64,000 bases of DNA from the NCBI GenBank assembly GCA_022749295.1, contig CP062007.1, positions 3,464,001 to 3,528,000 on the forward strand, written 5' to 3'. The notes beneath the pieces are model-generated. The model searched no databases, had not been told where the DNA came from, and saw only the letters and a program-made list of their open reading frames with translations. The DNA is from Flavobacteriaceae bacterium GSB9 (GTDB lineage Bacteria; Bacteroidota; Bacteroidia; Flavobacteriales; Flavobacteriaceae). The translations under genes were made by a program, and so were the position numbers. Positions 1-64,000 of this stretch are shown here, piece after piece (the first letter of the stretch is position 1; every line of letters starts with the position of its first letter).

Positions 1-682
1 TATATTCACGATTTACTTGTTCTATACCATAAGGCAATTGATCGGCCCATTGCATATTGGCCTCAACATCAATTAAAGCTTGAATTTCGCCAGTAAGTAT
101 GGTGTTTCTATTTGTTTTAGGTAGATTAAAATCATTACCGGCTTTTGGAGCCTCAATACTATACGGTACATCACCAAAATAGTAAATAAGCATACTATAC
201 CAATAGGCTCTTAGGGTATGGGCTTCACCTAATAAATGATTAAATGTGTTTCTTACGGAAACATCGGAAGCTTCTAAGTTGCCACTGGCTTTAATACCTT
301 CTATAGCTACGTTAGCATCTCTGATAGCTTGGTAGGCATATGTCCAAACAATATCCAAATCACGATTGCTGACAGTAGCTTCTAAATTCCATATTTGATA
401 CCTATCACCTGAACTTGTCCATCCAGACTGGGTTTCAATATCAGTACATCCCGTCATATTATTGGATAGTCTTGAACGGAACGCATCTTGGTTGAAGGAG
501 GCATATACTGCATTTACCGCATTCCTAGCATCATCTACATTTGAGAACACATAATCGGTATCAAATGAAGAGATGGACTCAGGCTCTAAAAAGTCCTTGT
601 CACATGATGTAGTCATTAATACCGTAGGTATAATAGCTACTAACAATAATTTAAGTTTCATATTTATAAGTTTCTTTTTCAT
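1..682 (-). CDS. susD: SusD-like glycan-binding lipoprotein (3' end beyond window)
   Basis: Surface lipoprotein that captures oligosaccharides and forms the lid of the SusC channel. The visible N-terminus starts MKKKLINMKLK, has a hydrophobic stretch and a lipobox ending in TTSC, then the usual SusD start (CDKDFLEPES). Further on are the conserved stretches around AYQAIRDANVAI, LLGEAHTLRAYWYSML and YYFGDVPYS. About 227 residues are visible; the C-terminal half lies off the left edge. I chose the ATG at 682, two bases after the SusC stop, as expected for a translationally coupled pair; an in-frame ATG at 661 is the alternative. It is cotranscribed with the SusC gene from the operator-bearing promoter near 4100. 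The ligand is inferred from the pectin context to be an oligogalacturonide. Confidence 0.93.
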   Translation of the reverse strand, partial: MKKKLINMKLKLLLVAIIPTVLMTTSCDKDFLEPESISSFDTDYVFSNVDDARNAVNAVYASFNQDAFRSRLSNNMTGCTDIETQSGWTSSGDRYQIWNLEATVSNRDLDIVWTYAYQAIRDANVAIEGIKASGNLEASDVSVRNTFNHLLGEAHTLRAYWYSMLIYYFGDVPYSIEAPKAGNDFNLPKTNRNTILTGEIQALIDVEANMQWADQLPYGIEQVNREY

Positions 683-684
683 AA

Positions 685-3600
685 TTAAAATGTTGCATTT
701 AACCCAATAGTGTAAGAACGACTTCTTGGGAAAGAAGAGTAATCTACACCAGGGGTGAAGGGGTCAGAGTTCGTGTCAACTTCAGGATCATATCCTGAGT
801 ATTTGGTCCAAATGGCTAAATTTCTACCGGTTGCAAATACTCTAAATTTAGACAAGCCAATTTTAGAAATTAATTTTTCTGGTAAAGAATATCCTAAAGT
901 TACGTTATTTAATCGTAAAAAAGAACCATCTTCTATAGCCCAGTCATGAATTACTGCCTGAGCTACACCGTAACTGGCATGCGACCAGATGTTTTTACCT
1001 GTATTTAGATCTCTCAAATCATCTAAGTCAGTTACAATAGCGCCAGGGGTACCTGTATACGAGCCATTGACATCTAAATACGTAAACCTGTTATCTAAAC
1101 TCATAGTTGTTAATAGGTTTCCATTTGTTACACGTCTAAATTGATTGTATTGGATTTTTCCGGTATTATATACGTCGTTTCCAACCTGGTAGTTGAAAAA
1201 GGTAGATAAATCAAAATTTTTCCATCTTACGTTAACACCAAAACCACCTTGAAAATCGGGTAGGGCATTACCGATTACTTGACGGTCATCATCATTAATT
1301 ACACCATCGTCATTTAAATCTTTTAATTTTAAAAACCCAGGTCTAACATTAATGTTACCTACAGTACCACCTGAGTTTGCTACACCATCTTTTAAAACAT
1401 ATCTCCCTGTACTTTCATCATAGCTTTCAAAATCGTCAACGGTGTAATAACCATCGGTAACAAAACCATACATATTACCAATTTTTTCACCAGTTTGGAC
1501 TTGAAAGTCGTTAATGTTTCTTAAATCTGTACTGGCCCAATTTGATCTGGCAAAAGCTTCATTGGTTCCATCCAATCTCTCGATTGTTAGCACATTATGA
1601 CCAATGTTTATGTTAGCCGATAATGTAAAATCATTGTTGTCTATGATATATCCGGTCATTCCAAGTTCAACTCCTTCATTGGCAGTAACCCCTATATTGG
1701 CCCATTCCGTCTGAAAACCTGAACTAGTGGCAATTTGTTTTTTGTACAAAAGATCTCGTGTTTCGTTCCTGTAATAATCAAAAGTACCATTTAAACGCCT
1801 ATTGAATAAGGTAAAGTCTAAACCATAATTACTAGTCGATGTGGTTTCCCATTTTATATCTGGGTTGTATAAAGAACTGCTAGCAGGAGAGTAATACACG
1901 CTATCCTCATTGTTAAAGCCAGGGCTTCTAAAAGTTTGTGTATTTAGAAGGTATGCAGTTACACCATCTTGAATTCTATCGTTACCGGTTTCACCATAGG
2001 TGATTCTTAATTTAAGTTGGTCAACAAAATCTACATTTTGCATAAAATCTTCTTGGTCTATTTTCCAAGCAGTTGCTATTGCGGGAAAAATGCCTAATGA
2101 GTTTTTACCACGAAACCTACTAGATTGGTCGGCCCTTGCCGTTAAAGTAATTATGTATTTGTCTTGTAGGTTAAAATCAAATCTACCAAAAACCGATTTA
2201 CGGTTGGTTTTTATAGCTTCCTCGGTTCCAAATCTATCAGCACGACCTAATTGCATATTAGCAAATAACTCTTCAGGAGTTATGGATAACCTAAAATCTT
2301 CCGCTCGTAGGAACGAACTAAACCCTCCTTGAGAGGATATTTCATTACCTAATAATATATCCAATTTAGACTCCCCCCAATCTTTGTTATAGTTTAAAGT
2401 GTTAACCCATCTATAAGTTTCTCCTTCTGAGTTAGATTTTTGCCCCAAGGGTAAACTACCTCCATTATTGAATGATTCACTAGTTAAAGGACCGTAAAAC
2501 CTTAACTCTTCACGAAAACGTTTTGAACGTGAAAAAGATGATTTGGCTGTTAAATTGTCGGTAATAGACCAAGTTAATGCAGCATTGAGTACGTAATCGT
2601 TATCTGTTCTTTTTCTCCAGTCTTGTTCAAGTACTTCTTCAGGGCTTTTTAAACTTAAAATGAATTGTTGAAAATCATCATCATCATTAATTTGAGTTAA
2701 GTCAAGATCTATTTCGTCGGCAATACCATTAACAGGGCGGGTTTGTACTGCATCTTTGATTTTTATTTGAGCCCTGTTAGACGTACCGGCACCATCTTTT
2801 ACAGTGTTGGTAATTCGAGTCTGAATATCAAGTTTAAGGTTGTCTGTTATTTTTTGATTTAATTTAAAATTGATAGCTGTTCTTTGAAAAGCTGAACCTT
2901 GTAAAAGGCCTTCGTCATCGTTATGAGAAAGGCTTAAATTCATTTTAGTCTCCTCAGTACCACCACCAATACTTAAATTGTGATACTGTGAAACTCTGGA
3001 TCCTCCAAATAATCTGTCTTGCCAATCTGTGGCCTGTTTTTTCTTATATAGCTCTAAATCATCATACTTACCAAAGAATCTTTCAAAGCGCTCAACTTGT
3101 GTAGTACCTTGAATAGCTGCATACTCATAGTTCGCTAAAACAAACTCATACGGATCTAAGACCTTGTACTTTCTATCTTGGGGCAACTCATTAAATTGGA
3201 AAAAGTTATTGTAGGATACAGAAACCTTCCCTGCAACTGGATTTTTTGTAGTTACAACAATTACACCGTTCGATGCTTGAGCTCCATATATCGCTGTTGC
3301 TGCAGCATCTTTTAATACATCGATAGAAGCAATGTCATTAACCGGAATGTTGTCAATATCACCAACAATAAACCCGTCAACAACAAACAGAGGATCGTTA
3401 TCTTGTGTTAATGAGGTTCCACCTCTTACTCTAATCTTTATACTGGCACCAGGCTCGCCATCAGCAGAGGTGACATTTACACCAGGTAAACGACCAGAAA
3501 GTGCTTCTGCAGCACTTGAAATAGGTATGGTTGAAAGTTCTTTACTGCCAATGCTTGCAGTAGAACCCGTCATGTCTAGTTTATTCACTTTACCATAACC

Positions 3601-4005
3601 GTAATCAACAATAACGATTTCATCCAATTGACTTACATCAACTTGTAATGTAATGTTAATAGTTGATTGGCCATTTACAGCTACCTCTTGAGTTTTATAA
3701 CCAACATAGGAAAAAACCAAAGTAGCATTTGAATCCACATTATTCAATGTGTAATTTCCATCAAAATCTGTAGAGGTTCCGTTTGATGTTCCCTTAACAA
3801 GAACGGTTACACCAGGTAATGGACCTCCCAGTTCGCCTCCATCTGTAATTACACCGCTCACACTTATGTTGTCTTGTGCATGAACATTAGCGCAAATCAT
3901 AAATAAAGGAATTAACAAGGCATAGATAACCTTATTACGGGGTTCTCTTTTTTTCCGTAGCTTAAAAGAGAAAAAAAGATGATCAAATAATAAATAATTT
4001 GTCAT
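685..4005 (-). CDS. susC: SusC-like TonB-dependent outer-membrane transporter
   Basis: TonB-dependent receptor of 1106 residues that imports glycan fragments with the SusD partner encoded 2 bp downstream. After a basic N-terminus and a hydrophobic signal segment ending in NVHA, a carboxypeptidase-regulatory-like domain spans about residues 46-125 (GVITDGGELGGPLPGVTV, TDFDGNYTL, FSYVGY). The plug domain follows (about 130-260; LSGRLPGVNV, IRVRGG, IDVLKDAAATAIYGAQASNG) and then the 22-strand barrel, ending SRSYTIGLNATF. An acidic calcium-loop-like insert (LKDLNDDGVINDDDRQVIG) occurs near residue 900, and a similar one occurs in the SusC at 16571. The first 25 residues are unusually long for a signal peptide, but no good later ATG exists. 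It is the first gene of a leftward operon. The pectic substrate is inferred from neighbours and the shared operator. Confidence 0.95.
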   Translation of the reverse strand: MTNYLLFDHLFFSFKLRKKREPRNKVIYALLIPLFMICANVHAQDNISVSGVITDGGELGGPLPGVTVLVKGTSNGTSTDFDGNYTLNNVDSNATLVFSYVGYKTQEVAVNGQSTINITLQVDVSQLDEIVIVDYGYGKVNKLDMTGSTASIGSKELSTIPISSAAEALSGRLPGVNVTSADGEPGASIKIRVRGGTSLTQDNDPLFVVDGFIVGDIDNIPVNDIASIDVLKDAAATAIYGAQASNGVIVVTTKNPVAGKVSVSYNNFFQFNELPQDRKYKVLDPYEFVLANYEYAAIQGTTQVERFERFFGKYDDLELYKKKQATDWQDRLFGGSRVSQYHNLSIGGGTEETKMNLSLSHNDDEGLLQGSAFQRTAINFKLNQKITDNLKLDIQTRITNTVKDGAGTSNRAQIKIKDAVQTRPVNGIADEIDLDLTQINDDDDFQQFILSLKSPEEVLEQDWRKRTDNDYVLNAALTWSITDNLTAKSSFSRSKRFREELRFYGPLTSESFNNGGSLPLGQKSNSEGETYRWVNTLNYNKDWGESKLDILLGNEISSQGGFSSFLRAEDFRLSITPEELFANMQLGRADRFGTEEAIKTNRKSVFGRFDFNLQDKYIITLTARADQSSRFRGKNSLGIFPAIATAWKIDQEDFMQNVDFVDQLKLRITYGETGNDRIQDGVTAYLLNTQTFRSPGFNNEDSVYYSPASSSLYNPDIKWETTSTSNYGLDFTLFNRRLNGTFDYYRNETRDLLYKKQIATSSGFQTEWANIGVTANEGVELGMTGYIIDNNDFTLSANINIGHNVLTIERLDGTNEAFARSNWASTDLRNINDFQVQTGEKIGNMYGFVTDGYYTVDDFESYDESTGRYVLKDGVANSGGTVGNINVRPGFLKLKDLNDDGVINDDDRQVIGNALPDFQGGFGVNVRWKNFDLSTFFNYQVGNDVYNTGKIQYNQFRRVTNGNLLTTMSLDNRFTYLDVNGSYTGTPGAIVTDLDDLRDLNTGKNIWSHASYGVAQAVIHDWAIEDGSFLRLNNVTLGYSLPEKLISKIGLSKFRVFATGRNLAIWTKYSGYDPEVDTNSDPFTPGVDYSSFPRSRSYTIGLNATF

Positions 4006-4088
4006 AGAGTTTTAGTTTAATTAGTACTGAATTTAAAAGTTTGTTTGTGATTTAGTACAAAATTGCCACTTTAAAAAGCAACAATAGG

Positions 4089-4133
4089 TGCAATCGATTA
4101 CACGAAATTATAACAATTTGACCAAAATCCAAA
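4089..4133 (-). promoter_or_regulatory. Promoter with ATCGAT palindromic operator, upstream of susC (685-4005)
   Basis: Read on the minus strand, a -33 box TTTG (4133-4130) is followed by a 19-bp spacer, a -7 box TAATTTCG (4110-4103; one mismatch to TAnnTTTG) and then at once the palindrome TGTAATCGATTGCA (4102-4089). The operator would cover the transcription start, which suits a repressor. The leader to the ATG at 4005 is about 90 nt. The same arrangement occurs at four other promoters of this window. The central CG between AAT and ATT is typical of LacI-family operators; that family assignment is inference. Confidence 0.75.
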
Positions 4134-4369
4134 TAAAAATTTGGTTATTTCCTATTTTTCGGGGTTATTTTTTTATTAAATAGCAGTTTTGGGCTTTATG
4201 TTGAGAAAAAACCTATTAAGAGTGGTGGATTATACAGTATGAAATGAAAAAATACAGGTAGAAGCATTTATGTAAATTGACTTGTTCTGAAGAAAATAAC
4301 ATGATGCAAACTTAAATCCCCGGGATGAATTTTTTCCAGTTTTTTTACAATTTGTAGATTTTGAAAACG
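4134..4369. other. Intergenic spacer between PL1 3' end and the susC promoter
   Basis: AT-rich spacer between the 3' end of the pectate lyase gene (4370) and the promoter of the next minus-strand operon. No ORF with coding character, RNA gene or second copy of the operator is apparent. No convincing intrinsic terminator was found for the lyase gene, so transcription may read through toward susC. Confidence 0.5.
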
Positions 4370-6871
4370 CTAGTTTTTAACTATTATTTTTGTCGTTGTG
4401 CTATGGTCGGTTTTAATTTTAATTAGATAGCTGCCCTTCTTTAAATTGGTCATGTCAACCTCCTTGATATGGCCTCCAACTTTTTTTACCAAAGCACCTA
4501 ATAAATTGTAAATGCTTAGATGGCTCACTTTTGTTTTTGAACTCAAATAGAGCATGCTGTTAGCTGGATTAGGAAACAATTTTATATTGGCGCTTTCAAA
4601 AGAGCTTATGCCTAATGATTCATATTCAACACTCATGTAATAAAGGTTGGCTACACTATCTTTGGTGATTTCGTATGGGCCTGCTGTAGGCAACTCTAAA
4701 GAAAGTATACCGTTGGAAATGGCATAGCTTGTTCCGTTTATTTTGATATCGCCTGTGTAACCTTCTTTAAAGACCAAAGTGAGGGTGGATGGTGCAGTAG
4801 TGGTGAAGCTTACATTGGTGCTCGATTCGATTTTTAGGCACTGCGTTAGGGTTAATCCATTATAGTTTACCGTACCCTTGGAGTCGGAAAGGTTGCCTGT
4901 TATGGAATAAAAAGTGCTGTTTTTTCCGACAATAGTGAAGTTGTGTGTTTCGTCGCCTGTAGCAGTTCCACCTTCAACGGGCATTGCAGATTCAATATTG
5001 GATTCAATAGAGGTATCGGCCACAATCCAATAGTAATAGGTTGTTCCGTTTTCAACGGTGTTGTCTGTAAAGCTTGATGTACTTGGGGTAGTTATGTCGG
5101 CTATTTTTGTTCTTCCAGCAGGGTCAGAATCTGTATTTCTAAATATTTCGTAGGTAGAAGCACTGTAGTTGCTTACATCCCAGTTCAGATTAACCAATCC
5201 GTCGCCAACATTTGCTGTTAGTGTAATAGCTGGATCTGGACCAACATCGCCTTGTACACAAACTAGCGCTGTGGTGTAATTTGTTAAAGCACTCTTTAAA
5301 CCAGAATCAACGGCATAAGACGTATCATCGGTGGCATTATTGAATGTCCAAGTGAAATCACCACCGTTCATGCGTCCTGAATATTGCATGACTTTAGTTT
5401 TGGCACCTTCGGGAGTGTCAGGGGTATAATTGTACATCACTGAGGGGTCGATGTCGAAATTATCATGCGTATTTCCACCGTAAACCGAAGTTGCATTGGC
5501 AGGCATGGTTTCATTTCTCGTTGAAACAACATAGGCATCAAAATCGACAGTTGAATTGTTAAAATTGCTATCTCCGTAAGCCACAAAACGTCTGGCGCCT
5601 TCAATATGGTTTTTGAAGGCTTTAATGCTTCCCCCGTCTTCTTTAGAAAATGTTGGCATGTCAGAATAGTCGTTAGACCCCGTATCCTCATCATAAACAT
5701 CAGAGCCTTGCATAGACGTTAAAATAGGGTATTTACAATTTCTGAAGTAATTAGCTTCAACAAAAATAGAGGAACCATTGGTGGCACCAACGCCGTACTT
5801 TGAGTTTCCGTCGTAAAAGTTGTTGTAAACATGGGCTGAATAATAACGCACCCGTGGATGCCTAGAGTCTGAATGGTCGTACCAATTATGGTGGTATGTA
5901 ATGTATAAATCATCTGATGGGTCCTCGCTCAGCCCCAAAAGGTTGGATTTTCCGGAATCCCAAAAGTGATTGTATGAGAACGTTACGTAAGTAGACCGCT
6001 TGCAATCAAGAGCCCCATCACCTTTGACTTGGTCGGCATCACCACCCGCATTGCCATAAAAGAAATCAACGTTGTGTACCCAGATATAATCGTTGTTTTG
6101 TTGAAGCCCAATATTGTCGCCCTCATTACTATCGCAGTTCATAGAGCCAATATTCCTAATCTCAATATTTGTTGCGTTTTTAACCCGAATACCCCAGCCA
6201 TCTGCGACTGCATCGTCGCCTACGCCTTCAAAAGTGATGTGGCTCGAAGCATTATTTTTGTTTTCAATAACAATGTCGCCATTCAATAAATAATCGGGGT
6301 CGGTAATTTGACCAATAAGCCTGACAATCAATGGGCGGTTGTCGTTTCCTTTTTTGAAACCATCTAAAATAGTTTGAAGGCCTATACAGGGATTGGAATT
6401 GGCTCCAGTTACATTAAGTTCAACAGTGTTTTTTGTATTCTCTGTTATATACAGAATTACCGCACCAGATTTTAGAGTCCCATCTAAATTATAGGCTCCT
6501 GGAACGCGCCCATTGGAAAAAGCAAACCCTGTGCGGTCATGAGCTTCAACGGTAATGACGTCGCTTGTGGTCATATTGTCTTCTTTTCCCGAAATTACCG
6601 AGGCAACACTTATGGTATACGATCCTGCTTTTAAACCTAAAATATCTGCACGATGGTACCCATTATAGCACCTTATAAGTTGGTCGTCTATTTTTTTGTT
6701 GTTGAGGCCTTCGCCAGTTATATATACGTTGTAGCTCTCGGCCTCGGCTACATCATTCCACTTTATGTATGCAGACTCTAGCCAGCCACTAGATTCCATG
6801 ATAGTAACATTTTGGGCTACAGCATAAAAGGTAACCCAAAGAAAAGCCGAGTAAAAGCATAAATTTTTCAA
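4370..6871 (-). CDS. Secreted PL1 pectate lyase with FnIII domains and T9SS tail
   Basis: Extracellular lyase that cleaves polygalacturonate by beta-elimination. From the chosen start the protein has 833 residues: signal peptide (MKNLCFYSAFLWVTFYAVAQ), an FnIII-like domain (about 22-115), the PL1 parallel beta-helix (about 120-480), a second FnIII (about 540-625), a small beta domain and a Por/T9SS sorting tail (from LFPNPANSM, about 762). PL1 signatures are NHFWDSGKSNLLG, YHHNWYDHSDSRHPRVR (catalytic Arg region) and VYNNFYDG. A longer reading frame opens at ATG 6934, but its first 21 codons contain the -7 box and operator. TTG at 6871 instead starts directly on an ideal signal peptide, so I prefer it. 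Monocistronic, divergent from the CE8 gene at 7513, and probably controlled by the same regulator. Confidence 0.92.
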   Translation of the reverse strand: MKNLCFYSAFLWVTFYAVAQNVTIMESSGWLESAYIKWNDVAEAESYNVYITGEGLNNKKIDDQLIRCYNGYHRADILGLKAGSYTISVASVISGKEDNMTTSDVITVEAHDRTGFAFSNGRVPGAYNLDGTLKSGAVILYITENTKNTVELNVTGANSNPCIGLQTILDGFKKGNDNRPLIVRLIGQITDPDYLLNGDIVIENKNNASSHITFEGVGDDAVADGWGIRVKNATNIEIRNIGSMNCDSNEGDNIGLQQNNDYIWVHNVDFFYGNAGGDADQVKGDGALDCKRSTYVTFSYNHFWDSGKSNLLGLSEDPSDDLYITYHHNWYDHSDSRHPRVRYYSAHVYNNFYDGNSKYGVGATNGSSIFVEANYFRNCKYPILTSMQGSDVYDEDTGSNDYSDMPTFSKEDGGSIKAFKNHIEGARRFVAYGDSNFNNSTVDFDAYVVSTRNETMPANATSVYGGNTHDNFDIDPSVMYNYTPDTPEGAKTKVMQYSGRMNGGDFTWTFNNATDDTSYAVDSGLKSALTNYTTALVCVQGDVGPDPAITLTANVGDGLVNLNWDVSNYSASTYEIFRNTDSDPAGRTKIADITTPSTSSFTDNTVENGTTYYYWIVADTSIESNIESAMPVEGGTATGDETHNFTIVGKNSTFYSITGNLSDSKGTVNYNGLTLTQCLKIESSTNVSFTTTAPSTLTLVFKEGYTGDIKINGTSYAISNGILSLELPTAGPYEITKDSVANLYYMSVEYESLGISSFESANIKLFPNPANSMLYLSSKTKVSHLSIYNLLGALVKKVGGHIKEVDMTNLKKGSYLIKIKTDHSTTTKIIVKN

Positions 6872-6896
6872 TACATTGTCTTTAGCATAATTTAGA

Positions 6897-6941
6897 TGTA
6901 ATCGATTATCCAAATGTAGATATTTTAGAAACATGAACTAA
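6897..6941 (-). promoter_or_regulatory. Promoter with ATCGAT operator, upstream of PL1 lyase
   Basis: Minus strand: TTAG (6941-6938) as a weak -33 box, a 19-bp spacer, an exact -7 box TACATTTG (6918-6911), then GATAATCGATTACA (6910-6897) with no gap. Transcription would start inside or just after the operator, leaving a leader of about 30 nt before the TTG at 6871. Position and register match the other four copies, which supports function and argues against ATG 6934 as the start. Confidence 0.75.
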
Positions 6942-7257
6942 TAAAGCGATGAAGTAAATAAAAAAAGAAATGTTTTAATGTTATGATATGTGGATTTAGG
7001 GTATTAATATGGTTTTACCAAAAATGAAATGATCTTAAGTATTGTATTCATTTATATTTCCATTAGCAGGAAAATTAATGTTGAATTTTGATTTCTTCAA
7101 GGTATTCTTAAAAAAAAATGTTTTTCAGAGTTTTTAATACAATAAAAAAAAGCCTGACAACTAGTGTTTACATGCGTTAAACGATAAGCTTTTATTAGGA
7201 ATGCACTTTCAAATGGAATAATAAGCCGTTATATTTATTAATATTAAGATCAAATAA
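6942..7257. other. Divergent intergenic region between PL1 and CE8 genes
   Basis: Very AT-rich spacer between the two divergent promoters. No reading frame with coding character, RNA gene or further operator copy was found; the operators lie at its two ends. The roughly 390 bp between operator centres (about 6904 and 7296) leaves room for separate promoters rather than overlapping ones. Confidence 0.5.
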
Positions 7258-7302
7258 TTTGGAAATTAATAGTTTTCTAATATATTTGTGTAATCGATTG
7301 CA
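7258..7302 (+). promoter_or_regulatory. Promoter with ATCGAT operator, upstream of the large CE8 gene
   Basis: The cleanest of the five copies: TTTG (7258-7261), a 19-bp spacer, exact -7 box TATATTTG (7281-7288), then TGTAATCGATTGCA (7289-7302). The predicted start within the operator gives a leader of about 210 nt to the ATG at 7513, longer than at the lyase gene. Confidence 0.8.
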
Positions 7303-7410
7303 ATTTTCCTGTGAAATTAATAGTTATTATCTACTTTACTTCATGTAAAATTATGTTTTAATTTATTAGTTTCCTTTTCGTTTTTTTAAAATCGAAATGC
7401 CCGAATTTTT

Positions 7411-7446
7411 TAAGACTTATTAAATAACTAAGACCTATTAAATAAC
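7411..7446. repeat. Tandem 18-bp duplication in the CE8 5' leader
   Basis: TAAGACTTATTAAATAAC (7411-7428) is followed directly by TAAGACCTATTAAATAAC (7429-7446), 17 of 18 bases identical. It lies in the untranslated leader of the CE8 gene. It looks like a recent tandem duplication; no function is evident. Confidence 0.85.
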
Positions 7447-7512
7447 ATTATTTTTCAATCAATGATTTGATTAATAGTGTACAACTAAACAATAATTAAA
7501 TTAACTTTAAAA

Positions 7513-10500
7513 ATGAGAAAACTTTCCTTTGTTTTTATGATTCCTTTGTTGCTATTTGCATTTTTGGCGCAAGGACAAACAACAACACTTGCGGATACCG
7601 CATCTAGTATAACTTGGGTGCTGGATGAAGGCTCTGCAGCTCAATCTGCAGATTACTTGGCAGGAACAGAATCATATTTTGAGCCAACTGGTGCTAGTGT
7701 TACAGATGGGGCCAATTTAATATTTTACACCGGTGGTGATCCTGCAGGTACAAGAACTGCAAACGGCGGTTTATTTACTTGTTGGGAGACCAACGGAAAA
7801 ATTGATACAGCTGGACCTGAAAGTGCTGTAGATTTTGTATTTGAGCCAGTTTCCGGATTGACATTTACACCAACCTTAATTACACTCGATGCCCAAAGAT
7901 TTGGGACTGGAAATGGCAAACTTGATATTGAGTGGGTTAATGAGAATGGTACTACTTCTGTAGTAACAGCTCAAGCTACAGCAAGAGATAGTGATGGTAA
8001 TTATTCATCTTTAAGTTATGATTTAAGTGGTCTAGGAATCACTGCTGGTGCTGGTGCAAGTACTTTAAAAGTATACTTATATAGCTTACAGGAAGCAAAG
8101 CAATTTGGTCTTGCGAATGTTCATGTTGAGGGTGTTTTAAACGGTGAAATAGTTTTACCAACTGTCTATAATTTAGGTGATGGGTCTACATTTGAAAATG
8201 ATGGTGTTCAATGGAATCCCGTTCTAACTACCACAAGTCCTGATGGAAAATTAAGAACACAAGCTTCTACAACATTGTTTCATAGTACTCAATATGGTGT
8301 AGCTATTAGAGATGGTAATGTGATGGAGGTTGATGTTGATGGAACTCTGTCTACAGTTCGCTTTTATGGATCTAGATTCAGTGCGGGAACTATGAGTGGT
8401 GGAATCTCTCCCGGAGGAAATGAACTGGGTGTTTTCGATGTAGATATGGATGCTTATCCCGATATGGAAGACCGAACAGGTTATTATGAGTTTACATATA
8501 GAGGAGGGCCAAGGACCTTATATTTTACCTTTAGTGGTAATGTTGCATACACCCCTGCCATTGAAGTAACAAATCAAACGGTTGTATTCCCAAAAACAGA
8601 TGTTTGGGACTTTGGCGCACAACAATTTGACCCCGTACTTTATAACAATATGTTAGATGAAGCTAAAATTAATGCCTGGTATGATGGTGTGACCCCAGGT
8701 ACTTCTGGTACAAATTTACCGACAAATTGGACTGAAGGAGCATTATCATGGACAAGTTCCAGTAGCACAAGTGATAGATTAAGAACATCTAATACTAATC
8801 TTACTCGTTGGGATGAAAACCTGGGTACTTCCAATCCTGATTATACAGGTAGAATTTATAGTAATAGCCGTTCAGACAGTAGATATTTTACTATTACTTT
8901 AGCTGAAGATGATGAGTTGACGGTTGCACTTCTTTCCCAAGATGGCACAGCAGATAATATTCAATTTCAGTACGTAGCCGATTCTTCAATACAAGATGAT
9001 ATCATTTCAGTTGGTACAGAGTTAGTGGAATTCAAATTTGTCGCTAAAGCTGCTGGTGATTATAAACTTTTTTCACCTAATGATAAAATGAGCGTCTATA
9101 GATTTTCTAGAAAAGATGCTGAATATGTAACTCTTTCTGGAAATGTTGATGAAACCAACGCTCCTGGAATTCCAGATGGCTATGCCATTAATTTCACTAA
9201 TGAAGCAGGTAAAACTTTTTCAGCAGTGGTTAATAATGGCACTTATAGTATTGACTTACCTTATGATTATACATACACTCTTAGTTTAGAAAATGCGAAT
9301 GGATACCTTATAGGTAATGGACTCACTCTAAATGTTACTGAAGAAACAACTAATTATGATATTCAAGTATTACTGGTTACATTGTATAGTGTTAGTGGTA
9401 ATATAACAGGGTTGCCAGATTTGACTAACCTAGAATTAACATTCACACCAGATCCTGATGCTAATAAAATTTACAATCCTATTATTACTATTAATGAAAC
9501 AGCATCAACCTATTCTGTGGAATTAGAAGCAGATGTAGAATATACAATATCAGCAGAAGGTGTAAATGATTATGAAATTTTAAATAATACTATTACAATA
9601 ACAGGAAATCAAACTGCAGACATAGTTTTTACTCCTAAACCTTTGTATGATATAACGATTAATACCCCAGATTTAAATGCCACTCAACGCGCTTTGGTGG
9701 GTTTAACTTTTACCAATTTAAATGAAGAAGGGTATTCTTATAGTTTTACTGATATCGATGCAGTCGCACTGCGTGATGGCGTCTACTCTATCAGCTATGA
9801 TGGTGGTTTGGATGAATATCCACTTGAAATGGCACTTACATCGAATTTAACAGTAAATGGAGCAAACGTGACAAAAGATTTAAAGTTTGATCCTGTAACT
9901 GAATGGGTATTTAGGGATCGTAATATCTCTGGTGCAACAGCCTATAAAGGCCTTCTATTTACAGGAGCAGTGAATGTAAGAGGAGGTAACGGCGATTTAA
10001 ACGCTGGAGCTGGAGCTACCATAGCTATACCCGTAAAACCTGGAGATAAGGTGATATTAACCGATTATTATGTGTCCAACTATTCTATTGAAGGTGGGCC
10101 AACTATTGAAAATACTTCACAAAGTACAAGTGTAAATGTAGTTGGGGAGTATATTTATCAAGGAACCACAGACGGCTATGTTAATGTAGCTATTGGAGGA
10201 ACTACCTATTTCGTTTCAATTAAAACCGTATCAATAGCACCATACAGATCGGTTATTACGGTAGGTGAAGATAAAGATTATCAAACCATTAATGGTGCTT
10301 TAAATGAGGTTGCAAGAATGGATCGTCCAAATGACGAACAGGTCACTATAATGATAGACCCAGGCAATTATGAGGAAATGTTGGTTATTGAAAATCCAAA
10401 TATCCATCTAAAAAATGCAGCGTCCATTCCAAGCATTGGACTTTTAAACAAAGGAGTTGATATTGAAGATGGTGCTGTGAGGATAACTTCTTATTACGGA

Positions 10501-12390
10501 CAATCTTATAATTTCTATAGCCAGGGAACCGATAATAAATGGAGCGCCGAAGCACTTGCTGTCAATAAAGACAATGGTTATACAGATTATGTAAATAGAG
10601 AAGGAACCGGTGGCGGATCATCATATTGGAATGCTACAGTAGTTATTAAATCTACTAACATTACTATAGAGGATATTATTCTTGAGAACTCCTTTAATCA
10701 ATATATTTCTTTAAAAGAATCGCAAGATGTAGTTGAAGCTAAAGATCCATCAAAATTACCAACACGACCTACCGATTACGGCAATACCGATGTGCAAAAT
10801 AGAGCTGCAGGTTATGTTACTCAAGCCGCAGCCATAGGCGTTGCTTCTAGTGCCGATAAAGTAATTTTGAATAATTGCCGAGTAATTGGACGTCAAGACT
10901 CATTTTATGGAGCAGCTCCTGCAAGAGTTGTTGTATACAAAGGAGCAATGATGGGAGCCGTTGATTATATATTTGGAGCAATGACGGCGGTTTTCTATAA
11001 AACCAAATTTGTTTTAAATACCAGTGATGCAAGTAATGATGCTGCCTATATTACAGCAGCACAACAGTCCGGCGGAAGAGGTTATTTAATGTATGAAGGT
11101 CATGTAGTATCTCCAATTCCTGGAGTAGAAACAGCCTCTACTAATGGTTCTAAACCTGGTTATTTTGGACGACCATGGGCACCTAATACAAGTGAAGTCG
11201 TATTTTATAATACAACTATAGATGAATCAACCTATCCTGGCAATGAAGGGGAATCGTTAATTAATCCTGTAGGTTGGACAAGTTCATTGGGAGGAGAGTC
11301 TCCGTTTATGTATGAATATGGAACCATTGAAGAGTCTGGAGTAGATAATTCTGGCAACCGTGTATCATGGTCTACAGTATTATCGACACCAATTTTAACG
11401 GATGGCACGGAGATTACAACATTCAACTTTACAAAAGGCAACGATGGCTGGGATCCAATCCCAACATTAGATGCCGAAGAGGATTCTGATTATGATGGTG
11501 TACTAGATACTGATGATAACTGTAATTTAGCCTACAACCCTAATCAAGAAGACTTTGATAATGATGGTATTGGTGATACTTGTGATGATAGTGATGGAGA
11601 TGGTTTTCTTGATAGTGAGGACGATTGTCCTAATTCTCCAGAAGGTGCCACAGTAAATGTTTTTGGTTGTGAGGTTTTTGAACTTCCGAATAACAATTTC
11701 AGCATAACAGCAAATTCTGTCAGTTGTCAGGGACAAAATGATGGATGGATTAATATTACTTCCCAAAATACAGATTATACGTTTAACGTATCTGTGAACG
11801 GAGGAGCGGCATCTGCCTTTTCATCATCTACTACTATTGAAGGGTTAAGTGCTGGAAGTTATGAAGTTTGTATAACCATTGATGGTAGAGATAATTATGA
11901 GCAATGTTTTAACGTGACTGTCGAGGGGCCAACTAATTTCGAAGTGTCGTCTAAAGTAGGCCGAGCAGAAAATAAAGTGACGATATCATTATCTGGTGCT
12001 GATAGTTATAACATTAACCATAACGGTCAGGTAATAACAACAAGCCAATCCTCAATTGTTATTGATTTGGTTTCAGGTCAGAACAATTTGGAGATTTCTA
12101 CAGACTCCGCTTGTCAAGGTAAGCATTCAGAAAGCATATTTTTATCTGAAGAAGTGCTAGTTTATCCTAACCCAACTGCAGGTAACCTTCAGGTTTATGT
12201 TAACGGTAACGATTCAAGGGTTGAGGTTTCGGTGTTTGATATCCAAGGTAGGCATTATATGGTCTCAAGCAAAGATCTATCCTTAACCAGAACTTTAGAC
12301 CTTGATTTGTCAAATTTAGGAGATGGTTTGTATTACCTTCAATTAAATGGAGATACTGTTAGAAAATCAATTAAAATCGTTAAAAAATAA
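7513..12390 (+). CDS. Giant secreted CE8 pectin methylesterase with T9SS tail
   Basis: Removes methyl esters from homogalacturonan outside the cell, preparing it for pectate lyases. The 1625-residue protein has a signal peptide (ending AFLAQGQ) and a long run of beta-sandwich modules (about 25-900) that I cannot name, including two similar segments beginning VYNLGDGSTFENDGVQW and VWDFGAQQFDP. The CE8 beta-helix spans about 905-1290. Catalytic motifs are intact: GRQDSF with Asp1129, GAVDYIFG with Asp1151 and GRPW with Arg1220. Thrombospondin type-3-like calcium repeats follow (about 1322-1385; DDNCNLAYNPNQEDFDNDGIGD), then an SprB-like beta domain and a Por tail (YPNPTAG, from about 1550). A typical CE8 is 300-400 residues, so most of this protein is accessory, probably carbohydrate-binding. 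Probably cotranscribed with the lipoprotein gene 6 bp downstream. Confidence 0.95.
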   Translation: MRKLSFVFMIPLLLFAFLAQGQTTTLADTASSITWVLDEGSAAQSADYLAGTESYFEPTGASVTDGANLIFYTGGDPAGTRTANGGLFTCWETNGKIDTAGPESAVDFVFEPVSGLTFTPTLITLDAQRFGTGNGKLDIEWVNENGTTSVVTAQATARDSDGNYSSLSYDLSGLGITAGAGASTLKVYLYSLQEAKQFGLANVHVEGVLNGEIVLPTVYNLGDGSTFENDGVQWNPVLTTTSPDGKLRTQASTTLFHSTQYGVAIRDGNVMEVDVDGTLSTVRFYGSRFSAGTMSGGISPGGNELGVFDVDMDAYPDMEDRTGYYEFTYRGGPRTLYFTFSGNVAYTPAIEVTNQTVVFPKTDVWDFGAQQFDPVLYNNMLDEAKINAWYDGVTPGTSGTNLPTNWTEGALSWTSSSSTSDRLRTSNTNLTRWDENLGTSNPDYTGRIYSNSRSDSRYFTITLAEDDELTVALLSQDGTADNIQFQYVADSSIQDDIISVGTELVEFKFVAKAAGDYKLFSPNDKMSVYRFSRKDAEYVTLSGNVDETNAPGIPDGYAINFTNEAGKTFSAVVNNGTYSIDLPYDYTYTLSLENANGYLIGNGLTLNVTEETTNYDIQVLLVTLYSVSGNITGLPDLTNLELTFTPDPDANKIYNPIITINETASTYSVELEADVEYTISAEGVNDYEILNNTITITGNQTADIVFTPKPLYDITINTPDLNATQRALVGLTFTNLNEEGYSYSFTDIDAVALRDGVYSISYDGGLDEYPLEMALTSNLTVNGANVTKDLKFDPVTEWVFRDRNISGATAYKGLLFTGAVNVRGGNGDLNAGAGATIAIPVKPGDKVILTDYYVSNYSIEGGPTIENTSQSTSVNVVGEYIYQGTTDGYVNVAIGGTTYFVSIKTVSIAPYRSVITVGEDKDYQTINGALNEVARMDRPNDEQVTIMIDPGNYEEMLVIENPNIHLKNAASIPSIGLLNKGVDIEDGAVRITSYYGQSYNFYSQGTDNKWSAEALAVNKDNGYTDYVNREGTGGGSSYWNATVVIKSTNITIEDIILENSFNQYISLKESQDVVEAKDPSKLPTRPTDYGNTDVQNRAAGYVTQAAAIGVASSADKVILNNCRVIGRQDSFYGAAPARVVVYKGAMMGAVDYIFGAMTAVFYKTKFVLNTSDASNDAAYITAAQQSGGRGYLMYEGHVVSPIPGVETASTNGSKPGYFGRPWAPNTSEVVFYNTTIDESTYPGNEGESLINPVGWTSSLGGESPFMYEYGTIEESGVDNSGNRVSWSTVLSTPILTDGTEITTFNFTKGNDGWDPIPTLDAEEDSDYDGVLDTDDNCNLAYNPNQEDFDNDGIGDTCDDSDGDGFLDSEDDCPNSPEGATVNVFGCEVFELPNNNFSITANSVSCQGQNDGWINITSQNTDYTFNVSVNGGAASAFSSSTTIEGLSAGSYEVCITIDGRDNYEQCFNVTVEGPTNFEVSSKVGRAENKVTISLSGADSYNINHNGQVITTSQSSIVIDLVSGQNNLEISTDSACQGKHSESIFLSEEVLVYPNPTAGNLQVYVNGNDSRVEVSVFDIQGRHYMVSSKDLSLTRTLDLDLSNLGDGLYYLQLNGDTVRKSIKIVKK

Positions 12391-12396
12391 TCAATT

Positions 12397-13125
12397 ATGA
12401 AAACCACAAAATATATATTAAAATTCAGAACGCTTTTGGTTTTTGTAACCAGTGCCCTAATAATTGCGTGCTCAAGTGATGACGAGAATGGACAAGGTCC
12501 TACATTTGACACTACTCCTGGGAATGCAGTTTTGACCCTTCCTTTAAATGACGAACCATGTGAGATAGGAGAACTCAGAGACAATAAAGCGAGAGTGCTG
12601 TTTACATGGAACGCCTCTGAAGCAACCGAAAAATATGATTTAGAAATCATCAATTTAGTAACAGGTGAGACTATAAATAGACTCAATCTAGTTGAAACCA
12701 GTAAAGAGGTGACATTACAGAGAGGTTATTCATATTCATGGAAGATTATTTCCAAAAACTCAGGAGATACAACAACGTTTTCTGATACCTGGAAATTCTA
12801 TGTGTCGGGGGATGGAGAAGCAAATGGCGTTCCCTTTCCTGCAACATTGTTAAGCCCAGCCTCTGGGGTAACCATAACTCCAGTAAAAGGTAATGTTACC
12901 CTCGAATGGGAAAGCTCTGATGCCGATGGTGATGATGTTACTTATACCGTTTTTATTGATACGGTGGATGGTAACCAAGAAGTTCCTGAAAGTCATAAAG
13001 ACATCACTGATAATAGTATTGACGTTGCTGTTGAGTCGGGAACTGTTTATTTCTGGCATATTGAGACCAGTGATGGAGTAAATACGTCAATTAGTGCTAC
13101 TTATACCTTTAAAGTAGCTGATTAA
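12397..13125 (+). CDS. Small surface lipoprotein with two Ig/FnIII-like domains
   Basis: A 242-residue protein with a lipoprotein signal (ALIIAC) followed by SSDDENG, an acidic stretch like those that send Bacteroidota lipoproteins to the cell surface. The rest looks like two beta-sandwich domains, about 40-135 (LFTWNASEATEKYDLEI, YSWKIISKN) and 148-240 (LEWESSDADGDDVTYTVFI, YFWHIETSDG). No catalytic motif was recognised. It begins 6 bp after the CE8 stop and is followed by a strong terminator, so it belongs to the CE8 operon. It could bind pectin at the surface or help anchor the esterase; both roles are inference from context. Confidence 0.85.
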   Translation: MKTTKYILKFRTLLVFVTSALIIACSSDDENGQGPTFDTTPGNAVLTLPLNDEPCEIGELRDNKARVLFTWNASEATEKYDLEIINLVTGETINRLNLVETSKEVTLQRGYSYSWKIISKNSGDTTTFSDTWKFYVSGDGEANGVPFPATLLSPASGVTITPVKGNVTLEWESSDADGDDVTYTVFIDTVDGNQEVPESHKDITDNSIDVAVESGTVYFWHIETSDGVNTSISATYTFKVAD

Positions 13126-13141
13126 TAGCTAATTATTTTTT

Positions 13142-13181
13142 AAAACCCCACTATTTGATACATATCAAATAGTGGGGTTTT
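13142..13181 (+). terminator. Strong intrinsic terminator after the CE8-lipoprotein operon
   Basis: A perfect inverted repeat of 19 bp per arm (13142-13160 and 13163-13181) encloses a tiny loop. The stem contains CCCCAC/GTGGGG and the 3' arm runs into a T tract. It lies 16 bp after the lipoprotein stop. The stem begins with an A tract, so it may work in both directions. Confidence 0.93.
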
Positions 13182-13220
13182 TTGTATCGGTATCTTTGGG
13201 AAAATTAATAGTTAAAACAA

Positions 13221-13264
13221 TTTCATTTTTCAAAAAAGACACCTAAATTAGGCAATCGATTACT
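13221..13264 (+). promoter_or_regulatory. Promoter with ATCGAT operator, upstream of PL10-CE8 gene
   Basis: TTTC (13221-13224), a 19-bp spacer, TAAATTAG (13244-13251; one mismatch to TAnnTTTG), and the palindrome core GCAATCGATTAC (13252-13263). Operator and -7 box overlap by about one base. The leader to the ATG at 13304 is about 45 nt. Confidence 0.7.
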
Positions 13265-13303
13265 CGATATAACAATAAACTCAATTTAACAGGCTATTCA
13301 AAG

Positions 13304-15325
13304 ATGAGATTGTCAAACTATATTCTTGCTATTTTTATAAATATCTATTTTTTTGGAGCGATTGCTGAAGCTCAAGTTCACGATAGGTCATGGCGACGTA
13401 TCGTTCACAAAAACGAAAGTGCTTGGTTTTCTTCTCAAGAAGCAAAAAGAATAGCTAATAACGTTTTGCTTTATCAGCGCGATATTGGGGGCTGGCCAAA
13501 AAACATCCAAATGCATGAGCAACTTTCCGAAAATAAAAAAGCTGAATTGCAGCAACAAAAAAGTAGTGTCTACGATGTCACAACAGATAACGGGGCAACT
13601 ATTCAAGAAATGCGTTTTTTATCTAAAATGTATCGTCAAATACCAGATGAAAAATATAAAGAAGCTTTTTTGAAAGGGCTCGATTATATTTTGGCAGCTC
13701 AATATAAAAATGGTGGCTGGCCCCAGTTTTATCCTTTGCGAGAAGGGTATTATACACATATCACCTACAATGACGATTCCATGGTTAATATTATGAATCT
13801 CCTAAAGGATATTAAGGATAATAATGGTAGCATTTCTATAGAGGTTTCAGATAATCTTCAGAAAAAAATTGAAAGTGCTTTTACTAGAGGGGTTGATTGT
13901 ATCTTAAAGACACAATACAAACAAAATGGCGTTTTAACAGCCTGGTGCGCTCAGCATGACGAGAAAACATTAGCGCCAGCAAAAGCAAGAAGTTACGAGC
14001 TGCCCTCATTAAGCGGAAAAGAATCAGCGGGCATTGTTTTGTTGCTCATGTCAATTGAAAATCCCACTGAAGCTATTAAAAATTCAATAACTAAAGCAGT
14101 TGAATGGTTTGAAAATGTAAAAATTAAGGGAATCAAACAGGAATATATTTTCAATGACCAAGGAGGGTTTGTTGACAAGAAGGTTGTTAAAGATAGTAAT
14201 GCCAAACCACTTTGGGCTAGGTTTATGGAGTTGGATGATAATACCCCATTTTTTTGTGATAGAGATGGTATAAAAAAAACTACAATGGCCGAGATTGGCT
14301 TGGAACGTAGGCGCGGCTATGCTTGGTACACAGACGATCCGCAGCAGGTCTTGGATTTTTATCCGAAATGGAAAGAGAAATATAAAAAACGCGTATCAAA
14401 TAAAAAACCAAATGATGAGTATAATATGGTTGTCGCCAAAGATGGAAGTGGCGATTTTATGACTATTCAAGATGCTATAAATGCCTCTAAGTCTTTTCCT
14501 TACCAGCGTGTTATAATCAATGTTAAAGATGGTGTATATAATGAAAAGGTACATGTTTACTCATGGAATACTCACGTTTCGCTCATTGGTGAAAGCAAAG
14601 ACAAAACCATCATTGTATATGACGATTTCTTCAAAAAAATAAATTTGGGAAGAAACAGTACGTTCCACACTTCGACGGTTTTGGTTGAGGGTGATGATTT
14701 TATGGCCAAAAACCTTACCATAAAAAATGTTTCGGGGCCTGTGGGCCAAGCAGTAGCGCTTTCGGTAAGTGCAAACCGTTGTTATTTTGAAAATTGTGCA
14801 CTAATAGGATATCAAGATACGCTTTACACAGAAGGCGAAGGGTTTAAGCAATATTTTAAAGACTGTCATATCGAGGGCGCTGTTGATTTTATTTTTGGGG
14901 GAGCAACGGTGTTGTTTGAAAATTGCAGGCTTCACAGTAAATCAGACTCTTATATTACAGCTGCTTCGACACCTAAAGGGCAAGAATTTGGTTACGTGTT
15001 TAAAAACTGTAAGCTTACCGCCGAAGAAAATGTAAAAAATGTTTATTTGGGGAGGCCTTGGCGGTTTAATGCCAAGACAGTTTTTATCAATTGTGAGATG
15101 GGAAGTCATATACGTCCCGAAGGTTGGCATAATTGGGGTAAAAAAGAAGCTGAGACACAGACTTACTATGCCGAATACAATTGTTCTGGAAAAGGTTATC
15201 AACCAGAAAAACGCGTGTTATGGTCGCATCAATTAAAAAAGCGTGAGGCAAAAAAGTATACTAAAAGAAATATTTTAACAAATCAAAACAATAAAACTAA
15301 ACTAAATTGGTATGAACGTTTTTAA
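13304..15325 (+). CDS. PL10 pectate lyase - CE8 pectin methylesterase fusion
   Basis: A 673-residue bifunctional enzyme that can demethylate and cut homogalacturonan. The signal peptide ends near IAEAQ. The PL10 (alpha/alpha)3-type lyase domain covers about 30-360 (NNVLLYQRDIGGWPKN, QYKNGGWPQFYP, HITYNDDSM, RSYELPSLSGKESAG, RRGYAWYTDDP). The CE8 beta-helix covers about 378-655 with intact GYQDTLY (Asp505), GAVDFIFGGA (Asp528) and LGRPWR (Arg584). The last 25 residues are basic and unstructured, without a T9SS tail, so it is probably periplasmic or exported by another route. It overlaps the CE12 gene by 14 bp, which implies translational coupling. It has its own operator-bearing promoter. Confidence 0.95.
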   Translation: MRLSNYILAIFINIYFFGAIAEAQVHDRSWRRIVHKNESAWFSSQEAKRIANNVLLYQRDIGGWPKNIQMHEQLSENKKAELQQQKSSVYDVTTDNGATIQEMRFLSKMYRQIPDEKYKEAFLKGLDYILAAQYKNGGWPQFYPLREGYYTHITYNDDSMVNIMNLLKDIKDNNGSISIEVSDNLQKKIESAFTRGVDCILKTQYKQNGVLTAWCAQHDEKTLAPAKARSYELPSLSGKESAGIVLLLMSIENPTEAIKNSITKAVEWFENVKIKGIKQEYIFNDQGGFVDKKVVKDSNAKPLWARFMELDDNTPFFCDRDGIKKTTMAEIGLERRRGYAWYTDDPQQVLDFYPKWKEKYKKRVSNKKPNDEYNMVVAKDGSGDFMTIQDAINASKSFPYQRVIINVKDGVYNEKVHVYSWNTHVSLIGESKDKTIIVYDDFFKKINLGRNSTFHTSTVLVEGDDFMAKNLTIKNVSGPVGQAVALSVSANRCYFENCALIGYQDTLYTEGEGFKQYFKDCHIEGAVDFIFGGATVLFENCRLHSKSDSYITAASTPKGQEFGYVFKNCKLTAEENVKNVYLGRPWRFNAKTVFINCEMGSHIRPEGWHNWGKKEAETQTYYAEYNCSGKGYQPEKRVLWSHQLKKREAKKYTKRNILTNQNNKTKLNWYERF

Positions 15326-16094
15326 AACCATTTCATTTTTAATTTTAATTGCATTGTTTAGCTGTAATAATCAGGCCGAGCAAAAGCAGGCAGCCGAGAA
15401 AGAAACCGCAAATAAGCCGTTCACTATTTATTTAATTGGAGATTCTACAATGGCCAATAAAAAGAATCCTGAAAATAACCCAGAACACGGTTGGGGACAG
15501 GTCTTGCCTCAGTATTTTAAAGAACACGTCACCATAGATAATAGGGCAAAAAATGGGCGTAGTAGTAGGAGTTTTATAGGTGAAGGGCGTTGGGATTCCA
15601 TTTTAAAAACGCTTGAGAAGAGCGATTACGTGTTTATTCAGTTTGGACATAATGATCAAAAGTTTAAATCTCCGGACCGTTATACCAATCCGCATGTAAC
15701 ATACAGACATAATCTTATTAGGTTTGTTGAAGAAACAAGAGAAAAAGGGGCGACACCTGTGCTTTTTTCATCTATAGTGAGACGAAATTTTAATGAGCAC
15801 GGCACGCTAATAGATACACACGGCGAATACCCTTTGGAAACTAGGCTGGTAGCCATGGAGTATGATGTGCCGTTTATTGATTTACAATATTTCACTGAAA
15901 ACTTAGAAGAGTCCTACGGTGTTGAGGGTTCTAAAAAACTACACCTACATTTCGAGGAAGGAGAACACCCTTATTATAAAAAAGGAAAACAAGATAATAC
16001 ACATTTATCCGAACTCGGAGCTAATGAGGTGGCTAAGCTTGCTTTGGCCGAACTAAGAAAGAGAGAGCCAAGATTAATCAATAGTATAAAATGA
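15312..16094 (+). CDS. CE12-type pectin/rhamnogalacturonan acetylesterase (SGNH lipoprotein)
   Basis: Removes acetyl groups from pectin. The 260-residue protein has a lipoprotein signal (LIALFSC) and the SGNH blocks of family CE12: IYLIGDSTM (nucleophile Ser45), NGRSSRSF, VFIQFGHNDQK and a C-terminal DNTHLSELGA (Asp228/His231). The ATG at 15312 lies inside the end of the PL10-CE8 frame, so the two proteins are made from one message. Together they remove methyl and acetyl groups and cleave the backbone. Whether the natural substrate is homogalacturonan or rhamnogalacturonan I cannot be read from sequence. Confidence 0.93.
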   Translation: MNVFKTISFLILIALFSCNNQAEQKQAAEKETANKPFTIYLIGDSTMANKKNPENNPEHGWGQVLPQYFKEHVTIDNRAKNGRSSRSFIGEGRWDSILKTLEKSDYVFIQFGHNDQKFKSPDRYTNPHVTYRHNLIRFVEETREKGATPVLFSSIVRRNFNEHGTLIDTHGEYPLETRLVAMEYDVPFIDLQYFTENLEESYGVEGSKKLHLHFEEGEHPYYKKGKQDNTHLSELGANEVAKLALAELRKREPRLINSIK

Positions 16095-16289
16095 ATATTT
16101 TTTAGGTAAACCTCTGTAGGGCGTTTTGTATGTTTTTTTAGAGGGTAAAAAAAATGCTTTATGTGTTTTTCAAAAAAATAGTTAAATTCATTGTTTTTAA
16201 TTAAAAATAATAGCTAAAAATATGTATACTTAAAAAAATAGCAGGAAAAAAATTAAATTCTGTTAATGCCATAAAATACATATTAATGT
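16095..16289. other. AT-rich spacer upstream of the second SusC promoter
   Basis: No coding frame, RNA gene or clear terminator is visible. The region is rich in A and T runs. Together with the leader to 16570 it makes a gap of about 475 bp between CE12 and SusC that holds only the promoter, the operator and a weak hairpin. Confidence 0.5.
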
Positions 16290-16332
16290 TTTGTTAATAT
16301 TTTAAATTTTTTTATCATTGTAATCGATTGCA
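16290..16332 (+). promoter_or_regulatory. Promoter with ATCGAT operator, upstream of the main pectin susC operon
   Basis: TTTG (16290-16293), a 19-bp spacer, TATCATTG (16313-16320; one mismatch to TAnnTTTG), and the palindrome TGTAATCGATTGCA (16319-16332), identical to the copy at 7289. The transcript would have a leader of about 240 nt before the ATG at 16571. Confidence 0.72.
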
Positions 16333-16334
16333 AT

Positions 16335-16367
16335 AAAGGAAAGGATTATTTTAAGACTTTTTCCTTT
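16335..16367 (+). other. Possible leader hairpin followed by a T tract
   Basis: AAAGGAAA (16335-16342) can pair with TTTCCTTT (16360-16367), and the 3' arm runs on into T residues. It lies at the very start of the predicted susC transcript. The stem is A/U-rich and the loop is long (17 nt), so it may be chance. Confidence 0.3.
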
Positions 16368-16570
16368 TTTATTTAAATGAATTGCAGTGTTTTATGTTCT
16401 TAATTAAGTGTAGTGGAATTGGGTTTAATACTGGAAATCAATACCTAAGTTTCTAATACATGCCAAAAATAAATTTACTACCTCTAACTTTAAAACAATA
16501 TGCCTATGACAGATTAAAACTCAAACTCAATTCAAAAAAACTTACAAAAAGACAAACTAAACTAATAAGT

Positions 16571-19500
16571 ATGAAAACAAAAAATAATTTTAAGTATTAC
16601 TTTTTATTATTGGCACTGATGCTGTGCGTGCCAATATATGCCCAAAATACAGTGAATGTGTCCGGTACGGTTACAGATGAAGCGGGGGTGCCGTTACCAG
16701 GCGTTTCAATTATCATAAAAAACAGTTCTACGGGAACGACCACAGATTTTGATGGAAATTATTTAATTAGAACAGCGCCTAATGATATTTTAGTTTATAG
16801 CTATTTAGGATACAAAAAACAAGAAATTCCTGTTAACGGAAGGTCTCCAATAGACGTGACCATGGTTGAGGAAGCGGGCGTTTTAGATGAGGTTGTAGTA
16901 ATAGGTTACGGTAGTACAACAAGGCGAGATGTTACTGGAGCTATTGCCTCAGTTACAGGTGAAAAGATTGCAGGTGTACCTGTACCAGATGCCGCTCAAG
17001 CACTTCAAGGTAAATTACCAGGTGTTCGGGTTACAACACAAGATGGACGCCCAGGTGCCGATATTGCAATTAGAGTACGTGGTGGTGGTTCAATTACACA
17101 AAGTAATCAACCGCTTTTCATCGTTGATGGGTTTCCGGTAAATACCATTAGTAATATTCCAGGTAACCAAATTAAAAGTATAGATGTTTTAAAGGATGCA
17201 TCTTCTACAGCAATTTATGGTGCTCGTGGAGCTAACGGTGTTATCATTGTTACGACTAAAAATGGTGTTGCTGGAAAGACTAAGGTTACTTACGATGGAT
17301 ACACACAGTTTAGTGTTATACCAGAATATATTCCTGTTATGGATGGTTACGATTACATTGCTTATAACTGGGGCTATGCAGAGGCTATTGGTTCAAACTA
17401 TAGCGAGGCATGGGAAAAATTATGGGCGATTGGAGATTATCAAGGAAGCAATGACGCAGGAATAGATTATTATAGAAATGTAGAAAGTCGTGATTATACT
17501 AAAGAATTATATAATAGTGCTTTTTCGCACAATCATAACTTTAGTGTTTCTGGAGGAACTGAAGATACAAAATACTTAATATCAGCCAACCATCTAGATC
17601 AAGAAGGAAACAAAGTGGGGTCTTTTTACGAAAGAACAAACGCACAATTCAGATTGGATCAAAATTTGGGAGAAAAGTTAAAGCTATCTATTAATACACG
17701 TTTTCGTCAAGTTAAAAGAGGTGATAATGGAGGAAATTCAACCGCATATTATTTCCGTCCTATTAACTCCTCAGATATTTTAGGAGAACAGGATATAACG
17801 ATTAATACACAATTAGGTGATTACATTGGTATTTTACAAGATAGATATAGTCCTGTTGCCATTGCCAATGATACAGAGAACGACAGAGTCAGTCGTGGTT
17901 TAGTGGCTAACACATCGCTAGGGTGGGATGTTATACCTGGTCTTACTGCCAAGACCGACCTAAGTTTAGCGTTAAGTTGGGACAACAATAAATCATGGAC
18001 AGGGCCTACGGCTAGTAATTATTTGGATAATGAAGGAAATCCAACCTTTGGCGGGGATGCAAATGTAAGTCAAGGTCAAGGATGGAACTACCGATGGGTG
18101 AATACTTTAAATTACGAAGTTCAAGGGTTAGGAGAGGATCATAAAGTTAGTGCGTTAGCTGGTTATGAGGTAGCCGATTCTGGTTCTGAGTCTGTGTCTG
18201 TATCAGGAGAGCAGTACCCTGTTTCCTTCAATGCAGAGCGTGCTTGGAACAATATGAATTCCTATAATAGGGTGGAAGGCTCTGAATTATTTTCGTTAAA
18301 TACAAGTGGTGGAGTACCAAATCGCCTTCAATCTATATTTGGTCGTCTTAATTATGGATACAAAGGCAAGTATTTATTAACGGGAACATTTCGTGCAGAT
18401 GGTTCTTCGAAATTTGCATTAGGTAATCAGTGGGGGTATTTTCCGGCAGGTGCAATCGCATGGAGAGCGTCTGATGAAGACTTCCTTAATGACGTGAGTT
18501 GGATAGATGATTTGAAAGTTCGTTTTTCTTATGGTTCAGTGGGTAATGATGGCATTAGTGCTGAATTATGGAAACAAAGCTGGTCTCCAACAACGGTGAG
18601 ATGGTCATTGAACGATGTAAGACAACAAGGCTACGTTCCAGGTTCATTACTTGCTAACCCAGATTTAAAATGGGAAACAACTATTACAAGAAACTTAGGT
18701 GTGGATTTCCAGTTATTTGGAGGTAAATTAAGTGGTACTGTTGAAGTTTATAAAAATACCGTTAAAGATTTACTCCTAGTAACGCCAACATCTCCATTGA
18801 GTGGATTTGCGTTTACAATGGATAACATTGGTCAAACAAGTAACAAGGGTATAGAATTGTCTTTGAATACGGATGTTGTGAGATCTGAAGATTTTAATTT
18901 GTTGGCAAGCTTTAACATAAATATCAATAAAGGAAATGTCGATAAGTTAGATGAAAGTGTAAACGGAACTTATAGTTCTGGTTTTGGTGGGGTATACTTC
19001 TACCCAAGAAATGATTATTTCTTAGAGGAAGGAAAACCCGTAGGGTTAATGCGTGGATTTGTTCATGATGGGTGGTATACCACAGATGATTTTGATTATG
19101 ATTCAGCTAATCAAACTTATACAACGAAAGAGGGGGTGCCATCTTATCAAGCTGGTGTTCTTGGTACAGTTTATGGTACTAGAGATAACAAGCCAAGTGG
19201 TCAATCCGAATATCCTGGCGTTCAAAAGCTGAAAGATCTTAATGGAGATGGTGTTATTAATGATGAGGACATCACAGTTATTGGTGATGCCAACCCGGCC
19301 CACACAGGTGGTTTTAGTCTGAATGGTAACTATAAGGCTTTCGATTTTACCTTTGATTTCACGTGGAGTGTTGGCAATGATATTTATAATGCTAACCATG
19401 TCAACGCTTACTTGGGAAGCAAGGAGCAAGGCTTGTATAGAAACAGGTTACAAGAGCTTGCTGGACACTACAAAATTTACGATATTGTAAACGGACAATT

Positions 19501-19885
19501 AACAAAAGTTGTTGAGCCAGCGGCTTTGGATGCACTTAATGCGAACGCAAGCACTTTTCTGCCTTATCCAGAAACTGCTGTAGCGTCTTCTTTTGGTATC
19601 GAGGACGGTTCTTTCCTTAGGCTGAACACATTTACTTTAGGATATACAATTCCTCAAAGTATAATTGAAAAACTAGGAATAAACAGGTTCCGTGTTTACG
19701 GGTCGGTTTTTAATGCCTTTACTATAACGGGTTATGACGGTTTTGATCCTGAAATTAACGTTCAAGAAAGTCGTGGAATTAATGATAATGCAAATAACCA
19801 AGGGGGGTATCCAACGCCAGGACTTGATTTGAATGCTTATCCGCGCCCACGTTTGTATACGTTCGGTTTAAATATTGAATTTTAA
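16571..19885 (+). CDS. susC: SusC-like TonB-dependent transporter (main pectin operon)
   Basis: Outer-membrane importer of 1104 residues. The frame is open from 16460, but the ATG at 16571 starts directly on a standard signal peptide (MKTKNNFKYYFLLLALMLC, ending IYAQ), so I use it. A carboxypeptidase-regulatory-like domain (VSGTVTDEAGVPLPGVSI, TTDFDGNYLI) precedes the plug (VVIGYGSTTRRDVTGAIAS, LQGKLPGVRVTTQDG, IDVLKDASSTAIYGARGANG) and the barrel, which ends RPRLYTFGLNIEF. An acidic loop LKDLNGDGVINDEDITVIG near residue 890 parallels the SusC at 685-4005, marking them as related. It is the first gene of an operon that probably runs to 32128. Confidence 0.95.
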   Translation: MKTKNNFKYYFLLLALMLCVPIYAQNTVNVSGTVTDEAGVPLPGVSIIIKNSSTGTTTDFDGNYLIRTAPNDILVYSYLGYKKQEIPVNGRSPIDVTMVEEAGVLDEVVVIGYGSTTRRDVTGAIASVTGEKIAGVPVPDAAQALQGKLPGVRVTTQDGRPGADIAIRVRGGGSITQSNQPLFIVDGFPVNTISNIPGNQIKSIDVLKDASSTAIYGARGANGVIIVTTKNGVAGKTKVTYDGYTQFSVIPEYIPVMDGYDYIAYNWGYAEAIGSNYSEAWEKLWAIGDYQGSNDAGIDYYRNVESRDYTKELYNSAFSHNHNFSVSGGTEDTKYLISANHLDQEGNKVGSFYERTNAQFRLDQNLGEKLKLSINTRFRQVKRGDNGGNSTAYYFRPINSSDILGEQDITINTQLGDYIGILQDRYSPVAIANDTENDRVSRGLVANTSLGWDVIPGLTAKTDLSLALSWDNNKSWTGPTASNYLDNEGNPTFGGDANVSQGQGWNYRWVNTLNYEVQGLGEDHKVSALAGYEVADSGSESVSVSGEQYPVSFNAERAWNNMNSYNRVEGSELFSLNTSGGVPNRLQSIFGRLNYGYKGKYLLTGTFRADGSSKFALGNQWGYFPAGAIAWRASDEDFLNDVSWIDDLKVRFSYGSVGNDGISAELWKQSWSPTTVRWSLNDVRQQGYVPGSLLANPDLKWETTITRNLGVDFQLFGGKLSGTVEVYKNTVKDLLLVTPTSPLSGFAFTMDNIGQTSNKGIELSLNTDVVRSEDFNLLASFNININKGNVDKLDESVNGTYSSGFGGVYFYPRNDYFLEEGKPVGLMRGFVHDGWYTTDDFDYDSANQTYTTKEGVPSYQAGVLGTVYGTRDNKPSGQSEYPGVQKLKDLNGDGVINDEDITVIGDANPAHTGGFSLNGNYKAFDFTFDFTWSVGNDIYNANHVNAYLGSKEQGLYRNRLQELAGHYKIYDIVNGQLTKVVEPAALDALNANASTFLPYPETAVASSFGIEDGSFLRLNTFTLGYTIPQSIIEKLGINRFRVYGSVFNAFTITGYDGFDPEINVQESRGINDNANNQGGYPTPGLDLNAYPRPRLYTFGLNIEF

Positions 19886-19898
19886 AAAAAAAGAAATT

Positions 19899-22019
19899 AT
19901 GAAAAAACTAATGTATTTAATGCTCTCTGTAGCTTTTATAGTGAATACGGGGTGCGAGAAAGATTTTCTGGTGGTACAAAATCCATCTAGTGTTGATGAA
20001 GACTTCGTTTTTGGCTATCCAGAAGAAGCTGATAAAGTTTTAGCTGGTATGTACGATATTTGGCATGACCTTGACAAAAGGCTTTTTTATGACGTATCCT
20101 CTGTAGGGTCTGATTCGGAGCATCATCCAGAACCTTACACTGCACAGGCTAGACATATTCCTATGGGGCTTTTTCCAGTGCCCTATCCTATTGATGACGA
20201 TGCCCACAGAGATACTTGGCAAGAGTCTTATTTATTAATTAACCGGGCTAATGTGGTAATGAAATCAATAGAGGGAAAACAAGAGTATCAAAGTGCGGTA
20301 GCTTCTGGAGAGAAGAACGCATGGACGCATCTTTATGGTGAGGCTCTATGCCACAGGGCAACTAATTACAAGCTTTTAATCAAGTATTTTGGCGATGTGC
20401 CTTATTTTGATTATCCAATTAAAACTGCAGCTCAAACAGATACCTTAGGCTATACCATTAGAGACCATATTTATGATAACGAAATTGCGGCTCTCAAAAA
20501 ATCAGTACCTCTGATGTACAACTTGGGCGAACAAGGTGTTACAGCTGAAACCTTTTCTCGTGTTTATGGAAATCAATTGATTGCCAGATTAGCGTTTGAC
20601 GCTGCTGGTTACCAATTGCGTCGAACAGATTTTGATTATGAGGGTATATCATTTGACCAATGGGGTCAAGAAGATGCTCAGAATCAATGTGTATATGTTA
20701 GAAATAGTAATTGGCAAAGCTTCATGCAAACGGCTAAGGAATTCTATCTAAAAGTTGTTAATGATTCTGGGTCGGCTTATTTAATAGAAACAGATGATAG
20801 AGGTGCAGGTTTTGATAACCCATTTCAATTAAACTTTCAAAAGCTTTTAGATTTAGAGGTTAGTCCAGAATCCTTGTTTGAATGCGGTTATACGCGAACT
20901 CAAAATTCAGATTGGCCATATTCTTGGGGGCGTCCTTCAGGAGGTGCTGGTTCTAACGATCGTCCTAACAAATGTTATGGGCAAGGTCGTATAAACCCTT
21001 ATTACTATTATTCAGACTTTGATCCAGATGATAAGCGTCGTGAAATAACTGCTTGTATTACTGGTAATACAGGTAAAGCTGGTGAAATACTTATGAGTTG
21101 GGTTAGAGGTAACCGTGAAAGAGGTGGCTTGGCGAGTAATAAATTTGATGAAGCTAGAATGTCAGACCCTTATATCCCTAGACAACGTCAGTCAGGTGTA
21201 AATTGGCAACAGGTGCGTATGGGTAGTGTGATGCTTTATTTGGCTTATGCCGCTGCTGCAACAGGTGATGAAGCAACTGCTAAAACATACTTTAAAAAAG
21301 TACGTGGTAGAGCGTTTTCTGCTGCAGATCAAGCAACTAAGGTTAATGCTTATGTTGATGGCTTGACTGGTCAAGCTTTATTGAAAGGTATAGAAATGGA
21401 ACTTAAGTTAGAGACTGGAGGCGAGGGTGTTACACGATGGGATATGGTTTTATTTGGTACAATGCCAGAGAGAATACAAACCATGCGTGATAACATGAGA
21501 GACATGATTAATGGCATTGAAAGCGATGGATATTATACGTTTGATAATGGTGATCAAATTTCGGCTTACATTTATACTAAACACGTTTCAATAAAGGATG
21601 TTGACCCAAGTTTAGATTTGTTGACAACTCAAACGCCAGAAGGACTTTCTGAATCAGATTCTAGATACCCTGTATTGGTACCCGGCTGGAGAGGTACAAA
21701 TAACGGATGGGCAGACTATCTTACTACCTTATCTCCAGATTTGCAAAAAAACCATTTGGCAATTAGGGGTTTGTATAGATATATTGATCCTGCAAGTGCT
21801 GAAGGTTTAGCTCTTTTGGCTGATGGTTACGAACTCTCTCCTTGGGGTATAAACCTTGTTGAAGCTAAAGCAGAGTACACAGATGATCTTTTTAAAGGAT
21901 ATCCTGATGGTTCTTATGCTGCGGGAGTACCACCTCGTTATATTATGCCGTTATCAGGTGATGCTTTACGTACTTCAAATGGAAATTTAACCCAAGGATA
22001 CGGACATGCTTCTGAGTAG
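19899..22019 (+). CDS. susD: SusD-like glycan-binding lipoprotein
   Basis: A 706-residue partner of the preceding SusC, 13 bp downstream. The lipobox VNTGC is followed by EKDFLVVQNPSSV. The body has the SusD-type helical repeats (ESYLLINRANVVMKSI, HLYGEALCHRATNYKLLIKYFGDVPYFDYP) and the C-terminal region (GIEMELKLETGGEGVTRWDMVLFG). It is longer than most SusD proteins (about 500-650). The ATG at 19899 has GAAATT just upstream and gives a clean lipoprotein signal; an ATG at 19875 would overlap SusC and add a poor N-terminus. A terminator-like hairpin follows. Confidence 0.94.
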   Translation: MKKLMYLMLSVAFIVNTGCEKDFLVVQNPSSVDEDFVFGYPEEADKVLAGMYDIWHDLDKRLFYDVSSVGSDSEHHPEPYTAQARHIPMGLFPVPYPIDDDAHRDTWQESYLLINRANVVMKSIEGKQEYQSAVASGEKNAWTHLYGEALCHRATNYKLLIKYFGDVPYFDYPIKTAAQTDTLGYTIRDHIYDNEIAALKKSVPLMYNLGEQGVTAETFSRVYGNQLIARLAFDAAGYQLRRTDFDYEGISFDQWGQEDAQNQCVYVRNSNWQSFMQTAKEFYLKVVNDSGSAYLIETDDRGAGFDNPFQLNFQKLLDLEVSPESLFECGYTRTQNSDWPYSWGRPSGGAGSNDRPNKCYGQGRINPYYYYSDFDPDDKRREITACITGNTGKAGEILMSWVRGNRERGGLASNKFDEARMSDPYIPRQRQSGVNWQQVRMGSVMLYLAYAAAATGDEATAKTYFKKVRGRAFSAADQATKVNAYVDGLTGQALLKGIEMELKLETGGEGVTRWDMVLFGTMPERIQTMRDNMRDMINGIESDGYYTFDNGDQISAYIYTKHVSIKDVDPSLDLLTTQTPEGLSESDSRYPVLVPGWRGTNNGWADYLTTLSPDLQKNHLAIRGLYRYIDPASAEGLALLADGYELSPWGINLVEAKAEYTDDLFKGYPDGSYAAGVPPRYIMPLSGDALRTSNGNLTQGYGHASE

Positions 22020-22042
22020 AAAAATGAACAGTTAAATTTAAA

Positions 22043-22080
22043 AATAGCCCGCTTCTAATTTCGTAGCGGGTTATTTTTTA
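22043..22080 (+). terminator. Hairpin with T tract between susD and GH105 gene
   Basis: AATAGCCCGCT (22043-22053) pairs with AGCGGGTTATT (22065-22075), 11 bp with one G-U pair, and is followed by TTTTT. No operator or clear promoter follows before the GH105 ATG at 22121. It may therefore be a partial terminator that sets a higher SusC/SusD level relative to the downstream enzymes. Confidence 0.8.
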
Positions 22081-22120
22081 AATAAAACCAACTAAAAATC
22101 AACTAATCTTATTCTAATGT

Positions 22121-23353
22121 ATGACATTTAAAAAAAACAATTTATTAAGAAGTATTTTGATTGTATGTGTTCTGTTTCTTTCAAATAGTTGTAAACAAAA
22201 AAAGCAAAGTCAAACCAATTTAAATGAAAATCAAGAAGCTGTCATTCCAGATTCCCTAAAATGGTCGGAACGTATGGCTTTATCTGTTATTAAACGTTAT
22301 CCAGAAGCTTGGCAAATTGATGACAGAACAGAAACTAAGTGGGATTATAAAATCGGAATGTTCTGTTTGTCGTTACAAAAACTTTATGATGTTACGGGAA
22401 AGGACATTTATTTCAATTATGGAAAAGATTATGCTGATACCATAATTAATTCAAAAGGCCAAATAAAAAACTACAAACTAAATGACTATAACATAGACAA
22501 TATCAATGCAGGTAAAATTCTATTTGATATTTATGAAACCACTCAAAATCCAAAATTCCTTACTGCTCTCAAAACCCTGAGAAAGCAATTGGAAACACAT
22601 TTAAGAACACCATCGGGAGGATTTTGGCATAAAAGAATATATCCAAATCAAATGTGGCTTGATGGTTTATATATGGGACAACCATTTTATGCACGCTATA
22701 ATACCGAATTTGAAAATGGTGAAAAGTTAGATGATGTTGCTCACCATTTTAAATTACTACATGACCACACGTTAGACGAAGTAACCGGTTTGTATTTTCA
22801 TGCATGGGACGAAAGTAAACAAATGGACTGGGCCAATAAAGAAACAGGAACGGCACCAAACTTTTGGCTACGGGCGCTTGGATGGTATGCTATGGCCTTG
22901 GTTGATACCTTGGATTATTTCCCTGAAGACCACAAAAAAAAACAGTTGCTAATTGATTATTTAAATCAATTGGCAGAAGCTATTGAGAAATATCAGGACG
23001 AAACAGGCTTGTGGTATCAAGTGCCTAATATGCCTGATAAAGAGCCTAATTATTTAGAGGCTTCAGGCTCGTGCATGTTAACTTATGCTTTAGCAAAAGG
23101 AGCAAACAAAGGGTATTTGCCAGAAAATTACCTTAATGTTGCCAATAAAGGTTTTAACGGCATAGTTAATGAGCTTATAAAAGTTGATGATAATGGAGAA
23201 GTCCATATCACGCAAGTTTGTAAAAGCGCTGGTTTAGGAGGAAACCCATATAGAGATGGTTCTTTTGAATACTACATGAGTGAGCCTATTTTAACAGATA
23301 ATTCTCATGGTCTAGGGCCATTTGTGTTAGCTGCAATTGAACTAAACAGATAA
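22121..23353 (+). CDS. GH105 unsaturated galacturonyl hydrolase
   Basis: Removes the unsaturated uronate that pectate lyases leave at the non-reducing end of oligogalacturonides or rhamnogalacturonan oligomers. The 410-residue lipoprotein (FLSNSC) has the (alpha/alpha)6 GH105 fold: YNIDNINAGKILFDIYE, FWHKRIYPNQMWLDGLYMG with Asp181 at the position of the YteR catalytic Asp, FWLRALGWYAMALVDTLDY, LEASGSCMLTYALAKG and a C-terminal DGSFEYYMSEPILTDNSHG. It acts after PL1 and PL10, probably in the periplasm. It starts the metabolic part of the operon and sits 3 bp before the permease gene. Confidence 0.93.
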   Translation: MTFKKNNLLRSILIVCVLFLSNSCKQKKQSQTNLNENQEAVIPDSLKWSERMALSVIKRYPEAWQIDDRTETKWDYKIGMFCLSLQKLYDVTGKDIYFNYGKDYADTIINSKGQIKNYKLNDYNIDNINAGKILFDIYETTQNPKFLTALKTLRKQLETHLRTPSGGFWHKRIYPNQMWLDGLYMGQPFYARYNTEFENGEKLDDVAHHFKLLHDHTLDEVTGLYFHAWDESKQMDWANKETGTAPNFWLRALGWYAMALVDTLDYFPEDHKKKQLLIDYLNQLAEAIEKYQDETGLWYQVPNMPDKEPNYLEASGSCMLTYALAKGANKGYLPENYLNVANKGFNGIVNELIKVDDNGEVHITQVCKSAGLGGNPYRDGSFEYYMSEPILTDNSHGLGPFVLAAIELNR

Positions 23354-23356
23354 GCC

Positions 23357-24787
23357 ATGGATCCAATTTTTATAATCCTTACAGGAACTGCTGTTGTATT
23401 ATTTTGCATTTTAGTGCTAAGGCTTCATGCCGTAATTTCCTTGCTTTTAGCAGCATTGGTAACTGCTTTTTTAACATCGCCCGATCTCATCTATGCTTTT
23501 GGTATTAGTACTGGAATGTCAGAACAAGAAGCTTTAAAGTTTTCACAAGTAAGTCTGGGTAAAAGATTAGGTGTAGCTTTTGGTAATACTAGTGGGAAAA
23601 TAGGAATATTGATAGCCTTAGCCTCCATTATAGGAACTTCATTAATGCGAAGCGGTGGTGCCGAAAGAATTGTTAGAAGTTTGTTAGGTGTTTTTGGTAA
23701 AAAGAATAGTTCAGTAGCGCTCTTGTTTAGTAGTTTTACTTTGGCAGTTCCTGTGTTTTTTGATACCGTTTTTTATTTGATGATTCCTATTGTGAAATCT
23801 TTAGGAATTAAAAACCCAAGGAAATTTGGGCTATATTTAATGGCGGTAATTGCCGGTGGTGTGATGGCACATTCATTAATCCCTCCAACACCTGGTCCTT
23901 TGTTTGTTGCTGAAACAATGAATATAGATTTAGGTGTTATGATGATAGGAGGTTTGGGAGTAGGAGTCATAACAATTTTGGCAGGTTACGGTTATGCAAA
24001 ATGGGCAAATTTACGGTGGGACTTGCCAATGCGAAGTACACCCGATATTAGTGTTGAAGAACTAAAGCAAATTTCTGAAACTCAAAATAAAGACCTTCCC
24101 AACCTTTGGTTGTCTCTTTTACCAGTTATCCTTCCAATTATTTTAATTACGGGAAACACATTAACTAATATGTTGTTTGAAGGCAGAACAGGCCTAACAT
24201 CAACTCAAGAAAACCTTGAAGTGTTTTTTTCAACATTGGGAGATCCTAATATAGCACTATTTGTTTCTGCGATAATAGCGATGTACTTGATGTACTCACG
24301 AGAATCGGATATTAAAATTTTTAAAAAATATATCTATGAGGCATTAACAAGTGCGGGTATGATAATATTGATTACTTCTGCTGGAGGTGCATTTGGTCAA
24401 ATGCTTCAACAAACTGGAATAGGCATTAGAATCCAAGAATTATCGGCAAATTATCAAATGGCTATCTTACCTATGGCCTTTGTAATTACCGCAATTGTGA
24501 GAAGTGCTCAAGGTTCGGCAACTATCGCAATGGTAACAACTATTGGTATTATTGGAGGTGTTGCAGATGCAGGTTTGGCTTTCCATCCTGTTTATATTGC
24601 TTTGGCAATAGGCTGTGGATCTAAGATTTTTGCTTGGATGAACGATAGTGCATTTTGGATAATTACAAAAATGTCTGGCATGGAAGAAAAAGAAACCATT
24701 CAGCATTTTTCAATATTATTAATGGTCATGGCAATTGCTGGATTAATAGCTGTTATGATTGGTTCAAAATTTTTACCTTTTGTGTAA
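23357..24787 (+). CDS. GntP-family gluconate/sugar-acid permease
   Basis: Inner-membrane proton symporter of 476 residues with 12 or more hydrophobic segments over its whole length. GntP features include FGNTSGKIGILIALASIIG, RIVRSLLGVFGKKN, VPVFFDTVFYLMIPI, AHSLIPPTPGPL, VRSAQGSATIAM and GCGSKIFAWMNDSAFW. GntP members carry gluconate, fructuronate or related acids. Its place between GH105 and GarD suggests uptake of galacturonate, galactarate or a keto-deoxy uronate; the exact substrate is inference. In many Bacteroidota pectin loci an ExuT-type MFS carrier does this job. Confidence 0.93.
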   Translation: MDPIFIILTGTAVVLFCILVLRLHAVISLLLAALVTAFLTSPDLIYAFGISTGMSEQEALKFSQVSLGKRLGVAFGNTSGKIGILIALASIIGTSLMRSGGAERIVRSLLGVFGKKNSSVALLFSSFTLAVPVFFDTVFYLMIPIVKSLGIKNPRKFGLYLMAVIAGGVMAHSLIPPTPGPLFVAETMNIDLGVMMIGGLGVGVITILAGYGYAKWANLRWDLPMRSTPDISVEELKQISETQNKDLPNLWLSLLPVILPIILITGNTLTNMLFEGRTGLTSTQENLEVFFSTLGDPNIALFVSAIIAMYLMYSRESDIKIFKKYIYEALTSAGMIILITSAGGAFGQMLQQTGIGIRIQELSANYQMAILPMAFVITAIVRSAQGSATIAMVTTIGIIGGVADAGLAFHPVYIALAIGCGSKIFAWMNDSAFWIITKMSGMEEKETIQHFSILLMVMAIAGLIAVMIGSKFLPFV

Positions 24788-24802
24788 TGTTTTAGTAAAA
24801 AA

Positions 24803-26329
24803 ATGAAAAATAATATTTTAATAAAGACTTCGGTTGAGGATAATGTGGGTATTGTGGCCAATGAAGAGGGGATGCAAAAGGGAACTTTTGTAAATGAAGG
24901 TTTTTCCCTTTTGGAATATGTTCCCAATGGGCACAAGGTGGCTTTGCAAGATATTGATGAAGGGCAGCCAATAATAAGGTACACTGAGGTAATAGGTTAT
25001 GCAAATAAAGACTTGAAACAGGGGCAGTGGGTGAATGAAACAAATATGATGTTGCCTAAACCACCTGAATTAAAGTTCTTGTCAATGCCAAAACCTAATA
25101 CTACAAGTTTAGAACCATTGGAAGGCTATACTTTTCAAGGGTATAAAAATGATGATGGAACTGTAGGTACAAAAAATGTTTTGGCCATATCTAATAGTGT
25201 ACAGTGTGTTGCAGGACTTACGGAGTTTGTGGTTAAAAAAATTAAAGCGGAACTACTTGGTCAATATCAAAATGTTGATGATGTCGTAGGCCTTACACAT
25301 AGTTACGGTTGTGGTGTAGCAATAAATGCACCTGCTGCTATTGTGCCAATTCGAACAATTCAAAATATAGCTGTTAACCCAAATTTTGGGGGCGAAATTA
25401 TGGTTTTGGGCCTGGGCTGTGAAAAATTACGTCCAGAACGCCTTGTTAGTAATGAAGAAGAGTCTGGAGATTCTATTACCTATATGCAAGATGAATCTTT
25501 TCATGGATTTAACGAGATGGTTGATGGTATTTTGGAAACAGCGAAGATTCATTTAGAAAAATTAAATAAACGGAAACGGGAAACCTGTCCAGCTTCAGAT
25601 TTAGTTGTGGGTATGCAATGTGGTGGCAGTGATGCGTTTTCTGGCTTAACGGCTAATCCGGCGGCCGGTTTTGCAGCCGATTTAATAGTTAGGGCTGGAG
25701 GCAGTGTGATGTTTTCTGAAGTCACCGAAGTAAGAGACGCCATTCATTTACTAGTCCCTAGGGCTGAAACACCAGAAGTGGCCAAAGCCCTAATTCAAGA
25801 AATGGCTTGGTACGACGATTACTTATTACAAGGAAGTGTAGATAGGAGCGAGAACACCTCGCCAGGAAACAAAAAGGGCGGTTTAAGTACCATTGTGGAA
25901 AAAGCTTTGGGGTCAGTAGCAAAATCTGGGACCTCTCCAATTGTTGATGTGCTAAAGCCAGGAGAAAAAATTAGAAAAAAAGGATTGAATTTTGCGGCAA
26001 CACCAGCAAGCGATTTTGTTTGTGGTACCTTGCAACTTGCAGCAGGAATGAACGTTCATTTATTCATGACAGGAAGAGGAACCCCTTATGGTTTGTCTAT
26101 GGTACCGGTTATAAAAGTTGGAACAAATTCAAAATTGAGTAATCGATGGTTCGATTTAATCGATTTTGATGCAGGTAAAATCGCAACCGGAGAAAAAACA
26201 ATTGAGGAAGCTGGCTGGGATTTGTTTCATATGATTTTGGATGTTTCCAGCGGCAAAAAACAGGTTGCTTGCGATATTTTAGGGATACATAACGATTTGG
26301 TTCTTTTTAACCCAGGACCATTAACTTAG
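24803..26329 (+). CDS. garD: Galactarate dehydratase (GarD type)
   Basis: Converts galactarate to 5-dehydro-4-deoxy-glucarate in the cytoplasm. At 508 residues it resembles Escherichia coli GarD along its whole length: an N-terminal SAF-like domain ([36 protein letters not shown]), then the dehydratase core ([89 protein letters not shown]) and a C-terminus [20 protein letters not shown] ... [19 protein letters not shown]. Conserved Cys residues suit iron binding. Altronate dehydratase UxaA is a relative, but the [12 protein letters not shown] and [11 protein letters not shown] blocks are GarD-like. The next two genes carry the following steps to 2-oxoglutarate. Confidence 0.88.
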
Positions 26330-26354
26330 AAAAATAACTTCAATAAAAATAACG

Positions 26355-27278
26355 ATGAATTCAAACTTTCAAAAAATAAAGAGTGCTTTAGGTGACGGAC
26401 TTTTATCTTTTCCTGTAACCGATATGGATGACAACGGACAGTTTAATAAAACCACTTTTGCAGATCGTTTAGAGTGGTTTATTACGCACGAGGTTTCTGC
26501 AATATTTGTTGCAGGGGGCACAGGTGAGTTCTTTTCACTGTCAAAAGAGGAATATAAAAACATAGTTAAAATAACAAATGAAACCGTAAAGGGACGTGTC
26601 CCGACCGTTTCAAGCGTGGGTAGAAGTATCCCAGAAGCTGTTGAGTTTGCGTCAATAGCAGAGGAAGCTGGGATTGATGCATTGCTTTTAATGCCGCCTT
26701 ATCTTACGGAGTGTGCTAAAAGTGGTGTGTACGAGTATGCTAAAACAATCATCCAAAGTACCAACTTGCCAGTAATTTATTATAATCGTGCAAACGGAAT
26801 TTTACCAGTAGAGTATCTAAAGAAATTGGCAGACGATTGTCCTAATTTCATTGCTCTAAAAGATGGCACAGGAAATATGGAAGCCTTAAATACAACTATA
26901 AAAACCATTGGTGACCGTTTAACCTACATTGGCGGTGTTCCAACAGCCGAAATTATATCAGAAGCTTACTTGTCTATTGGTGTAAACACGTATTCATCTG
27001 CTGTATTTAATTTTGTTCCCGATATGGCCAACCATTACTACAAGGCACTTAGGGCAGGTGATAAGAAAACCGTTGATTTAATTTTAAAAGAATTTTTCAT
27101 CCCCTTTGTTAAATTGAGAAGCAATGCCCAAGGTTATGCTGTAAGTTTAATTAAAGCAGGGGCTGAATTAATAGGTAAAAGAGCAGGTAATGTGCGTGCG
27201 CCTTTGCCACAGCCTAACGAAAATGAAGTAGAGCAGTTGAAAAAATTGATAAAAAAAGCTGAAACTTTAAAAAAGTAA
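26355..27278 (+). CDS. kdgD: 5-dehydro-4-deoxyglucarate dehydratase
   Basis: DHDPS/NanA-superfamily enzyme of 307 residues that dehydrates and decarboxylates 5-dehydro-4-deoxyglucarate to 2-oxoglutarate semialdehyde. Seen: FPVTDMDDNGQFN, IFVAGGTGEFFSLS, GIDALLLMPPYL, PVIYYNRANGILP, the Schiff-base lysine in FIALKDGTGN (Lys169) and GVNTYSSAVFNFVPDMA. The phrases VAGGTGEFFSL and YYNRANG are typical of KdgD rather than of dihydrodipicolinate synthase. It lies between GarD and the semialdehyde dehydrogenase, the pathway order, with 25- and 5-bp gaps. Confidence 0.92.
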   Translation: MNSNFQKIKSALGDGLLSFPVTDMDDNGQFNKTTFADRLEWFITHEVSAIFVAGGTGEFFSLSKEEYKNIVKITNETVKGRVPTVSSVGRSIPEAVEFASIAEEAGIDALLLMPPYLTECAKSGVYEYAKTIIQSTNLPVIYYNRANGILPVEYLKKLADDCPNFIALKDGTGNMEALNTTIKTIGDRLTYIGGVPTAEIISEAYLSIGVNTYSSAVFNFVPDMANHYYKALRAGDKKTVDLILKEFFIPFVKLRSNAQGYAVSLIKAGAELIGKRAGNVRAPLPQPNENEVEQLKKLIKKAETLKK

Positions 27279-27283
27279 AAATT

Positions 27284-28819
27284 ATGAGTAGTGACAATAT
27301 ATTTCATGGCATAAACGCTTTTACCAATGAAAAATTGGATGGCGATTTTGTTAATGCCACAGAAGAACAAATTAATGAAGCTGTACAAAAAGCTGTAAAA
27401 GCGTTTGATATCTATAGAAAGACAGATAAAGACAGTATAGCAAGCTTTTTGGACCAAATAGGAGAGGAAATACTGAATTTAGGAGACGCTTTATTAGAAA
27501 GGTGCCATTTAGAAACAGCCCTCCCTTTAGGTAGATTACAAGGGGAAAGAGGAAGAACAGTAAACCAACTTAAACTTTTTGCTAGTGTGGTTAGGGAGGG
27601 ATCTTGGGTTGATGCAAGAATTGATAAATCTAATCCTGATAGAACACCATTGCCTAAGGCAGATATTAGGCAAATGTTGCTGCCATTAGGTCCTGTGGCC
27701 GTTTTTGGTGCCAGTAATTTCCCGTTAGCATTTTCGGTTGCAGGCGGTGATACAGCATCTGCTTTAGCGGCTGGTTGCCCAGTTGTTTTCAAAGGCCACC
27801 CAGCGCATCCAGGAACTTCAGAAATGGTTTTCAATGCCATTCAAAAGGCTATAAAAAAATCGAATATGCCAGAGGGTGTTTTTTCTTTAATACACAGTAA
27901 TTCTAATAAGCAGGGTGAGTTGTTGGTAAAACATCCAGAAATAAAAGCAGTTGGTTTTACAGGGTCTTTCAACGGCGGAAAAGCCTTATTCGATTATGCT
28001 AATAGTAGGTCAGAACCTATACCAGTGTTTGCTGAAATGGGTAGTACAAACCCTGTGTTTATTTTGCCTCAAGCACTAAAGGAGAAAGGAGACGAAATCG
28101 CTTCAGGTTTAGCGGGTTCAATTACTTTGGGCGTTGGTCAATTTTGTACAAATCCAGGTTTGTCATTTATTGAGAAATCTGAAAAAGTCAATGCCTTTTA
28201 TGATAAATTAGGTGAAAGTATTAGTGAGATTTCAGCAGGGAATATGCTTACTTCGGGAATTTCAAAAGCCTATAACGAAGGTCTTAATCGAATTGCTTCG
28301 TTGAAAAATGTAATTGAAATAGCAAAGGGAAAGAGTGAAGAAAACATTAATGTAGGCATTCCAAAGGTTTTTAAAACAACAGTATCTGGATTAAAAGAGC
28401 ACGAATCGTTGGCCGAAGAAAACTTTGGTCCTTCAAGTATATTGGTTGAAGCATCGTCGAAAAATGAAGTCATTGAAGCCGCTAAAGAATTGGAAGGCCA
28501 TTTAACCGCTACTATTTTTGGAACCGATGAAGATTTAAAGAACTACAAAGAACTTTTTGATATTTTGGAGAAAAAAGTTGGCCGTGTAATAATTAATGGG
28601 TATCCAACAGGAGTAGAAGTGTGTCATTCAATGGTGCATGGAGGTCCATATCCTGCTACAACCGCACCGCAATCCACTTCAGTAGGTACAAACGCCATCA
28701 AACGTTTTGTAAGGCCTGTATGTTTTCAGGATTACCCAGACGAGTTTTTGCCGGATGCCCTTAAAGCGGAAAATAAGCTCAATATATGGCGTCTTGTAGA
28801 TGGAAACTTGGAAAAATAG
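27284..28819 (+). CDS. 2-oxoglutarate semialdehyde dehydrogenase
   Basis: NAD(P)-dependent aldehyde dehydrogenase of 511 residues oxidising 2,5-dioxovalerate to 2-oxoglutarate, which enters the TCA cycle. Seen: LGPVAVFGASNFPLAFSVAG, CPVVFKGHPAHPGTSE, GFTGSFNGGKALF, catalytic Glu251 in FAEMGSTNPVF and catalytic Cys288 in GVGQFCTNPG. The GASNFPLAFSVAGGDTASA and KGHPAHPGTS blocks mark the ketoglutarate-semialdehyde subgroup. It is the third step of the galactarate route with the two preceding genes. Confidence 0.92.
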   Translation: MSSDNIFHGINAFTNEKLDGDFVNATEEQINEAVQKAVKAFDIYRKTDKDSIASFLDQIGEEILNLGDALLERCHLETALPLGRLQGERGRTVNQLKLFASVVREGSWVDARIDKSNPDRTPLPKADIRQMLLPLGPVAVFGASNFPLAFSVAGGDTASALAAGCPVVFKGHPAHPGTSEMVFNAIQKAIKKSNMPEGVFSLIHSNSNKQGELLVKHPEIKAVGFTGSFNGGKALFDYANSRSEPIPVFAEMGSTNPVFILPQALKEKGDEIASGLAGSITLGVGQFCTNPGLSFIEKSEKVNAFYDKLGESISEISAGNMLTSGISKAYNEGLNRIASLKNVIEIAKGKSEENINVGIPKVFKTTVSGLKEHESLAEENFGPSSILVEASSKNEVIEAAKELEGHLTATIFGTDEDLKNYKELFDILEKKVGRVIINGYPTGVEVCHSMVHGGPYPATTAPQSTSVGTNAIKRFVRPVCFQDYPDEFLPDALKAENKLNIWRLVDGNLEK

Positions 28820-28842
28820 AAGCACAAAATAGAAAAAAGAAA

Positions 28843-30201
28843 ATGGTTAAAAAACAATTTTTTGCTCTAGTTTTAATTTTGGGAGCACAATTTATTTTTG
28901 CCCAAAGGCAGTTTGATAAGGATTCAATGATTAGTAGCATTGAAGCACGTGTTAAATTACCTGTTATTCCCGATTACAAAGTTTCAATAACAAAATTTGG
29001 AGTAAAGGGAAACGGCACAAAGAATTGTAAACCTGCTTTCGATAAGGCAATGAAGCGTTGCGAAAAGCGAAATGGAGGTGTTATTGTTGTCCCACCAGGC
29101 GAATACTTAATAAACGGACCGATTCATTTTGTTAGTAATACAAGGTTGCACTTAGAAAAAGGAGCAAAACTTATTTTTGGCTCTAGCCCAAAAGATTACC
29201 CATTGGTTTTAACAAGTTGGGAAGGTACCAGTCTTTATAATTACAGCCCCATGATATATGGTGTTAATGTTACTAATGTGGCCATTACAGGTGAAGGAAC
29301 AATAGACGGAGAGGGACACGGTTTGTGGGCTACTTGGAAACCTATCCAAGATAAGGGGCAGCAATTAAGCAGGAAAATGAATCACAACCAAACTCCTGTT
29401 GAAGACCGTGTTTTAGGAGAAGGTTATTATTTAAGGCCGCAACTTGTACAGTTCGTGAACTCTAAAAATATTCTTATTGAAGACGTAAAAATAGAAGATG
29501 CTCCATTTTGGTGTGTTCATATTTTAAAAAGTAAGAGTATAACGCTAAGAGGTTTAAAATATGATGCCCACAACAAAAATAATGACGGGATCGATATTGA
29601 AAATTCTAGTGATGTAATTATTGAAGATATCGATTTTAACAATGGAGACGATAATGTTGCCATAAAGGCAGGAAGAGACCATGATGGGAGAGCAAATTCT
29701 AAGCAGCCTTCAGAAAATATTATCGTAAGAAATTGTCGGTTTAAAGGGTTGCACGCTTTAGTGATAGGTAGTGAAATGTCTGCAGGTGTGCGTAATGTAT
29801 TAGCCTACAATTGTAAGGCTAGCGGATATTTAAAACGAGGCGTTTATCTAAAGACAAATTCTGATAGAGGCGGTTACATAAAAGATGTTTATGTTCAAAA
29901 TATTGCATTCTCAAATGTTGAAGATGCTATTTATATGACCGCTAATTATCACGGGGAAGGTGGGGGGCTGTTTCCTTCAAAAATATCAAATATTACATTA
30001 TCAAATTTAAGTTTTACCGATGTTTCTAATGCTGCTATTGTTATTGAGGGATATCCAGAATATAAGGTGGAAAATGTTCTACTCGATAATATAATTATAG
30101 ATTCAGCCAAGAACGGAATGACCTTGTCTAATACAAAAAATGTCATTTTTAATGAGGTAGTCATTGGTGAGAAACAAGGTGTGCCAAGTTCAGTTAAATA
30201 A
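28843..30201 (+). CDS. GH28 polygalacturonase (exo-type)
   Basis: Hydrolyses alpha-1,4-galacturonosyl bonds. From the ATG at 28843 the protein has 452 residues with signal peptide MVKKQFFALVLILGAQ ending IFAQ; an upstream in-frame ATG at 28786 would overlap the dehydrogenase gene and hide the signal peptide. The right-handed beta-helix has the GH28 set: NNDGIDIENSSD (Asp248), GDDNVAIKAG (Asp269/Asp270), LVIGSEMSAGV (GSE in place of the endo-type GHG) and RGVYLKTNSDRGGY (Arg-x-Lys type site). The GSE motif and the YNYSPMIYG segment near the N-terminus are typical of exo-acting periplasmic members. No T9SS tail or lipobox, so probably periplasmic. Confidence 0.93.
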   Translation: MVKKQFFALVLILGAQFIFAQRQFDKDSMISSIEARVKLPVIPDYKVSITKFGVKGNGTKNCKPAFDKAMKRCEKRNGGVIVVPPGEYLINGPIHFVSNTRLHLEKGAKLIFGSSPKDYPLVLTSWEGTSLYNYSPMIYGVNVTNVAITGEGTIDGEGHGLWATWKPIQDKGQQLSRKMNHNQTPVEDRVLGEGYYLRPQLVQFVNSKNILIEDVKIEDAPFWCVHILKSKSITLRGLKYDAHNKNNDGIDIENSSDVIIEDIDFNNGDDNVAIKAGRDHDGRANSKQPSENIIVRNCRFKGLHALVIGSEMSAGVRNVLAYNCKASGYLKRGVYLKTNSDRGGYIKDVYVQNIAFSNVEDAIYMTANYHGEGGGLFPSKISNITLSNLSFTDVSNAAIVIEGYPEYKVENVLLDNIIIDSAKNGMTLSNTKNVIFNEVVIGEKQGVPSSVK

Positions 30202-30265
30202 ATAATCATATATGTCGGATTGATTTTGATTTTCTAATATATTGATTATTAAAAATTCAGGTGTC

Positions 30266-32128
30266 ATGAGTAGTGTTTTTATTAAAACAGGTTTTTTAGT
30301 AATGCTTGTGGTTTTTCCAATGTTTACTTATGCGCAAAATGGAAAAGCGTTTTCAGCTGAAAAAAAAATATTAGTCGGTACACCCATGAGTCCCCCAACA
30401 TGGGCTTTACTGGAACGTGAATTGTTGGACACTAATGTTGAAGCATGCCGTAAATTCTTTGATAAATATTTTGATGATCGAGGCTATTTGTTAGCGGTTG
30501 AACGGTGGGGGGCAAATGACGGGCCAGATGATGCTATTGAAAACGTTGCTGATTGGCCTATTCTTCATGCCATAGGGGCTTCAAACGACATTTTGCATCT
30601 TTATAAAAAAGCTTGGGAAGGCCATCTAAAACAATATACCTCGGCTAAAACTGTGGAAGTTCCGTTTGCAAGAGATGGTATGTATTATAAAGAGTTTCCG
30701 GTTATGATGGATTGGATGCATAACGGCGAAGGGTTGCGCGTGTTTAATTTACAAGGACTGTCCGACCCTTATGATTTAGATTTTGAAAAGCGCGTGAGAC
30801 GATTTGCTGGTTTTTACATGAACGAAGACCCCGGAGCACAAAATTACGATTCGAAACATATAATTATCAAAAGCATGTTTAATGGTAGCCGGGGCCCACT
30901 AATGAGAAAGGCTACGAGTTTGGATTGGGCAGGAGACCGAATTCAAATTAAAAACCGTTTTAAAGCAGGGCATGGAGAGCGCAATTATGAGGAAATGTTG
31001 TCGCATTTCAAGGATTACACAGATGTGGTGGGAGATCATCCTCAAAATTTGAGTGCTACTAGTTTGGCAGCGAACGCCTTTATGCTAACCGGTGAACAGA
31101 AATATAAAGATTGGTTAGTTGAGTACGCTGATGCATGGTTGGAACGCATGGATAAAAATGGAGGTATTATTCCTAGTAATGTTGGGTTAGATGGAAAAAT
31201 AGGAGGCGCTACTGATGGTAAATGGTACGGGGGTACGTATGGTTGGGCTTTCTCTCCGATAGTTCCGCAGACAGGGGAGATAGTACATCGAACTCGTGTA
31301 TACAGAGGGTTTGTGGGGTTTAGTAATGCGCTGCTGTTAACAGGAGATTTTAAATATATTAATGCTTGGGGAGATATGTTGGATAAAATAAATTCCAATA
31401 AAAAAACTATAAATGGTAAAGTTCAATATCCACATATGTTTGGAGATGATGGATGGTATGCCTACAGAACAAGACCAGTCCAGTGGAGCGCTTTGGAATG
31501 TTATTTTTTTACATTTTCTCCCAGTGCACGAGCACGGTTTAATAATAATGATTGGATTGATTTTCTGGAAGGTAATAATCCCGATTATCCAGAACTTGCT
31601 TTGCGTTCTGATTTGGAAAGAATAAAGAGAAAACACTCTGCTATGTTGAATGATATGACTACTCCAGACACACGGTTAGCAGATGACCCCATGAAATACA
31701 ACCCAGTTTCAATTGAGGCACTACGTCAACTTATGATGGCTGGATTGGACCCAGGTAGAGGCGGTGGTCCATTACATGCGCGTTTACGATATTTTGATCC
31801 AGAAAGGAAACGGGCTGGTGTCCCGGATGATGTAGCAGCTTTGATTGATGAAATTTCGGCCGGTCATGTTGCTGTTAATTTGGTTAATATTAATCAGCTA
31901 GAATCGCGAGAGGTTGTTCTTCAAGTGGGAAGTTATGCCGAGCATCAATGTAGCCATATTGAAATAGGAAGACGTAAAGTTCAAATTAATAATTCTAGTT
32001 TTTGGGTTAAATTGTTACCGGGAGCTGGTACAAGAATAACTATTTTTACAAAGCGTTATGCTAACCGCCCAACTCTAAGTTTTCCTTGGGATAGAACTCC
32101 CTATATCGAAACAGGTAATGTTGAGTAA
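30266..32128 (+). CDS. Exported 620-residue protein of unknown family, probable helical-toroid enzyme
   Basis: I do not recognise a named family. The chosen ATG (30266) gives a signal peptide (MSSVFIKTGFLVMLVVFPMF, ending TYAQ); a TTG at 30242 would lengthen it. The body is alpha-helical with evenly spaced aromatic-rich segments (VADWPILHAIGASNDILHLY, MMDWMHNGEGLRVFN, LAANAFMLTGEQKYKDWL, TYGWAFSPIVP, GFSNALLLTGDFKYINAW, GDDGWYAYR), the pattern of (alpha/alpha)6-toroid glycosidases and lyases. The C-terminal 100 residues look like a beta domain. Conserved-looking Asp, Glu, His and Trp residues would suit a catalytic cleft. It is the last gene of the pectin operon, after GH28, and meets araR tail to tail with a 6-bp gap. 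A role on unsaturated or branched pectic oligosaccharides is inference. Confidence 0.8.
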   Translation: MSSVFIKTGFLVMLVVFPMFTYAQNGKAFSAEKKILVGTPMSPPTWALLERELLDTNVEACRKFFDKYFDDRGYLLAVERWGANDGPDDAIENVADWPILHAIGASNDILHLYKKAWEGHLKQYTSAKTVEVPFARDGMYYKEFPVMMDWMHNGEGLRVFNLQGLSDPYDLDFEKRVRRFAGFYMNEDPGAQNYDSKHIIIKSMFNGSRGPLMRKATSLDWAGDRIQIKNRFKAGHGERNYEEMLSHFKDYTDVVGDHPQNLSATSLAANAFMLTGEQKYKDWLVEYADAWLERMDKNGGIIPSNVGLDGKIGGATDGKWYGGTYGWAFSPIVPQTGEIVHRTRVYRGFVGFSNALLLTGDFKYINAWGDMLDKINSNKKTINGKVQYPHMFGDDGWYAYRTRPVQWSALECYFFTFSPSARARFNNNDWIDFLEGNNPDYPELALRSDLERIKRKHSAMLNDMTTPDTRLADDPMKYNPVSIEALRQLMMAGLDPGRGGGPLHARLRYFDPERKRAGVPDDVAALIDEISAGHVAVNLVNINQLESREVVLQVGSYAEHQCSHIEIGRRKVQINNSSFWVKLLPGAGTRITIFTKRYANRPTLSFPWDRTPYIETGNVE

Positions 32129-32134
32129 GAGTGC

Positions 32135-32824
32135 CTACAACTTTAAATAGAAATTATTATCGTGTTTTTCATTGTATTTTTTTTGGTCAAACATATAGAG
32201 GAATGAACCTTTTGTAGATGAGGTCATGTCTTTTTCGTTTAGCTTAATCAAAATGTCCATTGAGCGTATTTTGTTAATAAAGTTTCTTTTGTCGAGTTCT
32301 TTATCCAAAATAGCTTCATAAAGTTTTTGCAATTGGCGCATAGTAAACTTTTCGGGGAGCAGTTCAAAACCTATAGGGTTAATTGAAGTTCTTCTTCGTA
32401 ATCGTTTTATGGCCTTGTCCAACATAGCACCATGGTCAAATATCAATTCAGGAACTTTTGATAGGCTAAACCATTTGGCATTAAAATTTTCAATGAGTTC
32501 CTCGTTGTGTTTCTCTACGTTGATGATAGCGTAATACGAAGTGGAAATGGTTCTGGCAACAGGATCTCTGTCAACTTCACTAAAAGCATAAAGCTGTTCC
32601 ATGTAAATGTCGTGCATACCTGTTAGTCTGTAAAGAATCCTTTCGGCTCCATCATCAAGTGTTTCATTCTGCTTTAAGAACCCGCCCATTAAAGACCACT
32701 TGCCCTTTTCTGGTTCAAAATCTCTTTGTATTAACAGTACTTTTAGGTCTTCATCATCAAAACCAAAAATAATACAATCAATAGCGAGAAAAACTTTATC
32801 TTCGGGAATATATCCTTTATACAT
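32135..32824 (-). CDS. araR: Nudix-fold arabinose regulator (NrtR/AraR family)
   Basis: Transcription factor with an N-terminal Nudix-like sensor (about 1-135) and a C-terminal winged helix (about 145-229; LLPEKFTMRQLQKLYEAIL, LDKRNFINKIRSMDIL). The Nudix box keeps the GGFLKQNE start, but the REUxEE part reads RILYRL, so all three catalytic glutamates are gone. That fits a ligand sensor, not a hydrolase. Bacteroides AraR, an arabinose-responsive member of this family, is the known parallel. The ATG at 32824 is chosen; a TTG at 32842 in frame is possible. It is divergent from an arabinan SusC, and four copies of a shared palindrome before arabinose genes support the assignment. Autoregulation is likely. 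Confidence 0.88.
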   Translation of the reverse strand: MYKGYIPEDKVFLAIDCIIFGFDDEDLKVLLIQRDFEPEKGKWSLMGGFLKQNETLDDGAERILYRLTGMHDIYMEQLYAFSEVDRDPVARTISTSYYAIINVEKHNEELIENFNAKWFSLSKVPELIFDHGAMLDKAIKRLRRRTSINPIGFELLPEKFTMRQLQKLYEAILDKELDKRNFINKIRSMDILIKLNEKDMTSSTKGSFLYMFDQKKYNEKHDNNFYLKL

Positions 32825-32883
32825 ACTTATTTTTTTGATCAAAAATAATATTTACCTGAAATATGTCGAATTTTTATTTGCTT

Positions 32884-32917
32884 CGAATATACGGAATAAG
32901 TGTTAAATATACATTTA
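32884..32917 (-). promoter_or_regulatory. AraR-type operator O1 with candidate araR promoter
   Basis: TAAGTGT-N7-ACATTTA (32897-32917), a 21-bp palindrome with one mismatch between arms. On the minus strand a -7-like TATATTCG (32891-32884) lies 5 bp further on, giving a leader of about 50 nt to the araR ATG. Another -7 match, TATTTTTG at 32847-32840, would make a nearly leaderless message. O1 close to the araR promoter suggests autoregulation. Confidence 0.65.
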
Positions 32918-32961
32918 CTTTAAAAAAAATTTGTAAATGTTAAATTTTTGTTATTTATTTA

Positions 32962-33003
32962 CAAATGTGAGATTTACACTTGTGGGAAATTTATAATATT
33001 TTG
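32962..33003 (+). promoter_or_regulatory. AraR-type operator O2 and susC promoter
   Basis: CAAATGT-N7-ACACTTG (32962-32982), same 21-bp spacing as the other three sites with one arm mismatch. A -7-like ATATTTTG (32996-33003) starts 13 bp after it, and TTTA at 32973-32976 would be the -33 box at 19-bp spacing, inside the operator. The operator-to-box distance is exactly the same as before araB. Leader to the ATG at 33087 is about 75 nt. O1 and O2 centres are 65 bp apart. Confidence 0.7.
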
Positions 33004-33086
33004 TGTACCGACTAACCAACGGTAATAAGGTTTCTCATTATTTCAGTGCTAAATTAATTCTAATTACTAACTAAAAACAAACTAGT

Positions 33087-36000
33087 ATGATTACAACTAA
33101 ACTACTATTATTTAGTCGTCAATGTAATTGGCCATTCAAGAAATGGTTAATGGCATTGGTGATTATGATGGCTTGTGCAAATTTTAGTTTTGCACAGCAA
33201 ACAATTTCAGGAACGGTTACTTCTGAGAGTGAAGGGATTCCTTTGCCTGGGGTAAATGTTTTGCTTCTTGGTAGTACTCAAGGAGCCGTGACAGATTTTA
33301 ACGGTAATTATTCTATCAAGGCGTCGGCAGGCGATGTGTTGGAGTTTAGATATTTGGGTTATTTAACCCAAGATATAACCGTAGGGAGTTCTACCACTAT
33401 CAATGTAGTATTAAAAGAAGATTTAACCTCTTTGGACGAGGTGGTGGTTGTTGGGTATGGTACCCAGAAAAAATCTGATTTGACAGGAGCTGTAAGTCTT
33501 GTAGATACGCAAGAAATGACAAAACAAGCTACTAATGATGTTACACAAATGATGCAAGGTCGAGTAGCTGGTGTTTCAATTACCACAGATGGTCAACCTG
33601 GTGCCGCACCTAGTGTGCGAATACGAGGTGTAGCTACTTTTGGTATAGGAGCAAGTGCAGAGCCGTTGTATGTTGTTGATGGTGTTCCTGTTGATGGCAT
33701 TAGGGATATTAACCCTAATGATATCGAATCCGTTCAAGTACTGAAAGATGCGTCTGCAGGTGCTATTTATGGTAATAGAGCAGGTAATGGAGTTGTCATA
33801 ATGACAACTAAATCAGGAAAAAAAGGACAAAAAACTACTTTTAGTCTTTCATCATATTATGGTATACAAAACATAACACAAAGTCTTCCGGTACTGGATA
33901 GAGTGGGTTATCAAACCATAAATAGGGAGTTGATAAATAATTTTAATGCCGTTCAACCTCCTAATGGTCAAATACCAATACCACTAGGGAATGACCCTAG
34001 CTCTCCTCAATTTATTGACGATATAGATACAGATTGGCAAGAGGAGGGGTATAAAAATGGTTTCATCCAAAACCATAACTTTAATGTTGCTGGTGGTACA
34101 GACTATACCAATTATTTTTTGTCCTTAGATTATTTAGACAACGAAGGTACTTTAGTAGGGCAAGGCCCAAATTACAAGCGTTATTCTTTTAGAGTAAATT
34201 CAGAAGCAAAATTCGGCAAATTTACAGTAGGTGAAAACCTCTTTTTTGTGCATTCAGATGAAAACCCTTTATTTGATACAGCTACCATCAATTTACCTGG
34301 AGGAAGGCCAACATTGGTTAATGACTTGCTTCAGGCCGCACCCACAATTCCAGTTTATGATTCAAATCGACTTGGCGGTTATGGAGGAGCCAATGCTACC
34401 ATTCATCAATCCATTACGCTTAATGTCCCGGGAATAAATACATTGATTGATAATGAGTCTAAGGTAAATAGATTAAATGCTAATTTGTACTTGAGTTTTG
34501 AACCAATTGATGGACTTGTTTTAAAATCGAGTGCGTCTTATAATAGTACTAATATTGAGAGTCAGCTCTTTGTACCTAAATACGATTTAGGTTACTTTTT
34601 TCCTAATCCACTAGCTCAGTTGCGTGTTGTTAATACCAACATAAGTCGATTTTTGGTTGAGAATACAGCAAACTACACCAAAGAGTTTGGTAAGCATAAT
34701 ATATCTGTTTTAGCTGGTCAAACCTATCAAAAGGACGAGTTTAGAGCAGTTACAGCAGTTGGTGGAGGTCTTACCGAACCTTACGTTTTAAGTCTAGGTA
34801 ATGCCACTGATTTTAGTGTTTTTGATAATATTCAAGAAGCTGCATTGTTCTCTTTGCTGGGACGTATAAATTATTCTTTTGATGATAAATATTTCATCAC
34901 GGGAAATATTAGATATGATGGGTCATCAAGATTTAATCCTGATGTGCGATATGAAGTATTTCCTTCAGTTTCTGCAGCTTGGAAAATACATAACGAATTT
35001 GAATTACCGGATTTTATCAACACCCTTAAGTTGAGAGGTGGTTGGGGTGAAGTTGGTAATCAGGAAGTTGGAAACTACCTGTATCAAAGAACCATAAATA
35101 GAGGTATTCCTTATCAATTCTCAGGAGGCTCAACGGTTGTTGGGGCAGCTGTAACACAGCTTATTGATGAAGATATCCAATGGGAAACCAGAAGAACCAG
35201 TAGTATTGGTCTTGATGCTACCCTTTTAAATGGTGCAATAGATTTTACTGCTGAGTATTATAGAAATACATCTGAGGACGTTTTAGTTGATATCCCTGTG
35301 CCATTGTCAAACACAGTTGGTGCGTTTAATTCTACAATCTTGTCCAATGCTGGATCGATAAGAAATTCGGGTATTGAATTATCTGCTGTTTATAGACAAC
35401 CCATTGGTGATAATTTTTCTTTTGAAATTGCTCCTAACTTTTACACAGTAAAGAATGAGATACTTGAAATTGGTGGTCAAGAATTTCTTACTGGTACTGG
35501 AACTAGAAATATTGTAGGTCGTTCCTTAGGTGAACATTATGGATGGGTTTATGATGGTATTTTCCAATCGGCCCAAGAAGTGGCTGATGCGCCTTTTCAA
35601 AACCCTGGAACAGCACCAGGAGACATCAAGTTTAAGGATATCAGTGGACCAGATGGAACGCCTGATGGTGCTATAACAGATGAAGATCGTACATTCTTGG
35701 GTCAAGGATTGCCAACCTATTACTATGGTCTTAACATTACAGCAAACTATAAAAATTTCGATTTTACCATATTTGGTCAAGGTAGTGGTGGGAATTTAAT
35801 TAATAGTAACCTATACCGTGGTTTAATGCCAACTTCTGGATATACCAACTGGCACGAGGATATTTTAAACCGTTGGACACCAACAAATACGAACACCACT
35901 GTGCCACGTGTTATTTTAGACGATCCTAACAACAATGGTAGGGATTCAAACAGGCCTGGTTGGTTACAAGATGGAGACTATTTTAGGATAAATACAATAT

Positions 36001-36209
36001 CGTTGGGGTACACTTTACCTGAAAATATTGCCAGTAAAATGTATATGTCTAATGCTCGATTTTTTATTACCTTACAAAATGTAGCTGTTTTGTCAAAATA
36101 TAAGGGTTATAATCCAGATTTTCAAGCTGGTGTATTAAATCCAGGCTTTGATTTTGGAACATATCCAAGACCAATGACTTCCATGGTAGGATTGCAATTA
36201 AAATTTTAA
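33087..36209 (+). CDS. susC: SusC-like TonB-dependent transporter (arabinan)
   Basis: Outer-membrane importer of 1040 residues. The signal segment (WLMALVIMMACANFSFAQ) follows a 20-residue basic N-terminus. A carboxypeptidase-regulatory-like domain (ISGTVTSESEGIPLPGVNV, VTDFNGNYSI) leads to the plug (VVVGYGTQKKSDLTGAVSL, MMQGRVAGVSITTDGQPGA, IESVQVLKDASAGAIYGNRA) and the barrel, ending PMTSMVGLQLKF. It diverges from araR and carries an AraR-type site at its promoter, so its substrate is most likely arabino-oligosaccharide. It differs in its loops from the two pectin SusC proteins and lacks their LKDLNxDGVIN insert; a shorter acidic stretch (DGAITDEDRTFLG) stands there. Confidence 0.95.
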   Translation: MITTKLLLFSRQCNWPFKKWLMALVIMMACANFSFAQQTISGTVTSESEGIPLPGVNVLLLGSTQGAVTDFNGNYSIKASAGDVLEFRYLGYLTQDITVGSSTTINVVLKEDLTSLDEVVVVGYGTQKKSDLTGAVSLVDTQEMTKQATNDVTQMMQGRVAGVSITTDGQPGAAPSVRIRGVATFGIGASAEPLYVVDGVPVDGIRDINPNDIESVQVLKDASAGAIYGNRAGNGVVIMTTKSGKKGQKTTFSLSSYYGIQNITQSLPVLDRVGYQTINRELINNFNAVQPPNGQIPIPLGNDPSSPQFIDDIDTDWQEEGYKNGFIQNHNFNVAGGTDYTNYFLSLDYLDNEGTLVGQGPNYKRYSFRVNSEAKFGKFTVGENLFFVHSDENPLFDTATINLPGGRPTLVNDLLQAAPTIPVYDSNRLGGYGGANATIHQSITLNVPGINTLIDNESKVNRLNANLYLSFEPIDGLVLKSSASYNSTNIESQLFVPKYDLGYFFPNPLAQLRVVNTNISRFLVENTANYTKEFGKHNISVLAGQTYQKDEFRAVTAVGGGLTEPYVLSLGNATDFSVFDNIQEAALFSLLGRINYSFDDKYFITGNIRYDGSSRFNPDVRYEVFPSVSAAWKIHNEFELPDFINTLKLRGGWGEVGNQEVGNYLYQRTINRGIPYQFSGGSTVVGAAVTQLIDEDIQWETRRTSSIGLDATLLNGAIDFTAEYYRNTSEDVLVDIPVPLSNTVGAFNSTILSNAGSIRNSGIELSAVYRQPIGDNFSFEIAPNFYTVKNEILEIGGQEFLTGTGTRNIVGRSLGEHYGWVYDGIFQSAQEVADAPFQNPGTAPGDIKFKDISGPDGTPDGAITDEDRTFLGQGLPTYYYGLNITANYKNFDFTIFGQGSGGNLINSNLYRGLMPTSGYTNWHEDILNRWTPTNTNTTVPRVILDDPNNNGRDSNRPGWLQDGDYFRINTISLGYTLPENIASKMYMSNARFFITLQNVAVLSKYKGYNPDFQAGVLNPGFDFGTYPRPMTSMVGLQLKF

Positions 36210-36221
36210 AAGCTAAGAAAA

Positions 36222-37793
36222 ATGAAAACACACATATTAAAATTATTTTTATTTGTAGTTGTTATTGCATCAATTAATTCGTGTGATAATGAACTAGAAC
36301 TTCAAAACCCAAATAGACTTAGTGCTGATCAATATTATCAAAGTCAAGAAGAAGCGCAAGCTGCAGTGGATGCCATTTACAATGGGCTTATAATAGATGG
36401 AAATTATCAGAGAATGACACCAATTATGGGTGATGCTAGAGGAGATGAAGCAAGATCTAGAAGCCCTTGGGTATTTTTAACACAAACTGGAAATTTTACA
36501 GTGCCTTCTACAGACACCGCGCTTGAAATAGCATATCTTGGTTATTATACCGTTATCAATAGAGCTAATCAAGCCCTTGCAGCTATTAATCAAATTGAAG
36601 ATATTGAACCTGAGCTTAGAGAAAGGCTTTTAGGTCAAGCGTATTTTTTAAGAGCTTTAGCATATTTTAATGCTACAAATGTTTATAATAATGTTCCTTT
36701 GGTATTGGAGGTGCAAGCTGGATCGGAGAGTTTTTTCCCTTCTAATCAAGAAATAACTCAATCAGATATATATGCACAGATTGAGGCAGATTTAAATGAG
36801 GCTATAGGCAAACTTCCTGTTAGCTATGATAATGTTACTGGACCAGATACTGGTCAAGCAGCCCGAGCCACTAGTGGAGCAGCAAATTCATTGATGGGAA
36901 AGCTTAAGTTGTATCAAGGATTACACGATGAAGCATTGCCTTATTTTAAAGCTGTTGTAGATTCACAAGTATATGATTTAGCTCCAAATTATGGAGATTT
37001 GTTTTCTCAAGATCCCGCTCTAGAAAATGCAAATCCGGGTAGAATATTTTGGGCTGAATTTACTCAGAGTGCAAATGTAGATTTTAACTGGGGAGGAGAT
37101 CCTACTGTGAATTGGAGGCAATTTTCAGCAGTTGCTCCCACATATTCTAGAGGTGATTTTTATGACTTTATCCCGACACAATTTTTAGTGGATGAATTAT
37201 CAATGGAAAGAACTGTTGATGACAAATTAGACCCTCGTTTTGCAGCCACTATATTATCATATCAACCTTCAGAAGGTTTAACGCAGGCTTATGGTATTGA
37301 TTATCCTGTAGAAGCAGATTATCCTTTTGATCCGAATCTATTCTATATTGCAAAATATACTTTGGCAAACACAGGAGGAGATCCATTTACTTGCGGTATT
37401 AACTACCATATCATACGTTTTGCTGATGTCTTATTAATGTATGCTGAATGTTTAGCAAATACGGGTAATATACCTTCAGCGGCAGCCCAAGTTCAACGAG
37501 TTAGAGATAGAGCAAACCTTCCAGATAGGGAGGCCGAATTTGCAGCTTATTCTTTAAGTCAATTTATGGATCAATTGGAACATGAACGGGTAACCGAGTT
37601 GGCCATTGAAGGCTTAAGATGGTATGACATTAAAAGATGGGGCTGGTTAGATGATGCAACAAAATTAAATGAGTTAAAAGCAAATGATCCAGACTTCAAT
37701 TCTTTTGCACCAAATAGAAAATATCAACCCTTACCACAAACGGAATTGGATAGAAACCCTAATTTAGATGGAAATGCGGCAAACCAAGGTTAA
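36222..37793 (+). CDS. susD: SusD-like arabinan-binding lipoprotein
   Basis: A 523-residue surface lipoprotein, 12 bp after its SusC. The lipobox is SINSC, then DNELELQNPNRLS. SusD segments seen: EAQAAVDAIYNGL, YYTVINRANQALAAI, LLGQAYFLRALAYFNATNVYNNVPLVLE, LMGKLKLYQGLHDEALPYFKAVV, HIIRFADVLLMYAECLANTG and the C-terminal ELAIEGLRWYDIKRWGWL. The length is typical of the RagB/SusD family. It is read together with the SusC at 33087 and probably with the next two lipoprotein genes. Confidence 0.95.
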   Translation: MKTHILKLFLFVVVIASINSCDNELELQNPNRLSADQYYQSQEEAQAAVDAIYNGLIIDGNYQRMTPIMGDARGDEARSRSPWVFLTQTGNFTVPSTDTALEIAYLGYYTVINRANQALAAINQIEDIEPELRERLLGQAYFLRALAYFNATNVYNNVPLVLEVQAGSESFFPSNQEITQSDIYAQIEADLNEAIGKLPVSYDNVTGPDTGQAARATSGAANSLMGKLKLYQGLHDEALPYFKAVVDSQVYDLAPNYGDLFSQDPALENANPGRIFWAEFTQSANVDFNWGGDPTVNWRQFSAVAPTYSRGDFYDFIPTQFLVDELSMERTVDDKLDPRFAATILSYQPSEGLTQAYGIDYPVEADYPFDPNLFYIAKYTLANTGGDPFTCGINYHIIRFADVLLMYAECLANTGNIPSAAAQVQRVRDRANLPDREAEFAAYSLSQFMDQLEHERVTELAIEGLRWYDIKRWGWLDDATKLNELKANDPDFNSFAPNRKYQPLPQTELDRNPNLDGNAANQG

Positions 37794-37828
37794 AATAAAT
37801 TTGAGTTAGTTTTTTAAATAATTGGTGC

Positions 37829-40800
37829 TTGAAAGTTAAAAACAAAATACTTGTCTTACTGGTGGTCGTTATTGCGACAGGTTGTGCTAGAGAAAATAAC
37901 GACAATAATACATTATTTCAACGTATTAGTGCAGATTTTTCAGGCATCAATTTTAAAAATGAAATATCTACTAACGATTCAATTAACATTTTAAACTATG
38001 AATACCTCTACAATGGTGGAGGGGTTGGTGTTGGAAATTTTAATGGAGATAGTCTACCGGATGTTATTTTTTCGGGAAATTTAGTAAAGAGCAAAATTTA
38101 TATTAACAAAGGCAAATTGCAATTTGATGATATAACCGAAAGTTCTGGTATAAATACCGAAGGAAAATGGTGTACGGGTGTTAGCGTAATCGACATTAAC
38201 CAAGATGGGTTTGATGATATATATTTAAGTGTTGGCGGAATGGGGAACAAAAGTGTGTTTCCTAATCTGCTTTACATAAATAATGGTGATGCTACGTTTA
38301 CCGAATCTGCTGAAGATTATGGCTTGGACGATTCAGGTGAATCCATCCAATCTATTTTTTTTGACTACGATTTGGATGGCGATTTGGATATGTATTTGCT
38401 AACAGGTGGTGGTTTTGAAAAATCTGCTATCCGGATTAGAGCTATACTCAAAGATGGCCAAGGGAGAAATACTGATAGGTTGTACAGAAATGATTTTAAT
38501 GAAGCTTTAAACCATCCAGTATATAAAGATGTTTCAAAAGAAGCCGGAATTTCCATAGAAGGCTTTGGTTTGGGAGTTTCAGTTTTTGATGCCAACAACG
38601 ATTCATGGCCAGATTTATATGTTTCTAACGATTATCTCTCTCACGATTTTTTATATATAAATCAAAAAGACGGCACGTTTAAGGAAGACGTTTCAAATCA
38701 TTTTGGTCACATTAGCCATTTCTCAATGGGTAATGATGTGGCCGATATCAATAACGACGGTTTGCTGGATGTGATAACCGTTGATATGCTTCCGGAAAAT
38801 GTAAAAAGAAGAAAGCTCATGTCTGGTGCACACTCTCACGATATATTTCAAATTGCTTTACAATTTGGATACGGGCACCAACACATGCGCAACATGTTGC
38901 AGCGTAATAATGGCAACGGAACCTTTAGTGAAATAGGCCAACTCTCTGGCATCGATAAAACCGATTGGAGTTGGGCGCCGTTAATAGCCGATTTTGATAA
39001 TGATGGCTTGAACGATATATACATAACAAATGGTTTTGGTAAGGATATTACCGATATGGATTTTGTAAAGTTTAGGCAAAGCAAAGCCTCGGCGTTTAAA
39101 GACGTCGATGAACTTAAAAAATCTGTTATTGATTGTCTTTACACCAGGCCTACAATAAAAGTTGCTAATTACGCATACAAAAATAATGGGGATTCAACCT
39201 TTGAAAAAGTAACCCAAGACTGGGGCTTTGATGAAGAATCAATATCTAACGGAGCGGTATATGCAGATTTCGATGCCGATGGCGATCTTGATTTGATGGT
39301 CAGTAATATCAATCAAAATGCGTTCGTTTATAAAAATAGGCTTCGTGAAACCGATACTGCGAATTCAAACTATTTAAAGGTTAAGTTCAAAGGGAGTGCA
39401 AATAATAAAAAAGGGATTGGAGCAAAAGCAACGGTCCACGTTGCATCCCATAAAAAAATAAGGTATAACCAGCCGGTAAGGGGCTTTCAAAGTTCGGTGG
39501 AAACTACGCTTCATTTTGGTTTAAAAAATCTGGAAAATATTGATAGTTTAGTGGTAGAATGGCCTGGAGGAAAAACCAACACGCTTTTTAATTTAAGCAC
39601 TAATCAGGTAGTTACTGTGGATTACAATATGGCGGAGCAGGTAGAAAAATCCGGGTCAATTGAAAAACCAAAATATTTCGAAATAGACTCATTATTCAAC
39701 CACGTTCACCAAGACAAAAGTTATAACGATTTTGCCTCGCAATCATTGCTCATGCAAAAGTATTCTAACCAAGGGCCGGGAATGGCAGTAGCAGACCTAA
39801 ATGGTGACGGTTTGGACGATATTTTTATTGGAGGGGCTTATGGTCATAATTCAACGATACATTATCAAGAAAAAAATGGGGGATTTAAAAAAGTTGAGAT
39901 AAAAGATACCGAATTGTATGAAGACCAAGGCGCTGTGATTTTTGATGCCAATGGCGATGGGCTTAACGATATTTATGTTGCCAGTGGAGGGTCTGAACGT
40001 TATGAAGGCCATGAGGCTTATCAGGACAGAATGTATTACAACAAAAATGGAGAGCTACAAATCGGGGAGTTACCTGAAATGTTAACAAGTACATCGGCTG
40101 TTTCAGCTGCCGATTTTGATGGTGACGGCGATATCGATGTATTTGTTGGTGGACGCATGGTGCCCGGAAAGTATCCTATTGCTCCCAAAAGCTATATACT
40201 AGAAAACAATTCTGGTAAGTTTAAAATAGCCAATAGTACGGTTTGTAAGGATTTAAATGAAGTGGGCATGGTGACATCGGCCGTATGGACCGATTTTGAT
40301 AATGACAAAAATTTAGATTTAGTGTTAGTTGGGGAGTTTATGCCAATAACGCTGTTAAAAGGAAATGGTAAAGAACTTGTAAACATAACGTCAAGTTCCA
40401 ACTTACAGAATAGCTCTGGGCTTTGGAACAGTATCCAACCTGGAGATTTTGATAACGACGGCGATATTGATTTTGTTGCCGGAAACCTGGGTTTGAATTC
40501 TAATTTAAAAGTGATAGACAATCAGCCCATAAGGCTAGATTATGCCGATTTTGATGATAATGGAGCTGTGGACCCTATATTTTCAAAATTTGAAGAGGGG
40601 CAATATTATCCAATGGCTTCACTGGACCAGTTGATAAAACAACTGCCAAAAGTAAAGAAAAAGTTTTTGTACTATAACACGTTCGCAAAGTCTTCCACCG
40701 AAGATGTTTTAAGTTTATTTAACACATCAGAGCAAAAAACATTAAAGGCTTTTGAGTTGAGGACCTGTTATATTGAGAATTTGGGAAACAACAAGTTTAA

Positions 40801-41329
40801 GCTTAGTCCGCTTCCACTGGAAACCCAAGTAGCGCCCATAAATGGTATTTTGGCAGAAGACATCAATCACGATGGGTTTTTAGACCTAGTTTTGGTAGGT
40901 AATAATTACGCTACCGAAGTTGGGGCCGGCAGATATGATGCCTCGATAGGACATGTTTTAAAAAACCAGGGAGATGGTACTTTTAAAGTGTTAAATAATA
41001 GCGATACAGGCTTTACGGTTTTAGGAGATTCAAAAAGTATAGTAAGAATAAATACCCCAAAAACATCTCTGGTATTAGTGGGTAAAAATAATGGGGAAGT
41101 AGCTTCAAGGGCCATTAGTAACCAAAGCCAAACAACAGTAAAACCCAAAGCCAACGAGCTTTTTGCTGAAATTCAATTTAAAGATGGTACTAAGAGAAAA
41201 CTATTGTTTAACTTAGGAGGGGGGTATTTATCGCAATCATCCAACAGTTTTGGCGTTATTCCATCAATGAAAACCATCACTTTTTATGGTAATATGGGTA
41301 AGGAGACACGTAAATTAAATTTCGATTAA
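37829..41329 (+). CDS. VCBS/FG-GAP and ASPIC-UnbV repeat lipoprotein
   Basis: A 1166-residue lipoprotein (VIATGC) built from Asp-rich calcium-loop repeats of beta-propeller type, for example VIDINQDGFDDIYLS, VFDANNDSWPDLYVS, DINNDGLLDVITV, FDNDGLNDIYIT, ADLNGDGLDDIFIG and FDNDGDIDFVAG. About 10-12 copies fall in two blocks. Between them, at about 530-605, lies an ASPIC/UnbV domain (KGIGAKATVHV, VRGFQSSVETTLHFGL, VVEWPGGKTN). The only usable start is TTG at 37829, with a stop codon shortly upstream and no in-frame ATG. Such proteins often sit beside SusC/SusD pairs in flavobacterial loci, but their role is not established; surface glycan binding is a guess. Followed by the haloperoxidase-like gene. 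Confidence 0.88.
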   Translation: MKVKNKILVLLVVVIATGCARENNDNNTLFQRISADFSGINFKNEISTNDSINILNYEYLYNGGGVGVGNFNGDSLPDVIFSGNLVKSKIYINKGKLQFDDITESSGINTEGKWCTGVSVIDINQDGFDDIYLSVGGMGNKSVFPNLLYINNGDATFTESAEDYGLDDSGESIQSIFFDYDLDGDLDMYLLTGGGFEKSAIRIRAILKDGQGRNTDRLYRNDFNEALNHPVYKDVSKEAGISIEGFGLGVSVFDANNDSWPDLYVSNDYLSHDFLYINQKDGTFKEDVSNHFGHISHFSMGNDVADINNDGLLDVITVDMLPENVKRRKLMSGAHSHDIFQIALQFGYGHQHMRNMLQRNNGNGTFSEIGQLSGIDKTDWSWAPLIADFDNDGLNDIYITNGFGKDITDMDFVKFRQSKASAFKDVDELKKSVIDCLYTRPTIKVANYAYKNNGDSTFEKVTQDWGFDEESISNGAVYADFDADGDLDLMVSNINQNAFVYKNRLRETDTANSNYLKVKFKGSANNKKGIGAKATVHVASHKKIRYNQPVRGFQSSVETTLHFGLKNLENIDSLVVEWPGGKTNTLFNLSTNQVVTVDYNMAEQVEKSGSIEKPKYFEIDSLFNHVHQDKSYNDFASQSLLMQKYSNQGPGMAVADLNGDGLDDIFIGGAYGHNSTIHYQEKNGGFKKVEIKDTELYEDQGAVIFDANGDGLNDIYVASGGSERYEGHEAYQDRMYYNKNGELQIGELPEMLTSTSAVSAADFDGDGDIDVFVGGRMVPGKYPIAPKSYILENNSGKFKIANSTVCKDLNEVGMVTSAVWTDFDNDKNLDLVLVGEFMPITLLKGNGKELVNITSSSNLQNSSGLWNSIQPGDFDNDGDIDFVAGNLGLNSNLKVIDNQPIRLDYADFDDNGAVDPIFSKFEEGQYYPMASLDQLIKQLPKVKKKFLYYNTFAKSSTEDVLSLFNTSEQKTLKAFELRTCYIENLGNNKFKLSPLPLETQVAPINGILAEDINHDGFLDLVLVGNNYATEVGAGRYDASIGHVLKNQGDGTFKVLNNSDTGFTVLGDSKSIVRINTPKTSLVLVGKNNGEVASRAISNQSQTTVKPKANELFAEIQFKDGTKRKLLFNLGGGYLSQSSNSFGVIPSMKTITFYGNMGKETRKLNFD

Positions 41330-41404
41330 TTCCGCAGAGCTTTTATTTTGAATTAAAGAGGATTTCTATCACGGCGTTAACACCAATTAATTTTAAAAAC
41401 AGTC

Positions 41405-42781
41405 ATGTTATATAATAAACCTACATTTAATGTCATTTACTTAAAACGTGTTTTTTTAATATGTTCATGTTCTTTTTTGATATGTTCAATTTCTGGCTGT
41501 AAAGAAGATACGAGATATCAGGAGGCCTTGGATAATCCAGATTTGTTTAGGAAGGCTGTTAAAGAATTAACCGATGTTATTGTTTACGATATATTTTCAC
41601 CTCCGGTGGCATCTAGGGTTTACATGTACCCCAGTTTAGCGTCTTATGCCGTTATTCAAAAAAAATACCCTGAAAAATATAACAGTTTAGTGGGGCAGGT
41701 AAAAGATTTTAAAGAGGTGCCAGAGCCATCAAACAAGAATATTAACTTTCATTTGGCATCTGTACATGCATTTCTTACTGTTGGTAAGGCACTTGTTTTT
41801 TCCGAAGACAAACTAACCGAGTTTCAAGAAAGTTGTTACGATAGTTTAACCCAAACTGGACTTCCTAAAAGAGTATTGGATGCGTCACTTGAATACGGAA
41901 ATCAAGTGGCTCAACATATATTACAGTGGGCGGACAACGATTTTTATAAGCAAACCCGTACTTATCCGCAATACATAGTTCGCAAGGAACCACAATATTG
42001 GAAACCTACACCGCCCGATTATATGCAGGGTATAGAACCACATTGGAATAAAATTAGAACTTTGGTGTTGCAGTCAGCAAACCAATTTGAACCCACCCCA
42101 CCCATAGAGTTTGATTTAACTGAAGGAAGCCCTTTCTTAAAGCAACTACTTGAAGTTTATAAGGTTGGTGGTAAATTGAACACAAAAGGTGCAGATATAG
42201 CAAAGTTTTGGGACTGTAATCCATATGTTTCGCACCACCAAGGTCATGCTATGTTTGCTACAAAAAAAATAACACCTGGCGGTCATTGGATTGGTATAAC
42301 ATCGCTTGCCACGGTCATAGACAAATCTAGTTTTGATGAAACTGTTAATGCTTTTGCCAACGTATCAGTAGCCCTTTTTGATGGATTTATAAGCTGTTGG
42401 GATGCTAAATGGAACACCTTGGTAGTGCGTCCAGAAACAGTAATTAATAAGTCAATAGACGAAAATTGGGAGCCCTTTTTGCAAACCCCCCCCTTTCCTG
42501 AATATACAAGTGGTCATTCTGTAATTTCTGGGTCTGCTGCAATTGTTTTAACACATTTGTTTGGGGATAATTTTAGATTTAAAGATACTACTGAAATGGA
42601 GTATGGTTTACCCGCTAGGTCATTTACCTCTTTTATACAGGCGTCAGAAGAAGCAGCTTTGTCTAGATTATATGGGGGAATACATTATGAAATGGCAATT
42701 AATGAAGGTTTAAATCAAGGAAAGTCGATAGGTAACTATATTGTAGATAACCTTAAGACTTTAAAGGGTGTGGAGGATTAG
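41405..42781 (+). CDS. Vanadium-haloperoxidase/PAP2-like lipoprotein
   Basis: A 458-residue lipoprotein (lipobox SISGC) of the PAP2/vanadium-dependent haloperoxidase superfamily. The phosphate/vanadate pocket motifs are present: K335-x6-R342-P343, T-S-G-H371 and S420-R421-x5-H427. The residue four after His427, often Asp in this superfamily (Hx3D), is Ala431 here. Flanking helices (SLASYAVIQKKYP, HHQGHAMFATKKI) match the bacterial haloperoxidase-like group found in many Bacteroidota PULs. Whether it oxidises halide, removes phosphate or does neither cannot be told. It lies 75 bp after the VCBS/ASPIC gene and is the last gene before the AraR site at 42937. Confidence 0.88.
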   Translation: MLYNKPTFNVIYLKRVFLICSCSFLICSISGCKEDTRYQEALDNPDLFRKAVKELTDVIVYDIFSPPVASRVYMYPSLASYAVIQKKYPEKYNSLVGQVKDFKEVPEPSNKNINFHLASVHAFLTVGKALVFSEDKLTEFQESCYDSLTQTGLPKRVLDASLEYGNQVAQHILQWADNDFYKQTRTYPQYIVRKEPQYWKPTPPDYMQGIEPHWNKIRTLVLQSANQFEPTPPIEFDLTEGSPFLKQLLEVYKVGGKLNTKGADIAKFWDCNPYVSHHQGHAMFATKKITPGGHWIGITSLATVIDKSSFDETVNAFANVSVALFDGFISCWDAKWNTLVVRPETVINKSIDENWEPFLQTPPFPEYTSGHSVISGSAAIVLTHLFGDNFRFKDTTEMEYGLPARSFTSFIQASEEAALSRLYGGIHYEMAINEGLNQGKSIGNYIVDNLKTLKGVED

Positions 42782-42904
42782 TGCTTTTCTAAGGTTTTCT
42801 TAATATCTAAAATGTCAATTTGTTAATTTTTTTGCTTTTTGATTATAAAAGTGATTGCAAACATTATATTTTATGATTAATTTAATAAAATTCACCAATG
42901 TGTT

Positions 42905-42957
42905 TTTGGAAATCTTAAAACTTTTTAATTAATTTGTAAGTGTGTAAATTACACTTA
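42905..42957 (+). promoter_or_regulatory. Promoter and AraR-type operator O3 before the GH51 operon
   Basis: TTTG (42905-42908), a 20-bp spacer, TTAATTTG (42929-42936; one mismatch to TAnnTTTG), then the perfect palindrome TAAGTGT-N7-ACACTTA (42937-42957). Here the operator follows the -7 box, while at O2 and O4 it precedes it. The gap 42782-43011 contains nothing else recognisable. A leader of about 65 nt leads to the ATG at 43012. Confidence 0.8.
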
Positions 42958-43011
42958 TATTTTTTATTCAGTATACTCATTCAACTAAAATTAAATAATA
43001 CAAATAAGTCT

Positions 43012-44571
43012 ATGGTTATGTTTAAAGTTAAATTAGCTCTTTGGAAATGTGTCGCACTATTTTTCATCATAAATTCCATTATTTATGCACAAGATACTAC
43101 GGCGATAATCGTGAGTCAAGACGAGTCTGCACCTACCATAAGCAAACACATCTACGGTCATTTTGCGGAACATTTGGGGCGTAGTATATACGACGGGTTT
43201 TATGTGGGAGAGGACAGTGACATACCAAACACCAATGGAGTGAGGAACGATATTATAGAGGCTTTAAAAGGTTTGAGAATCCCCAATTTGCGTTGGCCGG
43301 GAGGTTGTTTTGCCGACGAGTACCACTGGAAAGATGGCGTGGGGCCGAAAGCAGATAGGCCTAATATTTTAAATACAAATTGGGGTATGGTAGAAGAAGA
43401 TAACAGCTTCGGGACCCATGAATTTTTAGAATTGTGTGAGTTGCTCGAAACAGAGCCCTATTTAGCAGGAAATGTAGGAAGCGGCACGGTGGAAGAGCTA
43501 AACGATTGGGTTGAGTACTGTAATTATGACGGAAACACAGCTATGGCCAATTGGAGAAAAGCCAACGGACAGGAAGAACCTTGGAAAGTAAAATATTGGG
43601 GTATTGGAAACGAAAGCTGGGGTTGCGGAGGCAATATGACGCCGGAATATTTTGCAAACCTTTACAGACAATATGCAACCTACGCAAGAAACTACTCGGG
43701 AGTAAACATAAAAAAGATTGCATCTGGAGCCGATTCAGACAATTATCATTGGACGGAAGTGATGATGCGCGATGTGCCACATAACATGATGTGGGGGCTT
43801 TCGGTACATTATTATACAAGAACGGGTTGGCCACCAACAGGTTCTGCAACAAAATTTGACGAGTCTGATTATTTCCTTTTCATGAAACACTGTTTAAGAA
43901 CCAATGAAATTTTAGATACCCATATTTCCATTATGGATAAGTACGACCCTAAAAAGCGAGTAGCCTTGGTGGTTGACGAATGGGGAAGTTGGTACGCCGT
44001 AGAAGAAGGTACCAATCCTGGATTTGCTTACCAGCAAAATTCCATGCGTGATGCCATGATTGCTGGTTTATCATTAAATATGTTTCATGATAGAGCTGAT
44101 AGAATAAAAATGGCCAATTTAGCTCAAACGGTTAATGTGCTTCAGGCGGCGATTTTAACCAAAGACGATAAAATGCTACTTACTCCTACATATCATGTTA
44201 TGAAAATGTATGCGGTGCACCAAGATTCCAAGCTATTGCCGTTGTCTTTTAAGTCGCCAAATTATACTTATAAAGGCGAAACGCTGCCTGCCATTTCAGC
44301 TTCGGCATCAAGAGATAAAAACGGAATGGTTCATGTTTCTCTGGTAAATATAGATTCACAGCAGGAAAATAAAATTGAATTGGATTTAAGTAAGTTGAAA
44401 ATTAAGGAAATTACTGGAGAAATTTTGACTTCCGATAAATTGCAAGACCACAATACTTTCGACAACCCCAAAAAAGTTGTTCCTGTGAAATTTAAGGATT
44501 ACAAGCTTAAAAAAGGTATACTAAGGCTTACACTGCCTCCTTTCTCGGTGGTGGTATTGGAAGGAAAATAA
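43012..44571 (+). CDS. GH51 alpha-L-arabinofuranosidase
   Basis: Releases arabinose from arabinan branches and oligosaccharides. From ATG 43012 it has 519 residues with signal peptide (MFKVKLALWKCVALFF, ending IIYAQ). A frame opening at GTG 42940 lies inside the operator and is rejected. The (beta/alpha)8 barrel has ISKHIYGHFAEHLGRSIYDG, LRWPGGCFADEYHWKDG, acid/base Glu201 in GIGNESWG, VHYYTRTGW and nucleophile Glu323 in VVDEWGSWY; a C-terminal beta domain follows (LPPFSVVVLEGK). The protein is exported, unlike many cytoplasmic GH51 enzymes. It is the first gene of the long arabinan enzyme operon. Confidence 0.95.
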   Translation: MVMFKVKLALWKCVALFFIINSIIYAQDTTAIIVSQDESAPTISKHIYGHFAEHLGRSIYDGFYVGEDSDIPNTNGVRNDIIEALKGLRIPNLRWPGGCFADEYHWKDGVGPKADRPNILNTNWGMVEEDNSFGTHEFLELCELLETEPYLAGNVGSGTVEELNDWVEYCNYDGNTAMANWRKANGQEEPWKVKYWGIGNESWGCGGNMTPEYFANLYRQYATYARNYSGVNIKKIASGADSDNYHWTEVMMRDVPHNMMWGLSVHYYTRTGWPPTGSATKFDESDYFLFMKHCLRTNEILDTHISIMDKYDPKKRVALVVDEWGSWYAVEEGTNPGFAYQQNSMRDAMIAGLSLNMFHDRADRIKMANLAQTVNVLQAAILTKDDKMLLTPTYHVMKMYAVHQDSKLLPLSFKSPNYTYKGETLPAISASASRDKNGMVHVSLVNIDSQQENKIELDLSKLKIKEITGEILTSDKLQDHNTFDNPKKVVPVKFKDYKLKKGILRLTLPPFSVVVLEGK

Positions 44572-44584
44572 AAAACTTTATGCT

Positions 44585-46114
44585 ATGAAAAGGATTAATA
44601 TAATTTGGAATTTTAAATGTTTAGCGTTTTTGCTTGTTATGTTCGTATTGTTTGATGGGTGTTCTAAAGATAGCCCAATAAACGAAGAACAAGAGCAAGA
44701 GCAGGAAGAAGAACAAGAAGAGGAGGAAGAGGAAGAACCAACCTCAAAAATTTATACAGTAGATAATATTGAAGACACCTACTACGATGTAGCTGGGGTT
44801 GAAAATATTAGGGACTGGGGACCTTACAATGTACACGATCCCTCAGTAATTAAGGTAGGAGATACCTATTATTGTTATAACACCGATGTCTCATTTGGAT
44901 CGGCTGTTCGTCCAGGGATTCAAATCAGAAAATCAAAAAACTTAATTAATTGGCAATGGGTTGGTTGGGCATTTAATACCTTGCCTTCAAAAGGAGCCAA
45001 TTTTATCCGAAGTAAAGGTGCAGAACCTTTTAATTCACTATGGGCACCTTACGTTATGAAAGTTGGAGATGAGTATCGATTGTATTATTCGTTATCATCA
45101 GAAGTAGGAAGACTAAGTGTTATCGGATTGGCAACTTCATCAAGCCCCGAAGGGCCATGGTTGGAAAAAGATTTGGTAGTAACTTCTGAAGCTGATGGAA
45201 GTAGGCAAACCAATGCCATCGATCCGGCTGTTGTGGTAACGCCTTCTGGTGAACATTGGTTCTATTATGGCTCTGCCTGGGACGGTATTTATAAATTGAA
45301 ATTAAATCCTTCAACAGGTCTGCCATTGGTTAACGGAACTAAGGGAACTCGTATTGCACAGCGTGGCTTCACTGGAGGTTCCATTAATGGAAATATTGAA
45401 GGCCCCGAGGTTATTTACAATGCCGAGCAAGGTAAATATTATATGTTTATTTCATATGATTGGCTTCAAACAAAATATAATGTTAGGGTAGGTCGTGGTG
45501 ACACACCTGACGGACCTTTTTACGATTACAATGGTATAAATATCAACACCGAGGTGGATAATGTACCTATGATATTGGCACCTTATAAATTCAATGGCCA
45601 TTCTGGATGGCAAGGGGTTTCACATCCAGCTGTTTTTAATGATGGTAATGGTCAATACTATATGGCACATCAAGGCAGACCTGGAATAAATAGTTTTTTC
45701 ATGATTTTACACGTTCGTAAAATACATTGGACGGAAGATGGTTGGCCTATTGTTTCGCCAGAGCGTTACGCAGCTGTTGGCCAAGCAGCTATTTCTGAAG
45801 CAGATCTAGCTGGAACCTACGAGCAAATCATTTTAGGTTACCGTGTAGTTCCAGGCTATGCTGAAGAACAAATATCGGCCGATTTTCAAACATCAATTAG
45901 TTTAGAATTGGCTGCAGATGGTTCGATAAATGGTGATTCCAACAATTCTTGGACATATAGTGCACCGTGGTTAACCTTATCTTGGGCTAACGGATTTACG
46001 GATAAATTATATGTTGAGCGCGGTAGAGATTGGGAAAACAAAGTAGCTTCTACCATTTTGTTGTCTGGTTTAAATAATGATGGAACGGCTATTTGGGGTA
46101 AAAAAGTAAATTAA
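44585..46114 (+). CDS. GH43 surface endo-arabinanase-like lipoprotein
   Basis: A 509-residue lipoprotein (LFDGC) followed by about 20 residues that are nearly all Glu and Gln, a flexible acidic linker typical of surface-exposed Bacteroidota lipoproteins. The five-bladed GH43 propeller spans about 75-390 with the catalytic triad Asp85 (HDPSVI), Asp213 (AIDPAVV) and Glu272 (EGPEVIY). A C-terminal beta domain (about 400-509) is of the type attached to endo-1,5-alpha-arabinanases. It probably makes the first cuts in arabinan at the surface, feeding SusC/SusD. Gap to GH51 is 13 bp, to the next GH43 12 bp. Confidence 0.92.
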   Translation: MKRINIIWNFKCLAFLLVMFVLFDGCSKDSPINEEQEQEQEEEQEEEEEEEPTSKIYTVDNIEDTYYDVAGVENIRDWGPYNVHDPSVIKVGDTYYCYNTDVSFGSAVRPGIQIRKSKNLINWQWVGWAFNTLPSKGANFIRSKGAEPFNSLWAPYVMKVGDEYRLYYSLSSEVGRLSVIGLATSSSPEGPWLEKDLVVTSEADGSRQTNAIDPAVVVTPSGEHWFYYGSAWDGIYKLKLNPSTGLPLVNGTKGTRIAQRGFTGGSINGNIEGPEVIYNAEQGKYYMFISYDWLQTKYNVRVGRGDTPDGPFYDYNGININTEVDNVPMILAPYKFNGHSGWQGVSHPAVFNDGNGQYYMAHQGRPGINSFFMILHVRKIHWTEDGWPIVSPERYAAVGQAAISEADLAGTYEQIILGYRVVPGYAEEQISADFQTSISLELAADGSINGDSNNSWTYSAPWLTLSWANGFTDKLYVERGRDWENKVASTILLSGLNNDGTAIWGKKVN

Positions 46115-46126
46115 TTCAAATTTATT

Positions 46127-47101
46127 ATGAAAAAATTATTGGCTTTGCTAACCACTTCTATACTTTGTTTTGCTTGTGGATCTACAAAAAGAAACGATTC
46201 TTCAAAAATTGAAAATTTAAACTTTAATAATCCTATCATTACAGATAAATATACTGCCGACGCTGCAGCAATTGTACATAACGATAAAGTTTACTTGTAT
46301 GCAGGACACGACCAAGCACCCAACGATGTTAATGCATACAGAATGCATGAATGGTTGGTGTATTCTTCACCCGACATGGTTAATTGGACAGAACATCCCG
46401 TACCGTTAAAACCCACAGATTTTAAGTGGGCGTCTGGGAGTGCCTGGGCATCAGAAGTGATTGAAAAGAATGGGGAGTTTTATTGGTTTGTAACTGTAGA
46501 GCACGGCAGTATTCACGGTAAAGCCATTGGTGTAGCGGTTTCCGATAATCCAACAGGTCCCTTTGTTGATGCTATTGGAAAAGCATTAATAACAAATGAT
46601 ATGACGACCCATACTAAGATAAGTTGGGATGATATTGACCCAACAGTATGGATTGATGACGATGGGCAAGCCTATATATTTTGGGGAAATACCGTTTGCA
46701 AATATGCCAAATTAAAAGACAATATGATTGAGCTTGATGGCCCAATTATGACTGTTGATTTGCCAAACTTCACGGAGGCACCATATATTCATAAAAAAGG
46801 TGATTGGTACTACTTATCGTATGCCTACCAATTTCCTGAAAAAATAGCTTATGCTATGAGTAAATCAATTAACGGCCCGTGGGAGTTTAAAGGTATCTTA
46901 AATGAGGTTGCTGGCAACAGTAATACCAACCATCAGGCGATTATTGAATTTAAAGAAAAAGATTATTTTATTTACCATAATGGAAGTATTCCCACACATG
47001 GAGGTAGTTTTAGGCGTTCCGTATGTGTAGATAGGCTTTACTATAATGAAGACGGCACGATGAAACGTGTTATTATGACATCAGAAGGTATTCAAAACTA
47101 A
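46127..47101 (+). CDS. GH43 arabinosidase lipoprotein
   Basis: A 324-residue lipoprotein (LCFAC) consisting only of the GH43 propeller. Triad: Asp45 (YTADAAAI), Asp171 (DIDPTVWI) and Glu217 (FTEAPYI). The motif NTNHQAIIEF and the C-terminal SFRRSVCVDRLYYNEDGT are those of exo-acting arabinofuranosidase/xylosidase groups in GH43. In this operon it most likely trims arabino-oligosaccharides; the exact linkage is not readable from sequence. It differs clearly from its GH43 neighbours, so it is not a recent duplicate. Confidence 0.91.
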   Translation: MKKLLALLTTSILCFACGSTKRNDSSKIENLNFNNPIITDKYTADAAAIVHNDKVYLYAGHDQAPNDVNAYRMHEWLVYSSPDMVNWTEHPVPLKPTDFKWASGSAWASEVIEKNGEFYWFVTVEHGSIHGKAIGVAVSDNPTGPFVDAIGKALITNDMTTHTKISWDDIDPTVWIDDDGQAYIFWGNTVCKYAKLKDNMIELDGPIMTVDLPNFTEAPYIHKKGDWYYLSYAYQFPEKIAYAMSKSINGPWEFKGILNEVAGNSNTNHQAIIEFKEKDYFIYHNGSIPTHGGSFRRSVCVDRLYYNEDGTMKRVIMTSEGIQN

Positions 47102-47105
47102 TATT

Positions 47106-48092
47106 ATGAATCAATTAAAACATTACATTTCGTTATTTGCTGTTTTAGTGACAATCGTTTCTTGTGCCCAAACCGATAAACCAATAACGCACGACCCTGT
47201 TGTAGCCAAACAAGGTGATACGTACTATTTATTCTGTACAGGCCCTGGTATTACAAGGTTTACCTCAAAAGATTTAAAAACATGGAAAAAGGGAGCGCCG
47301 GTTTTTGCTGAAAGTCCTAAATGGGCTAAAGATGTAGCCCCAGGATTTAACGGGCATATTTGGGCACCCGATATCACTTTTCACAACGGAACCTATTATT
47401 TATATTATTCCATTTCGGCTTTTGGTAAAAATACTTCAGCAATAGGTTTGGTAACCAATGCAACTTTAAATCCAGAAGACGAAAACTATAAATGGGAAGA
47501 CCAAGGTATTGTAATTCAATCGGCTCCAAACAGAGATTTATGGAATGCCATTGACCCCAATTTAATTTTTGATGATGAAGGAACCCCTTGGTTATCATTT
47601 GGTTCATTTTGGAGCGGATTAAAAATAGTTAGACTAAATGACGATTTAAAAACTTTGGCACAACCTCAAGAATGGTATCCCATTGCAAGAAGAGAAAGAA
47701 GCCCAGATATACCTGATGCTAATGCTGGTGATGCCGCATTAGAAGGTCCTTTTATTTTTAAAAAAGGCGACTATTACTATCAGTTTTTGTCGTGGGATTA
47801 TTGTTGCCGTGGCGAAAACAGTACTTACAAAGTGGTGGTGGGCCGTTCAAAATCGGTAACAGGGCCGTATGTAGATAAAGAAGGAAAGCTTCTTAACCAT
47901 GGAGGCGGAAGTTTGGTTATTGAAGGCGATGAAAACTGGCATGGCGTTGGGCACAATAGTGTGTATAGCTTCGATGGGAAAGATTATTATTTCAGCCATG
48001 GCTACGATGCTAAAGATGATGGTGTTCCAAAATTGATTGTTAAGGAAATAAACTGGGAAAACGACTGGCCAAGAGTATCTCCTTTAAAATAA
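47106..48092 (+). CDS. GH43 arabinan endo-1,5-alpha-L-arabinosidase
   Basis: A 328-residue lipoprotein (IVSC) with the GH43 propeller: catalytic Asp30 (HDPVVAKQG), Asp in NAIDPNLIFD and Glu in ALEGPFIF. HIWAPDITFHNGTYYLYYS, AFGKNTSAIG, WLSFGSFWSG and the vicinal cysteines in WDYCCRG are typical of endo-arabinanases. It is a paralogue of the gene at 54992, with the same order of motifs, apparently split by insertion or growth of the operon between them. Gap of 4 bp to the preceding gene, 7 bp to the decayed GH51. Confidence 0.93.
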   Translation: MNQLKHYISLFAVLVTIVSCAQTDKPITHDPVVAKQGDTYYLFCTGPGITRFTSKDLKTWKKGAPVFAESPKWAKDVAPGFNGHIWAPDITFHNGTYYLYYSISAFGKNTSAIGLVTNATLNPEDENYKWEDQGIVIQSAPNRDLWNAIDPNLIFDDEGTPWLSFGSFWSGLKIVRLNDDLKTLAQPQEWYPIARRERSPDIPDANAGDAALEGPFIFKKGDYYYQFLSWDYCCRGENSTYKVVVGRSKSVTGPYVDKEGKLLNHGGGSLVIEGDENWHGVGHNSVYSFDGKDYYFSHGYDAKDDGVPKLIVKEINWENDWPRVSPLK

Positions 48093-48099
48093 AATAGAA

Positions 48100-48934
48100 A
48101 TGGGAAAAATCAGATTGGTGTTGCCCGTGCTGTTTTGTGTCATGCTTACGGCTTGTAAAAGTGATCAACAGCAGTCCGTTACAAAATTAGTCGCAAAAAT
48201 TGATATTTCTAAAACCAAGGATTCTATTTCCAATCATCTTTATGGTATGTTTATGGAAAATCTTGGTAACGAAGATGTAGGAAACTTAGTAGACGACTGT
48301 TTGTGGGCTGAATTATTGGATGATAGAAAGTTTTTTTATCCGGTAAATACAGATACGTTAAACCCTATTAATAGAAAGGAAAAAATTAATCGATGGGAGC
48401 CTATCGGCAAAGTGACGATGGACTCAATGAATCCTTATGTCGGCGCACATTCGCCTAAAATAGCCATAACAAATACAGCGTTTGAAGGTATACAACAATC
48501 GGGCATTGCTTTAGAAAAAGGAAAGTCGTACAATGGGCGAATTGTTTTAAAAAAAGAAGGGAATGTACAGGTTACAGTAAAGCTTTTAATTGGTAATGAT
48601 ATTATACAACAGGTAACCTTTGATAATATTAAATGTGCCTTATCTGGATGTATCAGTGGCCAAGAATGGAGATGAAATCATCATTTCTGTAATGAACAGA
48701 CACCTTACAGAAAGCATTTCAACAGATATTCTATTGCAAGAAGGTGCATTCAATGGGAAATTAAACGTTATGGAAGTTAACGGGCCTGACATAAAATCGC
48801 AAAACACTTTTGGAAAAGAAATTGTAAAGACTACAGAAAAAGACAGTATAAAGCCAAAGGATAATTTGCTAAATTATTCATTCCCTCCTCATTCATTTAC
48901 AATGATAAAGGGTAAGTATTTGGAATCAAAATAA
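48100..48934 (+). pseudogene. Decayed GH51 arabinofuranosidase, catalytic core deleted
   Basis: The N-terminal frame (48100-48675, 191 aa, lipobox MLTAC) reads as the start of a second type of GH51 enzyme (ISNHLYGMFMENLGNE, LWAELLDDRKFF, then a CBM-like domain). At about 48630-48645 the homology jumps to the far C-terminal GH51 domain in another frame (VPYLDVSVAKNGDEIII, VMNRHLTES, SFPPHSFTMIKG, ending 48934). The whole (beta/alpha)8 barrel with both catalytic glutamates is missing, roughly 350-400 codons compared with usual GH51 lengths of this type, and a frameshift lies at the join. The remaining 191-residue product cannot be a glycosidase. It sits cleanly in the operon between two functional-looking genes. 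Confidence 0.88.
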
Positions 48935-49022
48935 AAGTAGTGTAATCTATTCAATGAGAGTTGGAATAAATTTTTGACAATAGCACTTTAATGGTTTAAT
49001 AGTTTTTAACTAAAATATAATT

Positions 49023-50666
49023 ATGAAGCAAATTAAGTTTATCACTACAACATTGTTATTTACTGCAATCATTTCATTTTGCTTTGGTCAAAACAACAAA
49101 GGTCCAATTTTGGCTGGGGAAAATATAGCTGTTGTATCAACAAGCTACGGTAAGGTTCGGGGCTATATCGATGATGGAATATTTGTGTTTAAAGGTATTC
49201 CTTATGCTCAGGCAGAAAGGTTCATGTCGCCACAAGCCCCGGATAACTGGGACGGCATACGACAGTGCCAAATTTTTGGACCTCAGGCCATGCAACCTAC
49301 AGCCCAAGATTGGGAGGGCCAAAGTGAATTCAACTTTGGGTTTCTTTTCAATAGGGAACCTATGGATGAAAAAGAATCTTTTGTCTTAAATGTTTGGAGC
49401 AAAGAAATCAACGATGGTAAAAAGCGTCCTGTTTGGGTATGGATTCATGGCGGTGGGTATTTTGCAGGATCTGCCAACCAACTTCCTTTTTTTGATGGTG
49501 GCCCAATGGCTGAAAAAGGTGATATTGTGGTCGTCTCAATTAACCATAGACTTAATGCCCTAGGCTATGTTGACCTGAGATTTCTTGGTGATAAATATTC
49601 CAATTCTGTAAATCTTGGGATGCAGGATATTGTTGCTGCTCTTGAATGGGTGCGTGACAATATAGAAAGTTTTGGAGGAGATCCTAATACGGTCACTGTC
49701 AACGGACAGTCTGGTGGTGGCGGTAAGGTGTCTACACTTATGGCCATGCCCTCAGCTGCTGGTCTCTTTAAAAGAGCTATTGTACAAAGTGGATCAACAG
49801 TAACCCTTCAACCAAAAGAGAATGCTACAGCCTTTGGCAAGGCATTTGCCGCTGCACTAGGTGTAACACCAAGCAATACAGAAAAATTAGATGAGTTTAC
49901 ATATCAAGAACTACTTGAAGCTGGAACTATCGCGACTCGAGTATTAAATTCAACTAAACAAAAATCATCAAAACAAAACTTCAGAGTTGGTTACAGTCCG
50001 ACCGTAGACGGAAAATTTATTGTACAAAATCCTTTTGATCCAGAGCCTGCACCTTTCTCGAAAGATGTTGCTATGCTCATAGGAAGTGACCTAAATGAAT
50101 TTACCTATTTCAATAGAAATTTAATTACGAAAAAATCTCTTAGTGAAGTACGTGATGTTATAGCGGAACGATTTGGAAAGGAAAACGTCGACAAATACAT
50201 CGAACTTTACAGAAAGGCATACCCAAATTCTACAGAGCCACATGAAATGTTAGGCTTTGACATCTTTTTTAGATCTGGTGTTTTGAAACAAGCAGTTGCA
50301 AAAAGCAAACAAGGTGGTGCCCCGGCCTACTCTTATTTATTTACCTGGAAATCAACAGTTAACGATGGTAGTTTAGGAGCTTGCCATGGTATGGAGCTTC
50401 CCTTTATGTTTAATAATATTGAAATGGCACGTACTATGACCGGAGGTACTAAAGAAGCCTATGAGTTGGCTGATAAAATCAGTTCGGCTTGGATTAACTT
50501 TATTAAAACGGGCAACCCGAACTCCAAAAAACTACCAAAATGGGATGCTTACAACCCAGAAGAGGGAGCTACCATGATTTTCGACAATAATTGTGAAATA
50601 ATTTACAACCATGATAAAGAGCTCATTGAATATCTGAGCACCTTTCCGTCCACTAAACTATTTTAA
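49023..50666 (+). CDS. Type-B carboxylesterase, exported
   Basis: A 547-residue alpha/beta-hydrolase with signal peptide (ending ISFCFGQ). Type-B carboxylesterase blocks seen: VRGYIDDGIFVFKGIPYA, FVLNVWSKE, VWVWIHGGGYFAGSA (oxyanion hole), VSINHRLNALGYVDL, NLGMQDIVAALEWVRDNI and nucleophile Ser230 in NGQSGGGG, an atypical version of the usual GESAGG. The acid lies in IGSDLNEF and the His in GACHGMELPFMF. In an arabinan locus it may remove feruloyl or acetyl groups from arabinose residues; this is inference. An 88-bp gap separates it from the GH51 remnant. Confidence 0.9.
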   Translation: MKQIKFITTTLLFTAIISFCFGQNNKGPILAGENIAVVSTSYGKVRGYIDDGIFVFKGIPYAQAERFMSPQAPDNWDGIRQCQIFGPQAMQPTAQDWEGQSEFNFGFLFNREPMDEKESFVLNVWSKEINDGKKRPVWVWIHGGGYFAGSANQLPFFDGGPMAEKGDIVVVSINHRLNALGYVDLRFLGDKYSNSVNLGMQDIVAALEWVRDNIESFGGDPNTVTVNGQSGGGGKVSTLMAMPSAAGLFKRAIVQSGSTVTLQPKENATAFGKAFAAALGVTPSNTEKLDEFTYQELLEAGTIATRVLNSTKQKSSKQNFRVGYSPTVDGKFIVQNPFDPEPAPFSKDVAMLIGSDLNEFTYFNRNLITKKSLSEVRDVIAERFGKENVDKYIELYRKAYPNSTEPHEMLGFDIFFRSGVLKQAVAKSKQGGAPAYSYLFTWKSTVNDGSLGACHGMELPFMFNNIEMARTMTGGTKEAYELADKISSAWINFIKTGNPNSKKLPKWDAYNPEEGATMIFDNNCEIIYNHDKELIEYLSTFPSTKLF

Positions 50667-50696
50667 AAAGACAACTAAACTAACATTACCAAAGCA

Positions 50697-53600
50697 ATGA
50701 AAATTAATAAGCGATTAAAAACAACCAGCGCATTAGTATTGTGCGTTCCTGTAATTGCCATTATATTCATCTCCATGACAACAACGGAACTCAACAACAT
50801 TCCACCAAGACCCCAAGGTCCCTGTGATATATATGCAGAAGATGACTGCCCTTGCGTTGCAGCCCATAGTAGTACAAGGGCATTATACGCCGATTATAAC
50901 GGCCCACTTTATCAAGTGATGCGTAAGTCAGATGGCAAGACTTTAGATATTGGCGTAGTTCAACCAAGTGAAGGCAATCCGGGAGGATATGCAGATGCCA
51001 TGGCGCAGGATGAATTTTGCTCTGATACCTATTGTTGGATTACAAAACTTTATGACCAATCAGGAATGGGCAATCATCTTGAGCAAGCACCTCGAGGAGC
51101 TTTTATTGGACCTGCAATGGGTGGCTTTAATAATGTCCCGATGGCAGATATGGCCCCAGTGACCGTTATGGGGCATAAGGTATATGGTATTTTTATTGCT
51201 CCTGATATGGGATTGCGCTGGAACGACGCAAAAGGCACCGCCGTAGATGACCAAGCTGAAGGCCAATATTGGGTAATAAATGGTCACCATTTCAATGATG
51301 GTTGCTGTTTTAATTACGGTAATGTTGAAACTGACAGCCGAGATGATGGTGATGGCACTATGGAGTCCACTTATTATGGCAATGCCCGTTTTTGGTACTA
51401 TGGTCAAGACAGTGGCCCTTGGATTATGACCGATCAAGAAAACAATTTGGTTGGTTGTGTTAATCCCGATCCCAATGATAAATATTGTAAAGACCTCCCT
51501 AGTATTTCCTGGCGCTTTGTAACAGCTACTGCTGATGGAAAACCAGGTCATTGGAGATCTATGGGAGGGGATGCACAAGGCGGTGACTTATATACAATGT
51601 ACGACGGCGGGCGCATTATTAACGATAAATTTCCGGATGATAAAAGCAGTTACGACCCAATGCGTAAACAAGGAGCCATTGTACTCGGTAACGGTGGTGA
51701 TAACAACAATTATTCCCAGGGAACATTCTATGAAGCTGCTATGACGGCTGCTGGAACATATCCATCTGCTGAAACAAATCAAAAAATTCAGGCAAACATT
51801 GTTAAAGCAGGTTATGCCGAGGCTAAGTTAAGCATTGCTCCTTCTGCTGTGGTCAATACGCCTCCCGGAATGCAAACTTTTGCTCCAAACACTTCCCAGA
51901 ACACAACGGTTACATTTAAAAACACCACGCAAACAGCGGTTAATAATCTTCAAATTAGCATCGATGCCCCCTATGGCTGGAAAGTAAATGTTTTGGGTAA
52001 CGATAAAGCTGTACAAACATTTACCACCCCAATTAAACCAGGTGAGACCGTGAGTGCTGTTTTTAATGTAAAATCAGGCTCTAAAACGCTCAACGGTGAT
52101 CTTGTAGGTATTGCGAAATGGACAAATGCGTCTAATAGCATAACTCAGACTGAGAAAGCCATTGAGAAAGTCCGCAATGTAAGTCCCATTAAAATAAATG
52201 AATTTGCCATAGGTAGTGGAGAAAATTTAACGAACACATTTATTGAATTATACAATTCAGGTGAAAATGAGGTAGATATTTCAAATTGGTCGCTAACACA
52301 TCATCAAGCAGAATTACCTATTTTTTCATCAATAGAAATTCCTAAAGGCATTACACTTGAAGCAAACGATTATTATCTCTTAGGCTTATCAAATTCTGGA
52401 TTGGAAGTGCCAGCTGTCAGTGGTGAAACGACCATATACGTAAGAAACACTATTGGTATGTCGATAGGCGATGAAATTGTAATCGGTACTGATGCAAACA
52501 AAGAAACCAGAAAGATTACAGCTATTTCAAATCCACCTGAAAAAGTAGAAAGTGAAACACCGAGAGATTTTTGGTCAACATATGGCTATCGCCGACCACT
52601 TGCCCCAGGAACGCCTACAACAGTTTGGCAACCCCTACCTGAAGGGCCTGTAATTACCATTCCTAAAGGTTCAACTAGCATACCGGTTGAAAGTGTTGAT
52701 AATTTTGAAGTGGGACAAAAAATGGCTATTGGCTATGGCGCCACTTATCCTGCAGTGGCCCGCGACATTGAAAAATACGAAGTCGTTACCGTAACCGAAG
52801 TAGGAAAACGCGGTACACAAGCTTGGTTGTCTGTAGATGCAAAACCCGGAGATACCAATATTAAGGTATCTTCTGTAAAGGACATCTCTGTAGGTGACAA
52901 AATAAGATTGGACATTGATAGTGAAGGACATGGAATTGAATGGGTTACTGTAACCAAAGTTGGAACAGCATCATCACGAAACAGTTTTAATGGCCCTTTA
53001 ACAAGAGAAGATGATGATGCAGGAACAGGACTTGATTTGGCAGAGCCATTAAAATTTAACCACTCCTATAATATGCCTTTTAGTGTATGGGGTACAGGAG
53101 TAAGCTTCGAACCAGCTACGAAATTCGAACACTCAAGTAACGAACCTGTTTTGCCACTGTGCTTTGTCGTTACTCTTGATAAACCTTTGGCCAAAACACA
53201 TCCTATAAATGATGTGGTAAGGAATCTAAAAGTTACAACTGCTGGTTATCAAGGTTCTGCTAAACCAGACCAATGGTTTGGTGGCCCAGCACTTTCTTTC
53301 GTGGCCGGGAACATGGTTTTGCGCAATGCTAACGGCCATGTTGTTGATGGACTTAACTACGGTGAAATAGTAGACCCGTGGGCTTCTGAAGGCTATCATG
53401 CCATATCAGGTGCAGGAGAATTGGGTTGCTATACGGAGTCACCTGCCATGGAAGGGGGAACAAGTAGAAGAAACACAACGCCTTCAAGCTTACCTATGAG
53501 AAGTGTGGGCCGTTATCCTGATGGAACCGATCATGATAGCAATTGCAATGATTTTAAACTACATAATACAATATCACTTACACTGCCTTCCGATGTTGGC

Positions 53601-54068
53601 AGCAATAACATAAAAGTGAACAGTGTAGATGATTTTAGAATTGGCCAAAAAGTTGTTGTGGGAATCGATAATTATGAAATAGCTAAAATAACGCTTATTG
53701 GTTCCGCTGGTGGAACATTGCTAAGTGCCAAAGTTAAAGCAGGCGATACTATTATCCCTGTTGAAAGTATAGAAGGGTTTGAGGATGGTCAAAAAATCAC
53801 AGTGGGTAAAGGTTCAAATCAAGAAACTGTAGTTATCAAATCAACCACAGATTATACTAGGTTTTGGTGGCGCCCAAGAAGCGGCGATGGACCACAAACT
53901 TTTATAACGGTTACCGAACCTGTCTCCCACCAGCATGACCATGGGGAAGAAGCTGTTGGTTCAGGAATTACGTTTTCCAGACCTTTATCAAGGTCTTATA
54001 AAAAAGGAGACCAAGTGTCAAGTGGTACACCTACACCTGGAAACCCCAATCAATATGTAATACATTGA
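50697..54068 (+). CDS. GH54-type alpha-L-arabinofuranosidase with lamin-tail and repeat modules
   Basis: A 1123-residue exported protein with an N-terminal membrane/signal segment (ALVLCVPVIAIIFISM). Residues about 40-372 match the GH54 catalytic domain of fungal AbfB: GPCDIYAEDDCPCVAAHSST, YNGPLYQVMR, YDQSGMGNHLEQAP, vicinal Cys203-Cys204 in GCCFNYGN, nucleophile-type Glu223 in GTMESTYYGN, acid/base-type Asp335 in NGGDNNN, and SQGTFYEAAM. Then come a NEW3-like beta domain (about 376-475), a lamin-tail domain (about 480-570; INEFAIGSG, FIELYNSG) and five copies of a 35-50-residue repeat, with a second lamin-tail-like piece at about 860-950. The arabinose-binding domain (CBM42) of fungal enzymes is not seen. 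No T9SS tail. Confidence 0.88.
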   Translation: MKINKRLKTTSALVLCVPVIAIIFISMTTTELNNIPPRPQGPCDIYAEDDCPCVAAHSSTRALYADYNGPLYQVMRKSDGKTLDIGVVQPSEGNPGGYADAMAQDEFCSDTYCWITKLYDQSGMGNHLEQAPRGAFIGPAMGGFNNVPMADMAPVTVMGHKVYGIFIAPDMGLRWNDAKGTAVDDQAEGQYWVINGHHFNDGCCFNYGNVETDSRDDGDGTMESTYYGNARFWYYGQDSGPWIMTDQENNLVGCVNPDPNDKYCKDLPSISWRFVTATADGKPGHWRSMGGDAQGGDLYTMYDGGRIINDKFPDDKSSYDPMRKQGAIVLGNGGDNNNYSQGTFYEAAMTAAGTYPSAETNQKIQANIVKAGYAEAKLSIAPSAVVNTPPGMQTFAPNTSQNTTVTFKNTTQTAVNNLQISIDAPYGWKVNVLGNDKAVQTFTTPIKPGETVSAVFNVKSGSKTLNGDLVGIAKWTNASNSITQTEKAIEKVRNVSPIKINEFAIGSGENLTNTFIELYNSGENEVDISNWSLTHHQAELPIFSSIEIPKGITLEANDYYLLGLSNSGLEVPAVSGETTIYVRNTIGMSIGDEIVIGTDANKETRKITAISNPPEKVESETPRDFWSTYGYRRPLAPGTPTTVWQPLPEGPVITIPKGSTSIPVESVDNFEVGQKMAIGYGATYPAVARDIEKYEVVTVTEVGKRGTQAWLSVDAKPGDTNIKVSSVKDISVGDKIRLDIDSEGHGIEWVTVTKVGTASSRNSFNGPLTREDDDAGTGLDLAEPLKFNHSYNMPFSVWGTGVSFEPATKFEHSSNEPVLPLCFVVTLDKPLAKTHPINDVVRNLKVTTAGYQGSAKPDQWFGGPALSFVAGNMVLRNANGHVVDGLNYGEIVDPWASEGYHAISGAGELGCYTESPAMEGGTSRRNTTPSSLPMRSVGRYPDGTDHDSNCNDFKLHNTISLTLPSDVGSNNIKVNSVDDFRIGQKVVVGIDNYEIAKITLIGSAGGTLLSAKVKAGDTIIPVESIEGFEDGQKITVGKGSNQETVVIKSTTDYTRFWWRPRSGDGPQTFITVTEPVSHQHDHGEEAVGSGITFSRPLSRSYKKGDQVSSGTPTPGNPNQYVIH
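52417..53850 (+). repeat. Five coding repeats in the GH54 protein
   Basis: The protein carries five copies of a module with the pattern G-x-T-x-I-x-V-x-S-V-x-x-F-x-x-G-Q-K-x-x-I-G followed by E-x-x-x-I-T-x-V. They begin near residues 574 (TTIYVRNTIGMSIGDEI), 655 (STSIPVESVDNFEVGQKM), 715 (DTNIKVSSVKDISVGDKI), 965 (NNIKVNSVDDFRIGQKV) and 1014 (DTIIPVESIEGFEDGQKI). Their role is unknown; a small beta-barrel or binding module is likely. Confidence 0.85.
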
Positions 54069-54108
54069 TACATGCTTAAAACCATTCTATAATTTTAATA
54101 ATTCAGTA

Positions 54109-54978
54109 ATGAGAAAAATATATCAATCAATAGGTCTGATGATACTCTTAATGTTATCAGTAATAGCTTGCGCACAAAAAAAAGAAAAGGCAGTGGATAC
54201 AGCCGAGGATGAAGGTCTTACTACCAAGTTTAAAACAATTACCGTAACAAAGGATATCCCATATCGTGAAGGTGAAAGCGATAGTTGGAAACTTGATTTA
54301 GCCATGCCTGAAAATTTTGGGAGTGAGCTACGCCCAGCATTGGTTATCGTTCATGGCGGAGGATGGCGTTTTGGGTCGAAATCTGTCGATGTTTATCAGA
54401 AAATGATGGTCGCCTATGCACAGAAAGGTTATGTTACCATTAATGTGGAATATCGACTAACGGGCGAAGCCGAATTTCCAGCTTGTATAGAAGATGTTAA
54501 ATGTGCCGTACGCTGGCTACGTGCCCATGCCGGTGAATTACATGTAGACCCCAACCGAATAGGTAGTTACGGCCATTCCGCTGGCGCACACTTGTCACTT
54601 ATGCTTGCCATGACCGATAAAGCTGATGGTTTAGAAGGCGATGGTGGTTGGGATGAATACTCCAGTAAAGTAACCGTGGCTGGTGCTGGATCTCCCCCAA
54701 CAGAATTGGGGCGTGATGTTCCCATGGCCAAAAAAGAATGGTGGCCCATTGGTTATATAAGTGCTAACCACCCGCCGATGTTTCTCATTCAAGGCACCGA
54801 AGACCCAATTGTATTGCCTGAAAGGACTCGTGATTTTGTAGAAAAAATGAAAGCTGCTGGCGACACCACTTTAGAATATCTTGAGATGGAAGGTGATCAT
54901 GGTATTGCTTACAATGGGCAGTTAGAAGTGACAGACCCAGCGCTTGAAAAATTCTTTGACAAATATTTGAAACCGTAA
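54109..54978 (+). CDS. Alpha/beta-hydrolase esterase lipoprotein
   Basis: A 289-residue lipoprotein-like protein (signal ending VIAC followed by AQKKEK). Catalytic triad in place: Ser157 in YGHSAGAH, Asp232 in GTEDPIV and His264 in EGDHG, with the oxyanion motif HGGGWRFGS. The family is the BD-FAE/esterase-lipase type used as acetyl or feruloyl esterases in carbohydrate loci. With the carboxylesterase at 49023 the operon has two different esterases flanking the GH54 gene, so a role in removing ester groups from arabinan side chains is likely but inferred. Confidence 0.9.
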   Translation: MRKIYQSIGLMILLMLSVIACAQKKEKAVDTAEDEGLTTKFKTITVTKDIPYREGESDSWKLDLAMPENFGSELRPALVIVHGGGWRFGSKSVDVYQKMMVAYAQKGYVTINVEYRLTGEAEFPACIEDVKCAVRWLRAHAGELHVDPNRIGSYGHSAGAHLSLMLAMTDKADGLEGDGGWDEYSSKVTVAGAGSPPTELGRDVPMAKKEWWPIGYISANHPPMFLIQGTEDPIVLPERTRDFVEKMKAAGDTTLEYLEMEGDHGIAYNGQLEVTDPALEKFFDKYLKP

Positions 54979-54991
54979 AAAATAAATTACA

Positions 54992-56002
54992 ATGAAGCCA
55001 AAACATACTTTCCTCTTTTTATTGATGCTTTGTAGCACATTAGCTATCGCACAACCAGACTGGAAACCAGATGATTCAAAAGGTTTTACGGCTCATGACC
55101 CCGTAGTAATAGAACAAGACAGCACCTTCTACCTGTTTACCACGGGAGGAGGGATGGCAAAAAGTCAAGATCTTGAAAATTGGACGAGAATTAAACCTGT
55201 TCCCAGTGAATTGGATTGGGTAACAGACGACATTATCGCAGGTTATCGTGGACGAGGCTATTGGGCTCCGGACATTCAGTTTTTGGACGGTACTTACTAT
55301 TTGTATTATTCTCCATCAGCATTCGCCAAAAACACTTCGGCGATTGGCGTGATGACCAATAAAACTTTAGATCAAAATAGCCCTGATTATAAATGGATAG
55401 ACCACGGTATGATTCTTCAATCCATACCTGGCAGGGATTTTTGGAATGCAATTGATGCCAATGTCTATTTTGATAGAAAATGGGGTGGCGGGGTCACCGG
55501 CTGGCTGTCCTTTGGATCCTTTTGGGGTGGTCTCAAGCTTGTAAAGTTAGATTCTACTATGAAAGCTCTGGCAGAGCCTCAGGAATGGTACACTATTGCC
55601 AAACAGAAACGCACTTTTGGCATGCCAGATACCGATCCTGGAGATGGGACCATCGAAGCACCATTTATTTATAAAAGGCATCAGTATTATTACCTGTTTA
55701 TTTCAACTGGGTATTGCTGCAGAGGATTAGATAGCACCTATAAGGTATTGGTGGGGCGGTCTCGAGACATACGCGGGCCTTATTTTGACAAAGAAGGGAG
55801 CCCTCTTTATGCTGGTGGAGGTACTTTTGTAGCAGGTGAAACCGAAGAATATGCGGGAATTGGTCATTGCGCTGTTTACGATTTTGATGGTAAGACCTAT
55901 TTTGTAGCACACGGATATGACAAAAAGGACAAAGGCCGATCTAAATTGATTGTTAAAACCATTGAATGGGATAGAGCTGAATGGCCAACCGTTAAGTTTT
56001 AA
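54992..56002 (+). CDS. GH43 arabinan endo-1,5-alpha-L-arabinosidase, second copy
   Basis: A 336-residue exported GH43 (signal ending LAIAQ; no lipobox, unlike its paralogue at 47106). Motifs: HDPVVIEQDST, YWAPDIQFLDGTYYLYYS, AFAKNTSAIG, NAIDANVYFD (catalytic Asp kept, Pro of the usual IDP replaced by Ala), WLSFGSFWGG, IEAPFIYKRH (catalytic Glu) and GYCCRGLDSTYKVLVG. The loss of the lipid anchor suggests that this copy works in the periplasm while the lipoprotein copy works on the surface or the membrane; that division is inference. Confidence 0.92.
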   Translation: MKPKHTFLFLLMLCSTLAIAQPDWKPDDSKGFTAHDPVVIEQDSTFYLFTTGGGMAKSQDLENWTRIKPVPSELDWVTDDIIAGYRGRGYWAPDIQFLDGTYYLYYSPSAFAKNTSAIGVMTNKTLDQNSPDYKWIDHGMILQSIPGRDFWNAIDANVYFDRKWGGGVTGWLSFGSFWGGLKLVKLDSTMKALAEPQEWYTIAKQKRTFGMPDTDPGDGTIEAPFIYKRHQYYYLFISTGYCCRGLDSTYKVLVGRSRDIRGPYFDKEGSPLYAGGGTFVAGETEEYAGIGHCAVYDFDGKTYFVAHGYDKKDKGRSKLIVKTIEWDRAEWPTVKF

Positions 56003-56011
56003 TTGATAAAT

Positions 56012-57355
56012 ATGAAAAAGTTAAACATTGTTTTATTCTTATTTCTATACATTTTTATTGGATGTAAAAACACAAATCCTCAACAACAGGAAGCACCACA
56101 GAGCTTCAACAAGAATGTCGATTTAGACAATCTTGATATCAATAAAAATGAAATCGCAGACATCGATTCTCTACTTCAATCTTTTGTTGATACGGAGAAA
56201 CTAAATTGTGTTACAGCATTTGTAGCTAAATCCGGCAATGTGATTTACAACAAAGCTTTTGGGTTAAAGGATATTGAAAATAATATTCCCGCTAAAGTTG
56301 ATGACTATTATGTGCTATTTTCACAAACCAAAGCCATTACAACAGTTGCTTTTATGATATTAGTTGAGCAGGGATTGGTAGCTATTGATGACCCAGTGTC
56401 AAAATATTATCCAGAAATTCCAGACCAAGTGGTTACCAAGGTAAATGAAGATGGTACTTACGAAACTCGTCCAGTTAAAACACCTATGACCTTTGTGCAC
56501 TTAATGTCACATTCTTCGGGGTTAAATGCAGGACTGGTAAGTGATATCCGAAAAAAAGAAAATAGAAAAAGTACTAATTTAAGTGAATTCGGGAAGATTG
56601 ATTCGACAGAGACTTATAAAGGACAGCGTAGTTTTGGAGGTAATCCAAATTCAAAATATTTAGAAGAAGAGATGTTGGATTTGGTGAGTTATCCGTTAGG
56701 TTTCGATCCAGGTTCAGATTGGAATTATCATGTAAGCACCAATATGTTGGCATATATTGTAGAACGTATTTCAGGCAAACCACTACAAAAATTCGTAAAG
56801 GAAACTATTTTAGAACCTTTGGATATGGTAAATACGGACTGGTATTATCAACCTGAATACTTAACACGTTTTGTAAAGCCTTACAGTCTGGTTGACGGAA
56901 AATTAGAACCTGGCTCAACGATGTTCGCCGAAGGTACTGTAAGCAGCCATAAAACCTATGCAGAAGGTGCTATCGGATTAAATGGCCCAATAGAGGATTA
57001 TGCTAAGTTTTGTCAAATGTTATTGAACGAAGGAAAATTTAATGGCAGCCGTATTCTAAAGCCCGAAACAATTGCCCAAATGACAAAAATTAATCGTTTG
57101 CCAGAAGTAAATTCTGGTGGTGAAAGTTTTCAATTCGGATTAGGATTTCAATTAGCTAACGAAAAAAACAAGCATATTAATAAAGTTTCAAATACCGCAT
57201 TTTGGTGGGGAGGTATGTTAGGTACAGAATATATCATTGATCCAGAAAAGGATTTAATTGCTCTGTTTTATATCAACATGTATAAAAGAGATCCACTATA
57301 TACGCAATATTTAGAAGAAGTATATGATGTATTTGATACAACTAAAACAAACTAA
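56012..57355 (+). CDS. Beta-lactamase-fold serine hydrolase lipoprotein
   Basis: A 447-residue lipoprotein (IFIGC) of the class C beta-lactamase/DD-peptidase family. S104-Q-T-K107 provides the SxxK nucleophile and base. Further segments are YHVSTNMLAYIVERISG and a C-terminal FWWGGMLGTEYIIDPE, where HxG or KTG is usual. A TTG at 56003 is also in frame, but the ATG at 56012 gives a better signal. In a carbohydrate operon such proteins act as esterases as often as on peptidoglycan. Its substrate is unknown. It sits 9 bp after GH43 and 2 bp before the GH127 gene, clearly within the operon. Confidence 0.88.
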   Translation: MKKLNIVLFLFLYIFIGCKNTNPQQQEAPQSFNKNVDLDNLDINKNEIADIDSLLQSFVDTEKLNCVTAFVAKSGNVIYNKAFGLKDIENNIPAKVDDYYVLFSQTKAITTVAFMILVEQGLVAIDDPVSKYYPEIPDQVVTKVNEDGTYETRPVKTPMTFVHLMSHSSGLNAGLVSDIRKKENRKSTNLSEFGKIDSTETYKGQRSFGGNPNSKYLEEEMLDLVSYPLGFDPGSDWNYHVSTNMLAYIVERISGKPLQKFVKETILEPLDMVNTDWYYQPEYLTRFVKPYSLVDGKLEPGSTMFAEGTVSSHKTYAEGAIGLNGPIEDYAKFCQMLLNEGKFNGSRILKPETIAQMTKINRLPEVNSGGESFQFGLGFQLANEKNKHINKVSNTAFWWGGMLGTEYIIDPEKDLIALFYINMYKRDPLYTQYLEEVYDVFDTTKTN

Positions 57356-57357
57356 AA

Positions 57358-59319
57358 ATGAATTTTAGCAGAGTAAAAATAATATTTTTGTTCTCGGTAA
57401 TTAGCTTGATAGGTTGTAATTCTAAACAACAAGGAAATGCTAAAACTGAACAGCAGTTAGAAGGTTATAAGATTCAACCTGTAGACATACAAAACGTAAA
57501 AGTAACAGATGAATTTTGGCTACCAATCATCAAACGCGTTCAAGAAAAAACCATTGAATATGCCATCTCGAAATGTGAAGAAGAGGGGCGTTTAGACAAT
57601 TTTTTAATTGCTGGCGGAGAGATGGAAGGTGAAGTAAAAGGCGCCATGCCTTTTGACGATACCGATGTATATAAAATTATTGAAGGTGCTTCAAACTCCC
57701 TCATCAGTGCGCCCAATCAAGAGTTGGAAATCTTATTGGATTCCCTAATAGGCATTATTAAAATAGGACAAGAAAAAGATGGCTATTTAACTACCTGGAG
57801 AACCATTAATCCAGCAAAACCACCTGCGCCTTGGGTGAAAACTGAAAAAGGAGTTAGGTGGGATGGCCTGTTTATGAGCCATGAGTTGTACAACGCGGGG
57901 CATTTGTATGAGGCCGCAGTGGTACACTATAAAGCAACCGGCAAACGGAACTTTTTGGACATTGCAATAAAGAATGCAGATTTAATGGTAAAGACCTTTG
58001 GAGAGGAAGAAGATAAAATCGATGCTGTCCCAGGGCATCAAATTATAGAAACCGGATTGATAAAACTGTACCAAATTACGGGAAAAGAAGAATATATAAA
58101 ACTAGCAAAATACTTTTTAGATAACCGAGGAAATCCTGATAACCACAAACTATTTGGCCCATATTCTCAAGACCACATTCCTGTTGTAGAGCAAGAAGAG
58201 GTAGTTGGCCATGCGGTTAGGGCTATGTACATGTACGCTGCGATGACCGATATTGCCGCAATTCAAAACGATAGTTTATATGCCAATACGATAAACAAAT
58301 TGTGGGACAATATGGTAAGCAAGAAAATGTACATTACTGGGGGTATTGGTGCAAAGCATGAGGGAGAACAGTTTGGGGAAAACTATGAGTTGCCCAATTT
58401 AACGGCCTACAACGAAACCTGTGCCGCTATTGGTGATGTATACTGGAACCACAGGTTGCACAATTTATATGGTGATGTTAAATATTTTGATGTGATTGAA
58501 CGTACACTGTTCAATGGTTTAATTTCAGGTTTATCGTTGGATGGCACTCATTTTTTCTATCCGAATGCATTAGAATCAGATGGTGTTTATAAATTCAATC
58601 GTGGCGCTTGTACACGTCAAGCTTGGTTTGATTGTTCGTGTTGCCCTACTAATATTATTCGTTTTATTCCCTCGGTGCCAGGGCTTATCTATTCAAAATC
58701 AAAATCAGATAAAACCATTTATGTCAACCTGTATGCATCGAGTCACGCCAATATCGATTTAAATGGTGGAAAAATATCGGTTTCCCAAGAAACATTGTAT
58801 CCGTGGAACGGTAAAGTGAAACTTTCGGTCATATCTCCTTCTGAAACCACTGTAAAATTCAGAGTGCCCGCATGGAGCAGAAATGAAGTATTGCCAAGCG
58901 ATTTATACTCCTATGCCAATAATTTACAAAGTGAACCTACACTTATAATTAATGGTAAAAAAATGGATGCCAATATTAAAGATGGCTATTTTGAAATAAC
59001 CAGAAACTGGAAGGCCAATGATAACGTTGAACTCAATTTTCCAATGCAGGTAAGAACAGTTAAAGCCAATGAAAAGGTAGAAGAAGACCGAGGGAAACTA
59101 TCTTTGGAATATGGTCCTTTGGTATATGCTGTCGAGGAAGTGGACAACCCAAATTTTGATAAAATCTCATTATCGTCTTCAGATCAATACGCAATTCAAA
59201 ATGAATCTATTTTAAAAGGCGTAAACACTATTAAAAAAAATAAATTAAAAGCCATTCCTTACTACGCTTGGTCTAATCGAGGCGTAAATAAAATGAAGGT
59301 TTGGATAGAAATAGAATAG
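57358..59319 (+). CDS. GH127 beta-L-arabinofuranosidase
   Basis: Removes beta-linked L-arabinofuranose. The 653-residue lipoprotein (SLIGC) has the (alpha/alpha)6 barrel and jelly-roll layout of GH127. The zinc/cysteine site of the family is intact: Glu353 and Cys355 in NETCAAIGD, and Cys428-Cys429 in CSCCPTN. Others: GGEMEGEVKGAMPFDDTDVYK, GHAVRAMYMYAAMTD, YITGGIGAKHEGEQFG, RTLFNGLISGLSLDG. Arabinan side chains and cell-wall glycoproteins can carry beta-L-Araf ends, so this enzyme extends the operon beyond simple alpha-linked arabinan. It lies just before the GH39-like gene. Confidence 0.94.
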   Translation: MNFSRVKIIFLFSVISLIGCNSKQQGNAKTEQQLEGYKIQPVDIQNVKVTDEFWLPIIKRVQEKTIEYAISKCEEEGRLDNFLIAGGEMEGEVKGAMPFDDTDVYKIIEGASNSLISAPNQELEILLDSLIGIIKIGQEKDGYLTTWRTINPAKPPAPWVKTEKGVRWDGLFMSHELYNAGHLYEAAVVHYKATGKRNFLDIAIKNADLMVKTFGEEEDKIDAVPGHQIIETGLIKLYQITGKEEYIKLAKYFLDNRGNPDNHKLFGPYSQDHIPVVEQEEVVGHAVRAMYMYAAMTDIAAIQNDSLYANTINKLWDNMVSKKMYITGGIGAKHEGEQFGENYELPNLTAYNETCAAIGDVYWNHRLHNLYGDVKYFDVIERTLFNGLISGLSLDGTHFFYPNALESDGVYKFNRGACTRQAWFDCSCCPTNIIRFIPSVPGLIYSKSKSDKTIYVNLYASSHANIDLNGGKISVSQETLYPWNGKVKLSVISPSETTVKFRVPAWSRNEVLPSDLYSYANNLQSEPTLIINGKKMDANIKDGYFEITRNWKANDNVELNFPMQVRTVKANEKVEEDRGKLSLEYGPLVYAVEEVDNPNFDKISLSSSDQYAIQNESILKGVNTIKKNKLKAIPYYAWSNRGVNKMKVWIEIE

Positions 59320-59331
59320 GTTGCACTAAAA

Positions 59332-61044
59332 ATGAGTATTATGCGAGTCATCAAACGTATTTCAGAGAAGTTACTTTTAGTAGGCTTGCTTGTTTTTCAA
59401 GCGAGTAGTTTTGGTCAAGAAAAGCCATTGGCAATTAATGTTGATGCTGCTGAGGAAATAGGACCTATGACCCCCATTTGGGCATGGTGGGGCTATGATG
59501 AACCTAACTATACGTACATGAAAGATGGTAAAAAACTACTCTCCGAAATGGCCGCACTAAGTCCAGTTCCTGTAAACGTTCGTGCCCATAGTCTATTGGT
59601 TACCGGAGAAGGCACACATGGACTAAAATGGGGCTCAACGAACGCTTATACCGAAGATGAAAATGGGAACCCTGTTTACGATTGGACTATAGTTGACAAA
59701 ATATTCGATACTTATATTGAAAGAGGCATGAAGCCTTTTGCCCAAATCGGGTTTATGCCTGAAGCACTGTCTGCAAAGCCAAAGCCTTACAGACATTATT
59801 GGAAACCCGGGGCGGCCTACGAAGATATTTACACCGGTTGGGCACACCCTCCTAAAGATTACGAAAAATGGGCCGAATTGGTGTATCAATGGGTGACCCA
59901 CTGCGTGGAGCGCTATGGAAAAGAAGAAGTAGAAAGTTGGTATTGGGAGCTCTGGAACGAACCTAATATAGGCTACTGGCAAGGTACTACCGAAGAATAC
60001 ATGAAATTATACGATTATAGTGCCGATGCGGTAAAAAGAGCATTGCCAACAGCAAAAATGGGAGGACCAGAAACCACTGGACCTGGATGGGACAAAGCAG
60101 CAGAATTTTTACGTACATTCTTGGATCATGTTAAAAACGGAAAGAACTATGCCACAGGAGAAACAGGCGCGCCTCTGGATTTTATAACCTTCCATGCTAA
60201 AGGTAGCCCTAAAGTGGTTGATGGTATGGTGCAAATGAATATGGGTGCACAGCTTAGGGATATTAGCAAAGGTTTTGAAATCATAGCATCTTATCCAGAA
60301 TTTAAGGATTTGCCAATTATCATTGGTGAATCAGACCCAGAAGGTTGTGCAGCGTGTTCCGAGGCAGATTATCCGCATAATGCATACAGGAATGGGACCA
60401 TGTATGCTAGCTACACCGCAGCTTCTTTTGCCAGGAAATATGAATTGGCAGACCATTATGGGGTTAATCTATTAGGAGCCGTAACTTGGGGGTTTGAGTT
60501 TGAAAACCAACCGTGGTATGCTGGTTTTAGAGATATGGCTACTAATGGAGTGGATAAGCCAGTGTTGAATGTTTTTAGAATGTTTGGAATGATGTCTGGT
60601 AATCGAATTAAGGTAGAGCAGGATAACCTTTCCTATAACTTTTTAAAGGTTAGGGACGAAAGTGTAAGAGGAGAAAACCCTGATATTAATGCCATAGCTT
60701 CAAAATGTGAAAACTCTATCGCCGTAATGGTTTGGAATTACCATGATAATAATGATTTAAATGTGCCATCATCATTGGTCAAATTATCTATAGATAATAT
60801 TCCATCAGAGAAAGTACTGATAAACCATTATAGGGTTGACCAAGAGTTTAGTAATTCTTACACGCTTTGGAAGGAAATGGGGTCTCCTCAAAAGCCTACT
60901 AAAGACCAAATCAAAAGTCTTGAAAAAGCTGGCCATTTGCATTTGTATGGGTCTCCTGAATGGAAACAAATTAATAAAGGAAAAACAAGTATTGATATAG
61001 ATTTGCCCAGACAGGCCATATCCTTAATAAAACTAGATTGGTAA
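59332..61044 (+). CDS. GH39-like clan-A glycosidase, exported
   Basis: A 570-residue enzyme with a signal peptide (ending SSFGQ). The clan GH-A barrel shows acid/base Glu210 in WELWNEPNIGYW and nucleophile Glu333 in IIIGESDPEG, with a C-terminal beta domain (RQAISLIKLDW end). The overall plan, with YDWTIVDKIFDTYIERGMKPFAQIGFMP and MGGPETTG, is that of GH39, which includes beta-xylosidases and enzymes on arabinose-containing side chains. In this operon a role on a special arabinan or arabinogalactan branch is likely but unproven. It starts 12 bp after GH127; a 100-bp gap precedes the transporter. Confidence 0.85.
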   Translation: MSIMRVIKRISEKLLLVGLLVFQASSFGQEKPLAINVDAAEEIGPMTPIWAWWGYDEPNYTYMKDGKKLLSEMAALSPVPVNVRAHSLLVTGEGTHGLKWGSTNAYTEDENGNPVYDWTIVDKIFDTYIERGMKPFAQIGFMPEALSAKPKPYRHYWKPGAAYEDIYTGWAHPPKDYEKWAELVYQWVTHCVERYGKEEVESWYWELWNEPNIGYWQGTTEEYMKLYDYSADAVKRALPTAKMGGPETTGPGWDKAAEFLRTFLDHVKNGKNYATGETGAPLDFITFHAKGSPKVVDGMVQMNMGAQLRDISKGFEIIASYPEFKDLPIIIGESDPEGCAACSEADYPHNAYRNGTMYASYTAASFARKYELADHYGVNLLGAVTWGFEFENQPWYAGFRDMATNGVDKPVLNVFRMFGMMSGNRIKVEQDNLSYNFLKVRDESVRGENPDINAIASKCENSIAVMVWNYHDNNDLNVPSSLVKLSIDNIPSEKVLINHYRVDQEFSNSYTLWKEMGSPQKPTKDQIKSLEKAGHLHLYGSPEWKQINKGKTSIDIDLPRQAISLIKLDW

Positions 61045-61144
61045 ATGGGCTGTTGTCAATCAACTGAATTAATGTAAATTAACAAACTAAACAACTGTTG
61101 GGAGGATTGTTTTTTCTCGGCAAAACTTCTAATAAATTAAACTT

Positions 61145-62488
61145 ATGAAAACCGAAAACCAAAAGTTAAGCGTTCTAGAAAAAATAGGATATGGATCTGG
61201 TGACGCTGCTGTGAACGTGGTAATATCTTCCATGTTCCTTATCATTACATTTTTTTATACCGATGTGTTTGGGTTAAAACCCAAAGATATGGCGCTTTTG
61301 TTTTTGTTGGTAAGGTTAATCGATGCGATTACCGATCCGCTTATGGGGATGATTACCGATAAAATAACAACAAAATGGGGTAGGTACCGGCACTATTTTC
61401 TATTTCTAGCAGTGCCTTTTGGGCTTTCCGTTTTCTTAACGTTTACTACACCAAATTTTGATTATGCGGGGAAAATGATTTATGCCTACCTAACCTATGT
61501 GTTCGTAACTATAATGTTTACCTCGGTAACTATTCCATATATATCCATAATTGGAGTACTTACCAGTGATCCCCAAGAACGTCTTTCAGCGAATGGCTAT
61601 AGACTTTTCTTTGCAAAGGTTGCTGCTTTTCTGGTATCTATTGTTGTGCCCATTCTTGCAGAAAAATTAGGTAAGAACGATATTGCTAGAGGTTATCAGC
61701 TCGCCATGGGATTAATGGCCTTTTTAGGAACCGTACTTTTCTTGTTTTGTTTCTTCACCACAAAGGAGCGTGTAGAGCACGAAGTAGAAAGTAAACCGCT
61801 TTCAGAGCAATTTAAGCTGTTGTTAAAAAATGGCCAATGGACATTGCTATTTGGTGTTTGCTTTTTTGGTACGGTAGGTTATGTTATACGAAATTCGGTG
61901 GCTATATTTTATGCAAAATATTTCCTTGATGGCGATGCCAGTGTACAATCATCTTTTATGGCAACCGGTGTTTTTGCGGCAATCTTGGCTATGCCGGCTT
62001 CAACCTTTATAACGAAACGCTACTGCAAGGTAAAACTGTTTAAATGGACGCAGCTTGCAGTGGGTTTAATTAGTTTAGTCATGCTATTTGCGGTTAAACC
62101 AGGAAACATGGTATTGGCTTATGTGCTGTATTTTATATTGTCGTTTGTTGTCGATTTACATGCGCCGGTATTTTGGTCGGCCATAGCAGAAGCGGTAGAT
62201 TATGGTCATGCCAAATCGGGTAAGCGGGTTTCTGGGCTTTCTTTTGGAGGTATTTCGTTTGCCCAAAAATTAGGAATGGGCTTAGCAGGAGCAGCAGTAG
62301 GGTATTTATTAGACTTCTTTGAATATGTGCCTAAAGCCGCTACGCAAAGTGAGTATGCATTATGGGGTATAGCCTTGATGCTTACAGTCATTCCGGGGCT
62401 GTTTCATGTAATTATGGGAAGCTTAATGTTCCGTTACAAAATTACGGATGAATATTACGAAAAAATCAAAATTAAACTAAACATATAG
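61145..62488 (+). CDS. GPH-family (MelB-type) sugar symporter
   Basis: Inner-membrane transporter of 447 residues with 12 predicted helices. GPH signatures: LEKIGYGSGDAAVNVVISSM, FYTDVFGLKPKDMALLFLLVRLIDAITDPLMG, DKITTKWGRYRHYFLF and SGKRVSGLSFGGISFAQKLGMGLAG. Family members carry melibiose, xylosides or arabinosides with a cation. It is followed 2 bp later by a GH43 without a signal peptide, so it most likely imports short arabino-oligosaccharides that the GH43 hydrolyses inside. Confidence 0.93.
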   Translation: MKTENQKLSVLEKIGYGSGDAAVNVVISSMFLIITFFYTDVFGLKPKDMALLFLLVRLIDAITDPLMGMITDKITTKWGRYRHYFLFLAVPFGLSVFLTFTTPNFDYAGKMIYAYLTYVFVTIMFTSVTIPYISIIGVLTSDPQERLSANGYRLFFAKVAAFLVSIVVPILAEKLGKNDIARGYQLAMGLMAFLGTVLFLFCFFTTKERVEHEVESKPLSEQFKLLLKNGQWTLLFGVCFFGTVGYVIRNSVAIFYAKYFLDGDASVQSSFMATGVFAAILAMPASTFITKRYCKVKLFKWTQLAVGLISLVMLFAVKPGNMVLAYVLYFILSFVVDLHAPVFWSAIAEAVDYGHAKSGKRVSGLSFGGISFAQKLGMGLAGAAVGYLLDFFEYVPKAATQSEYALWGIALMLTVIPGLFHVIMGSLMFRYKITDEYYEKIKIKLNI

Positions 62489-62490
62489 AA

Positions 62491-63492
62491 ATGGGGAGTT
62501 CAGACAAAAATGCACCAATAGTTTTACAACGTGCCGACCCGTTTATTTATAAACATACAGATGGGTTTTACTACTTTACAGGTTCGGTGCCGACCTATGA
62601 TGTTATTGAGCTAAGACGAGCCAAAACAATAAAAGAATTGCAAAATGCAGAAACTTTTAATGTATGGCGCAAACATGAAAGTGGACCAATGAGTCGTCAC
62701 ATTTGGGCGCCTGAGATTCATTATTTAGACGGAAAATGGTACGTGTATTTTGCGGCTAGTGAAGAAGAGGATATTTGGAAATTAAGGCCCTATGTTCTTG
62801 AATGTTCAGGTCAAGACCCTTTAAAGGACGAATGGGTGGAATTGGGACAAATGCAAGCTGCAGATGGCGATAACAAAACATTTATCGATTTTTCGTTGGA
62901 CGGCACTGTTTTTGAAAATAACGAAAAACGCTATTTCTGTTGGGCCGAAAAAACGGGCGGCCAATTTGCGGCTTCCAATTTATATTTAGCCGAAATGGAA
63001 TCGCCAATTAAATTAAAAACGGTACAATTCATGCTAACTACACCCGATTATGATTGGGAACGTATCGGTTTTTGGGTTAACGAAGGCCCAGCGGTTATCA
63101 AAAACAACGGAAAGATTTACATTACATTTTCAGCTAGTGCAACAGGAGCATGTTATTGCATGGGCTTGATGGAGGCCAATGAAAATGCCGATTTATTTGA
63201 TAGAAATTCGTGGAAAAAATCAAGGTACCCAGTATTACAATCCGACTATGAAAAAGGTATTTATGGTCCAGGGCATAACAGTTTTACGGTAGATGAAAAC
63301 GGGAATCCTTTGAGCGTTTATCATGCTAGGGATTACGAAAAAGCGGTTGGTGATCCTGCTATGGTCCCTAAAAGCGATACTAGACCATTGGAAGAAATTA
63401 TTGAAGACCCTTTATACGACCCAAACCGTCATGCACGAGTCATGGAAGTAAAATTTGATGGCGCTGGTAAACCTATTTTTGATTTTTATTAA
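62491..63492 (+). CDS. Cytoplasmic GH43 exo-arabinofuranosidase
   Basis: A 333-residue GH43 without a signal peptide, so cytoplasmic. Propeller motifs: Asp16 in RADPFIYKHTDGFYYFTGS, HIWAPEIHYLDGKWYVYFA, Asp in FSLDGTVFE and Glu in VNEGPAVI, plus YGPGHNSFTVDENGNPLSVY. The layout is that of exo-1,5-alpha-L-arabinofuranosidases acting on short oligosaccharides. Coupled to the GPH symporter (2 bp), it forms the last step before free arabinose reaches the isomerase and ribulokinase. It ends the enzyme operon; no clear terminator follows. Confidence 0.92.
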   Translation: MGSSDKNAPIVLQRADPFIYKHTDGFYYFTGSVPTYDVIELRRAKTIKELQNAETFNVWRKHESGPMSRHIWAPEIHYLDGKWYVYFAASEEEDIWKLRPYVLECSGQDPLKDEWVELGQMQAADGDNKTFIDFSLDGTVFENNEKRYFCWAEKTGGQFAASNLYLAEMESPIKLKTVQFMLTTPDYDWERIGFWVNEGPAVIKNNGKIYITFSASATGACYCMGLMEANENADLFDRNSWKKSRYPVLQSDYEKGIYGPGHNSFTVDENGNPLSVYHARDYEKAVGDPAMVPKSDTRPLEEIIEDPLYDPNRHARVMEVKFDGAGKPIFDFY

Positions 63493-63609
63493 AAAATAAC
63501 TAAAATACTGAACGATAATCATTTAAACTTCTGATTTTGAATTGAAAACCTAGAAAATTATAATAGATTTACCAAGTTAATCCATGAATGTCATTAAGGT
63601 TAAAATTTA

Positions 63610-63651
63610 AAAGTGTGCATATTACACTTATCAATATATTTACTATATTTG
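63610..63651 (+). promoter_or_regulatory. AraR-type operator O4 and araB promoter
   Basis: AAAGTGT-N7-ACACTTA (63610-63630) followed 13 bp later by an exact -7 box TATATTTG (63644-63651). The operator covers the -33 position, where no good TTTG is present. Spacing and order equal those of O2 before susC. The rest of the gap 63493-63674 shows nothing else. The leader to the ATG at 63675 is about 15-20 nt. Confidence 0.82.
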
Positions 63652-63674
63652 TAAAATCAAAAAACTAACATTAA

Positions 63675-64000
63675 ATGAAAAAATATACCATAGGTATGGA
63701 CTTTGGTTCCGATTCTGTTAGAGCTTTGCTTGTTGATATAAGCACGGGTGAAGAGTTGGCAACCGCAGTACATTATTATGCCAGATGGAAAGAAGGTAAA
63801 TATTGTGAGCCTTCAAAAAACAAATTCAGACAACATCCGCTTGATTATATTGAGGGTATTGAAACTACAATTAAACAAGTACTTGCAGAAGTTGACGACA
63901 GTGTCGTGAAAAATATTGTTGGTATTGGAGTAGATACTACAGGCTCTACACCGGTAGCCGTGGATAAAACAGGTACACCATTGGCGCTTAAAGAGGGGTT
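63675..64000 (+). CDS. araB: L-ribulokinase, 5' part (runs off window)
   Basis: Phosphorylates L-ribulose in arabinose catabolism. The first 108 residues are visible: IGMDFGSDSVRALLVDISTG (FGGY-kinase phosphate loop), YYARWKEGKYCEP, NKFRQHPLDYIEGIE and GIGVDTTGSTPVAVD. These match AraB more closely than xylulokinase, in particular FGSDSVRAL, FRQHPLDYIE and DTTGSTP. Its own AraR-type site lies just upstream. The isomerase and epimerase genes are expected to the right. Confidence 0.93.
   Translation, partial: MKKYTIGMDFGSDSVRALLVDISTGEELATAVHYYARWKEGKYCEPSKNKFRQHPLDYIEGIETTIKQVLAEVDDSVVKNIVGIGVDTTGSTPVAVDKTGTPLALKEG

Follow-up and report, generated by a model that had tools for sequence, protein, structure and literature searches.

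The operon and its last gene

In this work we analysed a gene that lies at positions 30266..32128 on the + strand of the window (the whole stretch of DNA under analysis, 64,000 nucleotides) and that closes an operon of nine same-strand genes with no more than about 100 bases between neighbours. The operon begins with a SusC-type TonB-dependent receptor (16460..19885, all nine genes being on the + strand), followed by a SusD-type protein (19875..22019), a GH88/GH105 protein (22121..23353; PF07470, 378.7 bits), a GntP-family permease (23357..24787; over the cut-off of PF02447, with 248.9 bits on TIGR00791 for a cut-off of 292.75), the galactarate dehydratase GarD (24803..26329; TIGR03248, 841.7 bits, cut-off 730.85), the 5-dehydro-4-deoxyglucarate dehydratase KdgD (26355..27278; TIGR03249, 379.1 bits, narrowly over the cut-off of 373.95), an aldehyde dehydrogenase (27284..28819; best NCBIfam score 107.3 bits for a cut-off of 770) with a putative alpha-ketoglutarate-semialdehyde role, and a GH28 protein (28786..30201) whose nearest NCBIfam model is that of alpha-D-galacturonidase BT4155 (303.9 bits, cut-off 800). 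The next gene after the operon is convergent and encodes an NrtR/AraR-type regulator. Upstream of the operon, a GDSL esterase is encoded, as is a PL10-CE8 fusion: at 13304-15325 (+), a single protein carries a PL10-type pectic acid lyase domain and, after it, a pectinesterase domain. Downstream is an arabinan-type locus, within which a frame of 191 amino acids at 48100-48934 (+), with a lipoprotein-like start and no Pfam match, looks by eye like the N-terminal part of a GH51 arabinofuranosidase that then breaks off; it is possibly a broken gene.

Because GarD and, narrowly, KdgD exceed curated cut-offs, the operon encodes galactarate degradation, and the GntP permease and the aldehyde dehydrogenase, which fall short of the cut-offs of their specific models, probably take part in the same sugar-diacid pathway. 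The initial annotation had given every other gene of the operon a clear pectin role; pectinases are indeed present, but the permease, GarD, KdgD and the aldehyde dehydrogenase are better ascribed to a galactarate pathway. Also encoded in the genome are UxaC and, at a distance of 3 kb, a second GarD/UxaA-superfamily protein that scores under the GarD cut-off, which suggests an isomerase route for galacturonate. No uronate dehydrogenase was recognised by eye among the 21 PF01370 proteins of the genome. A haloarchaeal Udh-like query reached 22.9 bits in this genome, compared with 63-82 bits on solved uronate dehydrogenases; the same query scores 173 bits on the Azf model (cut-off 400), and is hence an ambiguous probe.

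The last gene encodes 620 amino acids from its ATG, or 628 in the full frame that opens at a TTG at 30242. Relatives occur at 19 loci, with best segments 36-71% identical, so that 30266-32128 (+) is, by sequence conservation, a real coding sequence. Residues 1-23 (30266..30334) have the appearance of a signal peptide, and the N-terminus, MSSVFIKTGFLVMLVVFPMFTYAQN, was judged by eye to be of the Sec type. Structure models place an (alpha/alpha)6 barrel at residues 34-503 (30365..31774) and a C-terminal eight-strand beta domain at residues 507-597 (31784..32056). These features agree with the initial annotation, which had described an exported 620-residue protein with a signal peptide at the end of a pectin operon. 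The GC content of the gene is the highest among the operon genes (0.403 vs 0.343-0.396), a weak sign.

Relatives and absence from known families

The unclassified protein has no match in Pfam or NCBIfam at E values up to 10. When the 18 members of the first alignment were compared with Pfam, a single member gave a single match, to a DUF at E 0.082, and none of the lyase family models of Pfam matched any of the 18. A search of PDB sequences with the unclassified protein returned one weak match, 6ex6 (E 0.011), which we dropped because it fades as the profile broadens (E 0.029 and 0.36 with profiles). The absence of a family motif noted initially is thus confirmed, and the profile search proposed at that stage brought up no strong match to a characterised family in Pfam, NCBIfam or PDB. 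Four family assignments were rejected by profile. PF07470, the profile of GH88/GH105, is absent in 18/18 members at E 0.1 and from the unclassified protein at E 10, and hhalign gave 0.3% against GH88/105 and 4.1% (E 0.01) against six GH88/105 proteins from the same genome. Neither PF07944 nor PF20736 nor PF20737 is matched, and hhalign to the GH127 protein of the window gave 0.6%, which speaks against membership of GH127; for GH76 and for the AGE / cellobiose 2-epimerase family, there is likewise no match to the Pfam profile of the family. No published account of the unclassified family was found, as far as literature searches on pectin, galactarate, six-hairpin and GH154 topics reach.

One scan of genome contigs yielded 19 relatives, 18/19 of them aligned over most of their length, from Bacteroidota, Verrucomicrobiota, Planctomycetota, Acidobacteriota, Gemmatimonadota, Chloroflexota, Sphingobium and one bacterium without a stated phylum. 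The gene was recovered in 18 of the source genomes of these relatives, several of which carry further loci. Plasmid records added 17 matches among 72,556 (12 haloarchaeal, 2 alphaproteobacterial and 3 actinobacterial); the 12 of these 17 genes that carry an annotation are all called 'hypothetical protein'. The family is thereby found in eight bacterial phyla plus haloarchaea. Within the taxonomic family of the window, the gene occurs in 1/298 other genomes, and in the phylum sample it was found in 0/394 other genomes with the protein query and again in 0/394 with a 33-row profile. Two loci have unusual gene structures: in an acidobacterial genome the family gene is present as two or three neighbouring copies or pieces (L018, 8941-12810), and on a plasmid of Natrinema sp. 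SYSU A 869 (L121, 12001-13862) the family gene lacks a CDS annotation and is matched as two separate pieces, so that it may be broken.

The family tree, built from 45 rows and rooted for drawing only, divides with full support into a group of 22 bacterial rows and one of 23 rows to which the haloarchaea belong. The window protein, in the former group, lies beside a Cyclobacteriaceae protein (support 84), and its nearest relatives, L020, L017 and L002, are 66-71% identical to it. The predicted compartment changes within the family: the protein is probably exported in the window and an Asticcacaulis member has a Tat-like signal peptide, while the 11 haloarchaeal proteins examined start, by eye, at the domain and without a signal peptide, and are apparently cytoplasmic.

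Gene neighbourhoods of the family

Evidence for a pectin link outside the window comes from the haloarchaeal plasmids. A pectate lyase or GH28 gene lies within 12 kb of the family gene in 8/12 haloarchaeal records by annotation and in 7/12 by tblastn, vs 0/12 controls, and DHDPS-family genes lie within 12 kb in 6/12 records vs 0/12 controls. The control was one 50 kb stretch per plasmid, taken from the far side of the same 12 plasmids and twice as long as the case stretches. The one-sided Fisher values (0.0023 for pectate lyase/GH28 and 0.0069 for DHDPS-family genes) are a guide only, because the 12 records are relatives of one another with some syntenic loci, because the tblastn queries were drawn mostly from the case loci, and because the control stretches are longer. 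The haloarchaeal DHDPS protein that was tested scores 114.3 bits on the KdgD model for a cut-off of 373.95 and therefore need not be KdgD; one haloarchaeal locus has a 2,5-dioxovalerate dehydrogenase (858.7, over a cut-off of 750). A simple replacement of GH88/105 by the family in haloarchaea was considered and rejected, as PF07470 is present on 9/13 plasmid records; in this search, which covered plasmids, PF07470 was never within 12 kb of the family gene on the 13 records. In one study, pectin did not support the growth of haloarchaeal isolates that have pectin genes (PMC9726719), a finding that counts against our reading. The excerpt used here of a 2011 genome paper describes the pectate lyase cluster of Haloterrigena turkmenica with no mention in it of the family gene (PMC3102087).

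In bacteria, a close homologue of a protein encoded in the window is found at just one of the 19 close loci, that of Sphingobium scionense (L014), and it is KdgD (46%); hits at three others are at 22.7-28.0%. This KdgD scores 432 bits, and the locus also encodes a TIGR00893 transporter (416.4, over a cut-off of 395). In Asticcacaulis, kdgD, a TIGR00893 transporter gene (425.5) and the family gene are side by side, and in Sphingobium V4 a transporter gene (66% identical to that of Asticcacaulis) directly precedes the family gene, with KdgD (72%) encoded 2.5 kb after it. These three alphaproteobacterial loci form one tree lineage as far as tested, in which L014 and Asticcacaulis group together. 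At an acidobacterial locus (L005), the family gene is directly followed by a PL11 gene and then by a GH106 gene, and some 3.4 kb upstream of it lies an apiosidase-like gene. The theme common to these loci is the breakdown of a uronic-acid polymer together with an oxidative, aldarate-type route, and the pectin link proposed for the window gene finds support in the haloarchaeal loci with their matched control and in the acidobacterial locus with PL11 and GH106.

The pectin link is not general. The nearest relatives (L020, L017 and L002) have none of the pectin genes of the window nearby, and the family is therefore not strictly a pectin family. One explanation would be that the enzyme really acts on some other polymer or sugar acid, sulfated or glucuronate-rich for example, and that the pectin operon recruited the gene or merely carries it. 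The patchy occurrence of the gene in its own lineage, the position of the nearest relatives outside pectin loci, the sulfatase-like genes near relatives in 14/40 loci (a raw count, judged by eye) and, weakly, the GC content would all be accounted for in this way. We nevertheless find this explanation rather unlikely, as pectin, RG-I or KdgD neighbours recur in other lineages, and in haloarchaea they do so against a matched control.

Neighbours of the enolase superfamily (MR_MLE) were set aside as evidence, because the host genomes are rich in such genes. One protein cluster of this kind, 9 genes in all, is spread over 8/40 loci, 6/9 being confirmed by Pfam, for an expectation of 3.8 over 36 loci (P 0.094 for 7, 0.042 for 8 and 0.017 for 9), an excess over background that is at best marginal; on the haloarchaeal plasmids, MR_MLE genes (dgoD included) were seen by eye near the family gene in 6/12 cases vs 3/12 controls. 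PF13378 has 67 matches in 2.2 Mb in the Chloroflexota genome of L011 (G688) and 89 in 7.1 Mb in G686. Two other associations were observed. In L073, L074, L075, L082 and L083, a partner gene of about 333-345 amino acids directly adjoins the family gene (6 copies in 5 loci); the two partners of this subclade that were tested both match Sortilin-Vps10 (beta-propeller), and the pair looks like a conserved unit. In L023 and L077, an Amidohydrolase_2-like gene (by Pfam match in L023, by eye in L077) and a similar gene of about 380 amino acids are found beside the family gene.

Predicted fold, candidate function and known systems

AlphaFold models of the full-length protein (pLDDT 80.5, pTM 0.85) and of the barrel only (pLDDT 77.8, pTM 0.85) both have six helical hairpins, the former with the eight-strand domain in addition, so that an (alpha/alpha)6 barrel, as proposed in the initial annotation, is likely, here followed by a beta-sandwich. 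When compared with solved folds, the full-length model is closest to 2-epimerases (Z 15.4), GH76 (14.5), GH88 (13.3-13.6) and GH105 (12.8), and the barrel-only model to GH76 (15.1), GH88 (14.4), GH47 (14.1) and 2-epimerases (about 13). All of these are sugar-active enzymes or relatives with a barrel. The values are near ties, with rmsd of 5-6 A, and Z values of this size can arise for mostly helical models through a common arrangement; consequently, no fold family is singled out. The comparison with GH88 and GH105 structures that had been called for thus recovers the barrel, and the likeness to these families stands for the fold but not for membership by profile. Among the 50 structure rows listed for each comparison there was no heparinase-type lyase and no GH154 chain, which excludes neither, and a viral fold library gave nothing useful.

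Nine residues of the barrel, D88, E92, D149, H152, E155, N193, D195, D257 and N261, are invariant in all 45 aligned relatives, which comprise bacteria and haloarchaea in two deep clades; W283, Y287, W291 and W327 are also invariant in 45/45, and R176 is conserved in 43. Active sites of (alpha/alpha)6 enzymes lie at N-terminal helix ends, and several of the invariant residues fall within or immediately ahead of the N-terminal ends of the model helices 87-92, 154-166 and 259-275, although the loops that hold them are the least certain parts of the models. The fold, the invariant carboxylates and the change of compartment fit an enzyme that acts on short uronides. We put at about even chances the proposal that the family consists of hexuronide-cleaving enzymes, probably hydrolases, which feed an oxidative uronate/galactarate route. 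The enzyme of the window, predicted to be exported, would hydrolyse galacturonides left over by the other pectin enzymes, with catalysis by invariant carboxylates (candidates are D88, D149, D195 and D257, together with E92, E155 and H152). The acid set free would enter the cell through the co-transcribed GntP permease and, as galactarate or after conversion to it, would be degraded by GarD, KdgD and the aldehyde dehydrogenase, with alpha-ketoglutarate as the end product. In this scheme we infer the hydrolysis, the substrate, the roles of the residues, the parts played by GntP and the aldehyde dehydrogenase, and the cellular site of the enzyme.

The same invariant set could serve a different chemistry. 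An (alpha/alpha)6 enzyme with an Asn/His/Tyr/Arg centre could cleave short uronides by beta-elimination, as an oligogalacturonide lyase with a fold unlike that of PL22; lyases often combine an (alpha/alpha)6 fold with a beta-sheet part, N193, N261, H152 and Y287 are invariant with R176 nearly so, and the neighbours are pectin genes. The failure of every Pfam lyase model on the 18 members and the many invariant carboxylates, which would suit acid/base hydrolysis, make us regard a lyase as improbable. Still less probable, in our opinion, is an enzyme that isomerises or epimerises a uronic acid or sugar, akin to the members of the N-acylglucosamine 2-epimerase superfamily. The 2-epimerases do head the fold lists of the full-length protein (Foldseek E 8.1e-05, in addition to the Z value above), and the haloarchaeal members are without a signal peptide and among sugar-acid genes; however, the barrel alone ranks GH76 and GH88 above the 2-epimerases, export in the window is unsuited to a monosaccharide isomerase, and H152 is the single invariant barrel histidine, while these epimerases use a pair.

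A hexuronide hydrolase would make the unclassified family the founder of a new carbohydrate-active family. The initial annotation saw in this gene the best candidate of the operon for a new enzyme family; it is indeed a fair candidate, although the family is not strictly one of pectin loci.

A more specific substrate can be imagined. According to one paper, plant oxidases convert the reducing end of oligogalacturonides to galactaric acid, and the fragments feed some microbes poorly (PMC7773757); another reports that two bacteria grow on oxidised oligogalacturonides, its section 10 naming no gene (PMC11992967). A galactarate pathway with no visible uronate dehydrogenase, in a genome that has UxaC, would be explained if the operon eats oxidised (galactarate-ended) oligogalacturonides, the candidate enzyme clipping off terminal galactaric acid for GntP, GarD and KdgD. 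We give little credence to this idea at present, but the galactarate link makes it a testable matter which enzyme lets bacteria use oxidised oligogalacturonides.

Several known systems resemble the proposed hexuronide-cleaving family in part. GH154, named in the initial annotation, has been reported, together with GH88, from plasmid loci of haloarchaea that serve glycosaminoglycans (PMC13260240); the comparisons made for the unclassified family cover Pfam, NCBIfam and PDB sequences. GH127 (PF07944) combines a barrel with beta domains at a similar total length (Foldseek E 2.0e-04), but its TM-scores with the model are only 0.25. The GH76 alpha-1,6-mannanases top the barrel-only list (Z 15.1, 279 residues, 5.2 A). 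They use a consecutive catalytic Asp-Asp; in the unclassified family D88 is invariant and D89 nearly so, at positions that may or may not correspond. There is no Pfam match, however, and the Z values of other families are tied with theirs. Cellobiose 2-epimerase and the AGE superfamily share the (alpha/alpha)6 barrel (Z 15.4 over 319 residues, 5.8 A). AGE-type 2-epimerases use a His pair, whereas H152, which may or may not correspond to one of the pair, is the only invariant barrel histidine in the 45 sequences, and the family has in addition its beta-sandwich. GH88/GH105 (PF07470) have the barrel and the same kind of gene neighbourhood, and use a catalytic Asp pair, to which the invariant D88 and D149 may or may not correspond in position; the unclassified protein differs from them in its C-terminal beta-sandwich, and a true GH88/105 is encoded in the same operon.
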